Below are positions 1-64,000 of a stretch of 64,000 nucleotides of DNA, piece after piece. Numbering within the stretch: position 1 is the first letter of the stretch; every line of letters starts with the position of its first letter. The notes under the pieces were generated by a model. It was not told where the DNA came from. It saw nothing but the letters and a program-made list of their open reading frames with translations, and did no database searches. The DNA is from Halichondria panicea (Eukaryota; Porifera; Demospongiae; Suberitida; Halichondriidae). The stretch lies in contig NC_087392.1 of NCBI RefSeq assembly GCF_963675165.1, forward strand, positions 3,679,442 to 3,743,441. The letters are read 5' to 3'. The position numbers were made by a program, and so were the translations under genes.

Positions 1-503
1 CATTAAAGGGGTCTGGGGCGGGATTGATCCTGGATAAGGAATGAAGGCATGGCCGCAAGGGCTGAATGGAAACGTAGCACCCTGTGGAAGAGTAGTGTAC
101 ATGAAGTAATTACAGCAATTGCAGAGTTTAAACTCGCCAGTAGTAGGATAAGGATCTTGGAATTGCGAAACACGTCACCAGTAACAACCTAAGACGTGAA
201 AACAATGATATGAATTACTAGATGGTGACCAATACCAACAGCTAATGGGAAACTATACATTGTAGTAAGTTAGTGAAAGTTTGCTAAACAAATTTTGAGT
301 AGGCCTACATGTACGAGTGAATATTCATGTGTAGCCGGCGATTGTTCCAACCTTAAGACCCTGGAGTGCTGTTAGTCTCTCAGCCACACAGAGGAGGGCA
401 TTTAGAGCAGCACTACCACTCCCTATGTTCGGCTTGGGGTCATCCACAGCAAGAAGGAGGGCAGAGGGGGAAATCAGCCCCTTCTTTTGGCGGATCTTCA
501 ACT
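1..503 (-). CDS. FCSK: L-fucose kinase (partial, N-terminal exons)
   Basis: Fucokinase phosphorylates L-fucose in the cytosolic salvage route to GDP-fucose. Three exons read leftwards: 503-352, 188-138 and 81 to the window edge, all joined in phase. Exon 1 encodes a segment with RQKK, LLLAVDDP and the glycine-rich IGSGSAALNALL, matching the GSGGATLNAL region of the fucokinase/pyrophosphorylase family. Exon 2 encodes VVTGDV followed by hydrophobic residues, and exon 3 begins GATFPFSPCGHAF, matching the family's RDFPFDDCGRAF. The intron after exon 2 must begin with GC rather than GT to keep this frame. The start codon and first few residues lie in an upstream exon I could not find, and most of the protein lies outside the window. 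The family assignment is by recalled similarity and is fairly secure. Confidence 0.8.
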
Positions 504-2595
504 CTATGATTGAAGGAGCAGTCAATTCGGTTTATAATTACTGGGGAAGGGATGAGAGCATGCTAATTGGGCGAGCAAATCGAGCCCTACACTAGCGACT
601 TAAACAAAATGTGTATGTTTATATCGTATGTCGCTTGATTGAATCAAACAAAACTTGCGCTCTTCGCCTTACTCAATGAGTCTCGCTCAATTCAAAAATT
701 ACATTCTTCATCTTAAGTCGTTTGATTGATGTTTCGCTCGTCCTACATTCTCCTAGTCGTAAAATCTCAGCCACATGTGCCTTTGTTGATGTAATTACAA
801 CACTCCAAAAATGTATTACACTTTTTAAGTGGTTGCATATTTTAGAACCCAGCTGGCGCTTTAATATGTGCTTTTGTGCTACAGCTAGTCGAGTCAGGTG
901 TAGTGTAGAGAGCAATCTCACCTAGATACGAAGGTCAATTGACATTCAATTTTAGTCACTGTATTAATTTTACAGTTGCATCTGGACAGTAACAGCTGTT
1001 CATTAGAAATAATAATCTAAAGGCGTGTTTGAGATACAAAACACACCTCTTTATATAAGCACCCTAGTAGGGCGGAGCCAAATTTGGATGCTTGTATAGG
1101 GTTGGGCACCACTGCATGCTATGTCAGGTTTTGTTCCTGCTGCAGAAATTTGCAGCTCAATCAGATTGCAGGTTCAAATGCTGAAGGTGTGGCTCATTAA
1201 TGAACGAGTCAGTAACTAGCCATTCTCCAAAATGCAGCAATAGTAGACAAGCCAGCTTGAGCCAGGAACACACCAAGTCAAATTTAGAACTAGTGGCATG
1301 CAAAATTGACTCTTGCAGTAGCATTCTAACACTTAGCTTTGCAGTTTCGCCCACTTAGAATTAATCATTTTATGCTTCGCCACACCCTAAAACTAAGTAC
1401 CAGTAGAAAAAATCTGGCATTGCAGTGGGTACCCAACCCGGTACCCTACGCAAGTGTCCAGGGTTTGGCTCCGCCCAACTTAAATAAGACCCTAAAAAAG
1501 TTAGGTTGGCGCTTCTTAAAATTGGCAGAGCTGGCACTTAAATTACAGTAGCTCTGTAAGTGCATCAGCTACAGTAGTGCAATAGAGCGATGGACACCAA
1601 AGTTTTACCTTTTCTGAAAGAGTATGCACTCTCCCTGTTCTGACAGGTGCACACAATAGCATCCCAGCAAGACATCCTGGACTAGACATGTACACATGCA
1701 TGTGTGTACGTAGGTATCTAGCTCTAAGGCCGGGGCTGGGGGCAATGAAGATAGTATAGTAGAGGGAGAAGGATACTTTCGGCAGGGCAAGGGCTGTGGA
1801 CACAATCACGTGCACAACTTTTGCTGAGCTGGCACAGCTTATCCTGAGCGCGCTTACCTGACCATGGCATGCCATAAGCGCGCCCCTAACATCTTCTCCC
1901 AGAGAAAAATAGGCCTGGGGACAAGGCTAGCGCGCCCCCAGATCCCTGCATAGAGTGCTTACCTCATACCTTGCGTACTGTAGACCAAGATTAGGCCTAG
2001 GCTATATATAGTGACTAGCTAATCCTGGTCTAACCAGACAAGCTAGTTAGGTGTTACAAGTAAAGCTGGTACCGTATTGTACTATTAGCCATATCTATAT
2101 GACTATGCCAGTCTTTTGTTCACCTCAATTGAAATTAGAACCTTATTAGCACTTTACCTGTATTGTCAGTTGATGTTTTGCTTCTCGATCTAGAAGAGTT
2201 AAGCTAGAATCCCTCTACACCAAGATAAGAGCTCAACACTTTTAATTGTAAACATGAATAAAACTCAAGTCAAGTTTTCGTTTTCATGTGGTGTTCATAA
2301 TAATTATGGTTTCACAGCACAATACAATGATTAAGGGAAATGGTATGAGAATTAAGTGTGTGTGTGTGCTGAAAGCTAAACTGTACTTGCCAGCTAACCT
2401 AGGAGAGAGAGAAAAATACTATAGCATGGTTCACAGTCCAATACCTGTGCAAGCAAGGGACTCTCCCAGCTTTTTTACACACTCAGAGTCACAACTGGCT
2501 CAAAGAAAACAGCTGGTATGATTAGCAAGCACCCTCAACATAGATCAGCAACCGATGTATGAAAACACACCTTCTTAAGATCAGCAATGATCACC
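504..2595. other. Non-coding stretch with an inverted-repeat relic
   Basis: No convincing exon is visible; short open frames here lack recognisable sequence. An imperfect inverted repeat is present: 1052-1125 (containing GGGCGGAGCCAAATTTGG and GGGTTGGGCACCACTGCA) pairs with 1416-1500 (TTGGCTCCGCCC and TGCAGTGGGTACCCAACCC), suggesting a decayed MITE at about 1050-1500. The missing first exon of fucokinase should lie in or beyond this stretch. Confidence 0.45.
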
Positions 2596-2932
2596 TAGAC
2601 TCGCTGACCAGTCCAATCTAGGGATTAATTGGGACTGGTCAACTACCAATCAACGAGTTGTTCTCATTACTGAAATCGGTAATGACCAATCACAGTGCAG
2701 AAGCAATGTCATGTGACATATTTCGCCCACGTAATTCGTTGTAGTTGGGCTGGGTCTTATATTGTGTTAGATAAACCACGGGACATAACCCACATTCACT
2801 GCAACTTTAGTCAACTGCACAAACCACAAGATAATGTCATACAACTAATTAAAATTCCACTAGAACAACGGGATGATTGGCAGTTGACCAGTGACTGTCC
2901 CAATCCCTAGGATGGACTGACCAGCGAGTCTA
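2596..2932. mobile_element. MULE-like MITE with perfect 9-bp target duplication
   Basis: The 337-bp element starts TAGACTCGCTGACCAGTCC and ends with the imperfect reverse complement of that sequence, finishing GCGAGTCTA. It is flanked on both sides by ATGATCACC (2587-2595 and 2933-2941). A 9-bp duplication with long terminal inverted repeats is the hallmark of Mutator-like elements. The interior shows no transposase. Confidence 0.7.
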
Positions 2933-3211
2933 ATGATCACCCTCACTGGCAGAAAATACACCCTCATTAGAAAACACCCTCATGCAATTAATATGAAAAC
3001 ATACCCAGGCTGTTGAAATTTTGCAGTCACCCTAATTTTGACCACTAATTTATATCACACTATAGAAGATGAGGCTGCAAATTGTATCATGATTGTAGCG
3101 TGGAATGTAGACGTTGGTCGCACTCGCGACACTATAATTATTTCTAGACACCCCAACTCTTTGTTACCTATATACTCATCCATCACTTAATTGCTGTATA
3201 CCCTCACTCCA

Positions 3212-3867
3212 CCATAGAGTTTGTTTGTTATGAATCCGGTGTGGTTTCCCTCGATTACTCACGAGCAGCTGTTTTGTGGTGACAGACGAAGAGAGGTGCT
3301 CATATTCTACCTGAGGCAACTGTCTCTCCTGCAGAGTCTGAGCTCAGCTATCAACAGGATCGTTGTGGGGACGACATCGATGCATTTATTGCCACCGATG
3401 GGGACAACAAGTGTGTGTGTGTACTGTTATATGATACTGTACTCTACATAGTATGCACTGGATTCAAATATTGAAAGGTTATTTAATTGCACCTGTTGGA
3501 ATGTACGTGTTTACAAGCTAGTTTGACTACCGGATGTTGTGGTTCAGGAAAATATGCATGTGCATCCATACTGAAAATGCCATTGCCCTGACTTCCTTTA
3601 TTACTTACGACTTCTTAATTACATTTCGACCGTTCATACATAGCAATGCATCTTTACAAGAGTAGATAATTTACTCTTGCTCTTTACCATTCGTACCTTT
3701 CACACAGCAATTCATTTGAGGAGCTCGCCTCGTACCCTGGCCTCCACGCCAAGTTCAGACTCTTCCGACAAATGGATAATAACTATGGGGATAGGGTGCG
3801 CACGTAATTGTCAAACTGTAATGTTATGACTTTGTGTGTGTTTGTGTTCTGTATCAGTTAAATTAGT
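3212..3867 (+). CDS. Possible short spliced gene or orphan exons, unknown function
   Basis: Protein-like segments chain across plausible splice sites: 3212 to about 3275 (reads EFVCYESGVVSLDYSRAAVL), 3333-3405 (reads SELSYQQDRCGDDIDAF and onward), 3707-3798 (reads NSFEELASYPGLHAKF and onward) and a short last exon at 3859-3867 ending in TAG. The join from the second to the third segment is in phase (AA|C). The composition looks like real protein, but I recognise no family. The first intron would be very short and its donor is weak. These could instead be the last exons of a longer gene, or a pseudogene. Confidence 0.3.
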
Positions 3868-3868
3868 A

Positions 3869-4034
3869 TACCGTATAGCGGGAAAATTTTTGTGAGGTGC
3901 AAAATTTCGCGTTTTTTGAGGGCAGAGCAGTAACGCGAAAATTAAACTCTCACGCACCAGCATTTTACATGCAAAAACAGTTTGTAGGTGTGGTTTCTTA
4001 CTATTACAACCGCAAAAATTCCCGCTATACGGTA
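3869..4034. mobile_element. Mariner-type MITE (TA-flanked)
   Basis: Terminal inverted repeats CCGTATAGCGGGAAAATTTT and its reverse complement AAAATTCCCGCTATACGG (one base shorter run) bound the element, with a TA dinucleotide at each end (3869-3870 and 4033-4034). Non-coding; 162 bp between the TA pairs. A diverged relative with GCGC ends lies at 26067-26264. Confidence 0.65.
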
Positions 4035-4245
4035 ATTCAGTCTGTGCCCATCAGCTGTTTTGGTCCAGTTGACCTCTAATAATAATTATACCCAATTCGT
4101 AAGTGCATACACCACAGTGAATACCACCACGGTTATTATTATCTGCACTAGCCGGAAATGTTTTGATAAGGAATCCCTGGAACCTATTTGTTTTCGTTTT
4201 CTATTATTACCAACCAATCCTGTTTTAAACCTGTTTTAAGCAGCC

Positions 4246-4255
4246 TATATATTTA
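4246..4255 (+). promoter_or_regulatory. TATA-like element before the oxidase gene
   Basis: The run CTATATATTTAG lies about 50 bp before the oxidase ATG, a suitable distance for a TATA box with a short 5' leader. No other core element is clear. Inferred from position and composition only. Confidence 0.35.
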
Positions 4256-4301
4256 GTTGCAGTCACAGTCAGAGCATTCTACAATTGGAGGCTGGAATTA
4301 A

Positions 4302-6644
4302 ATGGCTATGGCGAAAATGGTCGAACTCATTCCTGCTCCCAGCTTCAATGAGAACTCTTACAGCAAGCGTATCCTTTCTCAGTTGAGCGAAACACGAGAA
4401 AAGAATCGACGAAGTCAATCATGGAATATCCCCGAAGTGATTACGCTCAATAAGAGCAATTTCTGGGTGACTCTGGACTGGATTCAAGACAGCCTCCCTC
4501 GCTACTTGAAAGATCCGAATGTGAAAACCCCTCAACCCGACAAGTCTGGATCATTGCAAGAGATTGATTTACTCCGAGAGTTTTATCTGGGAATTGCAGA
4601 GAACGGCCTACCGGCTACTTTCGAGAGATGGGGTCCGAATAAACCCAAGCCCCCACCGAGTGGAACTGTGCTCATCGTTGGAGCAGGGATGTCGGGAATG
4701 GCTGCCGCTTACGAGTTGGAGAGAGCCGGCTACAAGGACGTGAAGATCTTAGAAATGAGTCAGCGCTTCGGAGGACGTGTAAAGACACTCGATATGAAAG
4801 ATGGGTTTGATCGTGGACTGCACACTGATGGTAAAAATGTGCACTGTTCACTTAGAATTTGTGCATACTGCTGCACATTTGTGGTTTCTTTATTATTCCT
4901 AATTTTCTTGCAGCTGGTGCTATGCGTATCCCACTTCCCCCAAACCAAAATCGTCCAATCGATGAGTCAATCCATTACCTCACTGACTACTATTCTCAAA
5001 AAAGGTTCGGACTGGAGCAAGTTGCCTTTAGCAACCAGAGTGACAATGCATACTACTGCTTCTACGGAGACCTCATACAAATCTCAGGTAACTAGAAATA
5101 CTGTCTTTTGTGTTTGTGGTCAATGATTAAGGTCTACTGTGAGCATTTTTTTGTCATCTCACTACATGTACAGATTGGAACAAGGACCCAAAGACGATGT
5201 TTAACAAGTACTGGCCTGGTTGGAACTCTAAACCTGCAACCTGTAAATTCAACACCATCAGTAAGTGAATGTATTAATGTGAACATTCCTTTTTCTTGAT
5301 ATTATACTTTTATCCCCTTGGGTTTCTATACAATCAGGAGTGCATGAGCTCCTGCTACAATCCATTGCTATCAGCAATTATTTATTCACCCCCTACAGAT
5401 GAGTACTACGATGCCGTGACGGACATGGTCATCGATCTACTCAGGCTTCGCCTCTCGTGGGTAAAGGATTTGCCGTGGATCGTTCAGGCTATCGTGTGGA
5501 GCTTGTGGACTCAGAATTGGTGCCAATTTTCCTTCGGATCGTTCCTCCGTAGCACCCTGACAGAAATCAAGTCTCAACTTGCCTTTTATCCAATTGTCGG
5601 CCCCCACAGGAAAGAGTACGATGCTATACTCGACCGTCTAGAACTGTTTCTACCATGGCCAGAGGCAGCCATTACGGCTTACAATATCTTCAACTATACA
5701 CTGTCCGAAGATGTCAGCCTAGTAACTGAGGTACAGGAGAAGATGGGAAAATGGTGGGCCAACGATATGCACAGTCTAAATGGTGGACTCTCTGCTCTGC
5801 CTGAGGCATTTGCTGGGCAAGGAGGCGTGGAGAAGCTTGTTGTCTACAACCGTATGGTGACCAAAGTGGAGGTAGTATGGAACAATGGCAAGGTCACTTC
5901 TGCTCGAGTCCATGGTGTTTTTAGGTCTTCTGGCGAGCCTTTTGTCGAGGAAGGAAGGTCAGTGATTCTCACTGTACCTCTACACGTGCTGCGTGGTATT
6001 GAGATTGTATCAGTAGCTGATGATTCAGGAACACAACTGGAAAAATTCCCAATGGAATTTCAGAAAGCGATTGAAGACATTTCGTACAGTCCCTCCACCA
6101 AAATCATGCTGCAGTACAAACAGCAATTTTGGCATGACGATGCTGGAGCGATTATTGATGGTGGTTTCTCAAAAACTAACATGCCGATTGGACAACTCCA
6201 CTATCCCACTATTCTCTCTGAGGGTATGCGTTCACTGATTCATCTCCGTGTGCCTGAGAAGGCACTGGTTGACCAGAAAGGCATCCTAATGGTCTACACT
6301 TGGAAATCGGAGGCTCTACTGTGGGGTGCTCTCACTGAAGATCAAGCCATCATGTTAGCCGTCAATCAGATCGAACGAATTCACCCAAATTCAAAACGTC
6401 TATTCCAAGTTGCAAAGCGACAAGCCTGGGCTGACGATCCCACTATAGTACTACCCTTGGGGCATTTGCCATGCTCCGCCCCCGTGAGTATATCAGTGTC
6501 CTATACCTTATGCTCAGGTCCTGGCATAATATGTTTTTCGCTGGAGAAGCTATCTCTTTCGCTAACGGCTGGATCCAGGGAGCTCTGGGGTCGGGACTGA
6601 GGGCAGCATTCCAACTATATCACCGTGACCAGGTCACTCAGTAG
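4302..6644 (+). CDS. Flavin L-amino-acid oxidase family protein, frameshifted near the C-terminus
   Basis: FAD-dependent oxidases of this family convert amino acids to keto acids, ammonia and hydrogen peroxide. Four exons: 4302-4830, 4914-5087, 5174-5260 and 5399-6644, with consistent phases at all three introns. The dinucleotide-binding motif VGAGMSG is at residues 127-132, followed by RFGGRV, and AGAMRIP opens exon 2. The final exon carries the FAD-contacting C-terminal signature (FFAGEAISFANGWIQG). No signal peptide is visible, so it may be intracellular. Oddity: the frame that is open to about 6440 differs from the frame that carries the C-terminal signature and the stop. The exon total is one base short of a multiple of three, and the shift falls at or just after the C-run at 6439-6441. 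This is either a sequencing error or a recent disabling mutation. An AATAAA signal follows at 6656-6661. Confidence 0.85.
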
Positions 6645-6655
6645 ATCATCAGTCA

Positions 6656-6661
6656 AATAAA
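6656..6661 (+). terminator. Polyadenylation signal AATAAA of the oxidase gene
   Basis: A perfect AATAAA starts 12 bases after the TAG stop, consistent with a very short 3' untranslated region. Confidence 0.5.
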
Positions 6662-7626
6662 CGTAAACTGACTCAGAATGAAACTATATGATAATTATAA
6701 TGTTTGTGTTCATATTGTTTGGAGTAACGTAGATACTGTCAATTAGTGAATGCGTACAGGGTCATCATAGTTCTAAGAAACAACCATTGACAAGGCACAC
6801 ATATAATTATACATACATGTAAAAGTTATCTTGATAAATAACAGTGTACAAGGATATGATAGAGCTACAGCTACAGAGACAGATCGATCGAGACTGATCT
6901 AGCTTGAGGACCATAAATAGTGTACACATAATTATACAGCAGTACTGCATGTGTTCGTATTTTAAGTAGATCTACTGTAATTTTCGATGGTCTAATTTTT
7001 CGCGGATTTACCAATTTTTCACGTATAATTATTATTTCCATGGTCATGTAAATTTATGTGAACTGCCAAATGTTGGTTTTAGAGCAAATCATGGAACTAC
7101 CTTTTAATGTATGTACTGATACGGTAGACACGTTAATCCGGCCACCTTTGGGACAGTTTGGAATAGCTAGCGAGTTGGTGGTCGCATTTCAGAAAATAGC
7201 CACGGCCTAAAAATAACCCTACCTCGAATCTAATGACTAATTTTGCAGTTCTGTCTCTGTCTCGAATAAGGAATCACATTATGTTATTTATTTAATGTGT
7301 AATCTGCCAAACCACACCCAAAACGTCAAAAAATATGGTTTGGCAGTATACAGAATAGCGAGTGGCCGCGTTTCAGGGCGAGGTTTGTGCAGTAAACTTT
7401 TTTTTATAGCTGCATGTAGCAATCCGTGTCATATCAAAATATGGCTGGTATATCGAGGTGGATATAAGAGCCGGAATAGCGAGAGTACTGTAATACTAAA
7501 TTTTTAACTCTAACCATTCCTCCTCATCAACTACTAGCAAGAAAAGTCACCTGCACTCGATTAGTTGATTAGCACAATCGTTACAATAGCCTCATGGGAA
7601 TTAATCGCTCGTCGTTCGAACCTTCC
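6662..7626. other. Intergenic stretch, no gene seen
   Basis: AT-rich DNA between the oxidase and a TRAF relic. It holds fragments resembling the TA-flanked MITEs seen elsewhere, for example GATACGGTAGACACG near 7120 and GCCGGAATAGCGAGAGTACTG near 7470. No splice-compatible protein sequence was found. Confidence 0.4.
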
Positions 7627-7845
7627 TCAGTTAGCCATTGGGTTGAGGTGGCGGTCCACTTGTCCTAACTCCCCTTGCCAGTCACAGCCCTGGGCCTTCA
7701 TGGGACAATAATTAAACACTTCAGGGCATTCACCTCTCAGGCCACACCCTTGTAGAGAAATGTCGGCGACTCTTGATCGACCAATGCAAGGCTCACAAAA
7801 GTGGTTACCACAGCAACTGATGACCATGGGGTCACATAGCGTCAA
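7627..7845 (-). pseudogene. TRAF-type RING/zinc-finger relic
   Basis: One open segment of about 73 codons reads LCDPMVISCCGNHFCEPCIG, the cysteine/histidine spacing of the first half of a TRAF-type RING finger. It then jumps to CPMKAQGCDWQGELGQVDRH, the start of a TRAF-type zinc finger. The second half of the RING and the linker are missing or scrambled, and there is no TRAF/MATH domain nearby. I read it as a decayed, internally deleted fragment of a TRAF-like gene. The motifs are seen directly; the pseudogene status is inferred from the missing parts. Confidence 0.6.
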
Positions 7846-8013
7846 CAGGCTCGAATCCGATATACAGCAATAAAGGTACTTTTCAGTTAAAGGGTGTAAT
7901 ATTACTTTGTAGCGTCTACTTTTTATTACATGTAGGAAATATACTTTCTATTTGGGTATAAATAATAGACTTTAATAAAAAAATTATGCCATTGATATAT
8001 CCTAGTTGACCAT

Positions 8014-8443
8014 CAGAGGAGGTTGGTCACGAAGCCAAAAATGACGTAGTCTTCATTGAAATACTTGAACCTTGAACCTACTTTTACCATGCAAGCTCTT
8101 TTATAGCCAGCAGGCCACCTTTTCATTCTGGTATACTTAGATGACATAGCTGAGCTATAGATTCGCTCTACAGTACGGTAGCGCCTACTTCCTAAAGGTC
8201 AGAGGTCAGTTTGACATGATAGAACTATGACCTTTGTGTGAGGTCACCCATTTTAGGCACTGCATGATTTCTCTAGAGGGGCGCAGTAGCTATAACTAAT
8301 TTGCAGCAACAGTAACATGAAGGGGCTATTTTATCACAAGAATCTGGGCGCGACAAGCAGTCACACATGCAAATTTACTGTACAAAACATAAGCTCACGT
8401 GATGATTCATTAGTGACCTTTCGACCCTGTCCAACCTCCTCTG
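8014..8443. mobile_element. MULE-like MITE, CAGAGGAGG family
   Basis: A 430-bp element starting CAGAGGAGGTTGG and ending CCAACCTCCTCTG. The flanks are GTTGACCAT (8005-8013) and GGTGACCAT (8444-8452), a 9-bp target duplication with one mismatch. Its ends match the element at 38831-39611. No coding capacity. It lies just downstream of the aminotransferase stop. Confidence 0.65.
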
Positions 8444-8728
8444 GGTGACCATTGTGTATTTATTAAACACTAGCTAGTAATTGTAAATGGCCCTGTGCAA
8501 ATGTGAAATATATACAAAAGACACTACATTGCATGTAACTATACACACCATTAATTGACATAATTAAAAGACATAGACCTGTGAATGACATTGTGACGGA
8601 ATGACGTACGGCTCTTTCCCAGGCCAATGCTAGCAATTTTACATGTGAGACTTTAACATTAGCTAGTGTAAATCTACTACATATACATGTACCTAATAGA
8701 GAATTATTCAGGACTGTCCAACAGTGTC

Positions 8729-11700
8729 TCAAGCAGTTTCTGCTTGCATCGCCTTGACAACCTTGACCAGATTCTCCACTCCTTGTCTCACACGATCCTT
8801 ACTGTTGAAGGAATAGGTCACTCTCAGACAATCTTTGAAATCACCAGTAATTGAACACCTGCATGTGATCAATACGTACATCAGCAGCAATACTTCTTTA
8901 GACGATCAAAATTAACAGTTCATGGCGAACAAACATCCACATCCATACAATGACATTAGGCCTTAGTAGATTATTCTCAACACATTGCTTTCCAAAATAA
9001 AAACCTATTCTTCTTTTCCCCATTATTCATCAGTGTAAATCATATAGACCACATCATTGACGTCACAAAAGTAACATCAAACTCAAGAATGGCCACATGA
9101 CTCTCTGTAAAACACTGTTTGCTGATACCATTGTGTAGATAAAAGAAAACTCTAAAATATACCCAAAATTGTTTCCATGGAAACCAAAGGTGGTGGGTAT
9201 GTGGTGGTTTATATAAGAGCAAAAATGTTCTATAGTGGACAATCGCTTAGCGATGGAAAAGACCAATCGTTGTCGGCTAAGGTAAGGTAACTGTAGCACA
9301 ACATTCCTGAATAGTTTATCTATTATGCATGATTTCGTAAAGTTTACACAAACTGATACTACTCAATTATCGAGTTTTTTAGGTGCCTTTTCACTTAGCG
9401 ATGGAACTCAAGCAAATTTATCACTAATTGTTTTTGCACATTAATTATTGTTAATAAATTTTCTATCTTTTGATACAAAAAATTTGTCCAGAAATACTTT
9501 AGTTACAGATATATTTGATATTACACACATTGCTTTACAATCACCCCCATTTTCACCTAAAATGATTTTCCACTACAACAACTTTTGGGGAAATACTTTC
9601 GAATAATGTTGTAGCTTTTCATTCCCCAATAAAATGGTATTTGAGATACATTAATTTTAAGTACAACTACTCACCCTATTGTGGTATTTTACTCCCTAGG
9701 CCTGCAAGCACTGTAATTGTCACCAGAAAAATGTGCCTACTTATAAAGTATATGTTTGACACTTCTAATTATCCCGGACACTTTACTGATAGTTATAACA
9801 ACATACTTGCTTCCATTGAGGATTAGAGTGTTGTACTGCTCCTTCAGTCGCTTTGCAACCTCTGTAAAGAAAATAAGGGACTAATGTGTGACATGATGAT
9901 AGTTAGTGCAGACAAACAAGCCCACACCTTCTCCACTGATATTGCCTGGCAGTCGGACCCAGAGGAAGTATCCACCCTGGAAAGTAAACAGTGCATGTGC
10001 TACATATTTGGACAGCTGCTATAAACGACAGAAAACTTGACATCATAGCAAACTGAGCTTGCAAGCAGTAGAGCAACAGCTAACAAGCACTGCACAACAA
10101 TACATGACTGTGTACGTGTATTATTCCGTAAGGCTTTCAGCTTACATGGGGCTCCACAAACGAGGCTCCTGGTAGTTGGGTTCGCAACACCTCACAAGCC
10201 ATCTGGCATTGCTCCTGTGAAGTCACAATGAATGACACGGTAATGCATTAGTTACTGCAGGCTGCAGAAAAGTCATGTTATTACACACTCGGTCAACAAT
10301 TCATAAATACCAATGTGTATATACACATGTTTGCGGACCACTATACATATAGTACGTTTGGCAGCCACTCACTTGGTACAGAGGTCTTGCTATCTGGAGC
10401 ATCTCCTTAAGGCTGCCGCTATTGATGACGCTCCCCATGATCCCAGACATAGTGTGGTTCCACCCACCACTGCTGCTCATGTACCCACTGCTCAGGACAA
10501 TCTCTTTTACTCTCTTTGGTGCCTCCAGCCACCCGATACGACATCCCGGACCAAAAACCTTAGAGAATGTTCCGTTCGACACTACATTGCCTTTGTAGTC
10601 TGGGTCACTCCTATACACAGGGTGGAGAAATGCATGGTATGCGTCTCAAGGGCTAGCTACATGTAGATGCAAACTGTGGTAATTAGAGTAAACCACCGAT
10701 TATCAAACACATGCTATTTTCGAATGCTTGTTCTCAACGACAACGGCTCAGAGCACTAAGCTGATAATACCTACATGTAGGTATAGACTGGGTAAGGTTT
10801 GTCACTCCGCCGAGGAAGGTTTTTGTTGGCCGTGAGTTCGGGCTTGAACAGAGCCTTACCTAGCCAGCTTAATGCTCCGAGTCGCTTATCGAACACGTTT
10901 GATAATCGGTTGTTTACTCCAAGAGACTATCAAAACAAATTTAACGGCTCGCCACACTGGTATTAAATTCGCTATGAAACTCACTTCTTATCAAACTGGA
11001 AGAGCCTGTGTGGAGGCTTATCCCCAAAGTACAGCAGGTTGTAAACGTCGTCACACACCACCAACAGGTTGTACTTGCGAGCCAGCTCCACCACACGTCT
11101 ACAGCGCTCTGCAACAGATGTACTAAATTTGAGCACTAGCATTAATATCTCTCTGCATATTTAGACTGCTTACACTGCATGCGTTCAACAGAGTTTACAT
11201 TGTGTGAACTAAACTACTAGAAATGGTTGCAAGCTCACCTGTAGTGAGAGAAACACCCGTGGGGTTGTGTATGGTGGAGACGAGGTAGAGCATACCCCAA
11301 AAAGGCCGTCTGTCAGTGAGTTCCCTCTGTCTCTGTCCCACCTTACTCTCCAGGGCTTTCTCCAACTCATCAGTGTTTATTCCACCACTGTCAGTGGCCA
11401 CTGGGGAGAAGGGAGCGGACATGCATACACTGCAACCACACACAGGAATCACTTTATGGACAAGCCATTGCAACACCCTTAACCATTTTCACTACCTGGT
11501 ATACTCTAGGGGCCCTTTGAAGTTTATTGTCTTATACACCGTCGTGTAGGCTTGCTTTAAAGAAGCAACGAACTTCATATGGTGAGCAGCTTACCTGGCA
11601 CCATGGTCATGCCCGAGTCCAATCCAATGACTTTTGTGGCCACAAAATACGTTGGGTTCTCCACAAACACAAGGTCACTGCTTGTGAAGAGGAGATTGGC

Positions 11701-13704
11701 GAGCAGCACCAGACCCATGGACGCTCCAGCAGTAGTAACAAGGTCCTCCCTGTATTCAGCAACACAACACTAACATTGATTGACATAATTATTACAACAG
11801 TTGACCAAAAAGCATGGCAAGCAGGGAGAGCCATACGTCAATCTGTTACAATGTCATTTACGTGCACATTTTCTAAACAGGAATTAACACAATGTGGAGA
11901 TAGCTGGTAAGAAAAGCTAAACGTGAAGATGCAATCTGCGAATTGTATTACCTGGCTACGGGTGCTCCATACTCTTCAGAGAGAAAGGTAGCCATTGCAG
12001 TGAGAAACTTGCCGTCTCCTGATTCAGCCCCGTAATGCATCAACCACTGGGGGAGCTCCCCCTCCTATAGTGTGGGAGTTCATAGGAGTTGCTCATTGAT
12101 TTAATAATTATGTCCTAATAAACTCTTGGTACATATTTTAATTACATTAGGCCACTGTTAGTTGCAAACATGTTTCAGATGAGAATGCAAGCTGGACTCT
12201 AATGAGGGAGGGAGGGTTCATAATTTATAATTCATTATGATGTCATATCTTGTAAAATTTACCTAATAATCATCTTTTATCACTACCGTAGAAACTGGAT
12301 TATTAGCGCATGCTCAACTGCAGGTGTGTTTTTTGTACTCAAATTGAAATGCTAATCGAAGGATTTAGTGAAATTTTACAATTGACTTTGTATCTATGAG
12401 CTGTACAGTCTATATAGCTAGCTGGTGATATCCATTTGGAAGGACTCTTTGGGCAAGCTGTTACCTTGTTTGATCATGCTGAGAGAATAGAAACTCAGAT
12501 GAGGTGGACTTTACAATTTTTGTTCCAGTTCCTGGTCAATTATGAATGTAGCATAATAATTATACATGATATACAGATCTAGGTAGGGTAGCCTGCTTGC
12601 CTAGTTCGCTTACTTTCTAGCTAGCTAGCTAACTGTCACAAGATATCTTGGTTGGAAATTATAGCTACATAATTATTATTCGTTCGTATATTATAGTAGT
12701 TACAATGTCATACTTAACTGTTTGCTTATCAGGGTGTCATACAGGGGGGAAAGGGGGGATATCCCCCCCTAGCTCCAATTTCCCCCCCCTTTCAATTATG
12801 ACTGAGTGTCCATAGCTGGGTATTGAAATAACAGTTGACCTTTTTTTAGCAACATTTTCTGGTTACTTTTCTCATTTCCCCCCTCTACTTCAAAATCCTG
12901 TATGACACCCTGCTTATGTTTTGCAGCCAGACTACACCTCAGACAATGCCTCGTGAGAAGAAAGAAGGAACCATTCATTGACTGGCGAAAGAATGACACG
13001 AGAATGTGACGTCCACATGTCTATGTCAAAGCCTCTACTCCACATCAGCTATTATAGCCAAGCATTATCATGATTCATTCATTTCCAATCTATCTAGACA
13101 CATAAGTTTTTGTTATTAACATTTTGTGCTATATTAAATCCCAGAATGCACATGTAAAGTGTATCCTTGTTATTGTCAAGCCTCCATCATCATTCTCAGT
13201 CAGAAATTTTCAAAAGTCATCTGAGACGCTCTCAGAGCTGGAACAACTAGAGACACACTTTCAGTAGCCATTTTTATTTGGAAAAATTCGTATACTAGAC
13301 CGTTACATCCGAGGCAATCATCATCCCAGCCCAAACGTCCGTTTACGGAGGCATTTCATATCCATGTAATTTATAGTATCTATGATTAAACACTGTGATT
13401 TCAATGGGGTTGATTTGATTAGTCTCGCAAAATGTATTACTTTTTAGTGACCTCACGGAAACTCAAGCGCAATGCATACTGATACTGAGGGCATCTTGCA
13501 ACCAACATCAGGTGTAGCTGAAATGCACAGAGCATATCCAGTGACAGAATCAAAAGGAATACATACCATTCTGGCTATTGTGGCTTGCTGAAACTTGGAG
13601 GCAGCCATTTTAAGCATGCTCTCACTAGGAGCACCCATCACCAAGTTCAGGATGTTCTCCCCCATCACAGAATCAAACTGCGTGTAAAAGTTAGTGGCAT
13701 CCAT
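8729..13704 (-). CDS. Class I/II PLP-dependent aminotransferase
   Basis: Fold-type I aminotransferase of the aminoadipate/aromatic-like group, probably moving amino groups between amino acids and keto acids in the cytosol. Ten exons with matching phases total 1233 nt (410 aa): 13704-13567, 12064-11952, 11749-11595, 11400-11239, 11108-10985, 10610-10373, 10214-10146, 9976-9928, 9861-9807 and 8858-8729. Active-site motifs are intact: HNPTG with Asn181, CDDVY with Asp209/210, and the PLP lysine in SNGTFSKVFGPG (Lys248). The C-terminal domain has GGYFLWVRLPG and CLRVTYSF. The start at 13704 (ATGGATGCC) is preferred; an in-frame ATG at 13833 would add 43 residues and reach into the shared promoter. 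Close relatives are familiar from fungi and bacteria; substrate unknown. Confidence 0.9.
9060..9713 (-). mobile_element. Mariner-like element copy in an aminotransferase intron
   Basis: Inverted, diverged copy of the element at 20972-21668. The shared stretch includes a TGGTTTCCATGGAAACAA-type core and the terminal repeat ending CCTGCAAGCACTG next to TA (9714-9715). The left end is not clear and may be truncated. The apparent reading frames inside are shared by both copies because the DNA is repeated, not because they encode a known protein. It lies in the last intron (8859-9806). Confidence 0.55.
12065..13566. other. First intron of the aminotransferase, 1.5 kb
   Basis: Apart from the 183-bp element at 12730-12912 it holds AT-rich DNA with TAGCTAGC runs. 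No exon-like sequence was found on either strand. Confidence 0.45.
12730..12912. mobile_element. MITE with CAGGG ends and 5-bp target duplication
   Basis: The 183-bp element begins CAGGGTGTCATACAGG and ends CCTGTATGACACCCTG. It is flanked by CTTAT on both sides (12725-12729 and 12913-12917). The interior has runs of G and C (GGGGGGATATCCCCCC). It belongs with the elements at 21987, 29840 and 39090 by end sequence and duplication length. Confidence 0.7.
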
Positions 13705-13878
13705 CGTCACTGCACTCAGACTCTTCGATTTAGACTCAGTTAATTGCAGTTTTCTCAGGCAGCGCAGATTTGCTTCAACGAGGGAGTACGAGTCACGTGG
13801 TTGTATTTGAACGAGCCCCTCCCCCATTTCCACAGCAGCTCAACCGAGCTCAACAGCAGGCAGGCTCTAGCTCTAGCT
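13705..13878. promoter_or_regulatory. Bidirectional promoter: aminotransferase / ankyrin-PH gene
   Basis: Only 174 bp separate the two divergent start codons. The spacer contains a palindromic E-box CACGTG at 13794-13799 and a C-rich run (CCCCTCCCCC) at about 13815, and no TATA box. This suits a compact shared promoter; activity is inferred. Confidence 0.5.
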
Positions 13879-16800
13879 ATGGATCTGAAGCCTCGTACAC
13901 CTCTCCCTCCAGGCATGGTGCCATCAGCCTCCGAGGAGGACCTGTCAAGCTTGCTGGAGGAAGAGCAGAAAATAAGAGAACAGAGATCAAAGGACATTGT
14001 GAAAGAGGTATTATAGCGGTTGGATCTCTATAAATTTATACCAAGAGTGCATAAGAGAAGAGTGTCGAACTACTGATACTTCTGCACAAACACTTTGCAC
14101 AAAGTAACATGACTCGCACGTAATAAAGTATTATAAATTTACTAGTAATCTCCTAGTAAATGCTACCCGTGACGTTTTTAGGGGTGTGGTAATTCAACAA
14201 TGACATCTGATTCTAGCTAGTCGTTCGCGTTTAACGTTCAGAACTGCTCACTGCACACTGATAGGAGACGATCTCTTTACAAAAATCATCTAAATAGAGA
14301 CAATAGTCGAGTTGATCCTCTTCGCTTGCACTCTTTGCTCACTATTAACAAATTCTGTGTGTTGCGTAATTATGCGCAAACGTCATCAATTACGAGTTAT
14401 ATACTCACGTGCAATTGTCAGGATGTCACGTTACTTTGTGCACAGTTTTTGTGTAGAAGTATCAGTAGTTCGACACTCTTCTCTTCTTATGCACTCTTGT
14501 TTATACTAAAAACGGCAAGAATTTCGAGTAATTGACCTTTCCGCATGAACAAATGCCTATATAAGCTTACTCATTGAGAGAATGCCCTTCTTTATTTAAT
14601 TTGTTGCGAATGCCTGATTTTGATGGCAGTGTCTGTTTTCCAACTCTCACTTTATGCCATTATTTTTAGATCATCCCTAAAAATGTATTAACCTCCTGTC
14701 TTCTGTTCAGTCTTCTCCTCTGACTATTATTTAAGCTAAATTTTGGTTAACAGGGAAGCTTTAGTGAGGTTTCAGCCAAGGAGGGTACAGAGGGCACAGA
14801 TCTCGGTGTTGGTGTGCTAAGAACACCTGTTGCTGCTCCTGGTGCCCCACCTGAAGCATGGAGGTCGGCAACTGAACAGCAGGCCCCAGATACATTCCAA
14901 ATTGACCTGAGTATGTCAGATTAGCTACATCCTGAGAATATACACTACATTGTATTGCTGCTTTACAACATACCGTGCAAACAGGTGGAAATGATGACGA
15001 AGAAGCAGAAAATGGAATAAAAAAAGTACCGGTTAGTTACAATACCATTATACCATGTAAATTTCAAGGCTACAATTGTGACAGGTTTTCCAGGGTATTA
15101 TGACTCCAGAACTTGGGAAGACACCAAGGCGAAAACTATGGTCCCCTTTCTCAAAGTCGAAAGATAAAGTTCACGGTGAGTCAGGGATACATATTGACAT
15201 ACACTGATCTTATCTTTCCACTATGAAACAGATCTTCGTGAAGAAGTGCTATCTAGAGGAGGAGAAAGCTTTTCTGAGCAGCAGTCAACCCCAAAGCGAA
15301 AAATGTCTTCACTAAAGAAAAATAAAGTTGCCCCAAGCCCAGCTAGGCCAGCAACTAATCTCAATACTGGCTCCAACTTCACATCACTTATGTACGATGA
15401 AAATGAAAACAGTTTGCCTCCAGCAAAAGGAGGTAGTAAGCAGAAACCTGACGATATTTTGTTGAAAGAAGAAATTGTTTCCACTTCGCAAGAGGAACGT
15501 CCACTAACACCAACGATAATAGTCAAATCAAGGGGTCAAGAAGATCTTGTAATTCAAAATGACATTGAAGAAAGGAGTACTGCAGGTATGTACATTATAC
15601 ATGCATGCTGCCTTGTAAATAGCTACTGCATGTCTGTGTTATTATGGTTCGCTATATACAGGTCCCAGTAGCTCTAGCAGTGTGGAGGCACTCTATAGTA
15701 CAGTAGTGAAGCCGAAATGCAGAAACATTGCAACACAAGGGGCCGAAATGGAAATATCTGAGTTGATCACAGAGCTACCAAAGCTGGAAACACATGATCC
15801 AGAGCCGACCACTGATACGAGCTTTGTCCTTGAGAATCAATACACACATTGTCAAACACCCAATGTAGATGATCATGCTTACGAATTGGTTGATGCTCCA
15901 TATCTTGAAGCTCCAGATATACCAGTCTACAGCGCTTCAGTGTACAAGGAGCTAATGAAGCATCAAGATACTGGCAATGTGCAACTAGTCTCTGTCAAGG
16001 GAACCATAAGCCAGGCTAAGAGTTTTCCAATAGGCAGCTCTTCCGACATGTCTCCTCTGCACTATGCTGCCGCAAGTGGAGATAAGAAAGAGCTTGGTCG
16101 ATTATTGTCAAGTCTTCCTGTCATTCAAGACCCGGTTGAGATGGTCCTTGGTACGGAGAAGATGTGTGGGCGTGAGGGGCTTGAGGTGTCTGACAGTGAA
16201 GGCAGGACACCAATCATGCATGCAGTGCACAACAACCATCTTCATGGCGTCAAAATGCTTGCTGAAGTTGGAGCAAACGTGAACACACTCGCTCTTGGTG
16301 AGCTTAATGCATGATTATATACATGTACTAGAATGTTAGATATTCTGTAGATGGAAGTACGTGTCTTCACCAAGCAGCCTACTCTGGTAGCATTGACATG
16401 GTGGCATTACTGATGGGCCTCGGAGCTGATGGTTTGACGAGAGTAAGTAAATGATCTGAGCTCTGAGCTCTATGTAATATCTACAAGATTGTGCCATGTC
16501 ATTCACTCTATAATTATAACTTTGCTTATAAATCACAAACTGTCCTACGTGCATGCATGCACTGTTATAGGACAGCGAAGGGAGAACACCACTGCACTGG
16601 TGCACAAACAATACAGTACCAGAAACAATTGATCTCATTTTGGATAAGGTACAGCAATAATCATGTGTATGTACATGTACATGTGACTCCATGCATTGTG
16701 TCATCGGTAAGCGATCCTCCCACGCATGCGTGAAAGTATAATTATTATAGTCGTTCATGGTATTGCATAATATGCATTTAAATAATGTCTAAAGGTACCT

Positions 16801-19800
16801 GGCCTAAACGTGGATGTTCGAGACAGTGCCATGATGACCCCCCTCATGTGGGCAGCCTTCCACGGCCACCAGCAACACGTCATGAGGTTGATAGAGAGGG
16901 GAGCTGATCCTCAACTGACAGACGTTGATGGAATGACTGCAGCCCACTGGTCTGTTCAGAGACACGATACACGTACACTGCAAGTGCTTATTAGCCCTGC
17001 AAGTGCAGGATACAGAGACAACAAGGGGAAGACTGTCATGCATCAAGCTGCAGAGAGGGTAAACTGATTGTGCACATAATTATTTGCATGTACATGTGTA
17101 TAATTATGTAGAACACCCTTAATTGAGTCAACAAGTTGCATGGTCGAGTGGATGGGCCTAAAAGTGGTTTTAAATTTATATGTTGTTGCCAGACCCACCT
17201 AATGCACCGATACTCCTAGTCTTCTGTATAGTCATACATTTGCTTATCAAAACGGTGTGTTGCTATAATTATTATAGGCAACGATATGCCTTGTAAATAA
17301 AGCAGGCTTCATGTACGTTTTTTTCGTTGGCCTTGTAATGCAGTATTTTAATGACATGATGTAGGGTAGTGCTAAAGCTGTGAGCTTGATTAAGGCTGTC
17401 AAACCAACTTCAGTCAATGACCAGGACAATGACGGGTATGTATACATACATCACACTTCAGAAGGGTTGTTTTCTAGATAAATACGTTTTAATGTCCCCC
17501 CATTATAGTCGAACACCTCTTCATTGGGCAACTGTTTGTGAGAGTCCCGATGCTGTTAGAGCCCTGCTAACTCTTGGAGGTACTCACACATTTTACAATG
17601 TTTTTTTTCTGAATCAGTTTATATGGCACCTTTTTTAATAGCTAATACAGGTGTCAAGGATTTCAGCGAAATGACTGCAATGGACTATGCCACTCAGAAA
17701 GAACTACATTACTGTGCACTGCTACTGAGTCAGGCGGAAGGGTTTGATGACCCTGACAAGTAATAAACCTACTAGTTATTCTATCCATATCCAAATAATG
17801 TTGTAATGATTCTCATGCATGCATGATCTTTGCATACACAAAGCTACCATCTAATTCCAACGTTTGGTGCAACAACAGCTGCCTTTGGAACACGAGCTCT
17901 CCAGCTACAGGTAGAGTTACTTCAGACTACTAGATAATTCATATTACTTAACATAAAATTGATATAATTTAAAATAGTATAATTTACGTAATATAGACAT
18001 GTATGCATATCGTATTACCAAAGGCGTATAAAAAGACAGACAGCAAAAACTTAAAGGGAGCGGTGGAAAAGTACAGTAATATCTAAAAATAAATTCTTAT
18101 ACGCCCTTGGTATTACCAAAGGCTGTCTAAAAAGATTAACAGATTAACAGTTGAAGTTTGAAGTTTGAGAATAGCCTTATTTGTTTATGCCTTCTTTCTT
18201 CATAAGCCATTGGTATTTATTCACAATGTTTCGCGAGCGTTATTAATCTGCTAAATCAGAAGATATTTTGACTGTCTAACTTTTGCAATTTTGCAAGGAT
18301 CTTGCTACATACCGTATAGCTAGTGTAGGTCTTATTTTTGCGAAGTCATTAGCACTTGCAAAAATCGCATACAATGCTCGCAAAACATTGTAGTATCGTC
18401 TAACTGTGTTCGAGCCATGCACAATTAATCGGCTTTCAATTGAGGCCCGTACAATCACCACGGCGTTTAATCGAGGAAGTTGATCGCCTAAACGCACAAG
18501 TATGCTCGCATACACTACGGTAGTTCGGTATTGTAATTATAAATTATATAATTATAGCAAACATGAACTTTTTAAGTTTTTTGTTTTTGCAGGAAGGTCA
18601 AGTAGCAAACATGGAGGATGTGGAGAATGTACTCACCAAAGACCAAATTAAACAGCTTCAGGTCAGAACATTTTTTATTCACTTCACTCTAATTACGCAC
18701 TGCTGATATACAGACTGTATGCAGTGGAACCTTATTGAGCAAGTTCTCAAATGAGGGGCGAGGTCAAACACATCCACGGTTCACTTGGGTAAATCCTTCT
18801 AACACCAAGGTACGACGTACCTGCATGCATGAGGAAATAATTATAGTATATAAGATATACATGTAACATAATTATCAAGTACGTTTTTGATCAAAGTTAG
18901 CCGTTTCAGCCCTTTAAAATACGGCCTGGTATCTATTGCATAGGTGATAGTGTGCATGCGCTTAATCATAGGCATGGCCCATCCACGCTTATTCACTAAT
19001 ACGGTATAATTATAATTATATAATTGACATGATTGAGGTTAGCTATAGCTGTGGATTATGTCCTCCATTGCGTTGTGAGAAGGCTTACATGTATACTAGT
19101 ATGAGGCTAGCTCTCATGTACATCCACGATGGTCGGAATGTCTGAGTTTAGTTTCTGTATAGGCTATGGCAAGTCTTTGTGCTTCCAACTGCAAGGTAAC
19201 TCGACCATGCATGCGACCATCGTAGAGGTATGTGAGAGCCCCTTCTGGCTTCAGACTAGTGTGCAAGCCTTCTTGAAAACGCAATAGAGGGCATATAAAC
19301 CACAAATTCACAGGAGACGAAGTATTTTATTCCTAGTGCAGTATACAAACTAACAAGTATTTTTTTCTGGCTTCAGACTAGTGTGCAAGCCTTCTTGAAA
19401 ACGCAATAGAGGGCATATAAACCACAAATTCACAGGAGACGAAGTATTTTATTCCTAGTGCAGTATACAAACTATTTTTACGGCAAAGGTTTACTAACGT
19501 ATAACAAATTCCCCAGATTGTGGGAAATCAGTCAGTGGTGCATGTGCACTATCACCCATGCAATATAATTATACCAGGCCGTACTTTAATCGGCCTGGAC
19601 TCGAGGCTAGATCAAAGAGTCTGCTATACAACTGCGCTGCATATATATATATCATTTCAGATTTGCTGGGCAAAGGACAAGAATTCTGAAACAAAGGATA
19701 CCAAGTCAGGTATACATGATAGAATCACTGGCTCTGCATGTGAGAAAATATGCCCAAATCAATTTGTGCTTTGTGTTTCCTCTGAAGAAACAAATCTAAT

Positions 19801-20648
19801 GTGATTTCAAAGTCTACTGCAAATATGCATGCCATATATGTACATCCATTGCCCTGGCACAAAATACTGTGCTCAACTTGAACGTCAGATACTTTTATTA
19901 CGTTGTAAGAAAATCACCACTGTGCTTACAGATATTTTGGTGGGAGTGCGCTCATCTGCAAGCCCAGTGGTTTTTAGTCGAAAGGATTTTGACCCCATGA
20001 ACAAGCACAAGTACTCCTTCTCAATTTTCACAGCATCGAGGTACAGTGCAAGCATAGGAGATGCATTAAGGATAAAAAATTATAATTATACTGCTGTTCT
20101 ACTTTAAAATTTAAAATGTCCTGGACTCTTGGATGGTGACAAAGATAAATAACTTAATGTAGATCATGACATTTTTTATTGTGGAGTTTTATAACGAATT
20201 TTCTATTACTGTTCGAAAGACTGTAACAGTGTACTGACAACAGCAAAATGTACTGTTTTCACAGAGTTCTTGATATGGTGGCTTTGTCATCTGAAGACTA
20301 CAAGAACTGGTTGAATGGGCTGCAACTAGTACTGCACCTTGGTAGCATCAATACAACCAGGGTGAGTTGACCATACATTATAATTATTATACTTTCCATG
20401 CAACATTCTTTTTGTATAAACATGTATGTTAATTATTATACATTCTATACACCGGGGGTATTGATTTTGATGACTTCTGGTTACTTGATGTTATTCATTA
20501 ACCCTTTACCTGTCATTGACGCTTTAAGGCGTCATAAACGAATCACTGTTGTCTGTTAATATTGTGTTTCATGCATTGGTCCCTTCTGCAGCTTCTAAGT
20601 ATTATTCAGAATGCCTCAGGCACAGGAGAGATGAGACCCATTCCATAA
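13879..20648 (+). CDS. Ankyrin-repeat protein with C-terminal PH-like domain (ANKRD55-like repeats)
   Basis: Nineteen exons in perfect phase, 2643 nt, 880 aa: 13879-14007, 14754-14910, 14985-15031, 15085-15175, 15232-15585, 15662-16297, 16351-16442, 16571-16648, 16795-17058, 17365-17435, 17509-17579, 17651-17759, 17844-17910, 18593-18661, 18714-18809, 19661-19709, 19932-20040, 20265-20361 and 20592-20648. Residues 1-385 are low-complexity, acidic and Ser/Pro-rich. About nine ankyrin repeats follow (388-700), including DSEGRTPLHWCTNN, AMMTPLMWAAFHGH and DGRTPLHWAT, which recall ANKRD55. Residues 745-862 form a PH-like fold: SGTLLSKF start, PRFTWVNP, a core strand with ICWAKD and a C-terminal helix with NWLNGLQLVL. 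The likely role is a lipid- or membrane-binding scaffold. Its 3' end is 82 bp from that of PAM17. Confidence 0.85.
19243..19474. repeat. Direct tandem duplication, period 122 bp
   Basis: A segment starting TTCTGGCTTCAGACTAGTG occurs at 19243 and again at 19365, apparently identical over about 110 bp (to CAGTATACAAACTA). It lies in the ankyrin-PH intron 18810-19660 and does not touch an exon. Confidence 0.8.
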
Positions 20649-20730
20649 CACAAAGAAGCAACATGAAAACTGTACACAAGAGTATATATAAGCACTGTTT
20701 GTGATTAACTCTAACACAAAAAATATTGGT

Positions 20731-23700
20731 TTATGTACTGACTGTTTCATTTTGTTTGAACTTCGCCATGTCCTTTTTTCGTTTCTGTTGCTGTCGCACC
20801 CACTGTCTGTAGTCACTCAGAGAAAGCACTTTTTCCCCGTAATAGTCATCCTCATACTTCGACACCTCTGAGTACCGGTGCTTCTGAAGACGCTTCAAGA
20901 ACTCTGTCTCTTTCTGTAGAAGAATGGCAGGTGTTTTCAGGCAGTGGTAGTGGGTACTTAGATCTATGTTACAGTGCTTGCAGCCTAGAGAGTAAAATAC
21001 CACAATAGGGTGAGCAGTTGTACTTAAACGTATCTCAAGATTGGAAGAAATTGTGCTGATACCATTTTATAGGTGAATGAATAAGCTACAACATTATTTG
21101 AAAACATTTCCCCAAAAGTTGTTGTAGTGGAAAATCATTTTAATGGGGGTGATCGTACAAATGTGTGTAACATCAAATTAATATCTCCTAAACTAATGGA
21201 CAAATTTTTTGCATCAAAAGATAGAAAATTTATCAACAATTAATGTGCAAAAACAATTAGACCATATCCGACAAATTTGCTTGAGTTCCATCGCTAAGCG
21301 AAAAGGCACCTAGATAAATAATCAGTTTGTGTACATATGTAAACTTTACGAAACCATGCATAATTATGTTAGATAAACTATTCAGGAATGTTGTGCCACA
21401 GTTCCCTTACCTTAGCCGACAACAATTGGTATTTTCCATCGCTAAGCGATTGTCCACTATAGAACATTTTTGCTCTTATATAAACCACCACATACCCACC
21501 ACCTTTGGTTTCCATGGAAACAATTTTGGATATATTTTAGAGTATTCTTTTATCTACACAATGGTATCAGCAAAATTTCTTAGAAATGTTCCCATCACAA
21601 GCTATTCACATTTACGTACCAATACCAGCAAATTTGCGTTTTTTTTTACTCTTTGGCTGCAAGCACTGTAGTTACAGTATATCGGAGAGGGACTGAAAAG
21701 GGTAGGACAATTAAAGACCCATCACATCTCTGATTCACCTATTACGATGAAATGTACTGCCGCAGTGAACGCGCAGAACAGTCATGGCATGGGTGTATCA
21801 CAATAGTTAGTCTAGCAAGCCATGCCCCTTGGGGTAGAGAAGGGTCTGGCAACAGTGTGTACATAATATGGAGTTGTTCCAGTGGAATTTAGTTTTTTAC
21901 TCACTGTTATAGCTAGTTTTGCACCAGTCGCTACCAAAGAAGAAGCAAGAGACAAAAATTCATCTCAGGAAAATTGATAACATGTTCAGGGGCGGATCCA
22001 GAAAAAATAAAAGGGGCGAAGCCCCGTACGAGGGTGGCAGAGCCACCCAGGGGGTGGGTATGGTGCTCCCCCTCCCGCCTCGCCGGAGGCGAAATTTTTT
22101 GCTTTTTACAATTTGCTCACACTTTTACCTTTGAACTGTCATATTAATAAGTGAATACTGAATATGAAAAAGTTAATACAAAAAACTCGTTCTAATCAAT
22201 AAAAAGATGTATACTGTAGATGTTACATCTACATTCATGCACTCTAATTGGTACATGAAAGAATCACAATGCCTACCTATAGACTGCACTGAGAGTGAGA
22301 GGAGGTAAGGCTGCTTCCTTGCAACTAGCTGAAAAAGTCTGAGATCTGCTCCATGTTGCAGCTCAACAGCATGCACAATAGCCTCCTTCACAAGGCCTAG
22401 GAAGAGAGGCCCGGGATATGATCGAGGCTACAAAACATTGCACAAGGAGCTGACTCAGCAACAGCAATAGTTGACCTATGCACTTTATTAGTTCTAGCTA
22501 GCTAGCTAGCTATAGCGAGTATGTCCAGCTATCTAGCCTACATCCTTTATACTCTTAGTAGCTAGACTTGGCTGTTGTCTAGCATCTCTTAAGTCAGTGT
22601 GTCTACATGCAGATGCATAAGTAACAAGGTTGGTGGCAAAATTGTTGTAACCTCAGACTAGCAATACATAGGTAGTTTTTCAAAAGGGGCGAGTATGTCC
22701 AGCTAGCTAGCCTACATCCTTTATACTCTTAGTAGCTAGACTTGGCTGTTGTCTAGCATCTCTTAAGTCAGTGTGTCTACATGCATATGCATAAGTAACA
22801 AGGTTGGTGGCAAAATTGTTGTAACCTCACACTAGCAATACATAGGTAGTTTTTCAAAAGGGGGGAGCTTCAGCTCCTCAAAACCACCCCCTAGATCCGC
22901 CCCTGATGTTGCTTTTCTTCAACTATTTTGTTTTGCACTATTATTTTTGATATAAATACATGAGTTTACAATTTGTTTCTGCTTCCCTCAAAACATCTCT
23001 CCATAATTGATACAGCGTTAGTACATATGGGTGTGGTTTTTGAGATAAGTGGATGGTGATTTTAAATGTATAATCTGATTGGCGGTGCAAGGGACAACTC
23101 CATATGCACACTGTTGCCAGACCCTTCGTGAAGGGACCTGGCTTGCGAGACTACACAATAGTGTATAAATACATTTGGGATAATTGTCCTTTGCTATATA
23201 ACAGGTCGTACTCCATTCTAAATTTTGGGGACAAAAGGTTATTCTTTAAAGAGGAACACATAATTAACTGCCTCTTAATCGGAAGGATTATTCCTAAAAC
23301 TTACTTGATCGAATTGCCTTGCTTTCTCTCTGGACAAAATTCTCCAGGTAGCATTAAATATGGTTCCTCCAAGCATATACCCTACTATCGCACTGGCTGC
23401 TCCACACAGACCGGCAAACACAATGGGATCAAGGCCCCTGCAGAGAGGGAGGTTGTGCTGATAGTGGGTAAATATTTGATTGAACTGGACTACCGGTTAA
23501 TAAGCGTACTTGGTTAATAAGCGCACATCAACTAATAGGTGCATACTGGTTAGCAGACCAAGAGCCTTGATAGAAGGCGCATGGTTTTCTGCACAGTTCT
23601 CTGCCCAACAACTGGTTACTCCACACTTTTTTTTATTTTTATAGATGTTAAGTTTCTTTCACTACCGGTAGTTGTGTTACTACTGTCAGATATGACTATA

Positions 23701-24342
23701 GACCTCATGCAGACATGCGATCGAGCTAGCTAATGGAGATTTGCTTCATTGAAACGTCATGGGCGTGGTTAATCTCTATATAAGCGCATCCGGATAATAG
23801 GCGCATAGAGGCCTGCTCTTTTCCCTATAGGTGCATGCGCTTACTAACCGGTATTATTATTACTATAGAGAAAACCACTAAGTGAAAGGCCTAGGACACA
23901 TTTATTTTCAATGTGAGTACTGTATACTTTAGTCTATATGCAAACACAAAGCTATAGAGGTAGCAACATCAATCACTTAGCAATATGAAATGCAAGGACA
24001 CACAAATTCACAATGACACCTGACTCACAATATTGGCTGGACTTCCTCGGGTGTCATTTCAAACATACCAGGATTCATCTGTACATTAATTAGAGACGAA
24101 ACACCCATGCTGATAAATGCTAATGGGATACCAGCAACTCTCGACCGGGATTTTAGAGTTTTTCGAAGTTTGCGGTAATCTTCAAAAGATATGTCTGCCT
24201 GAGAACTGTAAAGGTGATTGTGTACAACAGCAGCACATCTTGAGAGTGAAGGAGGAAGTATCTTTGGTGGTGAGGCTATCCATTTCGAGTACGATCTTGA
24301 CCCCCATATGCACAGTGGAGTGAACCTCTGAAAACAAGCCAT
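20731..24342 (-). CDS. PAM17: PAM17, TIM23 presequence-translocase motor subunit
   Basis: Pam17 sits in the mitochondrial inner membrane and helps couple the TIM23 channel to the import motor. Three exons, 24342-24029, 23437-23305 and 20913-20731, join in phase to 630 nt (209 aa; yeast Pam17 is about 200). Residues 1-45 are rich in Arg, Ser and Lys with few acidic residues, as in a mitochondrial presequence. Two membrane spans flank MTPEEV and [10 protein letters not shown] (about 70-88 and 110-132). The C-terminal tail has KETEFLKR and [17 protein letters not shown], close to the family's DYYGEKI and YRQWL signature. The second intron is 2.4 kb because two mobile elements lie in it. Start: the ATG at 24342 opens MACFQRF; upstream in-frame codons lack ATG. 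Confidence 0.85.
20972..21668. mobile_element. Mariner-like non-autonomous element (TA-flanked)
   Basis: The 697-bp element starts CAGTGCTTGCAGCCTAGAG and ends GGCTGCAAGCACTG, with TA on both sides (20970-20971 and 21669-21670). It lies in PAM17 intron 2, starting about 60 bp from exon 3. A diverged inverted copy is at 9060-9713 and a partial one at 52040-52260. No transposase seen. Confidence 0.65.
21987..22905. mobile_element. MITE-like element with CAGGGGCGGATCC ends, 5-bp target duplication
   Basis: The 919-bp element has ends CAGGGGCGGATCCAG and CTAGATCCGCCCCTG. The target duplication ATGTT is at 21982-21986 and 22906-22910. Inside, a 174-bp direct tandem duplication starts GCGAGTATGTCCAGCT at 22515 and 22689. 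It lies in PAM17 intron 2. No transposase is visible. Confidence 0.7.
22515..22861. repeat. Internal tandem duplication, period 174 bp
   Basis: Two near-identical copies, from GCGAGTATGTCCAGCT to TTTTTCAAAAGGGG, differ by a few bases (for example GCTATC against GCTAGC and CAGATGC against CATATGC). It is nested inside the 5-bp-duplication element. Confidence 0.8.
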
Positions 24343-24495
24343 TGTGCTATTAAAACAGCCAACACGTGGGTTCACCTTCCAGGTGGCAAAGGTCGTCAAT
24401 ACAGCCCTAGATTTTTTGGAGACATCTCTGTAGATATATCTACATGCATGTCTACGTGCTAGATAGTAAGGAGCTAGAGAGTGAATTAATGAGCC
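24343..24495. promoter_or_regulatory. Bidirectional promoter: PAM17 / 3-beta-HSD-like gene
   Basis: 153 bp between divergent ATGs. It contains the E-box CACGTG at 24363-24368, as does the spacer at 13.8 kb, and no clear TATA box near either start. Inferred from position. Confidence 0.5.
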
Positions 24496-25755
24496 ATGGG
24501 CCTCCCTGGAGAAGCTGTTAAGAGCAAGGATGAGCTTGTGGAAGAGGGTGCTGCACTGCTCAAGGACTTGATTGATTGGGAGGGAAACGATCTAAAGAGA
24601 ATTTATGAGCCTATTGCTGATCAAGTCTCTTACATCTTTGTTGCAGTTTTGGTCTTTGCTTTTGGATATTTTGCTTGGGCAAAGTTCCGGGAATGGAAAT
24701 CAAAGCAAGTAACTACTCACGTGCCATACCGAGTGATAAAGCCTCCCTCAACTGTGATTGCCGAGCAAGGAAAGACGAACAAACGTATTTGTGCTGTGAT
24801 CGGTGGAACTGGATTTGTAGGCTCACATGTAGTCAACGAGCTAGTGAAGAGAGGAGACTATTATGTGTACGTTCTTGGACGTACGTTTCGACCCGAGAGA
24901 ACTAATCCTAATGCAGATTGTCTGATTCAAGTTGACCTTTTGGACCTAGATGGTTTAGTGAGTGCTTTCCAAGGTGTGGACTCTGTTATCAATACAGCTG
25001 CAATTGTTCCTACTGTGTTTATGAGTGCTGAAGAAATCTGGCTGAAAAACAAGAATGGACAAGAAAATGTCCTTGAGGCTGCAAAAACAGCTGGTGTGAA
25101 AAATCACGTATTCCTATCGGCCATGCACCCTAAGAACAAAATCTGCTCAAGAGAAATGAAAGCCTTCATGAACATTTTTTATCGCTCTGAGGATAGCTTT
25201 GTGAAAGCAAATGGGAAGGATGGTCTACGCACGTGTGCCATTGGACCTGGAAACATAATTGGAATAAATAGTCCATTCATTGACATGCTACTCTCTGGCA
25301 AAATGACATCTTCACCAATGAATGACCTTCTTCCTGTTTCCTTTGCTCCAGCCGAGTATGTTGCTAAGGCTCTGGTCAATGCTGAGATCAAACTTGCAGC
25401 CGGTGACGAAGCAATATCTGGCAAGATTATTAAGCTTCGTGGAGAGGTGATGACATGGAGGAAATTTTTCAATCTTTCTAGTTGGCCTAAGAAAATTTCA
25501 GAGACTCCTAGCTGGGTGCTCACACCATTGATAAGGATCAACATGCTGTGTGCTGCTGTGTTCAACAAGGCTCCATTTGGCCCCGACCTTTCTGCTGCAC
25601 TAACGGACATCATGGCGTTTGTTGAAGAAGATTTGGAGGACATTGAAATACAGAAGGCATACCAAGACCTCGACGTGGGACCCCCTGTGCCACCAATGGA
25701 GGCTTATGTCAGAGAGTTGGTGGAAAGATACAAAGAAAAGAAAAAGGACAAATAA
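24496..25755 (+). CDS. 3-beta-HSD/NSDHL-like membrane oxidoreductase, intronless
   Basis: Single exon of 419 codons. Residues 43-62 form one membrane span after a short acidic N-terminus. The NAD(P)-binding Rossmann motif GGTGFVG is at 103-109, then a beta strand ending VLGRTF, DLLDLDGLVSAFQGVD, NTAAIV and FLSAM, the usual order in the 3-beta-hydroxysteroid dehydrogenase family. At the position expected for the catalytic YxxxK the sequence reads YRSED (229-233), so the lysine is missing. The last four residues, KKDK, fit a KKXX retrieval signal, suggesting an ER membrane protein. It may be a divergent active enzyme or a non-catalytic relative. An intronless gene among intron-rich neighbours may reflect retroposition or intron loss. 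ATTAAA lies near 25836. Confidence 0.85.
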   Translation: MGLPGEAVKSKDELVEEGAALLKDLIDWEGNDLKRIYEPIADQVSYIFVAVLVFAFGYFAWAKFREWKSKQVTTHVPYRVIKPPSTVIAEQGKTNKRICAVIGGTGFVGSHVVNELVKRGDYYVYVLGRTFRPERTNPNADCLIQVDLLDLDGLVSAFQGVDSVINTAAIVPTVFMSAEEIWLKNKNGQENVLEAAKTAGVKNHVFLSAMHPKNKICSREMKAFMNIFYRSEDSFVKANGKDGLRTCAIGPGNIIGINSPFIDMLLSGKMTSSPMNDLLPVSFAPAEYVAKALVNAEIKLAAGDEAISGKIIKLRGEVMTWRKFFNLSSWPKKISETPSWVLTPLIRINMLCAAVFNKAPFGPDLSAALTDIMAFVEEDLEDIEIQKAYQDLDVGPPVPPMEAYVRELVERYKEKKKDK

Positions 25756-26342
25756 GTTTTTGTCAGTTTAGAGAACGCTATCGATCTACACTCTACATGG
25801 TAGATCTATATACTAAATTTTGCAAATGCGATAATTATTAAAACTAATGATCTCTTGTTAAAGGTCTGGAAGGGCATTTAGGAAACGCTCTATAACAATG
25901 ATAAATGAATCTTTGTTACTTTGTTACTGAATGTCTTACATGTTATTAATATTTTAACACAATATGCAACACAGATTATTGTGCGTAGGCATTGATTTCT
26001 CTTTCAGAACCTAATTAAAGAGGGTCAGTGTATCAGTTTTGTATATATAGGTGCACATGTATAGCATATAGCGCAACATTTTTGAGGGGCTTAATTTTCG
26101 TGGGTTAGCAATCCTACACGAAAATTGATCTTTAATCTGCTATAACATGCAAAGATTTAAAGGTGTGGCTTCCAGTAAGCAGTCATTCCGCGAACATTGT
26201 GCAATGAAATGCTTTTAGAGGCCAATCCACGAAATATAAGTGCCTCGAAAATTTCGCGCTATAGTATATATACAGACTAAAAAAAGCAAAATAACTTGTC
26301 CTACTGAGGTGGTATCTAGTAAACATGTGTCTACGTTATACT
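25756..26342. other. Convergent intergenic region with a MITE relic
   Basis: It holds the 3' ends of two convergent genes. An imperfect inverted repeat at about 26067-26264 (ATAGCGCAACATTTTTGAGG against the reverse of CCTCGAAAATTTCGCGCTAT) resembles the TA-flanked family at 3869-4034. No gene seen. Confidence 0.5.
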
Positions 26343-28568
26343 TCAAGAAAACAAATAACTTGTTCTACTGAGGTGGAGCCTAGTAAATACATCGAAGAAC
26401 TCTGGGTAGAGAGAGTATACATGGCCCATAAACCACAGTGTCCAGTCCACATAGTACCACAGCTGTCTTTTGGGAATGCCATGCAACATGCGATCAGCAC
26501 AGTCCTATAGTAGACAAAAACAAAACGTACTCTTTGGTATGACTGTGTGCAGTACTTATGAAGGTGCGTGCAGTATAATTACCTCGGCTGTTATCCCATC
26601 TCCTGTTCCGATTGGTTTCCAGTTGGTGACGGCCTATAAATTAGTTACACAAAAACAAAGTAAAGATTTGTGTGAGTCTATGTAGGTACCGTCTCTGTCA
26701 GTACATAAGGGAGGGGCATGATGGTGATGGAGACAGGAGTGTTGGTAAGAATGAACTCTTGATTTAGAGCTTTGAAATAGCCTGAGACAAGGGGTTCAAG
26801 TTACACGAAGTTGCGGCAACATGTTTGCTTACCATGTAGAGCATGTTTGCTGGTTGCATATGCCGACACTTTCGGGATAGCGGCAATACCTGAATTCAAG
26901 CACTGACATTGTGGTGGGTATTATTGTTAAAGTACAAATTAACCTGCTCCGGAAGACACTGGTACTATTATCCCCTGGCTCTTGTTCAAATGGGATAGGG
27001 AGAAATGAACCAATTGAACACTTTGCAACAAGTTCACTCTGTAAGAATAAATAATAATGATGCATACAGCTAGTATAATAATAATTATAATAGAACTCAC
27101 CCCAAAACACTAGAGAACTTCTCTGCCTGCATGCAATTCCAACATACATGTATAAAGCAGACGCAATGATTATATTATTATGGGAAGGAAGGGATATTGC
27201 ATTACATTTGTTGAGGGTATAGTGTATAACTAGTACAAAATAATAGGCCCATGCACTTACAGGTTTTTCATAGTCAGAAAACCACTGAGGATTTGGAGAA
27301 TATGCAGCATTCAAGATAAGGATGTCCACACCTCCGAACTCTTCCACGGCTTTATCGACGATGGCTCTACAGTCTTCTTCCTTGGACACATCCGCCCTCA
27401 CAGTGTGTACGTGTGGGGTATTCTTTAAGCACTCTGATTGTGTGTCAGCTAGCTTTTGTACTGTACGAGCTGCTATAACCAGCCTGCATGAAGAAAACAT
27501 GTGCTGATCATGTCATATCAAACAGCATGTAGTAAGATCGTTAATCAGCGCTTGCATGTGACCGAGGAAGTATCTAAACAATCTTGCTTTAGTTTGAAGT
27601 TAATTAAAGTACAGCTGCCAAAACCATAATCGTGAAATTGACTACAATTAAAAAAGGAGGGATTGGAAATGGGTATACTCTCAAATAATTATGTGTGATG
27701 CTTAAATATGTCTTCTGGATTATTAAGAGTGCTCGATCATAACCAGAGGTAATCTGGGGGCCAGACCTTTTCTCAGGGGGGGAGGGGGAAAAGGAGAAAA
27801 GGTCTGGAGACTCTTGCAGCATTTTCGTGTGCTCTTGGAATGCCAATCAGTTAGAGACTTGTGACATTGGAGGTTTAAGTAGAAGTAGCAATACATTGGG
27901 CAATCCAAATTCCATAGAGGCAATACTCTCATTTCTTAGTTCTGCTGGCAAGATGCTTTGCTGAATAGCTTAGCAAAGCTAGCTGCAAGGACTACATATA
28001 ATTAGTAAGCACAATAACAAGTAAGCACAGCTAGTTAGTTAGCTAAGTTCTGCAGTTTGTACCAGAGAGGCAGTGCCTAACGATTATACAGTGTTTTCAA
28101 TGAAATTCGGTAGTCATTCTACTATCGCTCATACAAAAACTTACAGCACGGATAGAGCTAAGAAAGAGCTACATTTTTGATAAGCAAAAGAGTCTGTAGT
28201 TGTCTTTAACAACGCTGCATGGTAGCTGTGATCGATTATATATTCTTTGGTAATTTTACCCTAGCGCTAAATCTAGACTACTGTTATAAATTTTATATTG
28301 AGCACTAGTAGATCTAGTAAAACCAAACTCACTTAGCTCCTCGTTTAGAGAGTTGTATTGCCAAAGATTTTCCTATTCCTTTGGAAGCACCGGTCAGAAC
28401 AACTCTCTTGCCCTTGTAAAATTCTGTGCACAGCCCATAGCCTTATAATAAAAATAAATCATGTAATTGGTTTGAAAAACCTTCAATGTTCACAGATGAT
28501 TTCCACTCCCAGGCAACTGCAGCAACACCAATCAACAGACCAACAGCCAGTATCTTCCGCCATCCCAT
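26343..28568 (-). CDS. Membrane-anchored short-chain dehydrogenase/reductase
   Basis: Classical SDR, closest in layout to the HSD11B1/DHRS7 group: NAD(P)(H)-dependent oxidation or reduction of an alcohol/ketone, probably at the ER membrane. Nine exons in phase, 903 nt, 300 aa: 28568-28481, 28441-28333, 27483-27261, 27126-27101 (a 26-bp microexon), 27038-26944, 26889-26833, 26781-26690, 26633-26583 and 26504-26343. Residues 5-22 form an N-terminal anchor. The cofactor motif TGASKGIG is at 46-53, LILNAAYS carries the structural Asn, the catalytic Ser is in PVSSGAG (177/178), and the catalytic pair is in YATSK (Tyr191, Lys195). The C-terminal part (LWYYVDWTLWFMGHVY) is aromatic and may also contact membrane. 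Without the microexon the frame breaks before VNLLQS. Confidence 0.88.
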
Positions 28569-28819
28569 TCTGTTCTTGAGGGTCAGAGTGCAAGCTGCAC
28601 CTATGACGAGTACGTACATACACTCCTAGATCCTCCTACATCAGGAGTAGATGGGCGTGCCCGTCCCCATCAGGAGTGCATAAATATCGAATATTCATGC
28701 ACTCCTGTCTACATGTAAATGTCATACCGGGTAGATCTAGATGCACTATAATACAAGGGTGACAGTGACGTAACTCAATAACAACTAGTTAGCTACTATA
28801 GCTACATTAGTAGCTAGCT
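28569..28819. promoter_or_regulatory. Bidirectional promoter: SDR / MFS transporter
   Basis: 251 bp between divergent ATGs. It contains a CRE-like TGACGTAA at 28766-28773 and a short imperfect inverted repeat (AGGAGTAGATGGGCGTGCCCG, GAGTGCATAAATATCG, ATGCACTCCTG). Inferred from position. Confidence 0.45.
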
Positions 28820-31800
28820 ATGGCAGTCAGATGCAGAGGCTATGGTTGTGTTTCTTTTGTGGCAATGTTTGTTGCAATGGGTGCTTTTGTCTGTGGATAC
28901 AGTATTGGGTAAGTACACATCTGATTCGAATGTACAGCATACATGTACATCTACGTACAACTAGGGATACAATACACTGACTTGGGTGCAACCTCGCTAC
29001 GGCGTGCGTACGTACGCATATTCAATCTGTTTCAGAGGGCACATCTAGGTATTGATCGAAATGTCCAGAGCCACTGAAAGTGTCTGCCGTCGACTGTCAA
29101 AATCTCAATTGAACCCAATTAGAGCCTCACTTCGCTCGAAATAACGATACATAATACATAGTGGAGTGACACTTATCTATACACGGCACACAGATCTTTC
29201 AATGGGTTGCAGAACTACTCAGGATTTCTGCAGTACTTTGCACTGGGAAACAGCTCTACAAACTCCAGTTGCACAGATACGTCACACTTAACAGAAGATA
29301 AACTGTTAATTTTGGTGAGACCTACTTTATGTAATGTCATAATTATCACACTTAGCTAGCTATAAGTGTTTTTAATGCTGGTGCATGAAGACAATGCAAT
29401 ACTGCTCTCGGTTGAGTAATGCACTCATGAGTAATGCGCTCATGCGTTACATAATCTCGAGCATTATTGTATCATCGAGTGCACCAGCAGTAAAACACAC
29501 TAGCTAATCCTATAGCTAAGTCTGTTATAAAGGCTTATCACGAAGCTGAAAACTCTGTTCAAGCTAGTTTTCAGATTAGAAAAGAAGCCTGGAGTCTCAG
29601 AGAAGTATGACTCTTGGATAGAGTAGGATCCTAGATCCAGCTAACAGACAACAAACAAGTCACAATTCTAGCTTTTAGAAAAAGCTACACCTAGCTTCAA
29701 GCTGCACTTTTAAGATGGCTGCATGGATGACTTGAATGATGATGAATCACGAGTATTAGAACAATAACAGCTTATTGCACACTTACTATGCAATAACGTT
29801 ATAAAGCAGGGGCGGATCAAGCAGGTAGCAGAGGGTGCTCAGTGGCGGATTCTTAAGGGGGGTTCCAGTAGCACAGTGTTGAGCGGGACAAGGACTCTGA
29901 ATTTTACCTAAAAAAAGGTCGTTACTTCTTCTGACCAGTTAGCACGCGCTGGAGGGTTTTCACTTAAACTGCACAAACAAACCTACTCTGTGCATATGGG
30001 AGCTAGTAAGAAAGGAAAACTAGCCAACTAGTTGCTTAAGCCTCCCACTCACTATGTCTCAGAGGGGGGTTCAATTGAACCCAAAGAACCCCCTCTGGAT
30101 CCACCACTGGTGCTCAAGCACCTCCTTTACCTTGGACAAACTCTATGTGTCTCACTCATTGGCTGATGGAAGTGTCTCTCTGAGTCTCAGACTTGGTACT
30201 AGTCTAGCTAGCTGAGGAAGCTGCTGTAGACCTATCTATTGTGTCTAATGAAAAGGGTTAAAACTTTGCCTGCAGCAAGCTAGCTAGATCTAGCTGGACA
30301 TGGACTTGGAACTGGAAGTTAGCTAGCTATTATTCTAGCTAAGCCTAAGGTATAGTATAGAGCTTAGCTAGATCTACTAGTCTAGATTGTTTGTTTAGAT
30401 TATCACCACCTATCTTTCTTGTGTCTTTCTAAATGCTAGATCTAAACTAATAGCTTAAGTAGATCATCGAGCAGGTAGCTACTGCCACCAGAGCTGGCCA
30501 CGCCGGTTCCCTAATCTGACTTGCAGCACAGCTTGGTGATTGTCTCACTTATTAACTCTGAATGCATGGGAGAATACCTTACGTCACGATTATGGGCTAC
30601 ATATCGCCCACGTTCATAAAAATCCTTGTGGATCACGCAATTTCCCAAACCAGGCCTTACTTTTTCTTAACTGTACGCCCATTTCTTTCTTTGCTGCCTC
30701 CTTTTGTCTATTCTTTTTTTGCTACCTTCTATATATGATTTTGGATGAACAATGACAACAGCAAGAAAAAGTAAGGCCTGGGAACGAGGTTGCTAAAGGT
30801 TAGCATTTTCCATGTAGTAGTCCCAGGTATATACTTAATTGTTCACCAGGCCACAAAAAAGCATAAATCAAGCCATAATTTACCACATAATTTCCGGGGG
30901 CGAACTCAACGCAAATAGACTTTAGCTGCACTGCAGTGCAGACTAGACTCGACAAGTAATAGACTGCATTACGAAACCACTTGTAAATCACACCTATAAT
31001 AATTATCTCACATTGACACCGCAGCACTCACCGGAAATGGCGTTAAAATGGGCGTAACCCCCATTTTCTCGCGCGTTTTTGAGGGGGGACGGATCGGATC
31101 GTTGCCTCTCTTGTTCAGCTAACACGTACCTACTGCTAACACTTTTTCTAGATCCGCCACTACTGTAAAGTACAGTCACATGACTGCATTTGATTTGGCT
31201 GTAGGCCACATATGATCAGCAATTGTGATAATTCCTAGAAACTGGATTATTAGCATAGCGCTAATGGGGTCACTGCTCGTACTAACCTGGAGAGATGTGT
31301 GGAGGTCTTTTTAAATAGAGGAGCAGACCCTGACGTACCAATAGCAGAGCTTTATTCGCTTATATTCGAGGATATGCCATCATTTCGATCCCTACCCAGT
31401 AACCGAATGTCTCTGACAACCCAAACCAGATCTATATTTATTTTATTATGTTACAGTTCACTTCATTTTACTCATATTGACCAGGAACTGGAAGGAACAA
31501 AAAGGGCCCAAATCCACCTCATTTATGTCAGTGTGTCAAATTCTCTCAGCATGATCAGACAATGTAACAGCGTGTCCATGCAGAGAGTCCTTCCAGATGG
31601 ATATCATCAGCTATATAGCTACCATGCACTGTACAAGCTATAGCTAGCTCATAGATAACGAGTACACTGCAGTTGAGCATGCGCTTAAAAGATACACTAT
31701 AATCAAGTAAGCGTTAATAATCCTCTTATGGTAGTGTATTAGTGTGAGGCAGAGTCTTATGATATTACGCCAGGTGCCACAAATGGACAGCTCCCAGTAT

Positions 31801-34800
31801 CTATATTATTATACAGAATTCTTTTATACAGGGAGCCATTATTTCAATAATAAGTATTGGAGGAGCCATTGGGAACCTCTTTGCTGGCAGTAAGCTCTGA
31901 GTATAATTATATATACTGTTTGGCATCATACTTATTTTTAGAAATTGTTGACTATATCGGGCGTAAAGTGTCTCTGGTGGTATCAGGAGCGATTGTTGTT
32001 CTTGGAGCAGTAATTCAGAGTGCTGCAGTGCAGAGTGCTTCATGGTAAACTGATCTAGTCAAAGTTTTCTCACAAACATTATTCACTGCAAACTTTTGAT
32101 ACAGGATGCTTATATTAGGGCGCTTTGTTGCTGGTGTAGGATATGGGTAAGTGAACAGGACTTGTCTGAATGGTTCCTTTAACTGCATGATTTTTCCATA
32201 ATTCTATAGTATGAAAAGTATAGTACTACCGATCTACATATTTCCATTGTCCCTCCCCCCACTCACTCACTTATTGTTGCCAGGTATTGCTTTGTTGCTA
32301 TTATAGGCAATGTCTATTATTATAATAATTCCTGATAATTTCTACGGTATATAACGAAGAGATTTAGGCCACTGTTAATTAAATTGATGTTTTCAGTCAT
32401 CCGCCTTGCATTGAATTACACCTATACCATTGATGTGCACATATACAGTGGAATCTACATGGCTGGTTCCTTTAACTGAATGATTTTTCCATAATTCTAT
32501 AGTATGAAAAGTATAGTACTACCGATCTACATATTTCCATTGTCCCTCCCCCCACTCACTCACTTATTGTTGCCAGGTATTGCTTTGTTGCTATTATAGG
32601 CAATGTCTATTATTATAATAATTCCTGATAATTTCTACGGTATATAACGAAGAGATTTAGGCCACTGTTAATGAAATTGATGTTTTCAGTCATCCGCCTT
32701 GCATTGAATTACACCTATACCATTGATGTGCACATATACAGTGGAATCTACATGGCTGGTTCTATATACATTGCTGAGATTGCTCCCAAGCACATTCGTG
32801 GCAGCTTAACTGCTCTCCCTGGACCAGCAATAGCTGTGGGAATTATAGCTGGCCACATCAGCAATCTTTTGCTGTATGAACATCCATTTGGCTGGAGAGT
32901 GTCACGTATTCTGAACTGTATATTTGGTTGTGTCTACATTGCTGGTATGGTCTTCATGCCCAGGACACCAAGGTTGATAGTTTAAAGTTTACGTTTGTAT
33001 GACATTGTAGGCTTATAATGCTGATCAGCACATGCACTATACCGATTGCTATACAACACTAGACTCCTATAATTGTGTAGGTATGACATGATAATTATAG
33101 GCTGTCATCAAGGAGGGAGGACACAATTAACTTTAGGCACTAATTATAACATTTTATTGAACGATTCATCCTTTCTTTCTTTATTACTCTGTATGTTGGA
33201 CACGCCTACACATGTGAAATTCCTAAATGAGTGGGTGTGTCCAATAACGGCAAAAATGAATCGTTCAAAGTTAAAAGGTCATAATTAGTGCCTAAGGTTA
33301 ATTGTGTCCTCCCTCCTCTGGGCTATCGATCATATTGGCTTGCAGGTGGCTGATGTTGAAGGGAAGAGAACCAGAAGCCCGAGAAGTGCTCAGAATAGCT
33401 GCCTCCGAGCTGGGACAGGAGGGAATTGAAGATGAGCTTAAATGCATTAGATTGGCATTAGATTCAGTAGCAAATTCGAGCTTTGTTGAAGAATTAAAGC
33501 TGTTATTTACAAACTCTAAGAAATTGGAAAGGTAGGTCAACTGGCTTTGTCAATTAAATGATTTCTCTTTAATCACTGAAGATTAATTCTGGGAATCGTA
33601 CTTCATTTCTTTTCATCAGCCTGCGGAAATTCTGTTTTGTGAGTTAATTCCTAGAATAATAATGATTGCCTGTTTGTAGTTGAAGTATTACCCTCACTCT
33701 ATATATTATTATTATAGTCGTGTATTCAGCTTATCACCATAATAAGCATATATAATTATATGTAGTTAATTCCTTAATAGTCCTCGATTGTTCTCGCTCA
33801 TCAACGTATTGTTGAGCCCCTCCCGCTCATACTTACTGTTGGCTACCGAATCAGCCTAGATAGCTATAATATAGCAATAACAGATTGTAACTGTTGCCAG
33901 TAAGTATAGCTTGGATCCTCTCTGGGGTTCAAGAGCAGTGATGGTTTATAGTCGAAGTAGCAAGCTAACTAAATCTCTCTGAGTACGATGGGGGTACTCA
34001 ATTATACCCCCCTGTGTTACGCCGCTGATTTTTGTACTTGCATAATTATACTTGCCAATCCTTACAGCTACTACTCTGAGCCATTGTTTTGTTCTCTGGG
34101 GATAGTTCCGTTTGTGACTGCTCTTGTGATTGGAGGTTTAATCCTTTGTGGAAATATTTTTTCGATTCTAGTCATCGATAAAGTGAGCCTGAGATTTACG
34201 TAGCAGTTGTCGGACGCCACGGCCCTCGACTGTTGCATGGAAGGAGGTCGGGAATCAAGCCTATCCGAACAGTTTAGTTTTATTCTGTTCCACCAGCTGC
34301 AATCAAATTGCAGTATCTCTCAAGTGGATTGATCACACCCACTCAATTTTACCACACGTGTGGAACTTTGCACACACTAGATTGACTGAGAGGCGTGGCC
34401 AATACCCACTTTAATAAATCGCTATTGGCTTAGCACCCCACTTAGAATGAATGATATTCATAATACTATTGCATAACAGGCCAGAATAAAACTGTGGATA
34501 GGCTAATTGATTCCCGACATGCAACAGTAGAGGAGCGGCCGCGCCAGACTAGTTCAATAATTTCAATACTTTCAGCTAATTATTTAATTCCACATGCAGC
34601 TGGGCAGAAAGCCACTATTGGTTGGTGGTGGCCTGATTATGTTTGTCTTCACTGGAACAGCTGCTACCCTTACCTATGTCTTCAACTTGGATGAAGAAGG
34701 CGATCATGACACTATTGGCTATCTTGTTGTGTGTCTTATTTGCTTGTTTATGCTCGTCTTCTCAGCCACCTGGCAGTAAGTAGCTACAATGAACTCCTTT

Positions 34801-36145
34801 TAACAGCGAACTATGATAATTATTACAAAGGCCAGTCAGTCACCCAGGCCTCAAATCCATGGGGTGTGTACAAAACAACTCCTCACATGTACAAAGGCCA
34901 TTTACGTACAATAGTCAAACGTTTGTTCCCCAAAATGTATCTGCTATAAAAACGGGTTCCATGCACTTGTAACCGTGATTAACTGCATAATTACCTTGTG
35001 TGTAACTCCGTTATTTACTTTGATAGTACTGTCCCATGGGTTGTCACTAGTGAGATTTTTCCTCTGGAAGGAAGAGGTGAGCTGTGACTGCATTAATAAT
35101 AGTTATAGACTGAGTCCAAGGTCTCTATGGGGTTTTGAGACCTGAAGGCCCGAGGCTGTAGCATCTCGAGCGTAGCGAGGGTGCTACTAAGGCAAAACTC
35201 CATAGTGACCGTTGACGAGGCCTATAACTGGTTTAGAATAGTGCTAAGCAAGCTAGGCTATATTAACACAAAGAAGACTCTGAAACCAAGAGTTTCTACA
35301 AGCCTCAAGCAACGTTAAAGCTTTGCTCTGGCTAGATCTAGTCTACATAAAAAAACTCACATTGATGAAGGCAGTTTCTGTTTCTTGAGAATCACGCATT
35401 GCAAATAAAAAGTTGCTATTGTCATAGTAGTTAGCTCTGCACTAGAGCACTAGCTATTGTAGCTGCAAGAGAGAGATAAAAGCTGCAAAGCGGCACTGCA
35501 GAACGCAAAACTTTTAAAAAAATTAATTTTTAATGATGCACTGTATCATCGTTACTATGACTTCAACATAAACTGTGTGATGTTGCCATGTTCCATACAA
35601 GTTAATCTTGACATCATCTTGCCTGTAGGCATAATCAGTATAATAGACCTACTTAGAAGACCTCAGGTCCATAAGTGAAATAATGGACCTCTCAGTGACC
35701 TATCAGATTGCAGTATTACTACAAGCATTTTCTAACTGTACATATTGTATTACACATGTATCTATATACAGCTGTTATGGTAGCTATTGCCACGGCAACA
35801 AACTGGGGAACAACATACCTCTTTACTCAAGCATTTCCCTCAATTCTGGCTTCTTTCCAAACATTTGGTTCTCTGTATATGTATAGCATTTTTCATCTAT
35901 CTGCTGCTGTGTTTTTTTTCCTCTTATTACCAGAGACTAAGGTACGTTATTTTCACACGCCAAATTTTTGAAACTGTTTTGTATAGGGTGTTAGTCTTGA
36001 AGAAATTGAGAAGATATTTGCTAAACCGTGGCTGGAGAGAATTCTTGTGGCAAGTAAGTTTATGTACCAATGCATGCGTACTATTGGGAGGCCGCCTATG
36101 ATATCTTTTCTATTAATGAGGCTCATACAGTCACCTTTATACTAG
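28820..36145 (+). CDS. MFS sugar transporter (SLC2/GLUT-type)
   Basis: Proton- or facilitated-type sugar carriers have twelve membrane spans. Exons: 28820-28908, 29194-29314, 31832-31889, 31942-32044, 32105-32146, 32742-32972, 33346-33531, 34068-34182, 34600-34775, 35027-35076, 35772-35941 and 35987-36145, all joining in phase (1500 nt, 499 aa). Family landmarks: DYIGRK, GRFVAGVGYG, IAEIAPKHIRG, PRTPRWLM, LGRKPLL, VPWVVTSEIFPLEGRG and LLPETKG. The usual QQxSG of membrane span 7 is not seen between exons 7 and 8, so a divergent or missed exon in 33532-34067 is possible. The last exon can read to the TAG at 36143 or splice at GTAAGT (36054), so the C-terminus is uncertain. Exon 6's acceptor lies in a tandem duplication. 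Confidence 0.82.
29840..30109. mobile_element. MITE with CAGTGGCGGATTC ends, 5-bp target duplication
   Basis: The 270-bp element starts CAGTGGCGGATTC and ends GGATCCACCACTG, flanked by GTGCT (29835-29839 and 30110-30114). It is inserted into another sequence beginning CAGGGGCGGATCAAG at about 29813, which looks like the end of an older relative. It lies in MFS intron 2. Confidence 0.7.
30650..30781. mobile_element. Short element with CCAGGCCTTACTTTTTCTT inverted ends
   Basis: CCAGGCCTTACTTTTTCTT at 30650-30668 pairs exactly with its reverse complement at 30763-30781, next to GGAACGAGGTTGC. Similar GCCTCG...CCAGGCC ends recur at 19574, 38764 and 57971. Target duplication not resolved. Confidence 0.5.
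32171..32756. repeat. 293-bp tandem duplication spanning an intron-exon boundary
   Basis: Copies 32171-32463 and 32464-32756 differ at about two positions. Each holds intron sequence, the acceptor CACATATACAG and the first coding bases of MFS exon 6 (TGGAATCTACATGGCTGG). The downstream copy runs on into the true exon; the upstream one meets a stop (TTTAACTGA) after a few codons. Confidence 0.9.
33109..33320. mobile_element. Probable MULE-like MITE before MFS exon 7
   Basis: Long inverted repeats: GGAGGGAGGACACAATTAAC at the left matches its near-perfect reverse complement at the right, continuing through GGCACTAATTAT and GAACGATTCAT. The inner sequence CACTAATTATGACCTTTTAA is shared with the element at 38831-39611. 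The flanks (GGCTGTCAT / GGCTATCGA) match at only six of nine positions. The element ends 25 bp before an exon. Confidence 0.5.
34205..34550. repeat. Imperfect inverted repeat, probable MITE relic
   Basis: The left arm (CTGTTGCATGGAAGGAGGTCG, GGGAATCAAGCCTATCC, AGTTTTATTCTG) pairs imperfectly with the right arm around 34480-34550. It lies in MFS intron 8. Confidence 0.45.
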
Positions 36146-38763
36146 AATATTTTGCGCATGAAAAACATAATTTCCCAATGAGCCAAATCAGTAGAAATGT
36201 TGCGATCTAACTATTGCATTCTGGTAAGGATCGTGTGTCACACCAGTACCATTATAGTGCGATTTTAGTTCTATGTTTATTAATGCTCGCAAAACATTCT
36301 AGTAATATTATGGTACTCATGTCTATTAATAACCATGCTTTCTATCAAGTTACATGTACATTGTAGTTATATCATGGTGAACTATTAGACTAAGTACTGT
36401 ATGGCAGTATGTATAGGCTGCCGCAGAAAGTTTCTAGGTAGCACCAGGAGTACATTAGTGTGATTTGATTGGGAAATGAGTATTAGTTAATGCATGTACA
36501 GTGTATAGAGGGGTTTACAACAGCTAGTAATGTAACTCAGTGGCATAGGCAGAGAGGTTGTATCTGGGCGTGTCTATAGCGACGGTAAAGTGTGCAGTGA
36601 AACATGCGTAAATGTCTAGCACTGAAAATACAACTACAAAGAAAGATAATAATAGTAGTATGCTATCTATGTCCAAGTAGATCGAGCCAATAGGCTTCCA
36701 GGTTCATTGTCTGCAGTAACTGGTAGCACAGTAGGGAACCACACAAAGCGTCCCTTCCTTCAAACCGAGTTGACATGCAGCTTGGACTTGATGCTCATCG
36801 AGAGAGGCCTTCTTGTTTTGACACAGCTTGATAGCTATCACCTAAATCTAGTACCTAGCTATAGCTATAGCTATAGACTACTTTCTTCAAGAGATAATTT
36901 GTAACATGGGGCTATTTTGTGATTTCGAAACCAGACGTATATGTTTTGTTTTACTATAGTCATGGAATTTGTTAAATCTTAATCCACACCCATATACAGT
37001 CTTCCCAGGTCAAGTTGGCTACCTATAGCGTTGTTTAGAGACAACTCGGCCTGGACAACGGCTAGGGTTTCATACAGAGGAGTGAAAGGGGAGTACCTTG
37101 GGATTTCTTCCCCTAGAAATAGGAATGAATGTTGTCATAAAAAAATGTGGTGTTTTACAATAGAGGAATTTATAGCTATAATTTTCCTACAATCTCATTA
37201 ACTATATAACTAGAGCACTGAAGTGCAAACCCTTGGCGTTAATTTGAGGTTTAGTGAGTCTACAGTCTCGAGTCAAAGCCGCTTGTACATCTAGGTCAAC
37301 GTGGCAGGTTCGAGCTTTTTAGCTTTTTAGCTTTTGCTCGCTTTTATTCGACAATGAAGCTTTAACATCAAAATCTGCCAAATTTAAAACTTCTACCTTC
37401 TTAAAACACATAATTTCAGTGCAAAGTCAACAATTCATATCTTCCTCCATGTTTTCCTATACATAGAAGATGTAAATTGTTGTGGGGATGCTCCAATAGC
37501 ATCACTGGCTCAGCTCTCAAGTAATGTGGAATCACAGATAGAAGTCGAGAGAGAAACTGTTGTATCATGGTGGAATCACAATAGCAGTTTCCTTTCGGGA
37601 CAAGGGTAATCTTGGACAGTCCTAACCAATTCGGGACAGCTGGCACCTATGTGCCTCATGCTGCATGAGGCCTGATTCATAGAATGACATGGTGCAGTGT
37701 GATGGCTGTGAGACCAGTGGTATACTACTGTACATGCATGAAACGTGTGTGTGTGAGGAGAGCTGCATTCAGTAACTGGCACTGCATAGACTGTGAAGAC
37801 CATAGAAGACTGTATTGGTGTATTTTGAGAATGCACTGTCACATAATGTTACCGCTGTTGCGCTGTTAATGGGGGGCCTAAAATGTTAAAATTATAGGCC
37901 CAGGGGGGCCCAATCTCATGGGGGGCCTAAAGTTTTATGACACCGGCTGTGTTGAAACGTGACCAAACAGTTAAAAATAAATTTAACTAAACTTTTTACA
38001 CGCATGCAGGGTAAATCCTGATGACTGGACATGGCACATGAGGATTCAAGGACAATTTTGCACCTACTGTAATAATCTACTTTTTATGACATTCTTTTTA
38101 TATCATCTTCCTCCATTCCTGGATAAGCAATTGGTTCTACATGTATAATTTACAACAGAACTAACACACCAAAAAAATACATGTTAGCATTTTAGCATTT
38201 GAGTGTTCTCAATGCACTATACATGGTACCGGCTGTGTTGAAACGTGACCAAACAGAATTTAACGAAACTTTTTACACGCATGCAGGGTAAACCCTGATG
38301 ACTGGACATGGCACATGAGGATTCAAGGACAATTTTGCACCTACTGTAATAATCTATGTTAGCATTTAACTCAGGAGCCCAATTAAGAGTCAATCTAGCA
38401 TTCCAGAGGAGAACAAAGCTTGTACAAGAGCAAGACTTTTGATTGTAAAAGTCTTGCTCTTGCATGTACTAGCCTCGATGTCATGAGCGGCTTGTTTTCG
38501 AGGTCACTGTGTAGCTGGCTTTGAGACTTGTATCTCTGCTTCTGAGCAAAATTGGCAAAAATAAAATTTGACCCCCCCTGAAAAATAACGTTTTAAACTG
38601 ATAGACACTAAAAACTAGGCTTGAAGTAGTCTGCAAGAGAAGTTTGGATAAATCCAATTAGTGACCTTAATTAGCTAAGGTCAAGTGGTTCCAGCCTCCT
38701 CTGATGGCATTCCAAATAAGCAAAACCTCGAGAACAAAGCTTTGTATCACTCTGGCTTTGTAT
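36146..38763. other. Intergenic region with repeats and a PHD-finger relic
   Basis: No intact gene seen. A direct duplication of about 130 bp (37942-38080 and 38228-38355, both containing ACCGGCTGTGTTGAAACGTG) is present. A hairpin lies at 38425-38462 with 16-bp arms (CAAGAGCAAGACTTTT) and a 6-nt loop. The zinc-finger relic at 37684-37808 is listed separately. Confidence 0.45.
37684..37808 (+). pseudogene. Frameshifted PHD-finger fragment
   Basis: One frame reads DMVQCDGCE, then MHETCVCEE; another frame just downstream reads NWHCIDCEDH. Together these are the cysteine and histidine positions of the second half of a PHD zinc finger, interrupted by a stop and a frame change. It may derive from a host gene or a transposon that carried a PHD finger. 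Confidence 0.4.
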
Positions 38764-38821
38764 TAGCCTCGATTCCAGGCCGATTAAAATACGTATTTTA
38801 ATCGGCCTTGAATCGAGGCTA
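38764..38821. repeat. 58-bp near-perfect palindrome
   Basis: TAGCCTCGATTCCAGGCCG at the left and CGGCCTTGAATCGAGGCTA at the right pair with a single mismatch and no loop, with AAAATACGTATTTT in the middle. Shorter relatives lie at 19574-19611, 39633 and 57971-58010. Confidence 0.8.
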
Positions 38822-38830
38822 GCTTTGTAT

Positions 38831-39611
38831 CAGAGGAGGTCGGACATCACTTGAACTTTCACTAATTATGACCTTTTAATGACATTCCAGGCCAAATTGC
38901 TTTTCGTTTTTGCTGACTCAGCAGTAGCGTCTACTGTATACTTATGTTAGTCTCTATTTTAGCCGCCCTCTAAAAGTTGGGCAGCCTAATCGTATTATAG
39001 AGGGCGACCGATTCATGAGACAATATTTCTGCACGCGGTTTCTGTCGCTGAATCTGTTGACAGCTACCCTATCAGCACATAATAGCCATCAGGGGCGTAG
39101 GCAGGAATTTGAGGAAGGGGGGCTGAGCTGTTCGTGCCAGAAACTACTTGGCGCGGAGCGCCGAAAATTCCGGTGACCAGGAGCCACACCCCCTAATTAA
39201 TGACTCATTGCGCATGTGCAAGAAATAGCCACACCTTGCTTCAATTAATAATACTGCTAAAGCTAGCTAGCTAGCCCTAGCCGTAGCTAGCTAGCTTAGT
39301 TGCACTAAAGAATCAAAGTTACTAGTATAGTATAGCTAGCTCTTGGACATGCTGTTTGTCTGCCACTAATCTATACCAGTAATTCCCAGGCTGAAGACTC
39401 ATCAGAGAAGGTGGGGCTCTTAGTGTAGTTTTTGCAGAGAAAGGGGGGGCTCCAGCCCCCAAAGCCCTCCCCCTCCCTACGCCCCTGGCCATACTAGCTA
39501 GATCCAGTCATGTTCTACTGCTGAGTCAGCAAAAACGAAAAGCAATTTGGCCTGGAATGTCATTAAAAGGTCATAATTAGTGAAAGTTCAAGCGATGTCC
39601 GACCTCCTCTG
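38831..39611. mobile_element. MULE-like element with perfect 9-bp target duplication
   Basis: The 781-bp element has inverted repeats of about 95 bp: CAGAGGAGGTCGGACATC at the left, and its reverse complement ending CGACCTCCTCTG at the right. Both ends continue through CACTAATTATGACCTTTTAA and TTTTTGCTGACTCAGCAGTA. The target duplication GCTTTGTAT is at 38822-38830 and 39612-39620. A second element (39090-39487) is nested inside. No transposase. Confidence 0.8.
39090..39487. mobile_element. Nested MITE with CAGGGGCGTAGG ends, 5-bp target duplication
   Basis: The 398-bp element with ends CAGGGGCGTAGG and CCTACGCCCCTG is flanked by GCCAT at 39085-39089 and 39488-39492. It is inserted into the MULE-like element and is therefore younger than it. 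Confidence 0.75.
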
Positions 39612-39658
39612 GCTTTGTATCAACCTCTGGCTTAGCCTCGATCCCAGGCCGCTTTGTA

Positions 39659-39712
39659 TAGACTGGAAACCACTCCCTTTGCTCTGGGAGAAGGGGAGTG
39701 GTTTCCAGTCTA
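39659..39712. repeat. Hairpin, 19-bp arms
   Basis: TAGACTGGAAACCACTCCC pairs with GGGAGTGGTTTCCAGTCTA-like sequence across a loop of about 15 nt. It lies about 100 bp before the AFG1-like start codon. Confidence 0.6.
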
Positions 39713-39817
39713 AGTCATATCTATGTCGATGTCTAGCTAGCTAGCTATAATAAAGTAGCTATAGAGAGTTTAATCTAGAGTTTAATAGGTTGTAGAATCT
39801 AGTCTACTTTATTTAAT

Positions 39818-41944
39818 ATGTTGAGACCGATCAAACACCTCGTTCTTACCAGAAAAAGGACACAAAAATGTTTGACACATTTTCTTTTGAGCACTAGATC
39901 TACAGTAAAGTTGCCAAGCACTTCAGGTAACCCAGAACTGTACAGTGATGTGCCCAGCATTTTTGAATTAATGACTATAATTATTCAAAACACAAATTTG
40001 CTTTTTTATATGTACTAGTAAACTAGGCATATTAAGAAACTAGGCGTATTAAGAAACTAGGCAGGGCATAAGAGGTGGTTCTTTTTGGGTTTAATACTGA
40101 TCAACCATTACCATTGATCGACCCATAAATACAATAGTACTAGATACTTCCTCTTGTATCTATGATCGACCAGGCTCATCCCTAATACTGTGATAGTTAT
40201 CAAGTTACTATTGTATTCTGCAATGATAGATAAGTAATACGACTGTACAGGAGTCTATCAAAAGCACTACGATATTCTCAGTGAGTACGAGGCTCTGGTG
40301 GCTGCCGAGGAACTACAATACAATAGTCAACAAGTGAAGGTGGTCAAAGAACTAAAACGTCTTCAAGAGAGACTGTATGACTACCAACCATACAAACAAG
40401 GCTTCATGGACAGGGTAAAAATGTTGCTTTATTAGTTAGATGTAAGTCTATTCAATTATCTTTTTTTCGTGCAGCTGTTTGGTTCACGGAATAAAGTGAA
40501 AAAAATGCAGGGGATGTATATGCATGGCTCAGTAGGTGAGCTGTAAATAATGTTTGGAGTTGATCGACACAAGAATATCGAATGAAAAATAGTCTTTCAG
40601 AAGGGTTTAATAAATTTAATGTTTCTTTGCAGGAGCTGGGAAGACAATGTTGATGGATCTGTTCTTTAAAACTGTGCATGTTGAACAGAAGCGACGTGTG
40701 CACTTTAACAAGTTCATGAGAACTGTTCATGACAGTAAGCTATTAACTTAATAGCTACGTAAGGTTAATTACTTAGTTTTCATCTAGAAATTGTGCTAGT
40801 TAAATGCGTTGTAAATTAATACAGAAATTCACCATTTTAAGAAGAACGTATCGTCTGATCGTGATAGGAGAGTACCATACGATCCTATAAGCCCAGTTGC
40901 CATGGATATAGCGGCTGATGCCCACCTCCTCTGCTTTGATGAATTCCAGGTGACAGATATTGGTGATGCCATGATTCTAAAGAGGCTGTTCACTGCCCTG
41001 TTGAATGCAGGAGTGGTGGTAGTGGCTACCTCCAATAGACAACCCGATGGTGAGTGGCATTATAGTGTTGTTGCGATAGTCGTTGCCTTTACTAGCCATG
41101 CTAATTTGCACTTAGTGCCTCTTTACGTACGTATTCAGCCAATAACGAATCCTATGAACCTAAACTTATATCTGTCCCCCTATGCCATAGCCTGTATGTT
41201 ATGTGTGCGTTAATTACTACTATAATTGTTAAGTATGATGGTCTATTGGTACCGTATATCTTGTAATTATCCCAGACACTTTTCTGGGAAATGTTTGTTG
41301 TTCTAATACAGCTGGCTCATGTATCTAGACAATACCTTGATACGTTCCAAGCAACGTACGTAGCTTTATAGCTAGCAAGAGTTGTGCAGGTAGATAGCTT
41401 GAGGATAGATAGCTAGTGCAACTGTTCAGTCACACACTGTACTACAGGTTAAACTTAGCTAGCTCCCATGCAGCTGCATGCCTGTTCTAATTATCCACGT
41501 GCGCTATTCCAATTTAACTCGGACAATTTCCGAAGTACTGTCCTATCAATTTATTTATTTACAGTATATTATAGACAGGATCAGCTAAAGCTGTGCAGTA
41601 GCTAATAGTTCACTATAATCTATCTGTCTATTATCTATAAGTAAAAGTGGTGACCAGTTTCTTTGAAAGCTAGTATTCTTGATCCAGATTTGTACAAACA
41701 TGGTCTACAGAGGAGCAACTTCCTCCCCTTCATCAAGGTTCTGAAGGACCACTGTGCTATTTTTGAGCTGGCCTCGGATATAGACTACAGACGTACCGTC
41801 ATGGCAGCCACTGAGGGTAAAGTTTACCTTTCGTGAGTTATCACTATTATCAGGAGTACATTCATGCACTCGTGCTAATAATTTATGTATAGATTAATAA
41901 TTATGCCTCGAGATGTAGCCGCCATGAGGGATACGGTAAAGCTG

Positions 41945-41994
<50 letters not shown>

Positions 41995-44900
41995 TGTGTG
42001 TTTGTGTGTCTTGTGTCTGTATTCCAGTTGTAACTACTCAACGGTTGCAATGCAACAAATTCCACATTTTCTTGGATTTTTACTCGTGTATTTGCAAACT
42101 AAAGCTTCTTTCTCTTGAGTTTAATATAGCTAATTTTACTTACAGTGAAGGCTGTTTCAGAATCTTTCATAGCATCATCTGTTCGCACAAACTTTCTATT
42201 CAACTTATGAGTGTTAGTCTTGCTAAAGTGCTAGCTGTTTGTTAGCTACAAGAGTCAGAAAAGAGCTGCAAAGCTGCATGCATGTACAGTCAGAAGCAGC
42301 CCTTGTGAACTTTGACCTCATTGCAGATCCACCCCTTTTTTAATTACCGTATATGCTTGATCAGGAGCCGCGGCTACTAAATGTTTCATTTTGCTGGAAA
42401 AGGAGGCTACAATTCGAGAGAGGTCACTGTTCAAGAGCAGCGTTTACTAGCTCCAGCTAATTATGCCTCGGTGCGCATGCGCAAGCGAGGTATACGGTTG
42501 TGTGTCTGTGTGTGTGTGTAGACTAGCTGTTACAGCTGCTCAAGGATCAATGAAGTGCAAGTAAGAGTTCTATAGGCTTCTAGTCATTTTCTTGGATTCA
42601 TATTTGTGGATTTGCAAAATAAAGCTTCGTTCTCGAGTTATGCCTAGTTTTGCTTACCCATTGCAGCATTTTCAGAAGAGTCCGTAGCAAAACTTGTTCA
42701 CCAAGTGTTGCTACTCTACTTAGTAGTTAGCTCTGCACTAGAACGCTAGCTATTGGTAGCTGCATGAGTGAGAAGAGAGCTGCAAGGCTCTGCTGACTTG
42801 CAGCCATTAATTTTAGACTTGAACTTTTGGCATCGATCGTTTTTAACAACAATAATCGTCGATCATTACCCACTCTTTAAGTTTCCCTGTGATTCTGGAT
42901 TTTGCATACAATAAAATTAAAAATGTTCGTTATGATAATTATAAGCTAGCTATTAGTAGCTTTATGTTATGTAGCTTTGGCACCTCCACCGAGGCATCAG
43001 CACCCGCGGTGCTTTCATTCAGTTTGCCATCAAAAGTTATTTTCACGTTCATAAAAACTTGAACTCTGTGAAGCACTAACAAGCTGCTACCTGTACCTAG
43101 TAGCTACGTACATGTAGCTAGCTGCTAGTATTAATAATTTTTTTGGCTGCCACGTGCAGAAGTGCTAGAGTCAAAGTTCACTGAGGCTACTATTTGAGAG
43201 CGGCTACCATTTGGCTGGCAAGGGGGGCTACTATTTGAGTGCGGCCTTTATACAAGAGCGGCCTCTGGTCGAGCATATACGGTATTCATTAACACTCTTG
43301 AGAGAAAGCAAAACATGGCGAGAGGCATTAGCACAGCGCAGCTTGCAACACTTGTTACTCATGCAAGAGCAGTACAGCACAAAGGCATAACGTAATAACC
43401 TACTTATTACTGATTGTCTAATGACAATGCACTCAAAAATGCAATGCAAGCTAATAGGGTGGTGGGTGGTGCTTTAGGTTGAATCGGTCTGCATCCTGTG
43501 TAATGTCAATATCCAGGTATATTGACCACATCCCTGGTGATAATCAATATACCACCCTGTATTTACAACAGTAGTACAACCCTTTGATGTCTGACCACAA
43601 TGAACAAGAAAATTAATACTCGTTTGGTGGTTAGTTGTTGCCAATTACTAGAGTGTTTTACGAGCATTAAACATAGCTAATTTTGGAGTGTTGATCACTT
43701 TGCAAAAATCTATACCGGTGCTTTTATGGTTACGATCTTTGCCAAAACGCAAAAGTTAGATCACAAAGTGTCGACTTTTCTGCTGATTTGGCTCATTCGC
43801 AAAGCTTTTTCACGCACAAAAACATTATAATAATACATATGGTAATTAATTCTAATACCAATACTGTAGTTCACACAGTTAGGTATAGAGTACTGCATGT
43901 GATTATAATAAAGCTTAAGTTTTTGTTTTGTAGGCCCAACACCATAGAAGCTAATGCCACACTTGTCCAAGTGTTCGAGAAATTGGCCCGTGAACAAGGA
44001 GCAAGTAAGTAACTTTGCGTATTCTATTGTAGATATTTCAAGTACTGTAAACATTGGTTTGATCGCTGAGGATTTTAAGCCTTTCATATAATATCTATAC
44101 TGGCTATTTCCATAAATTACATACTTTACGGAGTACTTACTTTGTACGGTGCACTTTTGCTACATTATGACCACTGAAGTCCTCTTTCTTACAGCTCCTA
44201 GTAGAAGAGAACTAGAATTCCTCGGTCGTAAGCTGGTAGTCCCTCAAGCAGCAGGAACTCTTGCATTTTTCACTTTCAATGACCTTTGCTCTAATCCTCT
44301 CAGTGCTGTGGATTACCTAGAGCTGTGTGAAAACTTTGACACTGTGTTCATTCAAGATATTCCGCAACTAACCATTAGCACGAGAACTGAGGCTAGACGG
44401 TTCATTACAATGATTGACAACTTTTATGATCGCTGTGTGAAAATTGTTTGCACAGCTGAGGTACAGCCAGAAAATTTATTCAGAGCAAAACTGGCGACTG
44501 CTAAAGAAAGTGAAGAGTTTAGAATACTAGCAGATGATCTATCAATTGAAGAGGTACGTGAAAGTACAAAAAGACAGTGATGATTGAACTTCATCGTATA
44601 ATTATAAGAGGTGCATGTATATGTATCAGTGGATTAATGGCTGATTTAAACTCGTTCCCAAGCCGATTTTCAAACATTTAATTAGAGAAAAAACAGTCTG
44701 GGACCGAGGCTATGGCTGATTATTATACTGTTGGTGTATGTCAATAAGTATCAGCTAGCCCCTAACTACATTTACAATTTCACAATGAACGCTTACAATT
44801 AAATAATGTGTATGTACGTACGAGTAATAACAATGGCTGTCATGTCTTTTGGTCTGCCATGCAGGGAACACAAGACTACGAGGCCAGCATTTTCACTGGT

Positions 44901-44999
44901 GAAGATGAGATCTTCTCATTTGAGCGAGCAGTGTCACGTCTAATGGAGATGCAGGGGAAAGAATACTGGAACTCTGACATTAAAACACACCTTCAGTAG
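39818..44999 (+). CDS. AFG1L: AFG1-like mitochondrial ATPase
   Basis: AFG1L (LACE1) is a mitochondrial AAA+-type ATPase involved in quality control of inner-membrane respiratory proteins. Nine exons in phase, 1371 nt, 456 aa (human about 480): 39818-39926, 40251-40414, 40475-40535, 40633-40734, 40825-41049, 41688-41832, 43934-44004, 44195-44553 and 44865-44999. Residues 1-36 are Arg/Lys/Ser/Thr-rich with no acid, as in a mitochondrial presequence. Walker A is HGSVGAGKT (108-116), Walker B is [11 protein letters not shown] with Asp184 and Glu185, and the conserved [17 protein letters not shown] stretch spans an exon join. Exon 6 ends at TTTC|GTGAGT, which gives KVYLSP in phase; the upstream GGTAAA donor would not. 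Intron 6 (2.1 kb) is filled with nested mobile elements. Confidence 0.92.
41946..42009. repeat. (GT)n microsatellite
   Basis: About thirty GT units with two TTTGTG interruptions. The Val/Cys-repeat reading frames here are artefacts of the repeat. Confidence 0.95.
42347..43282. mobile_element. Mariner-type element (TA-flanked) with CCGTATATGCT ends
   Basis: CCGTATATGCTTGATCAGG at the left and CGAGCATATACGG at the right, with TA at 42345-42346 and 43283-43284. Inside, a further repeat (about 42464-43010, between two copies of GCCTCGGTG) matches, in reverse, the insertion at 55710-56231. Confidence 0.6.
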
Positions 45000-46206
45000 T
45001 AACAAGCAGGTCAATCTCTCATGGTGTGTGTGCTAGGCAAATCTGTTTTTACAACAATATTTATTACATGTACATGTCATACCAGTACATGCCATGCATG
45101 AAACCAATGAAACTGGACAATAGCGCATGCATGCATTCTGGACCTCACACAGTGACATTGTAGGTTGCATGTTGTGTTGAAATAATTATAGTAGTGTATT
45201 AAGTAAGTAGATCTATATGTACTCTGCAGAACTCATAATAAGTGCTATTTGTACTCTTATACCATTTTGCACAGAATAATTATACATGCGCGTGTTGTCC
45301 CACTAAAATGAAACAGTACGTAGTCAATAATGGGCGTGGCACCTAACTCTATCCCTAACCCAAACCTAACTAATTATTAACCTTCATTTCCGGTTGTTTC
45401 GTTTTAGTGGGACTACATAATGATGGGCATAAAAGTAAAGTTGTACACAGTATGAATTTACCTCGTGCTTTGACTAAGTACATGTACAGTATAAAACCTT
45501 ATCAGCGTCCTAGAGTTCGATGGGTGATAGTGAGATGTGATGTAACTACCATGTCAAATCCGTCCTCGCGGTTAGTATAGCTATAGTATGACTAACACCT
45601 ACTCATACAAGTCTCAGGGGCGGACCACTGCATGACGGAAGGGCCAGGCCCAAGAAAAGGCATCACCGGTTAATTATTGCTCGATAATTAGCTATAATTA
45701 TGTTTTATAGACAGCTGAACATTCCTTAATTTAAAGTGGTTTCTTATTATGTAGGTGATGGACCGTACTTATATTATGAAGCTTTCCCTGTTAACCAGTA
45801 TGTTGCTCAGATAATCATGCATATCTAGAGTGATGGAGCTAGTGTCGTGAGTGCTACGTTCTCTTAAAATGCCGCGCTCGTGAGACACGCCATTGAACTC
45901 TGAATTTATAACTCTCCTATAATTATTCACATTAATTGTCATCATCACTTTATTGATATACAGTGTACCAAAACCGCGAAAGTGAAATGTTAATTTTTTA
46001 TAGAGTTATGGATAGTCGACAGTAATTATAAAAACAGATAAAAGTCTGATTTGGCTCATTCGCAAAGGTTTTTCACACGCTAGTAATACAGTATTGTGCA
46101 ATTTTACTATTGCATAGTCATGCAGAGTCAGTAAAAACTATAGACACATGCATGAATGTAGAGTATATAGTCAGCAATCAGTTATATAGTGTTGTGTTCC
46201 CCTGCA
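45000..46206. other. Convergent intergenic region, no gene seen
   Basis: It separates the 3' ends of AFG1L and the minus-strand ABCG gene. AT-rich; a short inverted pair (CCCACTAAAATGAAACA at 45299 and GTTTCGTTTTAGTGGGAC at 45397) marks a possible MITE of about 115 bp. A lone CAGGGGCGGACC end at about 45616 has no partner. Confidence 0.4.
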
Positions 46207-49200
46207 CTACTTATGTTTCTTGGCACAGCGCAGAAGGAGGTAGCTTATGGCCCAGCAACCTACAGTCATTCCAATCAAAGCCCCCGTGCTCACCCAGATC
46301 CATTCAAAGTCGGTACGGAAATTGTTGTTGATTAGAACAGCGGTACCATTGACACAGCCATCTTGAGGAAAGCTATATAATTATAGGAGACAAGGGGAGA
46401 AATCAATATCGTATATATATGTATAACTGGAAAATTTGGTGGGTATTATGTTTGGCGAATGAGCCATTTAAACCAACTTGGCGGTTTCTAATTTGGTGTC
46501 TCAGGCGTGGCTACTACAGCAATGACGTTGTGTCCACCGAAAAACTTTCATTTGGCGATCTTCGTAAGATCTTCGGTAAAATTCGCTTTTCCAGTTATAC
46601 AATAATTAACTGGTAATGGAAATAATTAGCTTTCAAGAATTTAATAAGCACCTAAAATTAAAAGCATACACATTATTATAGCTCTATACATACCAAAACA
46701 GTTGCCCACTGATGTTGGTGGGTGTGGCATTGTAGAAAACACCCACAATCTCATTAACGGATAATGACTGGAAGAAAAAGTGTGATTTTAGCAATACACA
46801 AATAATGAATGTACAGCAATGTACAGCTATAGTGATTACCTGCACAATGTATTGGTAGACGCTCAGGTACTCTAGCCAGGAGAGGACGTTGGGCAGTCCA
46901 TCCAGTGACAGTAAACTACTACTAAACAGCTACACAAATAAGAGATTGTGTACAAGCATGAATACATTAATTAATGGATCACTCACGATCATGGCGAGAT
47001 TTATCATAGAGTAGACGACCAATGCGATAGAACGATTCCTTACGACGGAACTGATGGCAAAGGCTATGGATGTCCTGGTAATGGTCCCCAGGGACAACAG
47101 GAGTAGATAGATGAAGAATTTGTCCACTGTTGCCTGGTACCCTGGACAACAATTTAGTTTTTAAAATTTTGGTTTTAACCAAACCATAATCAAGCTACTG
47201 GAAATAATTTGGAGCACACATAATTGAACACTCTGACTCACCAATAATGAAGTATGTTAATACAGCGAGGATGAATGTCGGAATGAGCCTGAGTGGGACG
47301 ATATCAGTGATGATCTTGGAGATAAAGTAGGAGGAGACTCGATAGAAACCACCACCATTTTCGTGACTGCATGATGAAGGGAGATCTAGATTAAAAAGCA
47401 TGTACGTTGTAGACGTTTAAAAGCTTGAAACTATACAAGGCAAATCGATAATGTTGAGACTTGTGTTGCTCAAAATGAATGCATTTGTTGTTGGTCCGCT
47501 TATAATTATATTAACAATGGTGCGCACACACTTAACTTACATAAACAGAGCTCTTGCAGATATAAACAGGTCAAAAGCAGACAGTATCACAAAGTCTTGA
47601 GCCAGTACAATGTAGAAAAACGATCCTGTCCTAAATTTATTATATAACATTTTAAATTATTTCTCTGTGTGAAAGACCAACCTTTGCAAGACGTATAGGT
47701 CCTGTACATCAAAGGTCTGCTGATCAATACGTAATAAATAGATGCCTAACGCTATGGCAACAACAGTCATAACAAGAACCTGAATGAAAGCAAAAGCCAC
47801 TTGCTATCACACTACATATCAGAAGACAAGAGGAACTACCTGAAAGAGCACAGTTGTAGGGTTCCTGAAGTTCGCTATTGTTGATCGAACGGCAAGAACA
47901 CACACCTACATGTAGATGAAAATTTGCAACAATATTCTATCTCTAGTATCACTGACACTAGTACTGTTTCCATGTTATGTAAGTATATACTAATATTCAC
48001 CTGCCAGAAGAAAGTGGCAATTGTGGAGGGCATCCTCCTACAGGACTGGTGGAAAGAGTCGCTGCATCTCTTCCTAGCACTTGGTTCAGACTCAGTGTTG
48101 GCATGTTTCAGACATTTCTCAATGACTTGAGACTCCTCTGACTTCTGGAACTCTTGTATTAGGTTCAGCGTCTCCTTTGGCTTGTGTTTGCGGACCGTCC
48201 TTCTGTGAAGAGCTGTATATGTGTGAGGGGTCAGAGGGTAAGAGTATATATGTATAGTGGTTGTTACTGAGTAGAAGGAGTTAGCAAACTTACAGATAGC
48301 CGAATGTGAGTCGTTGAGAATGTCCAACAAAAAGTCTGCTGGATTTTCCAACTCCTCAAGTCCATAGCCTGAGGTAAGCCATACAATTACAGTCGTGGTA
48401 TGAATGAGCACTTACCAAGTCTACCAAAGTAGTTAACGACGTGACTTGCCTTGCCCTGGTAGATGACGCTGCCCAAAGAGAGAAGAGTGAGACTGTCAAA
48501 CAGTTTGAAGATGGAGTAACGAGGTTGGTGGATGGAGAGGATGACCAGTCGATTGTCCTCCATACACCAACTGCAAGGACAGCGAAACAATTTGTGATAT
48601 CCTCAGCTATGGCCAGCACAGACTATAAACCAACAGTCAGGGGTGCATCAAGAAACCTAGTGAAGGTCTGTACAGCTAGTCAGCTTCAGAGTTGTCAACT
48701 AGTAGATGAAGGGACTTACTCCTGCAGAGTCTGTACTACAGAGACGGCCGTGTGAGCGTCCAGTCCAGTGGTGGGCTCATCCATGAACAATACAACTGGG
48801 TCTATGATCAACTCCATCCCAATCACTGTCCGCCTCCTCTCTCCCCCTGACACCCCTCGGATGAACTCTGTGCCAATCTGAAAGAGGTGGTGGGTACTTA
48901 TACAGTGGTTACTATACGCATATATGGAGCTAATCATTAGAGCAATGCTACCATATAGCTAACCTCGTCCCCACGCCCACTTCACTTCGAAGGAAGAGGG
49001 CCTGGTATCGACTACTTGCGCACGCACTAACTTTACCCCGGTATCTGGGGGCTACAGATAACAACGTAAATGGTCAATAAAACAATGACGTCACAACAAG
49101 AATGGGGGGCTACGGATAACAACGTAAATGGTCAGTAAAACAATGACGTCACAACGAACGGAGAGGATTGAAGGTTTCTAGCCCTATCTGATAGCATGCT

Positions 49201-52200
49201 GATAGCTACCCTTAGCCTGCTATGCTATCAAAGACTGGACTGCCTGCAACAGTGTGGATGACCACAATCTAAACAGAGTGAAAGCCGACAACTAGTCTAT
49301 AGATGGGCGTGGTCCGTCCATCTATAGATAGATGGATAGATGGACGGACCACGCCCATCTAACGCTAACCTGGTGAAAGTTTACATGTAGACTACCTATA
49401 GCAGGTAATTTTCATTGGGTAAAATATTCGTTATTTTCGTGGGCAAGCTGACCTACACGAAATTTTAACGTAGGCGTGGCTTACCGGAACGTAGGAATGC
49501 AGTGCAGGCAACGAGACTAAACGAAATTTTTACTCACGAAAACTACCGCTTCTCGAGTTAAAGAGCTGCTGCAACAAACCTACATGTAGTTAGCTATAAA
49601 ATTAACTCTGAAATTGTCTGTAGATTAATGAGTCAGGATATTTTTTTGATTCAATGCATGCACAAAACAGTCAGTAAAAGCGTTCTACTCAAGAGAGAGG
49701 CCTGCACATGAGCGGGTGATTTCCAGGTGGTCAAAACATTCGTTGGCAATACGTAGTCAATTCATAGGTTATATTTTTGGCTGCGTGTGCCCTATAGGTA
49801 AAGCTGGTTAATGATCGCTTCATTCATTAGTAAATATTCGTGATCAGAGATTCAACTATAAAAACTACAAAATGTTTGCCCACTACCAATATACAGTACT
49901 ACCAAACAAACCCAAACATGCAGTCCAAGCTTACTGTAGAGTCTGCACAGGTGATGAGGCCCAGCTGATGGATAATGTGTTGCACCCTCTGTGACCTCTC
50001 CTTGTTAGTAATATCCCGAGGCAATCGCAGAGCAGCAGAGAACTGGAGATTCTCTCTCACTGTCAAAATACCTTCCAAAATGTCCTCCTAGGGAATAATG
50101 AGAGATGGTGAATCAAGAGTGAAGGGTGGTCTATTCAGCTCAGCCCCTATGGTTGTACACAGCTACTGCAGACCTATATACCTGCACGACATAGCCAGTT
50201 CTTAAGTTAAAATCGCCAGGCAAATGCTCTCCATTGAGCAGAACAGAGCCTGTGATTGTCTGTGAGAGTCCAGAGGTGCCCTTACGCTTGGCTAGGATGT
50301 CCAGTAAACTGCACAGTGGATAATGAAAATCAAAAATACAAATTATATGCATCAACTTACGTTGTCTTTCCACCTCCCGTGGGTCCCATAATGGCGTTGA
50401 TCCCAGGAACCATCACTCCACTGCACCAAGCACAAACACATCTTATGCCACACAATAAGTGCTATTGGTGTAAACGCCTTACACACATAAGAAGTCTTGG
50501 AAGGTGAAAAGCTTTACCCGGACCCATGGAGCAACACAATATAATAAGCAATCAAGAGCCTGTCACATAATTATTAGCACCAGCTAGCTATATATAGTCC
50601 AACCCTATCAGAGAGTGTACTCAGCTCACCTGACATTGCTTAGGATGGTCTTGGTGGTCCAGTGGCACTTGTTGAATCCCCTCACCGAGTAGGACACATT
50701 CTGGAAGGTCATGGCATGCTCACTGCTTATCTCTGGACAGGACTGCTCGGGGGAGAGGGTGTGGTCTTCAAAGGGGGGGTGCTCTGAGCACTCAATGACT
50801 TGGACGTCCTCTGACAGACTAATAGCACTACGAATGGACATACTAGGATCCACCACCCCATCGACTGACTCTTCACAAAATACTGTCACAGAGGACGTCT
50901 GTACATGGGTGTGAAATACTCAACCATGCATTGCTCAATTTATAATTATCGCACACATTAAGAGTTTGTGGAAATCTGCTTGTTTGTCCTGCCAGACCAC
51001 TATCTCGATATGTCTATGTCCAGCTTAAATATACAAATCAAATACGAAGTTCATATACAGTATTATAGCCTATTGGCGACCACAATCAACGACTTTATGG
51101 AGAGTACAAGTTGATATCGATATCGTACCAAGATGTGGTAGCAATATCTCAAGGAGACGATTTCCACCTAAAGCACCACCTACCGCCCTGAACTTCATCC
51201 TTTTATAAGATACGTACTGCATTTTGAATTTACTGTGGTTATTTGCCGTATCAAATTAAGGTATGAATAAATAAGTGGTGCAAGCTGCACTGTGCTAATG
51301 CCTCTCGCCGTTGAAACTATTAGAAGAGGTGAACAGGTGAACAGGTATAATTATTGTTGGTGTCAGAATTTTACATTAACAGGTCATACCCTTATTGACA
51401 CGTTACCACCGACATTAATGTGCATGCACTGCATGTCACACTACAGGTTTCAGCATGTATAAACCTCATCATGTATAATTATGTAGTACCGTAGTGCTAG
51501 AAATGTATGCGTGATACAAAACTATTTATGCAATACTTGCATAACTTTATATCGCACAATTTACTATTTTCTACTGTTTTGATGACATCACAAGCTGCTA
51601 ACCACAAATCGATGACACTCAAATTAACCACGTAAGTGGGCGTACAATAACTGTACGTCCACTTTTAATTACGTTTGTGGTTGATTAAAGCATCATTGGT
51701 TTGTGGTTTGCAGCTGCTGATGTCATCAAAACAGTAGCAAATAGTAAATTATGTAGCTTTTCAGTGTTATCTCAGCAATGGAATAAGCATATAGGATGTT
51801 CTTGGTATCAAAATGTAGCCCATTTATCTGTAAACTTACTACAGAAATTTGAAAGCTAAGCTATTAATTTTTCAAAAGTTATTACTCTAACCAAAAGTGT
51901 ACCTAAAAACCGGTAAATCTTGAATTATAGACACTGTGAGCATATGTAAGACCCATAAAGGGATGATCAGGATACCTAAACCATTAAACTATTGTGTGAT
52001 AAAAGTCTAAGACCTTAGCTGTTTAAAGTTAGTGTTTTATTACTCTAACCGATTACCCACTATAACAATTTGCTGTTGTTCTATTAATCACCACAAACCC
52101 ACCATCTTATGTTTCCATGGAAACATTTTTGGATATGTTGTAGTTCAGTCATTCATCTACACACGGGTATCAACACCATTTCTTAGAAATGCTCCAATCA

Positions 52201-52677
52201 AAAGATATTTACATTTAAGTTCAACTACTCACACATTTGTGGTATTCTACTCTCTAGACTAAATGAACTGTATATAATTATAACAACATAGCGACAGGTA
52301 TTCACTATAAGGCCACTCAGAGTGATACTCTGGTTTCTGGCCAGGAATAATTGCATATGCGGGCAGACGGCTTTTGTCATTATGGTATTATTGGTTTCAC
52401 GGCGTTATGAATCTCATTTTTTGCAAATGAATTTCGTTTGCTCCTGGAACACTATTTTGTGCACATGGACTATTGTGTGAATGCTAGTAGAAATAATATG
52501 ATGCCAGGGTGGACCAGACACCAGAGTAATACTGGGGGGTTGCAATGCCAATACAAACCATAGATGTACCTTTTTTTTGGTTCCACTGCTCTTGAGAATG
52601 GACCTGGTTGTTGTGCAGGGGATTTCCTCCATCACAATATCTCCAGTATGTATGTGTGCCGTCTGACTCTCATCCAT
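46207..52677 (-). CDS. ABCG2: ABCG2-like half-transporter, copy A
   Basis: ABCG half-transporters dimerise to export lipids and xenobiotics with ATP. Seventeen exons in phase, 2181 nt, 726 aa: 52677-52570, 50898-50630, 50420-50361, 50308-50182, 50087-49935, 48877-48720, 48570-48416, 48368-48294, 48212-48001, 47905-47840, 47779-47682, 47630-47541, 47366-47242, 47141-46987, 46929-46840, 46767-46694 and 46372-46207. The order is nucleotide-binding domain first, then six spans, as in ABCG. Walker A GPTGGGKTT (about 138-146), signature VSGGERRR (248-255), Walker B VVLFMDEPTTGLD, H-loop SIHQPR. Membrane part includes HENGGGFYRVSSYF. Substrate unknown. Intron 5 carries two TGACGTCA motifs. Confidence 0.93.
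49047..49155. repeat. 58-bp direct duplication carrying two CRE motifs
   Basis: Two copies of a unit from GGGGGCTAC to GACGTCACAAC (49047-49097 and 49105-49155) each contain a perfect TGACGTCA (49086-49093 and 49144-49151). They lie in intron 5 of ABCG copy A. Whether they bind CREB/ATF is not shown. Confidence 0.75.
49300..49361. repeat. Perfect hairpin, 26-bp arms
   Basis: TAGATGGGCGTGGTCCGTCC (start of the left arm, 49300-49325) is fully complementary to 49336-49361, with a 10-nt loop. In ABCG-A intron 5. Confidence 0.85.
51543..51760. repeat. Long imperfect palindrome, probable MITE
   Basis: Arms containing TTTACTATTTTCTACTGTTTT, GATGACATCA and AACCACAAA mirror each other around a centre near 51655 (GTACAATAACTGTAC). 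It lies in intron 1 of ABCG copy A. Confidence 0.65.
52040..52260. mobile_element. Partial third copy of the mariner-like family
   Basis: It shares TTTCCATGGAAACA, a TTTTGGATAT-type stretch, TTTCTTAGAAATG and TGTGGTATTCTACTCTCTAGA with the copies at 20972-21668 and 9060-9713. It is in intron 1 of ABCG copy A, upstream of both ABCG starts. Confidence 0.5.
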
Positions 52678-52832
52678 GGCTTGCTTTGTGTGCACCACAC
52701 CTTTGCCGGTTTTCTTAAGTAGATCTATAGGTATAATTATAGTCTAATTAGCTAGATATATGCGGTTAGACTAATTGGAATCAGATCAACACTTGCAGTA
52801 GTCTATACAAGACACAATAATAAAAAGCAGAA
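52678..52832. promoter_or_regulatory. Bidirectional promoter of the ABCG pair
   Basis: 155 bp between the two divergent start codons. It includes a short inverted pair (TAGTCTAATTAGCTAG / TTAGACTAATTGG). No CACGTG or clear TATA box. Shared control of both copies is inferred. Confidence 0.5.
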
Positions 52833-53002
52833 ATGGAGAGCGTCCGCCTAGACAATGAAGGTTGGCCGCTAGATGACATTCCCTACACATCAAACCCTAC
52901 ATCACCGACCAAGTCCATTCTCAAGAACAGCACCTCCAAGGTAGCTAGCCTACCGAAACCTGCATGCCATTTTTTCTTGTACGAGTTTGTAGTTTCTACG
53001 AT

Positions 53003-53033
<31 letters not shown>

Positions 53034-56000
53034 AGAAATTTTTATGCAAAACCAAGGTGTGCATAAGGGTAGATCAGGTAGCTCAGATGGCTAGTGTGAA
53101 GACTTCCCCTGGACAACACAAAAACAGAGAAATAAAACAGGAGCTACGGCTAATTATAATAATTATTACACAAAAAGCTACTGAGGTTCGATTTAAATGA
53201 TGAATCAGAGGAGCTGTTGATAACTTCTGGTGGTAAAGAATTCCATTTTGGTATTACATCCAGAAAAAAGGAATGTTTGTGGGATGAGGTGCCCACATGT
53301 GGTATAAAGAGTATTTGGCTGTGCGGATGACGGGGGGAAGGGGATGGGTGGGGTGAGAAGACAGAGGGAGGAATACAGGATTTGTTGTTGATGATTTTGA
53401 AGCATACTTTAAGTTTTTGGATATTCCTGCGGTCTTTAAGAGATTTGAGTTGGAGTTTGTTAAGTAGAGAAGTATAGTCAGATTTCCATTCTTTGGTTAT
53501 GATTTTGCAGGCAAATGATTGGGTGTTCTCCAGTTTCTTGGTGAGTGTTGATTGATGGGGGTCCCATACTGCGGCGCAGTATTCAAGTTTGGGTAGTACA
53601 GTGCTCCTGTAAATTGTATGCTTTGATTGCTGTGATGCATCTTTTAACTTCCTGTGGAGCAATCCCAGTTGTTGTTTGGATGTCCTCACAGTGTTGGTAA
53701 TGTGCTCAGACCAGGACAGATTCTTAGAGATGGTGACGCCGAGGTACTTGAAACATTCCACAATGGGGATTTGCTGGTTTGAAATAGAGAGGGTGAGTGG
53801 GATCGCATTCATAGATCTTGTGATGGGTAGAACATTGGTTTTTTTGTTGTTTAGAAGGAGACCATGTTGTATAGTCCAGTTGTGAACTGCATTAATATCC
53901 TGCTGGAGCTGAGTGAGATCGTTATCTGAAATTACTGGCCTGTAAAGGAGGATGTCATCAGCATATAGGATTAGCTTGGTTCCGGGGCAGAGCTTTATTT
54001 CATTCAGCGAGTCCATGAATATAATGAACAGTAGGGGTCCCAGAATAGAGCCTTGAGGGACTCCAGGCTCTATTCTGGGACCCATTATTTATATTATAGA
54101 TAAAAACAATGGGTATGACGAATCCAAGAGCTCTTATGATGGCAAACTACTTAGATCTATATTATATCTACAGACGTTTGTTTTTATAGACAAGTGTGCG
54201 TGTATGATATCAAGAGCTCTTGTATTTAATATACAGACGTCCTCTGTGACAGTGTTTTGTGAAGAGTCAGTCGATGGGGTGGTGGATCCTAATATGTCCA
54301 TTCGTAGTGCTGTTAGTCTGTCAGAGGACGTCCAAGTCATTGAGTGCTCAGAGCACCCCCCCTCTCCCGAGCAGTCCTGTCCAGAGATAAGCAGTGAGCA
54401 TGCCATGACCTTTCAGAATGTGTCCTACTCAGTGAGGGGATTCAACAAGTGCCACTGGACCACCAAAACCATCCTAACCAATGTCAGGTGAGCTGAGTAG
54501 ACACTCTGATAGGGTTGGACTATAATCATAATTATAGCGAACTAATAATTATATGACAGGCTCTTGATATTGGTAGGCATTTACTCCAATAGCTAAATGG
54601 ATCACTTATTGCGTGACATAAGATGTGTTTGTGCTTGGTGCAGTGGAGTGATGGTTCCTGGGATCAACGCCATTATGGGACCCACGGGAGGTGGAAAGAC
54701 AACGTGCGTATTTTTGATGTTCATTATCCACTGCACAGTAAAAACACATTTGTTACAGTAACATACAACATGTTAAATAATAGAAATGACATACATTTCT
54801 GTCATTTTAACACTAAAGGGAAAATATGTGTTTTTGCTGTGTGTGCAGTTTACTAGACGTCCTAGCCAAGCGTAAAGGCACCTCTGGACTCTCACAGACA
54901 ATCACAGGTTCTGTTCTGCTCAATGGAGAGCATTTGCCCAGCGACTTTAACTTGAGAACTGGCTATGTCGTGCAGGTAGGTCTATAGGGGCTGAGCTGAA
55001 TAGACCCTTCACTTCACTATCTCTCATTATTCCCTAGGAGGACATTCTGGAAGGAATTCTGACAGTGAGAGAGAATCTCCAGTTCTCTGCTGCTCTGCGA
55101 TTGCCTCGAGATATTACTAACAGAGAGAGGTCACAGCGGGTGCAACACATTATCCAACAGCTGGGCCTCATCACCTGTGCAGACTCTACAGTAAGCTCGG
55201 ACTGTTGGTAGCATTGCTCTAATTATCATAGCTCCATATAATATATAGTAGCCACTGTACCCACCACCTCCTTTAGATTGGCACAGAGTTCATCCGAGGG
55301 GTGTCAGGGGGAGAGAGGAGGCGTACAGTGATTGGGATGGAGCTGATCATAGACCCAGTTGTATTGTTCATGGATGAGCCCACCACTGGACTGGATGCTC
55401 ACACGGCCGTCTCTGTAGTGCAGACTCTGCAGGAGTAAGTCCCTTCATACACTATACATGTAGTTGACAACTCTAAAGCTGTCTAGCTACATGTATAGAC
55501 CTTAATTAGTTGCTTCTTGATCCATCCCTGGCCATAGCTGAGGATCACAGAGTGTGTTAATAGTCCTATTCGTTTACATGTAAGAGCCTGGAATTTTGAT
55601 TGCTTTTTGAACGCCCACTAACTACTTCTTGTATAGCGTCTGCAGTAAATTGTGCTGAGCTGGCACACCCTTTTACATTGAAGCAAAAGTTCATTGAAGT
55701 CATTGTAAAATAAAAGCACCGCATGTGCTGATGCCTCGGTGTAGATGCCAAACCTACATAACATGAAGCTACTAATAGCTTATACACATGATGAACATTT
55801 TTTCAATTTGCTGCATGCAAACTTAAAGAGTGGGTAATGATAGACCATGATTGTTGTTAAAAACGATCGAGTTCAAGTCTGCTGGCTGCAGAGCCTTGCA
55901 GCTCTCTTCTCACTCTTGCAGCTACCAATAGCTAGCGTTCTAGTGCAGAGCTAACTACTAAGTAGAGTAGCAACACTCGGTAAACAAGTTTGGCTACGTG

Positions 56001-59000
56001 CTCTTCTGAAAGGCTGCAATGGCATTCCAAGTAAGCAAAACCAGGCATAACTCGAGAACGAAGTATTATTTTGCAAATCCACGAATTAAAATCCAAGAAA
56101 ACATGACTAGAAGCCTATAGAAACTCTTACTTGCATTTCATCGATCCTTGAGCAGCTGTAGCAGTCTACACACACACACACAAACACACACAAACACACT
56201 ACCGTATACCTCGCTTGCGCATGCGCACCGAAGCATAATCAATGCGTTTTTGCAGCCTCTGCATTCTGCAATGCATGCACTATTAGAAAGGAAGTTTGTG
56301 AAATAATTATTGAAATAAGAGCTACACAATGGTTGTCAACTGTCAGTGAGCTAGCTAGTCTTGAATATACCTACTATATACACAATAAGTGCAGTAGTAG
56401 TAGATCTAAGAGGTAAACTAATGCTCAAGGATGGTGGAACATCTCCTCTACACAATTATTCAGATGCCTACTATCAGGAGTACTGCTACTATATGTATAT
56501 ATTTATAAGGTGTTCCATCATCTTTGAGCATTAGATTACCTCTTAGATCTACTACTACTGCAGTTACTGTGTATATAGTAAGTAGGTATTTTCAAGACCA
56601 GCTACCGTAATTGATGTAATTACAGCGCCAGAAAAAATTAATTCCTCTTCTGAGTGGCGCATCTTTAGAACACAAAAAAATTGCGTTCAGCCCAAGCTGG
56701 CACCTAAATTATGGTGGCGCTTATCAACAGCTAGTATTGAATTTGTAGAGAAAATGGGCGTGGTCTAGCTCAGTTTCACTTGCTAAGCTGCATCGTTGAG
56801 AGTAGTCTCGAATACCAGCCGGTTCTCATTGTAGTGTGGGAGAGAGAGAACCGTCTGGTTACTCTGGGCAGAACGTTCTGTCAGTCAGGAATGTAATCAT
56901 CCTGTTTAACCACGTGGATAATAACCCACAATTTAGTGAGCACTACTGTTATATTCTTGAAAGCTATCTTACATTCTTGTGGGTAAGCTTCAATGAATAT
57001 ACTCTTCTTGCGGGTAAGGCTTCAATGAATATACTCTACCAACATTCCGTCCGAGGACAGAAAAGTATGCCCAGAGCAACCAGACGGTTCTCTCCCTCCC
57101 ACGCTACAATGAGGACCGGCTGGTATTCGAGACTACGTTGAGAGCTGAGTGACTTGTGAGAACAACATTAATTGACTGTAGCTATGGGTTAGACGAAGTG
57201 ATGGAAGTCAAAGATGCAGGATGATTGTCTTGATGTCTCAAACAAACCTTTTTATAAGCGCCAGAAAAAAATAAATCCATCAACGGTTGGCACTTTTTTA
57301 GGACCTAAAAATTATTCTGATGCTGACGTGGCACTTAAATTATGGTGGCGCTGTAATTACATCAATTACGGTAGCTCACTGACAGTTGACAAACACTCTC
57401 TGGGACAAAAACCATTGTGTATCTCTTACTTCAATATTTCACAAACTTCTTTTCTTTAGATAATAGCACATGCATTGCAGAATGCGGAGGCTGCAAAAAC
57501 GCATTGATTTTACAATGATAAAAGGGTGTGTCAGCTCAGCACAATTTTACTGCGGAAGCTATATACAGGAAGTAGTTAGTGGGCGTTCAAAAAGCAATCA
57601 AAATTCCAGGCTCTTAAACGAATAGGACTATTAATTATTGTCCCTGCAGTTGGTGTATGGAGGACAATCGACTGGTCATCCTCTCCATCCACCAACCTCG
57701 TTACTCCATCTTCAAACTGTTTGACAGTCTCACTCTTCTCTCTCTGGGCAGCGTCATCTACCAGGGCAAGGCAAGTCACGTCGTCAAATACTTCGGTAGA
57801 CTTGGTAAGTGCTCATTCATACCACGATTGTAATTGTATTGCTTGCCTCAGGGTACGGACTTGAAGAGATGGAAAATCCAGCGGACTTTTTGTTGGACAT
57901 TCTCAACGACTCACAATCGGCTATTTGTAAGTTGCTAACTCTTTGTGCTCATAACAATCACTATACATACTAGCCTCAATTCCAGGCCGCGAGGAGAAAG
58001 GCGGCCTGGTATACCTTGTATGCGCATGCACGAAATAATTGACAATTTCATCATACAAATTGTAAAAAAACGGACAAAGTTACAAAAGGGAAGAATACGT
58101 ATGACAATGTGACCACAATGGCAGCTTTCAGAGACACTAATCAAAGTAGAATAATTATGCTGCAGCAGTGTTGCTTCTTCTAGCTCTGTTTATCAAAGAG
58201 ACAGTTCAAGAAAGCCTCCCAGACAGCTAGAGCTGCCAGCTAGGAAGAGTGGTGGACTCTTTAATACATCAGTAGATCTTGAGTGAATAACTTTCTGAGT
58301 GTCGAGTTAAAGCTTATTAAAAGCTTTCAGGAGTAATCATTAGCTTCTTTATCTTCAGCAATGACTTCCTGTCGAACATAAAGGCAAGATTTAGTAGCAG
58401 AAGACTTGCCTGGTCCATATTACCACAGCCTCATCAGGGGACCCACAGGAACACATCATGCCTTTCTTACAACATCTGTAGCCTTACAGTGTAGGGTGTC
58501 CTTAAGTAGAGACTTGGCTTGATACAATAAAGGGCGTAAGAACTCAGTCATCTTTGCACAATACTTCTATGTAACGGACTGTAAAATATAAATAGTATAC
58601 GGTTTATTTTACTGACAGTATCCACAAATACACGGATTACCCCCTTTTTGGGGTATACTCTTACCCTCTGACCCCTTACACACACACAGCTCTTCACAGA
58701 AGAACGGTCCGCAAACACAAGCCAAAGGAGACGCTGGACCTAATACAAGAGTTCCAGAAGTCAGAGGAATCTCAACTCATTGAGAAATGTCTGGAACATG
58801 CCAACACTGAGTCTGAACCAAGTGCTAGGAAGAGATGCAGCGACTCTCTCCACCTGTCCTGTAGGAAGATGCCCTCCACAATCGCCACTTTCCTCTGGCA
58901 GGTGAATATCAGTACAGCCTCACTATACTTACTTAACCATGGCAACTGTATCAATGTTACTGGATAGCAATTATAAAAAAATGAGTGTATTTCATTACAT

Positions 59001-62000
59001 TTAGTTTTTCCTTGCAGATATTAGTCCTCGCTGTTCGCTCAACCATAGCCAACTTCAGGAATCCAAGCACTCTTCTCTTCCAGGTATCATGTGATGTTAC
59101 ACCAGTTCCCTGTATGTAACGTTTAACCCAATAATTATGTCTGTTTACTCACGACTCAGACCTGTGTGATGATTGCGATGGGCTTTGTGGTGGGTGTGGT
59201 CTATTACCAGATTGACGATAGGATGTTCACTATCCTGAATAGCTTTGTTTCTGACAGGTGATCAAGTTTGTGCGCATGTCCTCTACTAGGCTTGGACTAG
59301 CCTGTGATACTGATACGTACCTTTTAATACATTAGTTTTTGGGGAACAATGTTTAATTGGGCCGCCTTTGTTGAGGGGTTGTTTTGGGACCTGCATGGGT
59401 GCTTGGCGTTTATATCGTCGTTGGCCTTCAGCTAAGAGTGGCCATTAAGAGTGGGTCCACTCAAAACACACATTCTGACTGCAGGCTTGGTGCGTTGTTC
59501 TTCATAATACTGATTCAGGAGTTTGGAGTGCTCTCTGGTTTTGAACTTTTCATTTCTGCAAGGCCTCTCTTCATGTATGTTTCTATAGCTACTGTTAATA
59601 CGTACACACAGCCAGCATACATCAATTAGTATATGTACCGAGCATAATTATATAAAACATTATGTTATGTATGTACATGTATGTAGTGTGTCATATTACT
59701 TATCATGCATGTAAGAGCCAACTAGTGCGCTCAATTACAGTTTTATACATTTACCCCTTCCTATCATGCAGTCACGAGAATGGTGGTGGTTTCTATCGAG
59801 TCTCCTCCTATTTTATCTCCAAGATTGTCACTGATATCATCCCCCTCAGGCTCATTCCTGTTGTCCTATTCTCTGTTATCTCATACTTCATGATGGGTGA
59901 GTCTCATGCCCTCAGTAGAGTTGTCCATTTAACATACAGTAGCTACAGATAATTGGCATTCATTTCACTTTACCTTTGTGTTCATGATACCACCAGTTCT
60001 CGTACTTGTATGTCATAAGCTCAGAATACTTTGCAGCTTGTGTTGGCTATTGGCGTGACAGTGAGACACAAACTAAACACTGCAGCGCTCAGTTCTTAAT
60101 ACAATGTCCAGATCATTAATTTTACACAAATGTCACCAGCAGACATAATTATGAGCTTAAAATAAACTACAGTGCTAACGATAATGATTGTTATTATGCC
60201 TCGAGACGGAGCCGCACGAGGGATACGATAAAGCTGACTGCATGTGTGTGTGCGTGTGTGTGTATTCCAGCTGTAACTGCTTAACGGTTGCAATGCGACG
60301 AAACTAAAGGCTTTTAGCCAAGTTGTCTTGGATTTTGACAACTAGCTTCTTTCTCGAGATATGGCTACAGTGAAGGTCGTTACAGTCTCTTCAGAATCTT
60401 TCGTAGCATCATCTGCTCGCACAAACTTTCTATTCAACTTATGAGTTAGCCTTGCATTAAAGAGTGCTGCTGTTTGTTAGCTACAAGAGTCAGAAAAGAG
60501 CTGTAAAGTTGTTCACTGAGCACCAGTAAACCCTGACCTCTTTGCAGATCCACCCTTTCATTGACAAGAAATGCAAAATATTTATTACATTGATGCCTCT
60601 ATCCGTGAGATCATTCATCAAGCTATCAGATAGAGACTTTGGTTTCCATTAAGCCTCTTCTATAACACTCTATTGATCGTTCATTGTCAATAATTTGCAA
60701 TGCAAACATTATTGTAACATAACACTATACAAAGCAAAATTATCTCTTCTATAACACTTTAAAGTGAAGGAAATATGCCGAGAGGCATTATAGCACAGCG
60801 CAGCTGGCAACATTTCATAATCTTAGTATCAGTTGCGTACTGTACTACGTGTGAAGCCTTTATACAGTGGAACGTTTTGCTAGGTACACTTAATTTATTG
60901 GGACTTAACCCTTTCCCCGTTGAAGCCGTCATATGACGGCCACTCTAGTGGTTATCTTCAAAAATTCATTGTGCCCGCTGTGTTGGAGGTATGCGCACGC
61001 TGTAGGTACCAGCACATGCATTGAGCTGCTCTTTCACGTGGTATCTTTAATATGCTGCCTCGAGGTACGCTTTGTACAGTATTAAATGTCGAAAGAAAAG
61101 TGACCGTTTGATAATGTTTCAAGATCTTCGTAGTACAACCTCAGTGAGGTTCTAAAGTAGCTAGACAGTGAGAATATCGATGCTTATGGCCTTGTTGAGT
61201 GAGAGGACAGTGATTGGGATCATAGCTAGATAAAATGCTACCTCAAGCTAGAAAATATAGAGCCTAAAGGCCGAGGAAGAAGCTCTTGCGATGGAACAAC
61301 TTCTTGGATCTGGTAAGTCTAGAGAGTAGCATCTACAGTCTTGATAGCTTCAGTATAACTGTATTTAGGCTAGTTAGTACATCAGTGGACATCATGAGCC
61401 ACCATTGAACTTGTAAACCTGTGAGTAGGTGAAGAAAACATTTTCCGGGAAAAGGGCGTCTGCTGATACGACCTCGCAGAGAACTTTCTGCAGATCCTGA
61501 TTGAACCATGTCACCGTGAGAACATTGAGAACACTTATTTAGTGTCTTTAGCCACTCTGTGCCCTCATATAATATTATTTGTGTACATAGTTGTGAATGT
61601 TTGTAAACAATTGCTAATTAGTGGGGATGGTCAGTTGCTAGGTAACGAAGATGGTGTCAAGATACCTCTGGGGTCTGCGCTACCTGTAGGAAATAGTTAC
61701 AAGTCATTTCAATGTATGGTTCATGACATATGAATTTTTAAAGAAAATTCTTCTGTATTTTCGTGTTTTAATTAAAACAGGGAAAGGGTTAATTTGCCTA
61801 TAATATAATTATAGCACTCGGCCATATCAGGGGTGGCCAATTAGTACAACCAGTAGGTTGTACATAGGATTGACAGTGCGTTTTCAATGATGAACACATT
61901 TTGACTCGTTAATATACACACATTGATCAAGTTGAGTGGGATTAATACAGTATGTGGTCTCAGAATGTACAGTGCAAATAGAACTTCAGTGGAGCTGTAG

Positions 62001-63825
62001 CAAGTTTTTTTTATTACAATTAAAGTACAGTACATAGGGTTACTCAAAAAAAGGACACAAACAAGCTAAGCTGGTTTATGGGTTGACATTAGGGGGCTTA
62101 TGGTACTCAAGTACCCCCATTCTACCTCAGATGAGCTAACACCCCTTCTCTTCTTGATATCTTGCTGGAGTTAGCTAGCTAGTAGGCAAACAAAATGATT
62201 CAGTCTCTAGACAGTGAGCTGCCGTCATTCTTCTAGTTACAGCGCCAAGTTCATGAAGTAATTTTTTATTTTACTCCAATTGTAAATTCTGACATTATTT
62301 AGTGCTTACACTTGAAAAGTTTATGATAGCCTTGTAGAAACGGCTACTATAGTATAACTCTGACCTAACCCTTAACTACTCTACGTTCTAAGCCCCACTC
62401 TAATATAAGCACCAAAATATATTTTTCTTGTTCTATGTGCGCCAGTGCACGGAAAGTCATAATTAATTTTGTGGCACTGTAATTAGAAGACGGTAGTCAA
62501 GCAAGGTCAATAATACACCATTCTCTTCATTGGCATAATTATGGAGCTGTTTTCTGAGGCTGTGTTGAAATGTCATTCTATGCATGCTTGCTGTTACATT
62601 CACTGTATTAATGTTTGACTTACCTTAAGGTGACATATTTTCGCGTGTATTAATTTCTGCTATTTCTGCGAATGAGAGTAAAATCGCAAAAATTAATACT
62701 CGCAAATAATTGGCCGCCCTCTTGTTTAATGTATCCAGATTGACATTTCGCAAAATATTATACCGCAAAATGTACAAAACTGTAAAAATGCAAACAAATC
62801 TACCTGTGAAAATATGTCACCTTAAGGTAGTTGTTGCTTATACTGCTTAAACATATTTTAATGATATTCATAATCATATCCCTTACTGTGGTTACAAATG
62901 TGGTTACAGCTAAGTTACACAGAATATTGCAAGTTTTACCTGTATACATTAATCTGTTAACTGTTGGTGTGCCCCCAACTGATCGTTTATTTACATTGTG
63001 CATGCACAAGGGGTAGAGTGGGGTGTGTGTGTGTCGGTTTGTGTGTGGACACAAAAATGAGCTGTTTGAGTGAACTATACACTTTTATGAACTGCTTCTG
63101 CTAATGAGACAGTGGTTGAAAAATAATAGGCTATTGAAACTTGTAGACAATCTTCGAAGGCGACAAAAAACACTGCTTTCTAATCAACACTGCTTTCTAA
63201 TCGCTCATTCCCCATAATGTTATAATAAGGTCATTATGATTTATCCATTTTGCCGCTGTGCAATGAAGCTCAACGCACAGAGTAAATTCTCTAGTTTATT
63301 TATGTATTCCAAAACCAAAACATTAATTGGGCACGCGCACTAGACTATAACTGAAAGAGAAGTAGTACTCATGTTTGTGTCGTTTTTGGTGTTTGAGCAA
63401 TTAACCCGCATTTTCTCCAATTTTTTCACACAAAGTTGTTTGCACTTGTTGTGTGTAGGTTTTCAGCTCTCTGCTGGCAAGTTTTTCATCTACCTGCTCA
63501 TGCTGTCTCTGGGGGTGGTTGCTCTCTCCTCTCTGGCCTTCCTTATCAGTGCCGCCATCAAGAACCACTCCATTGCCATAGTAACCTTCACCCTCACCCA
63601 CTTCATCATGCTTGTGAGTGTGTTAGGTTCATTATCTGTTGCAAGGGCTGCGCACACACATGTACGTGGATATGTTACAGTAGCTGTGGATCATAATCAG
63701 GTATTACATTTAATGTTCCCTCTCTTATCTTGCAGTTGTTCAGTGGCTTGTTGATCTCTATTAGCCGGCTGCCTGACTTTCTAGGGTGGCTGCAATATGT
63801 CAGTATCTACCAGTACGTTTTACAG
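52833..63825 (+). CDS. ABCG2: ABCG2-like half-transporter, copy B (3' exons outside the window)
   Basis: Divergent duplicate of copy A. Fifteen exons are visible: 52833-52940, 54237-54487, 54644-54703, 54849-54975, 55038-55190, 55277-55434, 57650-57804, 57852-57926, 58690-58901, 59018-59083, 59160-59257, 59485-59574, 59772-59896, 63459-63613 and 63736-63825. Every exon except the second matches copy A in length and phase; exon 2 is 18 bp shorter (lacks FEDHTL). The ATPase motifs (GPTGGGKTT, VSGGERRR, MDEPTTGLD, SIHQPR) are intact. Exons 2-9 are almost identical to copy A, while exon 1, exons 11-12 and exons 14-15 differ clearly (for example MGFVVGVVYYQID against VAIALGIYLLRID). By comparison with copy A, two more exons should lie beyond 64000. 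Introns 1, 6 and 13 are swollen by mobile DNA. Confidence 0.92.
53004..54083 (-). mobile_element. 5'-truncated LINE with reverse-transcriptase fragment
   Basis: The minus strand encodes about 300 residues: the RT motif GVPQGSILGPLLF, the catalytic YADD, FKYLGV, and a C-terminal part with KWNSLPPEV and SSFKSNLSSFL, as in CR1/Jockey-group non-LTR elements. The endonuclease and the first half of the RT are missing. A run of 25 T (53004-53028) fits the poly(A) tail on the minus strand. The 5' junction is a perfect 18-bp-arm hairpin at 54035-54083. It lies in intron 1 of ABCG copy B. Incapable of movement on its own. Confidence 0.85.
54035..54083. repeat. Hairpin at the LINE 5' junction
   Basis: GGGTCCCAGAATAGAGCC (54035-54052) and GGCTCTATTCTGGGACCC (54066-54083) are exact inverted copies around a 13-nt loop. 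The left arm is genuine RT coding sequence; the right arm is an inverted duplicate of it. Confidence 0.9.
55710..56231 (-). mobile_element. Nested element, inverted copy of 42464-43010
   Basis: Shares, in reverse, GCACCGCATGTGCTGATGCC, AAAGAGTGGGTAATGAT, GCAGCTCTCTTCTCACTC, a CA microsatellite and CGCTTGCGCATGCGCACCG with AFG1L intron 6. It interrupts the left arm of the foldback element. Confidence 0.65.
56353..56608. mobile_element. Nested hairpin MITE inside the foldback arm
   Basis: Arms around GCAGTAGTAGTAGATCTAAG (56391) and CTTAGATCTACTACTACTGC (56552) pair over about 95 bp. Removing the segment restores continuous pairing of the foldback arms (GTGAGCT joined to ACCGTAATTG). AGCT occurs at both edges. 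Confidence 0.6.
60196..60788. mobile_element. Element with ATGCCTCGAG ends
   Basis: Starts ATGCCTCGAGACGGAGCCGC and ends GCCGAGAGGCAT; same family and orientation as 41902-43328 but without its nested insertion. In intron 13 of ABCG copy B. Confidence 0.6.
60909..61788. mobile_element. PiggyBac-like element, internally deleted
   Basis: 880 bp between two TTAA sites (60905-60908 and 61789-61792), with terminal repeats CCCTTTCCCCGTT and AACAGGGAAAGGG. A subterminal palindrome GCCGTCATATGACGGC lies next to the left end. No complete transposase frame is present. A lone TTAACCCTTTACCTG end near 20500 is probably related. Confidence 0.65.
61793..63458. other. Remainder of ABCG-B intron 13
   Basis: No exon seen before 63459. 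It includes the TA-flanked MITE at 62621-62829 and a GT-rich stretch near 63025. Confidence 0.4.
62621..62829. mobile_element. Mariner-type MITE with CCTTAAGGTGACATATTTTC ends
   Basis: CCTTAAGGTGACATATTTTC at the left and GAAAATATGTCACCTTAAGG at the right, perfectly inverted, with TA at both edges. 205 bp, non-coding. Confidence 0.75.
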
Positions 63826-64000
63826 GTAAAATACAATTGTACTAAATAACAGTTTGGTATACGATACATCCATGATTGTATTTGTACACAGTACTGATTG
63901 GTTGCTACAAATATGCCAAATTAGATTCGTATTGCCATACTGTCACAGCCTAGCTGCCTTTCGTTTTGCATGGAACAATGTTTGTTATTCTCACGTAGTC

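Follow-up and report, generated by a model that had tools for sequence, protein, structure and literature searches.

Two neighbouring genes for ABCG2-like half-transporters, here called A and B, are almost identical over their ATPase half and differ throughout their membrane half. Which history could have left one half of the pair nearly uniform and the other diverged? The genes lie in the window, the whole stretch of 64,000 nucleotides analysed here. Judged from their sequences, they are very probably old inverted duplicates whose ATPase half was homogenised by ectopic gene conversion, with the membrane halves left different.

Layout and family membership of the gene pair

Gene A (46207..52677, minus strand, read from 52677 to 46207) has 17 exons and encodes 726 amino acids. 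Gene B, on the plus strand, runs from 52833 to 64297 (52833..64000 within the window), likewise with 17 exons, and encodes 720 amino acids; its exons 16 and 17, past the window end, were taken from L004. Both reading frames are open, and the introns are of the GT-AG type. The two start codons are separated, ATG to ATG, by a spacer of 155 bp (52678..52832), which is presumably a bidirectional promoter. The gene models bear out the earlier note, which had described a head-to-head pair of 17-exon ABCG2-like genes around this spacer; it had wrongly ended B at 63825, which is the end of exon 15. No further ABCG2-like copies were found at E 1e-5 within 100 kb on either side of the pair.

The exon lengths of A and B are equal in 16 of the 17 exons, the exception being exon 2 (269 versus 251 nt), and the phases are the same at all 17. 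The earlier count of 14 of 15 visible exons holds for the part of B that lies within the window, exon 2 being the odd one. Eleven exon lengths of bird ABCG2 genes are listed as conserved in the part of the source covered (PMC7362505), and seven of these (60, 153, 158, 90, 125, 155 and 90) recur in A and B. For this reason, the matching exon lengths are no sign of a recent duplication, and much of the exon structure of the pair is, as far as these lengths indicate, ancestral.

Each gene encodes one half-size protein, in which Pfam places an ABC_tran domain before an ABC2_membrane domain (133-276 and 439-653 in A; 127-270 and 433-647 in B). With B as the query, human ABCG2 is the best match in the PDB (477 bits), followed by fungal CDR1 (316), ABCG8 (229), ABCG1 (222) and ABCG5 (202). 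The best match of gene C, a member of another pair described below, is likewise ABCG2. By sequence score, the far better match to ABCG2 indicates that B and C are not of the ABCG5/ABCG8 type. A pattern scan and alignment found the catalytic motifs intact in A to D (Walker A, Q-loop, signature, Walker B glutamate, D-loop and H-loop), with the Walker B motif reading LFMDEP or LFLDEP in the alignment.

Divergence along the two genes

Synonymous divergence along the gene had been named beforehand as the test of conversion, and it is sharply uneven, as conversion predicts. Ks is 0.125 in exons 2-9 (397 codons), about nine times below that of exon 1 (1.09) and 13 times below that of exons 10-17 (1.68), for which Ka is 0.305. 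In a segment scan, 32 of 376 synonymous codons differ inside the low-divergence stretch against 78 of 162 outside, a contrast reached by none of 500 shuffles. The near-identity noticed earlier in exons 2-9 amounts to 90-100% at the protein level, against 38% in exon 1 and 57% in exons 10-17 taken together.

Alignment exon by exon and intron by intron, the check suggested by the earlier note, delimits the low-divergence block as exons 2-9 with introns 2-9. These introns are homologous between A and B (0 of 100 shuffles each), whereas the similarity of introns 1 and 10-16 is not above chance in the same test of 100 shuffles per intron. The homogenised unit is therefore DNA and not codons only. 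Permissive gap alignment, with gap extension almost free, inflates the intron identity (92.6%), and a stricter alignment together with the shuffle test was relied on.

In both genes, the tract starts 8 bp ahead of exon 2, spans all exons up to exon 9 and fades in intron 9 (A, minus strand, 47930..50906; B, plus strand, 54229..58975, holding insertions that A lacks), its right edge being approximate. To its left lies the diverged exon 1 (A, minus strand, 52570..52677; B, plus strand, 52833..52940), in which a 23-bp stretch near the exon end of A is still B-like. To its right lie the diverged exons 10-17 of the membrane half (A, minus strand, 46207..47905; B, plus strand, 59018..64000, continuing to 64297). 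The sequences flanking the tract diverged long ago on either side and have kept the same exon phases, which implies that both full genes predate the event.

Several insertions distinguish the copies within the tract. Intron 6 of B holds a TTAA-flanked insertion of about 2.1 kb (55557..57635, plus strand), which is absent from A; its flanks, when joined, align with intron 6 of A, and pieces of its last part recur elsewhere in the genome. The intron alignments also reveal 966 bp in A (48955..49920, minus strand, intron 5) that B lacks, and 684 bp in B (57970..58653, plus strand, intron 8) that A lacks. Conversion via a spliced copy (cDNA) was rejected for this pair because introns 2-9 are homologous once the insertions are set aside.

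Over exons 2-9, a single rate fits the synonymous differences (chi2 12.0, 7 df, p 0.10), and this uniformity is compatible with one main event. A possible second, older conversion tract appears in segment scans of the 5' part of exon 13 (A, minus strand, 47242..47366; B, plus strand, 59772..59896), which encodes the later part of the first intracellular loop and the start of TM3. Here, 3 of 24 synonymous codons differ against 72 of 134; this is reached by 87 of 1000 shuffles when high and low segments are counted, and by 24 of 500 when only low segments are.

The history that would explain these observations begins with an old inverted duplication of an ABCG2-like half-transporter gene, giving rise to A and B, transcribed apart from the 155-bp spacer. 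Well after their divergence, exons 2-9 of one copy, together with introns 2-8 and the beginning of intron 9, would have overwritten those of the other. The stretch concerned encodes the ATPase domain and the linker and reaches into the first residues of the elbow helix. The ATPase exons, as the most constrained, would still have been similar enough to pair and exchange, and the membrane halves would have drifted too far to do so. Such constraint-maintained similarity is the likeliest reason for conversion to favour the ATPase exons. The outcome would be two pumps with nearly the same motor and differing membrane halves. Duplication followed by conversion over the ATPase half, as proposed from the first inspection of the sequence, is supported both by the step in Ks and by the introns, which share its boundaries.

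Elsewhere on C16, the exon 9 region recurs as a stray copy of 326 bp. At 48 sites that differ between A and B, some of them in poorly aligned flanks, this copy is A-like at 30, B-like at nine and like neither at nine. Since it may postdate the event, it does not tell donor from recipient.

Other head-to-head ABCG pairs in the genome

The genome contains two further head-to-head ABCG pairs, the C4 pair (genes C and D, spacer of 293 bp) and the C3 pair (genes E and F, spacer of 346 bp). The same kind of conversion appears to have affected both, over different stretches. Each has a low-divergence coding segment in the ATPase half, with 4 of 88 synonymous codons differing against 120 of 253 in the C4 pair and 19 of 322 against 69 of 206 in the C3 pair (0 of 500 shuffles in either case).

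For the C3 pair, the introns support conversion at the DNA level: in their aligned parts, introns 1-6 show 88-100% identity (0 of 50 shuffles each). Introns 7-9 are not homologous (reached by 27, 4 and 50 of 50 shuffles). Homogenisation is seen in the last exon too, which belongs to the membrane half (3 of 56 synonymous codons differ, against 57 of 129; 0 of 500 shuffles), and a diverged linker stretch breaks up the first tract. These two features imply that conversion is not restricted to the ATPase half.

In the C4 pair, near-identical DNA covers 187 bp around one exon, including 17 and 12 bp of intron. Intron 5/6, which separates this exon from the adjacent one of low divergence, shows no homology (8 of 50 shuffles), so that conversion in this pair rests mainly on coding sequence and may have been mediated by cDNA. 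Of the 13 introns compared, 11 had similarities that between 4 and 43 of 50 shuffles reached as well. A match in intron 11/12 (0 of 50) was set aside, as it falls in dinucleotide-type repeats, and one in intron 7/8 (14 of 15 bases, 0 of 50) was given no weight, being very short.

One same-strand pair serves as a contrast. It consists of two C9 loci with ABCG-like ATPase domains, 58 kb apart, which agree at 74-81% in three ATPase blocks and contain no near-identical tract. The pattern among the head-to-head pairs is drawn from three pairs of one genome, and by a rough estimate three tracts placed at random along the coding length would all fall in the ATPase half in about 1 in 10 cases, which is not very rare. 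In a membrane-half tree of these six genes, the branch that sets A and B apart has 100% support, and C and D, at 50%, are left without a clear grouping. A trace of an ancestral head-to-head arrangement, with A grouping with C and B with D, was sought in this tree and not found; its result is compatible with one inverted duplication as well as with three.

Alternative explanations and known precedents

Without any conversion, very strong selection on the ATPase half, silent sites included, might keep A and B alike. The ATPase domain is indeed the more conserved part, since A and B differ from C and D at 41-42% within it and at 57-65% in the membrane half. However, the likeness extends to introns 2-9 and is missing from introns 1 and 10-16, which refutes this explanation for A and B; the nine- and 13-fold drop in Ks also argues against it, as does the other ABCG2-like pair, in which a different and smaller set of exons is alike. 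Selection of this sort is highly improbable. Adjacent inverted near-identical blocks, which A and B display, are a known shape of assembly artefact, produced by one locus folded back or by two haplotypes placed side by side. Yet no intron is the same in both copies, and their membrane halves differ along the whole length (57% protein identity), so they are not one locus assembled twice. They also hold distinct insertions and two intact frames, haplotypes would not reach a Ks of 1.7, and the same arrangement occurs in two more pairs; an artefact is extremely improbable. The different ages of the ATPase and membrane halves would also fit a recent partial inverted duplication of exons 2-9 that became joined to the membrane half of another transporter, and the stray copy on C16 indicates that pieces of A can be copied elsewhere. 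Such a capture is nevertheless very unlikely: diverged homologous flanks with the same phases and exon lengths lie on both sides (exon 1 and exons 10-17), and insertion at exactly matching positions is the behaviour of conversion.

A further question is whether selection keeps conversion in the ATPase half. Heterodimers or shared regulators would favour a common motor and linker, and conversion of the membrane half would be purged, since two substrate paths would otherwise be lost. TLR1/TLR6 are a published precedent (PMC2077338); the head-to-head order and the short spacers (155, 293 and 346 bp) recall ABCG5/ABCG8, the tracts span the motor and, weakly, the loop docking on it, and the valve-aligned residues of A and B are unlike. 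The two products may pair as a heterodimer, be co-expressed from the spacer and have distinct substrates. Yet homology-driven conversion gives the same pattern without selection, and the membrane half of the C3 pair is homogenised in its last exon. Moreover, both membrane halves of A and B have diverged under overall constraint, with a Ka/Ks of about 0.18 that is rough, as Ks is near saturation. A role of selection, including the selection for different substrates suggested in the earlier note, is possible, though not the expected case.

Conversion of old inverted duplicates, the preferred reading for A and B, has consequences beyond this locus. When it follows a domain boundary, the evolutionary age of a protein depends on which half is considered. 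Gene trees and orthology assignments for ABCG transporters can then be misled if they rely on the ATPase domain, which aligns well. The three head-to-head pairs of one genome represent natural replicates for weighing residual homology against selection on a shared motor. A rather doubtful extension is that this animal maintains its divergent ABCG pairs as a lasting arrangement, the ATPase halves of both partners being returned to one sequence by conversion again and again while the membrane halves specialise, yielding matched homodimers and heterodimers from one promoter. If true, each pair would provide one motor with several substrate paths.

The kind of event proposed for A and B already has precedents in fungal ABC11/ABC1 and in TLR1/TLR6, and their gene order has one in ABCG5/ABCG8. 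Lamping 2017 is said to be the primary paper on ABC11-ABC1 of Candida krusei. In C. krusei (Pichia kudriavzevii), ABC11-ABC1 are neighbouring ABCG-class paralogues kept alike by recurrent conversion (PMC6053246). Like A and B, they are adjacent paralogous ABCG-class pumps (fungal pleiotropic drug resistance transporters) with conversion, but they form a direct tandem and are 98% identical overall, whereas A and B are half-size and inverted, their tracts include introns, and their membrane halves have diverged to saturation. Mammalian TLR1/TLR6 are neighbouring paralogues as well, in which conversion keeps one functional part uniform and the other part diversifies (PMC2077338); these are tandem receptors, with the pattern shown in nine species, A and B head-to-head transporters from one genome.

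Within the partial literature search, no two working animal ABC genes were found between which conversion keeps to the limits of the ATPase half. For bird ABCG2 and ABCG2-like genes, which belong to the same family and have many of the same exon lengths as A and B, GENECONV gave no clear evidence of conversion (PMC7362505). Human ABCA3/ABCA17P are arranged head to head with high-identity patches, for which GENECONV was not significant, and gene conversion is cited for ABCC6, which has received mutations from its pseudogenes (both PMC1579226). Each of these human cases involves a pseudogene, unlike A and B, which are two intact genes.

ABCG5/ABCG8 resemble A and B as half-size ABCG genes placed head to head around a short spacer. 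They have a promoter in common and form obligate heterodimers (PMC7756502, PMC1579226). No homogenised tract of theirs was met in the literature covered, and B and C are instead closest to ABCG2. Their head-to-head order with a shared promoter is also described in PMC1413519, and a head-to-head pair of this kind is present in a mite as well (PMC3724490).

Structure and surroundings of the divergent pair

The two ABCG2-like half-transporter genes, A and B, lie on contig C16 of a genome of 131 Mb in 39 contigs, and their models were built from splice sites and by alignment to each other. Gene A (52677–46207, minus strand) and gene B (52833–64297, plus strand) each have 17 exons with a full open frame, encoding 726 and 720 aa, respectively; B runs past the window end, and its exons 16 and 17 were taken from the adjoining sequence. 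A gap of 155 bp separates the start codons, which bears out the earlier note's description of two 17-exon genes diverging from a spacer of this length. In both genes, an ATPase domain is followed by an ABC-2 membrane domain, and the best solved relative of B is human ABCG2 (477 bits; ABCG8, 229 bits). Exon phases are identical throughout, and exon lengths agree in 16 of 17. PMC7362505 lists eleven conserved exon lengths for bird ABCG2, and seven of these are found again in A/B. Equal exon lengths are therefore largely ancestral and give no date for the duplication, so that the agreement noted earlier stands, but not as a sign of recent duplication.

Intron 1 of B contains, on the minus strand, a 312-codon RVT_1 (Pfam) reverse transcriptase fragment (53150–54088), by its look of the non-LTR type. 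Elsewhere, the window carries genes for a flavin amine oxidase (4302–6600), a 3-beta-HSD or epimerase type enzyme (24493–25755) and an AFG1-like ATPase spread over several exons (40815–44580). The otherwise diverged first exons (52570–52677 in A, 52833–52940 in B) both keep a SILK sequence preceded by a basic residue, resembling a docking motif for phosphatase PP1.

The low-divergence tract between A and B

Synonymous divergence along the pair is sharply uneven. Exons 2–9 have a Ks of 0.00–0.42 each (pooled Ks 0.125, Ka 0.019; 397 codons), against 1.09 in exon 1 and an overall Ks of 1.68 (Ka 0.305) in exons 10–17, where exons 14–16 are saturated and exon 13 (Ks 0.36) is the exception. Near-identity of exons 2–9 beside a diverged first exon and membrane part, as first read from the sequence, is thus confirmed. 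In a segment scan over all codons keeping the amino acid between the two copies, the best low-divergence segment spans residues 24–439 of A, with 32/376 codons differing inside and 78/162 outside, and was reached by 0/500 shuffles (0/300 in a separate run). It begins towards the end of exon 1, where A and B share a similar stretch of 23 bp; by DNA, the left edge is placed 8 bp before exon 2, because intron 1 is not above chance. The synonymous differences over exons 2–9 fit a single rate (chi2 12.0, 7 df, p 0.10), so one main event suffices.

Such a tract could reflect constraint on codons or conversion, and for A/B the introns decide. They were compared by local alignment against shuffles, with splice-site bases trimmed. 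Introns 2, 3, 4, 5, 6, 7, 8 and 9 each score above all 100 shuffles, whereas no homology above chance was found in introns 10, 11, 12, 14, 15 and 16 (matched or beaten by 18–84 of 100 shuffles) or in introns 1 and 13 (4/20 and 14/20). Intron 7 is identical at 44/47 positions, and intron 9 is alike at its start and then fades (67% overall). A and B are otherwise old paralogues, and a tract in them with diverged homologous flanks on either side, introns included, bears the signature of ectopic gene conversion. The low Ks, the homologous introns 2–9 and these flanks together support the earlier proposal of duplication followed by conversion over the ATPase half. That proposal had named selection for different substrates as its alternative; in exons 10–17, a Ka/Ks of ~0.18, rough at this saturation, points to constraint, and the stretch as a whole shows nothing indicative of positive selection.

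Inside the tract, large differences in intron length come from sequence that only one of the two genes carries: intron 5 of A has an additional 966 bp, intron 6 of B a TTAA-flanked element of ~2.1 kb (55557–57635) and intron 8 of B an additional 684 bp. Since the partner copy lacks them, these insertions most simply arrived after conversion. The intron 6 element has inverted ends of ~69 bp and nested inverted repeats; a 441-base query from its end is matched, over at least part of the query, at 54 or more other places in the genome, and the TTAA target would suggest a piggyBac type.

Aligned to human ABCG2, with the landmarks reported in PMC7756363 (elbow helix F373–N391, first intracellular loop E451–R465), the tract takes in the ATPase domain together with the linker and stops within the first few residues of the elbow helix. 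By the same landmarks, a weak patch in exon 13 covers the later part of the first intracellular loop and the start of TM3 (3/24 vs 72/134 codons differ). Its score is reached by 87/1000 shuffles when high and low segments are counted and by 24/500 for low segments only, so it is kept as a hint of a second low-divergence stretch.

A stray, reversed 326-bp copy of the intron 8/exon 9/intron 9 region of A lies at ~3502841–3503166 of C16, ~224 kb from the gene. It is flanked by two copies of a ~53-bp direct repeat, apparently inside or adjoining an unrelated gene, and has the look of a templated insertion. The flank of C16 upstream of the window (window coordinates -95627 to -90863) holds an inverted pair of 656 bp with 99.4% identity, by which it would be younger than the A/B tract.

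Other head-to-head pairs

A genome search with protein B as the query revealed two further head-to-head pairs: C (minus) and D (plus) on contig C4, with starts 293 bp apart, and E (minus) and F (plus) on contig C3, with starts 346 bp apart. Each of the four gene models has an open reading frame (670, 666, 717 and 679 aa, respectively). C is closer to human ABCG2 (569 bits) than B is; the best solved match of F is plant ABCG25, with no clear human counterpart among its solved matches.

In C/D, the set of low-divergence exons is smaller. The exon matching A/B exon 6 has 53/53 amino acids alike and a Ks of 0.08, the preceding exon 0.31, and all others 0.58 to saturated. The DNA match at the exon 6 counterpart (187 bp, 98.9%) includes 17 and 12 bp of intron; the intron between the two low-Ks exons is not homologous (8/50 shuffles). 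The scan gave 4/88 codons differing inside and 120/253 outside (0/500 shuffles), and a further low segment, also in the ATPase half, at residues 249–262 of C (0/14; 6/500 shuffles). In E/F, Ks is 0.04–0.06 in exons 2–6, 0.24 in exon 1, 0.59 in exon 7, saturated in exon 8, 1.05 in exon 9 and 0.14 in the last exon. Introns 1–6 are 88–100% identical in the aligned part (0/50 shuffles each), and introns 7, 8 and 9 show no clear homology (27/50, 4/50 and 50/50). The E/F segment (19/322 inside, 69/206 outside; 0/500 shuffles) contains a diverged linker stretch; a further one, in the last exon (3/56 vs 57/129; 0/500 shuffles), belongs to the membrane half and so counts against a strict motor-only rule.

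Besides the three head-to-head pairs, the loci read as ABCG-type comprise a gene on C7 that matches the membrane domain and two same-strand loci ~58 kb apart on C9, assigned from their ABCG-like ATPase domains alone. Many weaker ATPase matches and a weak membrane-domain match on C16 (2307974) were left out, and these counts are lower bounds because the family search missed A and B. Three ATPase blocks match at 74–81% between the C9 loci, which share no near-identical tract; the C7 locus and the first C9 locus yielded no DNA match. Low-divergence ATPase segments thus occur in 3/3 head-to-head pairs and 0/1 same-strand pair, a suggestive association with head-to-head order in small numbers. In a membrane-half tree of six genes of this genome, the split separating A and B from the other four has support 100; C and D are placed with a support of 50, compatible with one inverted duplication or with three.

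Neighbouring ABCG-class pumps are known to undergo conversion in Candida krusei (PMC6053246); in TLR1/TLR6, conversion holds one domain alike while another diverges (PMC2077338), and ABCC6 is cited as receiving sequence from pseudogenes (PMC1579226). Head-to-head ABCG genes are known as well. Here these features are combined, as a domain-bounded tract that the introns prove in two head-to-head pairs and that is visible in the coding sequence of a third; this combination was not met in the available text of the literature searched.

Functional implications

A and B each retain the full set of catalytic motifs, so both partners would be expected to hydrolyse ATP. The membrane halves differ: for example, A (46929–46840) reads FSSSL where B (63736–63825) and human ABCG2 read FSGLL, the presumed place of the ABCG2 dileucine valve. 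Such a valve is mentioned for ABCG2 in PMC7756502, and the difference in A is a candidate for altered transport. According to the same source, the head-to-head genes ABCG5 and ABCG8 share a common promoter and form obligate heterodimers (PMC7756502); by analogy with this gene order, A and B may be expressed together and their products may pair.
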